This document shows, one piece after another, positions 1-15,423 of a stretch of 15,423 bases of DNA. Source of the stretch: Candidatus Latescibacterota bacterium (GTDB lineage Bacteria > JAAXHH01 > JACQVL01); the NCBI GenBank assembly GCA_016209865.1, contig JACQVL010000007.1, forward strand, positions 1 through 15,423. Direction: 5' to 3'. The position numbers and the translations under genes were made by a program. The notes under the pieces are model-generated. The model was not told the DNA's origin. It saw only the letters and a program-made list of their open reading frames with translations, and did no database searches. Within the stretch, counting starts at the first letter, position 1. The number at the start of each line of letters is the position of its first letter.

Positions 1-516
1 GAGTTAATGCGGCTGGACCTGCAGCTCGTCATCTTGGGCACCGGGATGAAGGAGTACCACGACCTGCTCGCCCAGGCTGCCGCGAAGCACCCGGAGAAGG
101 TTGGGGTGAAGCTCGCGTTCGATAACCGCATCGCCCATCTGATCGAGGCCGGAGCGGACATGTTCCTGATGCCGTCCCGGTACGAGCCGTGCGGCCTCAA
201 CCAGCTCTACAGCCTCCGGTACGGGACGCTCCCGGTCGTCCGCGAGACGGGCGGGCTGGCGGACACGATCCAGGATGACGACCCGGCCACGCATCAGGGG
301 ACCGGGTTCAGGTTCAAAGAGTATACCCCCGAAGCCCTGCTCGGTGCCGTCCGGCGCGCGCTGGACGCCTACCACAACCCGCCTGTCTGGCAGGCGATGA
401 TGCGGCGGGCGATGACGGCCGACTTTTCGTGGGGGTCATCCGCGAAGAAGTACGCGGCCCTGTACGAGAAGGCGGTGGAGAAGAGACGGGGTTCGGGGTT
501 CGGGATTCGGGGTTAG
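1..516 (+). CDS. glgA: Glycogen synthase, C-terminal part (5' end outside window)
   Basis: This is the C-terminal GT-B half of an ADP-glucose-dependent bacterial glycogen (starch) synthase, a cytoplasmic enzyme that extends alpha-1,4-glucan chains. The frame is open from the first base, so the gene starts upstream and about 171 codons are seen. Diagnostic stretches are VILGTG near the start, then DMFLMPSRYEPCGLNQLY and YGTLPVVRETGGLADT, which match the GlgA nucleotide-sugar site, including the catalytic Glu of the EPCG motif. The C-terminal helix (MTADFSWGSSAKKYAALYEKA) is also typical. The last residues (GSGFGIRG) are encoded by a period-7 DNA repeat and are unlike the family's usual C-terminus, so they look like a repeat-derived tail. 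The family call is certain; the physiological link to the downstream efflux genes is not. Confidence 0.95.
   Translation, partial: ELMRLDLQLVILGTGMKEYHDLLAQAAAKHPEKVGVKLAFDNRIAHLIEAGADMFLMPSRYEPCGLNQLYSLRYGTLPVVRETGGLADTIQDDDPATHQGTGFRFKEYTPEALLGAVRRALDAYHNPPVWQAMMRRAMTADFSWGSSAKKYAALYEKAVEKRRGSGFGIRG
488..515 (+). repeat. Heptamer tandem repeat (GGGGTTC-type) at the glgA stop
   Basis: Four units of seven bases are visible: ggggttc, ggggttc, gggattc, ggggtta. The TAG stop of glgA (514-516) lies in the last unit and the following base. The repeat therefore encodes the final residues of the protein. It is read directly from the sequence; no function is known to me. Confidence 0.85.
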
Positions 517-596
517 GGAAGGACTTTCAAGAGCGGGAACTTCAAAGGCACATTCATCGTTGTTGCCAGTACAGAGCGGTCAGCATTGCACTGGAC

Positions 597-733
597 GCCC
601 GCTCCTGAAGGAGCGGGTTGCCCAGACAAAGCCCGCTGAAGCGGGCTCACAGACCGCTTCGAAAGCATTGACTCGCCCGTGGAGCCCCGTTCACGGGGCT
701 TCGTCCGATCAGCCCGCCCATTCATGGGCGGGC
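597..733. repeat. Symmetric array of four short hairpins (REP/BIME-like)
   Basis: The glgA-751 gap (517-750) has no convincing gene but holds four perfect hairpins with tetraloops. They are 598-617 (stem 8, loop TGAA), 630-647 (stem 7, loop TGAA), 683-700 (stem 7, loop TTCA) and 712-733 (stem 9, loop TTCA). Their centres are exactly symmetric about position 665. Bases 597-652 align without gaps to the reverse complement of 733-678, with 40 of 56 identical by my hand count. The eight stem differences form four compensated base pairs (603/612, 605/610, 635/642, 636/641). This looks like a REP- or BIME-type mobile palindrome pair, or a structured 3' UTR. It might also act as a bidirectional terminator or mRNA-stability element, although no U-tract follows. 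Confidence 0.85.
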
Positions 734-750
734 GGAGTTGAGCAATTCCC

Positions 751-1170
751 ATGATCTCCCGTCTCCTCGCCGGATTCCTGATCGTCGCCCTGCTCGTTCC
801 CCCGCTCGCGGCGGAAGAAGTCGCCCTCGTCTGCCGGGACTCGGACGCGGGCATGATGCCGATGGATCGGTGCTGCTGCGCCGCCGCTGAACAGACCTCA
901 TCGTGCGATCCGATTCACATGATCCGGTCGTGCTGCTGCGACGTGCGGATCACGTACCGCCTCGATCAGCACAACCGGGAAGGGATGCTGACGGGGCAAC
1001 CCGTCTCCGGACGGCAGCACGGTTCTTCTGAGGATGGCTCTCTGGTTGTCCCATCGGGTCTCTCTCCAGAAGCTATTCTCTCTTCTCCTCCTCTCCTCGT
1101 CTCGTTCATTCCATCGAGTCGATCTTCCCCATCGCCCCAGCTTTCTCTCCTCTGCATCTACCGCATTTAA
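751..1170 (+). CDS. Small secreted Cys-rich protein beside copper efflux genes
   Basis: This is a 139-residue protein of no family I can name with certainty. Residues 1-21 form a clear Sec signal peptide (MISRLLAGFLIVALLVPPLAA, cleavage likely before EE), so the mature part should be periplasmic. The mature N-terminal half has eight Cys: C28, C41-C43, C52 and C61-C63, in two CCC clusters, plus Met residues (MMPM at 35-38). The C-terminal half is Ser/Pro-rich and ends in a hydrophobic LSLLCIYRI, recalling the tails of small proteins often found next to CusBA-type pumps. The gene precedes cusB by 114 bases on the same strand, so a role in Cu/Ag binding or sensing is inferred. No strong Shine-Dalgarno is seen at the correct spacing; GGAG at 734-737 is 13 bases away. 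The pyrimidine-rich 3' half makes the exact extent less sure. Confidence 0.65.
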   Translation: MISRLLAGFLIVALLVPPLAAEEVALVCRDSDAGMMPMDRCCCAAAEQTSSCDPIHMIRSCCCDVRITYRLDQHNREGMLTGQPVSGRQHGSSEDGSLVVPSGLSPEAILSSPPLLVSFIPSSRSSPSPQLSLLCIYRI

Positions 1171-1182
1171 GCGATCAGCTTT

Positions 1183-1274
1183 GGGATCATAGGATTTGGG
1201 ATTGAGGGATTGCCGAAGCAGGATTCTCACTCCCTCTCCAATCCAAAATCCAAAATCTAAAACCCAAAATCCCA
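1183..1274. repeat. Inverted heptamer repeat (ATCCAAA-type) before cusB
   Basis: Positions 1241-1274 carry about five period-7 units (atccaaa, atccaaa, atctaaa, acccaaa, atccca). The left part, with tttgggat at 1180-1187 and gatttgggattgaggga at 1193-1209, is close to the reverse complement of tccctctccaatccaaaatc at 1231-1250. The element can therefore fold on itself around a loop near 1211-1230. Its right end abuts the cusB ribosome site AAGGAG (1274-1279). The gap 1171-1284 holds nothing else that I can see. Confidence 0.8.
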
Positions 1275-1284
1275 AGGAGCCTCT

Positions 1285-2664
1285 ATGCACCCGCGTACCC
1301 GCGTCAGGGTGGCGCTGGCGTTGTGTACGGTCGTCGTGATCGCCGGCGTGTCCCTGATCGTCACTCAGTATGGAGATCGGATTCCGGGCCTCAAGTCGCT
1401 TCCCATGTTCCGGCCGGCAGCGGGCGTTGTCACGGCCCGGCCGGACGAGGCCGACTACTGGACGTGCACGATGCACCCGTCAGTCCGCATGAAAGAGCCG
1501 GGGAAATGCCCGATCTGTGGGATGGACCTGGTGCCCGTCCGGGCGCAGGGCATGCCGGACATGCCGGGGATGAAAGGCATGACACCGGCAACGACACAAC
1601 CCGCACAGGTGGGCAACGCCCCGGATCGCTCGGTCTTCACCGTCGATCCTGCTAGACAACAACTCATCGGCGTCCAGATTGATACAGTGCAGATCCGTAC
1701 GCTGGAGAAGACCATCCGCACCGTGGGGCTCGTCGAGCCGGACGAGCGCCGGACAGCCCAGATTTATACCAAGGTTGACGGGTGGATCGACAAGGTGTTT
1801 GTGAATTACACCTGGCAGCATGTGATGAAGGGTGCCCCGCTCTTCTCGCTCTACAGCCCGGACCTCGTTTCCACCCAGGAGGAATACTTGACCGCCCTGA
1901 AGTCGATGGAACGGCTGGGCGAGAGTCCGTTTCCTGATGTCGCGGCACGGGCGCGCTCGCTACTCGACGCCACCCGGAAACGGCTGCTCTTCTTCGATAT
2001 TACCCCGCAACAGATCGATGAACTGGAGCGGACCAAACAGATGAAGAAAGAGCTGATCATCTATTCCCCGATCACCGGCCATGTGACCGAGCGGAATGCC
2101 TTTCCCGGGATGCGTGTGGAGCCGAACACACGGCTGTATACGGTGATTGATCATTCGTATATATGGGTGAAGGTGGACATCTACGAGCAGGACATCCCCT
2201 TCGTCCATGTCGGCCAACGCGCGAGGATGACGGTAGACGCCTATCCGGGCCGGACGTTTGCCGGGACGCTGACGTTCATCGAACCGCACATGATGAGCGA
2301 GACCCGCACCCTCAAAGTCCGTCTGGAATTCCCCAACCCTGATCTCGTCCTCAAGCCGGAGATGTACGCCAACATCGACCTCACGGTGTCCGTCGGCCCG
2401 CGTCTGGCCGTCCCGACGAGCGCCGTCCTGCGCACCGGCCAGCGCGATTTGGTGTTCGTCAATCGCGGCGAAGGGCGGATGGAGATGCGGAAGGTAGAGG
2501 TCGGGACCAGGACAGGGGATTACTACGAAGTCCTCGGCGGGCTCCGGGCGGGGGAGCGGATCGTGACGGCGGCGAATTTCCTGATCGACGCGGAGAGCAA
2601 GGTGCAGGGCGCGCAGGCGACGTGGGAGACCCCGAACGTCCAGCACAAGGAGCACGTGCCATGA
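1285..2664 (+). CDS. cusB: CusB-like RND periplasmic adaptor with heavy-metal-binding domain
   Basis: This is the membrane-fusion (adaptor) subunit of a tripartite Cu/Ag efflux pump, linking the inner-membrane pump to the outer-membrane channel. Of 459 residues, 10-27 are a hydrophobic anchor or signal. Residues 58-85 are a heavy-metal-binding domain with C61, MHP at 63-65, C75PIC78 and GMDLVPV. A Met-rich linker follows with M90, M93, M96 and M99 spaced every three residues. The core then shows CusB features: VGLVEPDERR, a lipoyl-like segment (VDGWIDKVFVNYTW), a helical hairpin around YLTALKSMERL, and the closing beta-barrel (VPTSAVLRTGQRDLVFV). The start is fixed by AAGGAG at 1274-1279, five bases before the ATG. 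The stop overlaps cusA (ATGA). The N-terminal metal domain and Met run may replace the separate chaperone CusF, which is absent here. Confidence 0.93.
   Translation: MHPRTRVRVALALCTVVVIAGVSLIVTQYGDRIPGLKSLPMFRPAAGVVTARPDEADYWTCTMHPSVRMKEPGKCPICGMDLVPVRAQGMPDMPGMKGMTPATTQPAQVGNAPDRSVFTVDPARQQLIGVQIDTVQIRTLEKTIRTVGLVEPDERRTAQIYTKVDGWIDKVFVNYTWQHVMKGAPLFSLYSPDLVSTQEEYLTALKSMERLGESPFPDVAARARSLLDATRKRLLFFDITPQQIDELERTKQMKKELIIYSPITGHVTERNAFPGMRVEPNTRLYTVIDHSYIWVKVDIYEQDIPFVHVGQRARMTVDAYPGRTFAGTLTFIEPHMMSETRTLKVRLEFPNPDLVLKPEMYANIDLTVSVGPRLAVPTSAVLRTGQRDLVFVNRGEGRMEMRKVEVGTRTGDYYEVLGGLRAGERIVTAANFLIDAESKVQGAQATWETPNVQHKEHVP
2647..2652 (+). promoter_or_regulatory. Ribosome-binding site that fixes the cusA start
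   Basis: AAGGAG lies eight bases before the ATG at 2661. This favours that start over the in-frame ATG at 2622, which lies inside cusB and has no such site. The protein then begins MINQIIDWCARN, typical of the CusA N-terminus. Confidence 0.8.
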
Positions 2665-5600
2665 TCAACCAGATCATCGACTGGTGCGCGCGGAACAAGT
2701 TCCTCGTCCTGCTGGCGACCGCGTTCCTCGTCGCCTGGGGCGTCTGGGCGATGTTCAATGTTCCATTAGACGCCATCCCCGACCTCTCCGACGTGCAGGT
2801 CATCGTCTTCACCGAATGGCCGGGCCGCAGCCCGGACCTGGTCGAGGATCAGATTACGTACCCGATCGTCACGAAGCTCCTCGCCGCACCGAACGTGCAG
2901 CGCGTCCAGGCGATCTCCGACTTCGGAGTGTCGTACGTCTACGTCATCTTTGAGGACGGAACCGACCTCTACTGGGCGCGGAGCCGGGTGTCGGAGTACA
3001 TGCAAGGGGTGGCCGGCAGACTGCCCGAAGGCGTCACCCCGGTGCTCGGCCCGGATGCGACCGGAGTGGGCTGGGTGTTCGAGTACGCGCTCGTCGATGA
3101 GACGGGCCGACACAACCTGCAAGAATTACGGAGCTTCCAGGACTGGTCCCTGCGCTACTGGCTGCAGGCCGTGCCGGGCGTCGCCGAAGTGGCGAGCGTG
3201 GGCGGGTACGTCAAGTCCTACCAGGTCAATCTCGACCCCAACAAACTCTTCGCGTACCGCATCCCGCTAAGCCGGGTAGTGGACGCCATCCGGCGGAGCA
3301 ACAACGACGTCGGCGGCCGTTCGATCGAGGTGGCGACCGCTGAGTTCATGGTCCGTGGCCGCGGCTACGTGAAGTCCGTGGCCGACCTGGAGCGCGTCCC
3401 GGTCGGGACGGATGAACGAGGCACCCCGATCTACCTCCGGGACCTTGGCGAGGTGCAGCTCGGACCCGACATGCGGCGCGGTTTAGCCGAGCTAAACGGC
3501 CGGGGAGAGACGGTGGGTGGGATTGTCGTCATGCGGTATGGAGAGAACGCGCTCGACGTGATCAACCGGGTGAAACAGCGGCTGGCTGAGGTGAAAGATT
3601 CCTTCCCGCCGGGGGTCAAGCTGGTCATCACGTACGACCGGGCTGAACTGATCGAACGCGCCATCGAGACGCTGAAAGGGACGCTCACGGAAGAACTCCT
3701 CATCGTGAGTCTGGTCATCCTGCTCTTCCTGCTGCATATCCCGAGCGCGATCATTCCGATTCTCACGATTCCGATCGCGGTCGTCATCGCGTTCATCCCG
3801 ATGTCGTACATGGGACTGACGGCCAACATCATGTCGTTGGGCGGGATCGCCATCGCCATCGGCGCGCTCGTCGACGCGGCGATCGTCGTCGTCGAGCAGA
3901 CGCACAAGAAACTGGAACACTGGGACGCGGAGGGCCGGCCGGGCGACTATCAGGACGTCGTCATCCGCGCCGTCAAAGAAGTTGGTGGACCGAGTTTTTT
4001 CTCGTTGCTCGTCATCGCGGTGTCGTTCATGCCCATCTTCACGTTGGTGGCGCAGGAGGGGCGCTTGTTCAAACCCCTGGCATTCACGAAAAACTTCTCG
4101 ATGGCCATCGCCGCGGTGTTAGCCATCACGCTCGACCCGGCCATCCGGCTGCTGTTCACGCACGCGAAGGCGTTCAACTTCTCGCCACGGTGGCTCTGCA
4201 GGATGGCGAACGCCGTCCTGGTCGGCACGATCCACAGCGAAGAGCGGCATCCGATCAGCCGCCCGCTGATGCGTCTCTACCAGCCGGTCGTCGAATTCGT
4301 CCTACGGCACCGGTGGGCGGTGGTCGTCACGGCGGGACTCCTCGTCGCCCTCACCGTTCCGGTCTACTTCCAGCTCGGCTCCGAGTTCATGCCGCCCCTG
4401 AACGAAGGGTCGATCCTGTTCATGCCTACGGCGGTGCCGGGAATGTCCATCACCGAAGGGGCGAAGGTCCTCCAACTGCAGGACAGGGTCCTGGCTCAGT
4501 TCCCCGAAGTGAAGAGCGTCTTCGGCAAGATCGGCCGCTCGACCTCCCCGACCGACCCGGCCCCACTGAGCATGGTGGAGACGACCATCATCCTGAAACC
4601 CCAGAATGAATGGCGCACGGTGCATGAAGACCGCTGGTACTCCGGGTGGGCGGTCTGGCCGCTGAACACACTCTTCGGCCTCGTCTGGCCGGAGGAGCGG
4701 CCGATGACATGGGATGAACTCGTCAGCGAGATCGACCCGAAGGTGAAGGTGCCGGGGATGGCGAACATCTGGTGGATGCCGGTGCAGACCCGGACGGAGA
4801 TGCTGTCGACGGGCATCCGCAGTAATTTGGGGATCAAAGTCTTTGGCCCGGACCTGACGATGATCGACACCGTGGCTGTCCGGGTCGAGCGGGTCCTGAA
4901 AGACCTGCCCGGCACCCGGTCGGTGTTCGCGGAGCGGACGACCGGCGGGTACTATCTGGATTTCAACATCAACCGGGAAGCCGCGGCCCGGTACGGGTTG
5001 ACCGTGGGGGATGTGGAAGACATCATCGAGACGGCGATCGGCGGGATGGACGTCTCCCGGACGGTCGAGGGCCGGGAGCGGTATCCGATCACCGTCCGCT
5101 ATTTGCGCGAGCTGCGCGACGACCCTGACATGCTCAGGCGAGTGCTCGTCCCGACCCCAGCCGGGGCGCAGGTGCCCCTCTCTCTGCTGGCCGACATCCA
5201 GCCCACGACGGGCGCGCCGATGATTCGTGATGAGAACGGCCAGTTGCAGGGGTTCGTGTTCGTCGACGTGACGGAGAAGGATTACGAGGGGTACATCGAG
5301 CGAGCCCAGCAGGTCGTGCAGGAGAAGGTGTCCCTACCGCCGGGCTACCGGATCGAGTGGGCGGGGCAGTACAAATATCTACTCCGGACGCGAGAACGAT
5401 TGAAATATATCCTGCCTTTAACCCTGTTCATCGTGTTTGTCCTGCTCTATCTCAACACGAAATCCGTCGTCAAAACCTGGATCGTCCTGCTCGCCGTGCC
5501 GTTCTCGGCGGTCGGGGCGATCTGGCTGCTGGCTCTTCTCGACTACAACATGAGCATCGGCGTGTGGGTCGGCCTGATCGCGTTGATGGGGGTGGATGCG

Positions 5601-5939
5601 GAGACGGGCGTGTTCATGCTGTTGTACCTCGACCTCGCCTACGAGGAGCGTCGTGCGAAAGGACGGATGAACACGTTGGAAGACCTCAAAGAAGCCATCA
5701 TCTACGGGGCGGTGAAGCGCGTGCGTCCAAAGGTCATGACGGTCGGCGTCATGTTCATGGGGCTGCTGCCCATCATGTGGTCGGCGGGAACGGGAGCGGA
5801 CCTGATGAAGAGGATCGCCGCCCCGATGATCGGGGGGATCTTCACCTCATTCATCATGGAGCTTATGGTCTACCCGGTGATTTATGAGATCTGGCGCGGC
5901 CGCGGGATGCACAAAGCCGCAGACAGGGAGGGAATATGA
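2661..5939 (+). CDS. cusA: CusA-like heavy-metal RND efflux pump (Cu/Ag type)
   Basis: This is an inner-membrane proton/metal antiporter of the HME-RND family, 1092 residues from the ATG at 2661. It has the duplicated RND plan: TM1 near residues 12-30, the first porter domain, TM2-6 around 345-520, TM7 near 555, the second porter domain, and TM8-12 to the end. The proton relay of E. coli CusA is kept: D405 in ALVDAAIVVVEQ, E981 in VDAETG and K1024 in RVRPKVMT. The three-Met metal site is also kept: M588 in ILFMPT, M638 in PLSMVE and M714 in RTEMLSTG, aligned by me to E. coli M573, M623 and M672. A Trp-rich insertion of about 27 residues lies between M638 and M714 relative to E. coli; I recall similar segments in other CusA relatives. 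The gene overlaps cusB and cusC by ATGA, implying coupled translation. Confidence 0.95.
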   Translation: MINQIIDWCARNKFLVLLATAFLVAWGVWAMFNVPLDAIPDLSDVQVIVFTEWPGRSPDLVEDQITYPIVTKLLAAPNVQRVQAISDFGVSYVYVIFEDGTDLYWARSRVSEYMQGVAGRLPEGVTPVLGPDATGVGWVFEYALVDETGRHNLQELRSFQDWSLRYWLQAVPGVAEVASVGGYVKSYQVNLDPNKLFAYRIPLSRVVDAIRRSNNDVGGRSIEVATAEFMVRGRGYVKSVADLERVPVGTDERGTPIYLRDLGEVQLGPDMRRGLAELNGRGETVGGIVVMRYGENALDVINRVKQRLAEVKDSFPPGVKLVITYDRAELIERAIETLKGTLTEELLIVSLVILLFLLHIPSAIIPILTIPIAVVIAFIPMSYMGLTANIMSLGGIAIAIGALVDAAIVVVEQTHKKLEHWDAEGRPGDYQDVVIRAVKEVGGPSFFSLLVIAVSFMPIFTLVAQEGRLFKPLAFTKNFSMAIAAVLAITLDPAIRLLFTHAKAFNFSPRWLCRMANAVLVGTIHSEERHPISRPLMRLYQPVVEFVLRHRWAVVVTAGLLVALTVPVYFQLGSEFMPPLNEGSILFMPTAVPGMSITEGAKVLQLQDRVLAQFPEVKSVFGKIGRSTSPTDPAPLSMVETTIILKPQNEWRTVHEDRWYSGWAVWPLNTLFGLVWPEERPMTWDELVSEIDPKVKVPGMANIWWMPVQTRTEMLSTGIRSNLGIKVFGPDLTMIDTVAVRVERVLKDLPGTRSVFAERTTGGYYLDFNINREAAARYGLTVGDVEDIIETAIGGMDVSRTVEGRERYPITVRYLRELRDDPDMLRRVLVPTPAGAQVPLSLLADIQPTTGAPMIRDENGQLQGFVFVDVTEKDYEGYIERAQQVVQEKVSLPPGYRIEWAGQYKYLLRTRERLKYILPLTLFIVFVLLYLNTKSVVKTWIVLLAVPFSAVGAIWLLALLDYNMSIGVWVGLIALMGVDAETGVFMLLYLDLAYEERRAKGRMNTLEDLKEAIIYGAVKRVRPKVMTVGVMFMGLLPIMWSAGTGADLMKRIAAPMIGGIFTSFIMELMVYPVIYEIWRGRGMHKAADREGI

Positions 5940-7225
5940 CACCCATACATCGCCAGACGATAGTATTCCTCCTCGCGTTGATTTGTTCAATCAGCCCGGC
6001 CCGGGGACAGTCCTCATCGCCGGCCGCCGTACCGCCTGTTATTCAGCTCGATGACCTCGTCCAGGAAGCGCTGAAGAAGAACCCCTCCATCCGGGCATCA
6101 CGCGCTCGGTGGACAGCTGCGACCAAGCGGCCGTCCCAGGTGAGCACCTTGCCCGACCCGATAGTCACCTTCGTCGAGATGAGCGATGGGACACCGAGGC
6201 CGTTCGGGAACCTCGGTAAGGAGAGCTTTAGCTGGTACGGAATCTCCGCCGCTCAACCGATCCCGTTCTCCGGTAAGCTCTCGCTGCAGGGGCAATACGC
6301 GTCCCAGGACGCCGCGGCGCTCGAACAAGAGGCCGAGACAACCGCCTTGCAGATCGTCGCTCAGGTGAAACAGGCCTACTACGATCTCTATCTGATCGAT
6401 CGTTCCCTCGACATCATCGCAAAGGACAAGGACCTCCTGGAACGGTTCGAGCAGATCGCAGAGACGAAATACGCGGTCGGACAAGGTCACCAAGAGCCCG
6501 TCTTGCGAGCACAGCTTGAACTGTCACTGCTCACGGAACGGCTCACCGTGTTGGAACAACAGCGCGGCAGTGCGATGGCCCAGCTCAATCGTTTGCTCAA
6601 TCGTCCCCCGGACACGTCACTGGCGGGCAAGACCGCTCCAGTTTCACCCGCTGGCTTTCAGTACACCCTGGAAGACTTGCTTCGCGAAGCGAAAGCACGG
6701 TCGCCGCAACTCCGGGCGCGGCAGTTCATGGTGGACCGAGAGAACGTCGGGCTCAACCTGGCCCGGCGGGCCTACTACCCGGACTTCACCGCGATGTACA
6801 CCTATTTGCATCGTCCCACGTTCACCGATATGTGGGAGATCAAAGTGGATGTGCAGTTCCCGCTCTATTTCTGGAGGAAACAACGACTCGGTGTGAACGA
6901 AGCGGCGGCCACGCTGGAAGCGGCTCGGCAGGAGTATCAGACCGCCGCGCAGGAACTCTTCTTCAACATCAAGGCTGAGTACCTCATGGTGAACGCGACG
7001 AAGCGACTGATCGACCTGTCTGGCACCGTAGTCGTGCCGCAGGCCACGTTAGCCACCGAGTCCGCGCTGGCGGGTTACCAGGTCGGGAATGTCGATTTCC
7101 TGACGCTCCTGAACGATTTCACCGTGCTTCTCAACTACGAGTTGCGCTACCACGAGCAAGTCGTCGCCTACCACAAAGCCCTGGCCCGTCTGGAAGAGCT
7201 GACGGCGTTGCCGCTCTTGCGGTGA
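5936..7225 (+). CDS. cusC: TolC-family outer-membrane efflux protein (CusC-like)
   Basis: This is the outer-membrane channel of the tripartite metal pump, 429 residues. Residues 1-25 are a Sec signal peptide (hydrophobic FLLALICSI, likely cut after PARG). It is not a convincing lipoprotein, unlike E. coli CusC, because Ile sits just before the only N-terminal Cys. The body shows the internal duplication of TolC-type proteins: two helical arms, each opening with an ALKKNPSIRASRA- or AKARSPQLRARQF-like repeat, plus beta segments around PQ/FPLYFW. The start overlaps the cusA stop (ATGA) and is preceded by AGGGAGG at 5926-5932. The gene order is B-A-C rather than the C-F-B-A of E. coli. The gene ends 15 bases from the convergent carbonic anhydrase gene, with no evident terminator between them. 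Confidence 0.9.
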   Translation: MTPIHRQTIVFLLALICSISPARGQSSSPAAVPPVIQLDDLVQEALKKNPSIRASRARWTAATKRPSQVSTLPDPIVTFVEMSDGTPRPFGNLGKESFSWYGISAAQPIPFSGKLSLQGQYASQDAAALEQEAETTALQIVAQVKQAYYDLYLIDRSLDIIAKDKDLLERFEQIAETKYAVGQGHQEPVLRAQLELSLLTERLTVLEQQRGSAMAQLNRLLNRPPDTSLAGKTAPVSPAGFQYTLEDLLREAKARSPQLRARQFMVDRENVGLNLARRAYYPDFTAMYTYLHRPTFTDMWEIKVDVQFPLYFWRKQRLGVNEAAATLEAARQEYQTAAQELFFNIKAEYLMVNATKRLIDLSGTVVVPQATLATESALAGYQVGNVDFLTLLNDFTVLLNYELRYHEQVVAYHKALARLEELTALPLLR

Positions 7226-7240
7226 CGGGGAGCATCCGGC

Positions 7241-7900
7241 TTACTGCACGATCTCGACCGCCCCGGTATCCAGGTCGTACCGCGCCCCGACGATCGTGAG
7301 CTTGTGCTCGTCGAGGTGCTTGCCTAAAATCTCCCGCGACGTGCCCAGTTGCTTGACGCCCAGGCGGACGTTCGCCGCGATGGCGTTGTCGACAAGGTCG
7401 CCCGGTTGCCCTTTGACCGCATCCACCGCCGGTTTAATCGCCTGGACGAGGCTCTTGATGTGGGCTTCCGGCTCGCCCGGCTGCGTGGCGGCGGTGACCG
7501 CTCCGCAGCGTTCGTGCCCCAACACCATGACGAGCGGCGCGCCTAAGTGCTCGACCGCGTACTCGATACTCCCCAGCGCGACGTCATCGACGACATTCCC
7601 GGCGACCCGGACGACGAACAGATTCCCCAGTCCGGCATCGAACACGATCTCAGGCGGGACGCGCGAATCCGAGCAACTCAAGATGACGGCGAACGGCGTC
7701 TGGGATTTTGCGAGACTCTCCCGGCGTTGGCGGGTCTGGTCGGGGTGGGTGAGCTGTCCGGCGACGAACCTCTTGTTCCCGTCCATCAACCGGGCCAGCG
7801 CGGCGTCGGCGGTCATCTTCGCGCCGGGCTGGTCTGCTGCCCGCACGACGGGTGAGGCTACGAGAAGGGACACGAGCATCAATCTAACGGAGAGGCGCAT
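7241..7900 (-). CDS. Secreted beta-class carbonic anhydrase
   Basis: The enzyme interconverts CO2 and bicarbonate using a Zn site. The 219-residue protein begins with a signal peptide (MRLSVRLMLVSLLVASPVVRA), so it should act in the periplasm. Active-site residues are all visible: C76-S-D78-S-R80 and H129-x-x-C132 (GHERCGAV), giving the Cys/His/Cys ligands and the Asp/Arg dyad. The downstream GNVVDDVALGSIEYAV stretch is also typical. The start is supported by AAGGAG (complement of 7909-7914), eight bases upstream. The gene is last of four on the minus strand, 78 bases after the NUDIX gene, and converges on cusC. Many beta carbonic anhydrases are cytoplasmic; secreted forms are less usual but known. 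Confidence 0.93.
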   Translation of the reverse strand: MRLSVRLMLVSLLVASPVVRAADQPGAKMTADAALARLMDGNKRFVAGQLTHPDQTRQRRESLAKSQTPFAVILSCSDSRVPPEIVFDAGLGNLFVVRVAGNVVDDVALGSIEYAVEHLGAPLVMVLGHERCGAVTAATQPGEPEAHIKSLVQAIKPAVDAVKGQPGDLVDNAIAANVRLGVKQLGTSREILGKHLDEHKLTIVGARYDLDTGAVEIVQ

Positions 7901-7918
7901 GGGAACGGCTCCTTCAGG

Positions 7919-7939
7919 CAGTGACGAGTGACGAGTGAC
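7919..7939. repeat. Heptamer tandem repeat (GAGTGAC), three units
   Basis: The units are cagtgac, gagtgac and gagtgac. They lie directly upstream of the carbonic anhydrase ribosome site. The same unit recurs at 13368-13395 and, inverted, at 8457-8484. Confidence 0.85.
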
Positions 7940-7962
7940 TGCTGAACGAAAGGCATGTTCTC

Positions 7963-7997
7963 ATTCATCATTCTGCATTCATCGTTCATCGTTCGCA
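7963..7997. repeat. Heptamer tandem repeat (ATTCATC-type) over the NUDIX stop
   Basis: The units are attcatc, attctgc, attcatc, gttcatc and gttcgca. On the minus strand they read GATGAAC/GATGAAT and encode the last residues (ANDER) and the TGA stop (7979-7981) of the NUDIX gene. Other TGA copies on the minus strand begin at 7988 and 7967, so all three frames are closed. Confidence 0.85.
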
Positions 7998-8410
7998 CGA
8001 TGCTTCAGGTACTCCAGATAAGCCAGGTGACACAGGTACGCCTCGATGTACCGGCGTCCGGTGAGGCAGACGTCGAGTTCATCCAGCGCACGGCGCGGGT
8101 CGATGAACCGCAGCCCCTGCCCCTCCCCCAGGACGAGCGCGGAGACGGGCTTGTCGAGAGGAGCGACGTAGAAATGACGGGTATGATCCGCGTCGTAGAA
8201 CGTGGCCAGGTGCTCGAACTGCGTCAGGTCGTGGCCGATCTCTTCCCGGACCTCGCGGATGAGCGCCTGCTCGGGCGTCTCGCCGTCCTCGACGTGCCCG
8301 CCGATGATGCTCCATTGATCGGGGAAGAGAATACGCGGGTCGTTGTCCCGATGATGGACGAGAATCTCTCCGTCAGGGTTGACGAAGAGAATGGAGACGA
8401 TAGTCGGCAT
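7979..8410 (-). CDS. NUDIX hydrolase
   Basis: This is a cytoplasmic NUDIX-family pyrophosphohydrolase that cleaves a nucleoside diphosphate linked to some group X; the substrate cannot be read from the sequence. The 143-residue protein has a full Nudix box at residues 38-60: G38-x5-E44-x7-R52-E53-V-x-E56-E57-x-G59, ending in His where a hydrophobic residue is usual. The N-terminal strand IVSILFVNPDGEILVHHRD and the DQWSIIGGHVE lead-in fit the fold. Upstream GAAGAG is only a weak ribosome site. The C-terminal end (ANDER) is encoded by a heptamer repeat and may be a non-conserved extension. Its neighbours are the zinc-ribbon gene (79 bases upstream) and carbonic anhydrase (78 bases downstream), so it may be co-transcribed with them. 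Confidence 0.92.
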   Translation of the reverse strand: MPTIVSILFVNPDGEILVHHRDNDPRILFPDQWSIIGGHVEDGETPEQALIREVREEIGHDLTQFEHLATFYDADHTRHFYVAPLDKPVSALVLGEGQGLRFIDPRRALDELDVCLTGRRYIEAYLCHLAYLEYLKHRANDER

Positions 8411-8434
8411 GAGCGCACTCTTCCGAATGAGAAC

Positions 8435-8484
8435 GTGACCAGTTAGTCATGTTTTCTCGTCACTTGTCACTGGTCACTCGTCAC
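8435..8484. repeat. GTGAC-type heptamer array with inverted partner
   Basis: On the minus strand 8457-8484 is four period-7 units, each ending or starting in GTGAC (plus-strand tcgtcac, ttgtcac, tggtcac, tcgtcac). A perfect nine-base inverted copy (gtgaccagt 8435-8443 with actggtcac 8469-8477) allows a stem-loop. The array begins five bases after the zinc-ribbon gene's stop. It places TGA codons in all three minus-strand frames. Confidence 0.8.
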
Positions 8485-8489
8485 TGTTT

Positions 8490-8888
8490 CTACTTCTGAT
8501 TCTGCTTCATGAATTCTTCCGCCGCCTTCTTCTGTTCAGGGGTTAAGTCTGTTTCATCGAGTTTTTTCGCGATGCCCTGCTTCATGGCTGCGTCATAGAT
8601 CGGATTACTCTCCTGCGATTTCTGGTGAAGAAGATTCATCACCCAGGCCACCACCACGGCCAGCAGGAGGGCACCGCCGTACCAGCCCCACGTCAGCACC
8701 ACCCGGCGAAACCGGGTCTTGAGGGTATGCCGCCAGACACGCGGCTCCAGGCGGAGCCAGAACCGGGACATACATGTCGCGCACCGGTAAGGCCGTTGAT
8801 GGAACCAGAGCAGCCAGTTGAATAACCGTTCATACCAGCGCCGCCGTGACCGGTACACGTCGGTACTGCCACACGTCGGGCATTGCAT
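8490..8888 (-). CDS. Zinc-ribbon, single-pass membrane protein of unknown function
   Basis: The 132-residue protein begins MQCPTCGSTD. It carries two CxxC pairs, C3/C6 and C36/C39, forming a likely zinc ribbon, with a basic, aromatic segment between them (RSRRRWYERLFNWLLWF). One transmembrane helix follows around residues 64-87 (WYGGALLLAVVVAWVM). The tail is charged (KLDETDLTPEQKKAAEEFMKQ). The topology is probably ribbon in the cytoplasm with a periplasmic tail, though the reverse is possible. I chose the start at 8888 because GGAGG sits six bases upstream; a longer frame to 8951 would add a repeat-encoded, unconserved-looking N-terminus. It lies 59 bases downstream of mutS. I do not recognise the family. 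Confidence 0.75.
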   Translation of the reverse strand: MQCPTCGSTDVYRSRRRWYERLFNWLLWFHQRPYRCATCMSRFWLRLEPRVWRHTLKTRFRRVVLTWGWYGGALLLAVVVAWVMNLLHQKSQESNPIYDAAMKQGIAKKLDETDLTPEQKKAAEEFMKQNQK

Positions 8889-8894
8889 GAGGAA

Positions 8895-8899
8895 CCTCC
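8895..8899 (-). promoter_or_regulatory. Ribosome-binding site that fixes the zinc-ribbon gene start
   Basis: GGAGG on the minus strand lies six bases before the ATG at 8888-8886. It supports this ATG over the upstream in-frame ATG at 8951. Confidence 0.75.
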
Positions 8900-8905
8900 A
8901 GAGGA

Positions 8906-8948
8906 AGGTTGAGGTTGAGGAAAACAAGTCATTCCTCAATCTTAACCT
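8906..8948. repeat. Inverted repeat at the mutS stop
   Basis: Arms 8906-8922 and 8932-8948 match at 15 of 17 positions around a nine-base loop (aacaagtca). Each arm has a doubled TTGAGG-like core. The mutS TGA (8950-8948) touches the right arm, and the left arm runs to within six bases of the next gene's ribosome site. It may be a weak terminator or mRNA-end hairpin; there is no clean U-tract. Confidence 0.65.
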
Positions 8949-11539
8949 CAATCTGCTCGTTTTTTCAGTTCACTCAATTTGTTTAACGCCTCGAGCGGCG
9001 TCAAGGTATTAATGTCAAGTTGCCGCAGTTCATCGACGATGGGGTGGTCCTGCGGGACGAACAAGCTGAGCTGGTACGCGTTCTGCCTGGGATGATGCCG
9101 GGTCGAGCGCGCCGGCCCGGCGGGGGTTGCCCCTTCGGCTTCCAGGTCGGCCAACACCGCCTTCGCCCGATCGACGACCTCCTGCGGCAGCCCGGCCAAT
9201 CGCGCCACCTGGATGCCGTAACTCCGGTCACAGCCCCCCTCCACGACCTTCCGCAGGAAGACGATCCGGTCCCCCCGCTCGCGGACGGCCACGTTGTAGT
9301 TGCGGAGACGGGGGAGGGCGGATTCCAGGTCGATCAGTTCGTGGTAATGCGTGGCGAAGAGCGTCTTCGCCGCCCGCTTCGGGACGTTGTGGAGGTACTC
9401 GGTCACCGCCCAGGCGATGCTCAGCCCGTCGAACGTGCTCGTCCCCCGCCCGATCTCATCGAGCAGGATGAGACTGCGCGGCGTCGCGTTGTTCAGGATG
9501 TTCGCCGTCTCGTTCATCTCGACGAGGAACGTGCTCTCTCCCCGGGCGAGGTTATCAGACGCCCCGACCCGTGTAAAAATACGGTCGACCGTCCCGATCC
9601 GGGCGGAGCGGGCCGGGACGAACGAGCCGAGCTGCGTCATCAGGACGATCAGCCCGGTCTGGCGGAGGAACGTGCTTTTCCCCGCCATGTTCGGGCCGGT
9701 GATGAGGGCAATCTGCTCCGTCTGCGTGTCCAGATGGACGTCGTTCGGGACGAACGGCTCGCCTTCGAGCAGTTGCTCGACGACCGGATGCCGGCCGTCC
9801 AGGATGTCGATCCGCGTGTCCTCATCGACGGCCGGGGCGACGTAATCGTTCTGCACCGCCACGACGGCCAGGGCGGTCAGGAAGTCGAGTTGGGCGAGGG
9901 CGCGGGCGTTTCCCTGAAGGTGGCCGAGGTGACTGGCCACCTCCGTCCGGAGCTGGAGGAAGAGCTGGTACTCTAATTCCACCATCTTCTCTTCCGCCCC
10001 TAAGATCTTCTCCTCATATTCCTTCAGATCCGGGGTGATGAACCGCTCGGCGTTGACCATCGTCTGCTTCCGGATGTAATCGCCGGGGAGCTTGTGGAGG
10101 TTGGGCTTCGTCACCTCGATGTAGTACCCGAAGACTTTGTTGTACTCGACTTTGAGCGACTGGATGCCCGTGCGCTCGCGTTCGTGCTGCTGGAGGGCGG
10201 CGATCCACCGCTTCCCGCTCGAACTGACCGCCCGCAGGTCGTCCAGCTCCGCATGGTAGCCCGGACGGATGAGGCCGCCCTCGGTCAGCGCTAAGGGCGG
10301 GGCCTCGACCAGAGCGCGGTCGATCCGGTCGGCCAGGCTGCTCAGGTCGTTCAACTGGTCGCGGAGCGACCGGAGCAGGGACGATTCGACGCCGGCCAGG
10401 GCGGCTTTCATCGACGGGATGAGCCGGAGGGCGTCCTTCAGCCCGATCAGGTCGCGGCCGTTCGCCCGCTCCGACCCGACCCGTCCGGCTAACCGTTCGA
10501 TGTCCCCGGTCGATTTCAGCAGTCCGGCCACCTGGTCGCGCAGGTCGTGGCGGTCGACGAGTTCCCGGACCGCCTCCTGGCGGAGCATGATGGCGGGCAC
10601 CGAGACGAGCGGCTTCGTGATCGCGCTCCGCATGAACCGCGCCCCCATCGGGGTATACGTCCGGTCGAGCACCGACAGCAGCGTCCCTTCGCGTCCGCCG
10701 TCCCGGAGGGAGTTGATGAGCTCTAAATTCCGCTGGGTGGCGGCGTCCATCAACATCGACTCGGAGACGGTGTAGTGGGACAGGCTCCGGAGATGGGCCA
10801 GCCGGTTTTTCTGCGTGTCTTTCAAATAGATGAGCACCCCACCCGCCGCGGCGATGGCCGGGACGAGACCGTCGCAGCCGAACCCTTTCAACGAGGCGGT
10901 CTGGAAGTGCTCGATCAGCGTCCGGTGGGCAGAGTCATAGGCGAACGCCCAGCCGTCGAGCAGGCTGATGACGATGTCCGGGAAGCGCGGACTGAGCAGG
11001 GTGCTCGCGCCCTCCGCCCATTCGCGGGGGACGACCGCCTCCGCCGGGTTCAGGCGGGCCAGCTCGTCGAGAAGGTCGGCTTCCGTCAATTCGGTGACCG
11101 CAAACTCGCCCGTCGAGAGGTCGACGAGCGCCAGTCCGTACCGGTCCTGACCGGGAGCCAGGCCGATGATGTAGTTGTTCTGGCGGGCATCAAGCGTCTG
11201 GGAGAGCAGCGACGTGCCCGGTGTGACGACCTCTACCACGTCCCGCTTGACGATGCCCTTCGCCTTCTTAGGGTCCTCGACCTGTTCGCAGACGGCCACC
11301 TTGTACCCGGCCCGGATGAGTTCCGCGATGTACTTCTCGACCGCGTGATAGGGCACACCGGCCAGGGGCGTCCTCTCCGGGCCGCCGTGATTCCGGGCGG
11401 TCAGGGTCAGGCCGAGTACCTTCGAGGCGACCCGGGCATCCTCGTTGAACGTCTCGTAGAAATCCCCCATCCGAAAGAAGAGGATGGCATCCGGATGTTG
11501 TGCCTTCATCTTCGCGTATTGCGCCATCGCGGGGGTCAT
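8948..11539 (-). CDS. mutS: DNA mismatch repair ATPase MutS
   Basis: MutS recognises mispaired bases and, with MutL, starts methyl- or nick-directed repair in the cytoplasm. At 863 residues it is of normal MutS1 length. Domain I has the mismatch-reading F27-Y-E29 in MGDFYETF. The clamp region includes YNKVFGYYIEVTKPN. The ATPase domain has Walker A GPNMAGKST (615-623), Walker B ILLDEIGRG (D694, E695), then TLFATHYHEL and the GCDRSYGIQVARLAGLP helix-turn-helix region. The C-terminus is DINTLTPLEALNKLSELKK. The start MTPAMAQYAKMKAQHPDA matches the family, but no Shine-Dalgarno is seen. A minimal ATG-TGA start-stop lies ten bases upstream on the minus strand, within the leader. It is first in the minus-strand block and diverges from the marR-like gene. 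Confidence 0.98.
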   Translation of the reverse strand: MTPAMAQYAKMKAQHPDAILFFRMGDFYETFNEDARVASKVLGLTLTARNHGGPERTPLAGVPYHAVEKYIAELIRAGYKVAVCEQVEDPKKAKGIVKRDVVEVVTPGTSLLSQTLDARQNNYIIGLAPGQDRYGLALVDLSTGEFAVTELTEADLLDELARLNPAEAVVPREWAEGASTLLSPRFPDIVISLLDGWAFAYDSAHRTLIEHFQTASLKGFGCDGLVPAIAAAGGVLIYLKDTQKNRLAHLRSLSHYTVSESMLMDAATQRNLELINSLRDGGREGTLLSVLDRTYTPMGARFMRSAITKPLVSVPAIMLRQEAVRELVDRHDLRDQVAGLLKSTGDIERLAGRVGSERANGRDLIGLKDALRLIPSMKAALAGVESSLLRSLRDQLNDLSSLADRIDRALVEAPPLALTEGGLIRPGYHAELDDLRAVSSSGKRWIAALQQHERERTGIQSLKVEYNKVFGYYIEVTKPNLHKLPGDYIRKQTMVNAERFITPDLKEYEEKILGAEEKMVELEYQLFLQLRTEVASHLGHLQGNARALAQLDFLTALAVVAVQNDYVAPAVDEDTRIDILDGRHPVVEQLLEGEPFVPNDVHLDTQTEQIALITGPNMAGKSTFLRQTGLIVLMTQLGSFVPARSARIGTVDRIFTRVGASDNLARGESTFLVEMNETANILNNATPRSLILLDEIGRGTSTFDGLSIAWAVTEYLHNVPKRAAKTLFATHYHELIDLESALPRLRNYNVAVRERGDRIVFLRKVVEGGCDRSYGIQVARLAGLPQEVVDRAKAVLADLEAEGATPAGPARSTRHHPRQNAYQLSLFVPQDHPIVDELRQLDINTLTPLEALNKLSELKKRAD

Positions 11540-11587
11540 AGCGTATCACATGATGAAAAAAGCGGATAAGCCTAAGACAGAATGGAA

Positions 11588-11613
11588 TAGGGGCGCAGAA
11601 TTCTGCGCCTCTA
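11588..11613. repeat. Long palindrome at the predicted mutS transcription start
   Basis: An 18-base perfect palindrome (ggcgcagaattctgcgcc, 11592-11609) extends through one G-T wobble and three more pairs to 11588-11613. There is no loop, so as duplex DNA it could bind a dimeric protein; as RNA it would form a hairpin only if fully transcribed. Its right end touches the -10 box of the minus-strand promoter. Similar loop-less GGGGCG palindromes occur as dispersed repeats in other environmental genomes, as far as I recall. Confidence 0.8.
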
Positions 11614-11641
11614 CTATAGGGAAACGACGCAACAGAGTCAA
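11613..11641 (-). promoter_or_regulatory. Sigma70-type promoter for mutS
   Basis: On the minus strand TTGACT (complement of 11636-11641) and TATAGT (complement of 11613-11618) are separated by 17 bases, each matching consensus at five of six positions. The predicted start near 11606 gives a leader of about 66 bases before the mutS ATG. Confidence 0.65.
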
Positions 11642-11682
11642 GGGCTTTCTTCCTCTCCCGGTCATCCTTGATGAAAAACCGC

Positions 11683-11711
11683 TTGACAATTTCGCCAGAT
11701 AGTTTTATTTT
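11683..11711 (+). promoter_or_regulatory. Sigma70-type promoter for the marR-like gene
   Basis: A perfect -35 TTGACA (11683-11688), 17-base spacer and TATTTT -10 (11706-11711) lie in a strongly AT-rich stretch unlike the rest of the window. The predicted start is near 11718, giving a leader of about 45 bases. It diverges from the mutS promoter. Confidence 0.65.
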
Positions 11712-11712
11712 T

Positions 11713-11738
11713 GAAATATTCTTTTTTCGAATAATTTG
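11713..11738 (+). promoter_or_regulatory. Candidate MarR-type operator
   Basis: An AT-rich imperfect inverted repeat, gaaatattc (11713-11721) and gaataattt (11729-11737), lies just after the -10 box, over the predicted start site. MarR-family proteins typically bind such dyads near their own promoter, so autorepression is inferred. The repeat is imperfect and could be chance in an AT-rich tract. Confidence 0.4.
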
Positions 11739-11762
11739 AAACAATAAAAAAGGGGAATCCTC

Positions 11763-12227
11763 ATGGAAACGGTAGAAGTCAAAGCGAAGGAGTTGGTCGG
11801 GTATATCGACCTGCTCATCCATCGCGTCATGCTGATCCAGCACACGGGCAACGACGTGTGCGGGCACCTGACCCGGCAGGAGCTGAACGTCATCACGACG
11901 CTCGGCAAGCACGGGTCGTGTATGATGAGCGAGATCGCCGACCACGTCATGCTCGCCGTCAGCAGCGTGACCGGCATCGTCGATCGGCTCGTCGAGAAGA
12001 AGCTCGTCCGCCGGGAACGGTCCGACGATGACCGCCGCATCGTGCGTGTGGAGTTGACCCCTGAAGGACAGGAGATGTCCCAGGCCGCGAGCGAGCTGCG
12101 GATGAAGCTGGGGCGTGCGATGCTGAACGCGCTGGATGAACACGAGCAAGACGTGCTCTTAGCGTTATTCCGGAAGATCACGCACAACATAACGGAGAGT
12201 GAAAAGCACGCCTCCGTGGGAACCTAA
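11763..12227 (+). CDS. MarR-family transcriptional regulator
   Basis: This 154-residue protein is a winged helix-turn-helix dimer, likely a ligand-responsive repressor of the efflux genes that follow. The recognition region is clear: LTRQELNVITTLGKHGSCMMSEIADHVMLAVSS-type helices at about 36-70, then GIVDRLVEKKLVRRERSDDDRR and the wing IVRVELTPEG. Flanking N- and C-terminal helices form the usual dimer domain. AAGGGG lies seven bases before the ATG, downstream of a strong promoter. The RND adaptor begins 81 bases after its stop on the same strand, the typical regulator-pump layout. The inducer cannot be read from sequence. C33 (NDVCGH) and C53 (GSCMM) could make it thiol-sensitive, but this is speculation. 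Confidence 0.93.
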   Translation: METVEVKAKELVGYIDLLIHRVMLIQHTGNDVCGHLTRQELNVITTLGKHGSCMMSEIADHVMLAVSSVTGIVDRLVEKKLVRRERSDDDRRIVRVELTPEGQEMSQAASELRMKLGRAMLNALDEHEQDVLLALFRKITHNITESEKHASVGT

Positions 12228-12296
12228 CCGTTGGCTCTCTTGTCTTATGGTCGTATACATCCAGCGGCGTTGACCCGCGTGCTGACTCGCCCCTCC

Positions 12297-12302
12297 AGGA
12301 GG
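12297..12302 (+). promoter_or_regulatory. Ribosome-binding site that fixes the RND adaptor start
   Basis: AGGAGG lies six bases before the ATG at 12309. It supports this start over the in-frame ATG at 12231, which would put 26 non-signal-like residues ahead of the lipoprotein-type signal. Confidence 0.8.
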
Positions 12303-12308
12303 AATGAC

Positions 12309-13373
12309 ATGCGTCGGTTGTTTCCTCTTCTGCTCCTCATCACCGCCGCCTCATGCGGCCGCTCGACCAGCGCGGAGAAAGCCGCCAGCCCGGTGATCGC
12401 CCGCGTCGAAGCGGTGCCGGTCGCCCGCCACGATATCGAGCGACAGCTCGCCGTCACCGGCTCCCTCCTCCCGTACGCCGAGGCGACGGTGAGCGCGGAG
12501 GTGTCCGGACGGGTGACGGACCTCCACTTCGATGTGCAGCAATCCGTGCGGCAGGGGGATGAGCTGACACATTTCGATGATACCGAGTACAAGCTCCAGC
12601 TCGCCCAGGCGAAGGCCTCTCTCGCCCAGGCCCGTCTGGCGGCCGAACGGGCGGAGCAGGACCGGCTCCGCAACCAGGAACTCCTGACCGCCGGGAGCAT
12701 CTCGCAATGGGCGTATGACGTGTCGAAAGCGGCCAGTGACGCGGCACACGCCCAGCAGGACGCGGCAGAAGCGGCGGTGAACCTGGCCGAAAAACGGCTC
12801 ACGGATACCCAGGTCCGCGCCCCCATCTCCGGGTTGGTCACGGATCGGTACATCAACATCGGCGACTACGTCCGCTCTCCTTCCCCGGTGGCCCGGATCG
12901 TGAACGTCAACCCGCTGAAAGTCAAGGCCGCCGTCCCAGAACGATTTGCCGCTGTCGTGAAACCGGGACAGCCGCTTGCAGTGAGCGTCGACGCCTACTC
13001 CACCCAGACATTCCCCGGCCGCATCACGATCGTCAACCCGGCCACCGACCCATCGACCCGGACGTTCACCGTCGAGGGGGTCGTGCCCAACCCGGATGGG
13101 CGGCTGAAGCCCGGGTTCTTCGCTAAGGTGTCGATCACGACCGGGGCCGCGGAACAGGTGCTGGTCGTCCCGGCCGAGGCGCTGGTCACATCAGCCGGAA
13201 AACCGGCGGTGTACGTCGCCCGGGCCGGGATCGCCACACTCATCCCGGTTGAAGTCGGTGAACGCCTCGACCGCACCGTCGAGATCATGACCGGCGTGAC
13301 CGCCGGGGATACGGTGCTGGTACGCGGGCACACCACCTTAGCTGATGGCGCGGCAGTCAGTGTGATGAAGTGA
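12309..13373 (+). CDS. RND efflux periplasmic adaptor (HlyD/AcrA type)
   Basis: This is the adaptor of a second tripartite efflux pump, 354 residues from the chosen start. The N-terminus MRRLFPLLLLITAASC16 is lipoprotein-like, though Ala at -3 makes the lipobox weak. Domains in order are beta-barrel and lipoyl start (VSGRVTDLHFDVQQSVRQGD), an Ala/Gln-rich alpha-hairpin (about residues 90-150), the second lipoyl half (TQVRAPISGLVTDRYINIGDYV), the barrel (PDGRLKPGFFAKVSI) and a membrane-proximal domain (VPAEALVTSAGKPAVYVA). It lacks the heavy-metal-binding domain of the other adaptor, so its pump probably handles organic compounds. It lies between the marR-like gene and the RND pump. Its stop codon lies inside a GTGAC heptamer array. 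Confidence 0.9.
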   Translation: MRRLFPLLLLITAASCGRSTSAEKAASPVIARVEAVPVARHDIERQLAVTGSLLPYAEATVSAEVSGRVTDLHFDVQQSVRQGDELTHFDDTEYKLQLAQAKASLAQARLAAERAEQDRLRNQELLTAGSISQWAYDVSKAASDAAHAQQDAAEAAVNLAEKRLTDTQVRAPISGLVTDRYINIGDYVRSPSPVARIVNVNPLKVKAAVPERFAAVVKPGQPLAVSVDAYSTQTFPGRITIVNPATDPSTRTFTVEGVVPNPDGRLKPGFFAKVSITTGAAEQVLVVPAEALVTSAGKPAVYVARAGIATLIPVEVGERLDRTVEIMTGVTAGDTVLVRGHTTLADGAAVSVMK

Positions 13374-13412
13374 CGAGTGACAAGTGACGAGTAAAAACAT
13401 CACTCTTCACTA
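13368..13412. repeat. GAGTGAC heptamer array over the adaptor stop, with inverted partner
   Basis: Four period-7 units (aagtgac, gagtgac, aagtgac, gagtaaa; 13368-13395) contain the adaptor's TGA stop (13371-13373). Two further TGA codons at 13378 and 13385 close the other frames. The segment 13398-13412 (catcact, cttcact) is an imperfect inverted copy, so a short hairpin is possible. It ends just before the GGAGG (13417-13421) of the next gene. Confidence 0.8.
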
Positions 13413-13425
13413 AACCGGAGGTTCT

Positions 13426-15423
13426 ATGTTTCTTGCCGATGTCTCGATCAAGCGTCCGGTGTTCGCCACAATGATGATCCTGGCGCTGGTGGTGATCGGG
13501 GTGTTTGCGTTCCAGTCGTTGGGACTCGACCTCTTCCCGAAGGTGGATTTCCCGACGGTCACGATCACGACGACCCTCCGGGGGACGAGTCCGGAGGAGA
13601 TGGAGACGCAGGTCACCAAACCGATCGAGGAAGCGGTCAACACCATCAGCGGGATCGATGAACTCCGGTCGCAGACGTTCGAGGGGGTCTCCCAGGTCAT
13701 CGTCTCGTTCGTCTTAGAGAAGCCAGTCGATACCGCGGCCCAGGAGGTCCGGGATCGGGTGTCGCGGGTGCTCGCCAGACTGCCCCAGGGGACCGACCCG
13801 CCGGTCATCGAGAAGATCGACCCCGACGCGGCCCCGGTGATGAGCATCAGTGTCTCCGGCCCGCTGCCCCTGCGCGACCTCACCTACCTGGCCCGGAAGC
13901 GGATCAAGGAGCCGCTCGAATCCGTCAACGGCGTCGGGGCGATCAACGTCGTCGGCGGGCGCGAGCGCGAGATCCACGTCTGGCTCGACCCGGACAAGCT
14001 GACGGCGTACGGTCTGTCGGTGTCGCGCGTCCGGGACGCGCTCCGGAACCAGAACGTCGAAGTGCCGGGCGGGCGGGTCGACCAGGGCAACCGGGAGCTC
14101 ATCCTCCGGACGGTCGGCCGGGTGGAGGCGGTCGAAGGCTTCCGGAGCCTCGTCGTGGCGACGATCAAGGGGGTGCCCGTCCGGATCACCGACATCGCCA
14201 CGGTCGAGGACAGCGAACAGGAGGCGCGGTCGCTCTCCCGGCTGGACGGGAAAAACTCGGTGTCGTTGATCGTCCAGAAGCAGTCAGGGACGAACACTGT
14301 CGACGTCGTCAAGCTCGTCCGGCAGCGTCTGGATGCGGTCACCCGCCAGCTCCCCGATGGGACGAAGGCGGAGATCATCCGCGACCAGTCCCGGTTCATC
14401 GAGGCGTCCGTCCATACCGTCGAAGAGCACCTCATCTTCGGGGCGATCTTAGCCAGCCTCGTCGTCTTCCTGTTCATCCGCGACTGGCGCAGCACCCTCA
14501 TCGTCTCGTTAGCCATCCCGACGTCCATCATCTCGACGTTCGCGGTGATGAAGTACTTAGGGTTCACGCTGAATAACATGACCCTCTTGGGGCTGACGGT
14601 CTCTGTCGGGATCGTGATCGACGACGCGATCGTCGTCTTAGAGAACATCTTCCGGCATATCGAGGAGAAGGGCGAGTCGCCCATGCGGGCGGCCAGCACG
14701 GCCACGCAAGAGATCGGGTTGGCCGTCATGGCGACGACGCTCTCTCTCGTCATCATCTTCCTCCCCGTCGCGTTCATGACCGGGATCGTCGGCCGGTTCC
14801 TCAACAGCTACGGCCTGACCGTCGCGTTCGCGGTCATGGTCTCCCTGTTCGTGTCGTTCACCCTCACCCCGATGCTGTCGTCCCGGTTCTTGAAAATAGC
14901 CGGACACGGGGATGTGCGGACGAACGGGGCGCACGGGTCGAAAGAATCGCGGTTCTACCGGGTGCTCGACCGGGGGTATACCCGGCTGCTCACCGCCGCG
15001 CTCCGTCGCCGGTGGGCGGTCATCGTCGCGAGCGTGGCCTGCATCGTAGCCATCCCGGTCGTCATGCGGTTCGTGGGGTTCGATTTCTTCCCGCCGGACG
15101 ACCAGGACGAGTTCCAGATCACCATCAAGGCCCCGGAGGGGTTCTCGCTCGCGCAGACGAATCACGTCGTCCAGCAGATCGAAACGGACATCCGGACGCT
15201 TCCCGGCGTCACCCGACTGTTGACGTCGATCGGGGAGGGCCAGGGAGCCGGAGTGAACGACGCGCTCATCTACGTCGGCCTGACTCCGCTCAGGCACCGG
15301 AACTGGAAAACCCTGTTCCTGACGTCCATCGGGGAACGCGACATCAGTCAGTTCACGATCATGGCCGACGCCCGGACGCTGTTGATGCGGTACCCGGAGC
15401 TGCGGACGAGCGTCCAGATCATC
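13426..15423 (+). CDS. AcrB/HAE1-type RND efflux pump (3' end outside window)
   Basis: This is an inner-membrane proton/substrate antiporter of the hydrophobe/amphiphile exporter class. The frame is open for 666 codons to the window edge, roughly two thirds of a usual 1020-1050-residue pump. It starts MFLADVSIKRPVFATMM with TM1 next, then LDLFPKVDFPTVTI. The first porter domain has SPEEMETQVTKPIEEAVN and SRVLARLPQGTDPP. TM4 carries the proton-relay pair D399-D400 in GIVIDDAIVVLEN. TM7 begins RRRWAVIVASV near residue 527, followed by FDFFPPDDQDEF of the second porter half. GGAGG at 13417-13421 sits four bases before the ATG. It follows its adaptor by 52 bases. Two Asp in TM4 and the neighbouring MarR regulator favour organic substrates over metals. 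Confidence 0.95.
   Translation, partial: MFLADVSIKRPVFATMMILALVVIGVFAFQSLGLDLFPKVDFPTVTITTTLRGTSPEEMETQVTKPIEEAVNTISGIDELRSQTFEGVSQVIVSFVLEKPVDTAAQEVRDRVSRVLARLPQGTDPPVIEKIDPDAAPVMSISVSGPLPLRDLTYLARKRIKEPLESVNGVGAINVVGGREREIHVWLDPDKLTAYGLSVSRVRDALRNQNVEVPGGRVDQGNRELILRTVGRVEAVEGFRSLVVATIKGVPVRITDIATVEDSEQEARSLSRLDGKNSVSLIVQKQSGTNTVDVVKLVRQRLDAVTRQLPDGTKAEIIRDQSRFIEASVHTVEEHLIFGAILASLVVFLFIRDWRSTLIVSLAIPTSIISTFAVMKYLGFTLNNMTLLGLTVSVGIVIDDAIVVLENIFRHIEEKGESPMRAASTATQEIGLAVMATTLSLVIIFLPVAFMTGIVGRFLNSYGLTVAFAVMVSLFVSFTLTPMLSSRFLKIAGHGDVRTNGAHGSKESRFYRVLDRGYTRLLTAALRRRWAVIVASVACIVAIPVVMRFVGFDFFPPDDQDEFQITIKAPEGFSLAQTNHVVQQIETDIRTLPGVTRLLTSIGEGQGAGVNDALIYVGLTPLRHRNWKTLFLTSIGERDISQFTIMADARTLLMRYPELRTSVQII

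Follow-up and report, generated by a model that had tools for sequence, protein, structure and literature searches.

The window analysed here, a stretch of 15,423 nucleotides from a draft genome of a Candidatus Latescibacterota bacterium (assembly GCA_016209865.1, contig JACQVL010000007.1, positions 1–15,423), carries four short hairpins in mirror-image order at positions 597–733, which raises the question of what kind of element this is, what in it is conserved and how it came to be there. The left half unit, on the plus strand, consists of hairpin A (597–618, stem 598–617, loop TGAA, with an outer G597-T618 wobble pair), a linker (619–629) that in the alignment has diverged from the consensus TGATCGTACGA, and hairpin B (630–647), in which a 7-bp stem, compensated relative to the rest of the family, closes a second TGAA loop. 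The right half unit, on the minus strand, consists of hairpin B' (683–700, AGCCCCG/TTCA/CGGGGCT), a linker placed by the alignment (701–711) and hairpin A' (712–733), which has a 9-bp stem and the loop TTCA as read on the plus strand. The spacer separating the two B hairpins (648–682) is 35 bases long, against a usual 7–8 among the seven inverted pairs aligned. A preliminary description had reported the loops TGAA, TGAA, TTCA and TTCA, exact symmetry around position 665, and a gap-free alignment of 597–652 with the reverse complement of 678–733 in which 16 of 56 positions differ, eight of them lying in stems as four compensatory pairs; all of this was reproduced, down to the identity of the pairs listed. 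The further statement that no stem pair is broken is borne out in that all 32 local pairs are intact, and requires one amendment, since the right half closes hairpin A with an outermost G-C pair that in the left half is weakened to G-T (G597/T618). Folding of 580–750 as single-stranded DNA gave z = −5.7, with none of 200 shuffles folding as well, and no hairpins in the window other than these four combine a perfect stem of at least 7 bp with a TGAA or TTCA tetraloop.

Together the four hairpins make up a single copy of a short DNA repeat, scattered between genes in this uncultured bacterium, that resembles the REP and BIME repeats of other bacteria. The host draft genome comprises 3.75 Mb in 356 contigs and is 83% complete; a BLAST-type search of it returned 20 matches. 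Seventeen half units were then aligned and used to build a covariance model of the half unit, comprising a 9-bp hairpin A, a linker of about 11–13 bases and a 7-bp hairpin B, with a consensus of approximately CCGCCCGCCCATGAATGGGCGGGC TGATCGTACGA AGCCCCGTGAACGGGGCT (hairpin A, linker, hairpin B). A covariance-model search had been proposed in the preliminary description, which allowed that no other copies might exist; in the host draft genome it gave 28 matches at E ≤ 0.01, corresponding to about 20 distinct loci, with the identical copy carried by contig ends C43 and C290 counted once. Over the genomic stretches examined the model gave 34 matches, weak single hairpins included. Because many copies lie near contig ends, the actual copy number may be higher than about 20 loci. 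Both halves of the window copy match the model, the left at 594–649 on the plus strand with 66.6 bits and the right at 681–736 on the minus strand with 82.6 bits, the best score in the genome.

At seven aligned loci the units form A-B..B'-A' inverted pairs of about 110–140 bp, each made of two tail-to-tail units whose B hairpins face inward; single units or single hairpins account for the remaining loci. Five of the seven pairs have a triloop in one B hairpin and a tetraloop in the other. The window copy is among the seven, with a tetraloop in both B hairpins and the longer spacer, while at C291 one B hairpin is common to two A hairpins.

Conservation across copies was assessed with two alignments, one produced by plain MAFFT and one fitted to the covariance model. 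Pairing holds in 90% of the stem cells of the plain alignment, where seven pairs have changed on both sides; with 33 distinct rows the corresponding figures are 92% and nine. The covariation score for the 33 rows lay above 500 of 500 shuffles and all slid controls; any observed covariation measure was reached by at most one of 500 shuffles, with slid versions far below. The proposal that folding is maintained by compensation is thereby upheld, and copies with stems differing without compensation, which could have spoken against it, are not the pattern seen. A diverged copy at C3 (L068:3166–3216) illustrates the pattern, with five compensated stem pairs and TGAA in both loops as read from the sequence. 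The idea of a family with fixed loop and variable stem is partly upheld: it fits diverged copies of the C3 type, and TGAA is the usual loop, but TCGA(A), TCAA, TAAA, TGCA, GCGC and triloops occur in other copies, and most stems are still recognisable in sequence.

An inverted pair could also function as one long cruciform or palindrome, its halves pairing with each other as in the REPIN model, and such long-range pairing is preferred when the window copy is folded as minus-strand RNA, and in both folds of C113. Within inverted pairs, however, the halves differ at 41 of 201 stem positions (20%) while 191 of 209 local pairs (91%) are intact, and in the window copy nine stem differences between the halves leave 32/32 local pairs intact. 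Because local pairing is kept while the halves diverge, it is the individual hairpins that are conserved and not a long inverted repeat, and the long palindrome is highly improbable as the functional form.

The copies are strongly confined to the spaces between genes. Genes were called with a simple codon-usage gene finder, which gave a coding density of 86%; only 1 of 22 element midpoints fell inside a gene (P about 4e-17). Within 150 bp of copies there are 16 gene 3' ends and seven 5' ends, and at C334, C165 and C119 the predicted gene terminates within the element. The window copy is preceded on the plus strand by a gene at 7–516, incomplete at the contig end, with its stop 80 bases before the element in the open reading frame list; its product is presumably the C-terminal part of a glycogen-synthase-type glycosyltransferase.

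This adjacency to gene 3' ends, together with the compensatory stem changes, the frequent UGAA loop and a very stable RNA fold, is also what would be expected of a structured RNA element in mRNA 3' regions, acting as a stabiliser, attenuator or bidirectional terminator and kept by selection on the RNA fold and not on mobility. Departures from pairing in the modelled strand comprise 15 G-T and 18 A-C. With the two about equal, nothing points to either RNA strand as the selected form, and strand-specific RNA selection was rejected because G-U did not outnumber A-C. The two orientations are found together at one locus, an Rfam search of the window yielded no family at its gathering threshold, the window copy has no T run after it, and the relatives searched hold no copies. 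An RNA element as the primary identity of the family is therefore considered unlikely.

A classical MITE, descended from a DDE insertion sequence and carrying the A hairpins as part of its terminal inverted repeats, is an alternative that draws on the inverted-pair layout with its often shared outer TCCGCCCGCC ends, and on a fragment about 0.8 kb from one copy that we take to be of an ISL3-like transposase. Against it, a permutation test on direct repeats gave no target-site duplication (p = 0.48), half units often occur singly, which argues against a need for paired ends, and the ends are themselves hairpins with covarying stems. A MITE origin is very unlikely on these grounds. Flanking inverted repeats, striking at C291 (GTGTACGAGAAG..CTTCTCGTACAC), C327 and C3, were considered as part of the element and rejected over all loci (permutation p = 0.26). 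At C291 the repeat pair lies within the split palindrome GTGTACGAGAAG...CTTCTCGTACAC (L056, about 2564–2690), as if inserted into a hairpin, and at C327 a single A-type hairpin is nested in GGATAGAGA...TCTCTATCC (L072, 6070–6129).

The reading favoured here, and a likely one, is that the family is an interspersed palindromic repeat of REP/BIME-like kind, specific to its lineage, that has spread as a non-autonomous mobile palindrome. In such a scheme the family probably spread as a palindromic element dependent on others: the hairpins, in single-stranded form, would be recognised by a transposase acting in trans, which by analogy with REPINs could be of the HUH/Y1 type. Copies would be retained immediately downstream of stop codons, positions in which they cause little damage and could in addition serve as 3'-end structures of mRNAs. 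The mobilising enzyme might now be lost, lie in the missing part of the draft or be of another type. The RAYT for which the preliminary description suggested looking was not found: neither PF01797 (Y1_Tnp) nor the RAYT model NF047646 matched the 83%-complete draft even at E ≤ 1, while controls were detected. With about 17% of the genome not covered by the draft, the negative result is weak evidence of true absence. PF01797 is present in two relatives from the same order. Besides the undetected Y1/RAYT gene, the missing GTAG or positionally fixed CGTC tag and the lack of a target-site duplication signal count against the favoured reading.

Terminal tags were sought with a second repeat family of the same genome as internal control. 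This CGTC-type REP, ATTCCCGC-NNNN-GCGGGAAT, has 138 exact copies in the host genome (stem ATTCCCGCNNNNGCGGGAAT, for example at L077:507–526, L090:5308–5327 and C15:8321–8340); of 16 copies examined, 15 are preceded by TGTC or CGTC, and 14 of these 15 are also followed by CCA. It is of the CGTC-1 type (dRS3-like), in a genome with no detected Y1 transposase. None of 23 units of the double-hairpin family has the GTAG that marks a hairpin foot, even when up to 8 bases on either side are included. REPs of the CGTC superfamily bear CGTC or TGTC at one foot and a CCA-type tail at the other; no CGTC motif occurs at a fixed position among the units examined. Movement of the family by an enzyme other than Y1/RAYT, recognising the paired hairpins and TGAA-type loops and neither the stem sequence nor a GTAG/CGTC foot, is conceivable and seems rather improbable.

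The distribution of the family fits a lineage-specific repeat. A DNA search of 38 other genomes gave no match and the covariance model found no copy in 15 genomes of the same order. An exact degenerate pattern run over 84,980 species, a scan from which records of the host genome itself were possibly excluded and which copies with an altered linker would escape, returned one match only, judged to be chance, and no convincing copy. That match, in an Acidobacteria genome (L049), was rejected as a copy, scoring 13 bits with no further copies in that genome. IMG/VR viral contigs had no match. A generic scan for tetraloop hairpins in 400 kb of one order relative counted 26 hairpins against 42 in the shuffled control, with no close hairpin pairs and no analogous family seen.

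The likening to BIMEs and REPs made in the preliminary description holds in that the copies are dispersed, extragenic and mostly 3' of genes, and form inverted pairs with compensated stems. The BIMEs of Escherichia coli are mosaics of palindromic units of different subtypes in alternating orientation, a layout the present family shares; each of their units is a single-hairpin REP of the GTAG type, whereas the unit here is untagged and has two hairpins. REPINs of Pseudomonas fluorescens (Bertels and Rainey 2011, PMC3116915) likewise count inverted doublets among their main forms, show compensatory changes and include singlets that may be remnants, but they possess a conserved end sequence and a RAYT, whereas no RAYT was detected in the present draft and local hairpins are conserved in place of the long one. 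GTAG- and CGTC-tagged REPs (Di Nocera et al. 2013, PMC3733652) are also short extragenic palindromes, many with short loops, that form inverted dimers and heterodimers with different loops, lie 3' of genes and in some cases are inserted inside other palindromes; in several Agrobacterium CGTC-3 dimers two stem-loops stand at the spacer ends (PMC3733652). The present family differs in its two hairpins per unit, its few copies (about 20 loci) and its lack of a tag. It thus belongs with the broad REP-like or BIME-like class, by its dispersed extragenic palindromic copies and inverted pairs, and outside the GTAG- and CGTC-tagged superfamilies, whose foot motifs it lacks. Untagged REP-like families are known from Mycobacterium, Deinococcus, Bordetella, Brucella and cyanobacteria (PMC3733652), and resemble the present one, as far as their description goes, in being palindromic without a terminal tag. 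Because such families are already known, the present one is filed as a newly found untagged double-hairpin family within the REP-like class, with an unusual two-hairpin unit, and not as a new class. An uncultured lineage thus contributes a REP-like family that is untagged and built of double hairpins, and the case shows that such families are detectable from one copy through internal covariation. Should its mobilising enzyme be found, it would test whether Y1 enzymes or something else move untagged palindromic repeats, a question left open in PMC3733652.

The host genome holds other repeats. A third family comprises 22 exact palindromes, GTAGGGGCG...CGCCCCTAC, with a variable but self-complementary inner stem (for example C15:4714–4741 and C13:9280–9307), and a related core, GGCGCAGAATTCTGCGCC, lies in the window at 11592–11609 between mutS and the next gene. 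A CRISPR-like array with a 61-base period and the hairpin repeat TCCCCACGCCTGTGGGGA was seen at L089 (C16) 9594–9977. Elsewhere in the window, 1285–7225 is occupied by an operon which we take to encode a CusB/CusA/CusC heavy-metal RND efflux system, followed after 7225, on the other strand and within 1285–7900, by a presumably carbonic-anhydrase-like gene.
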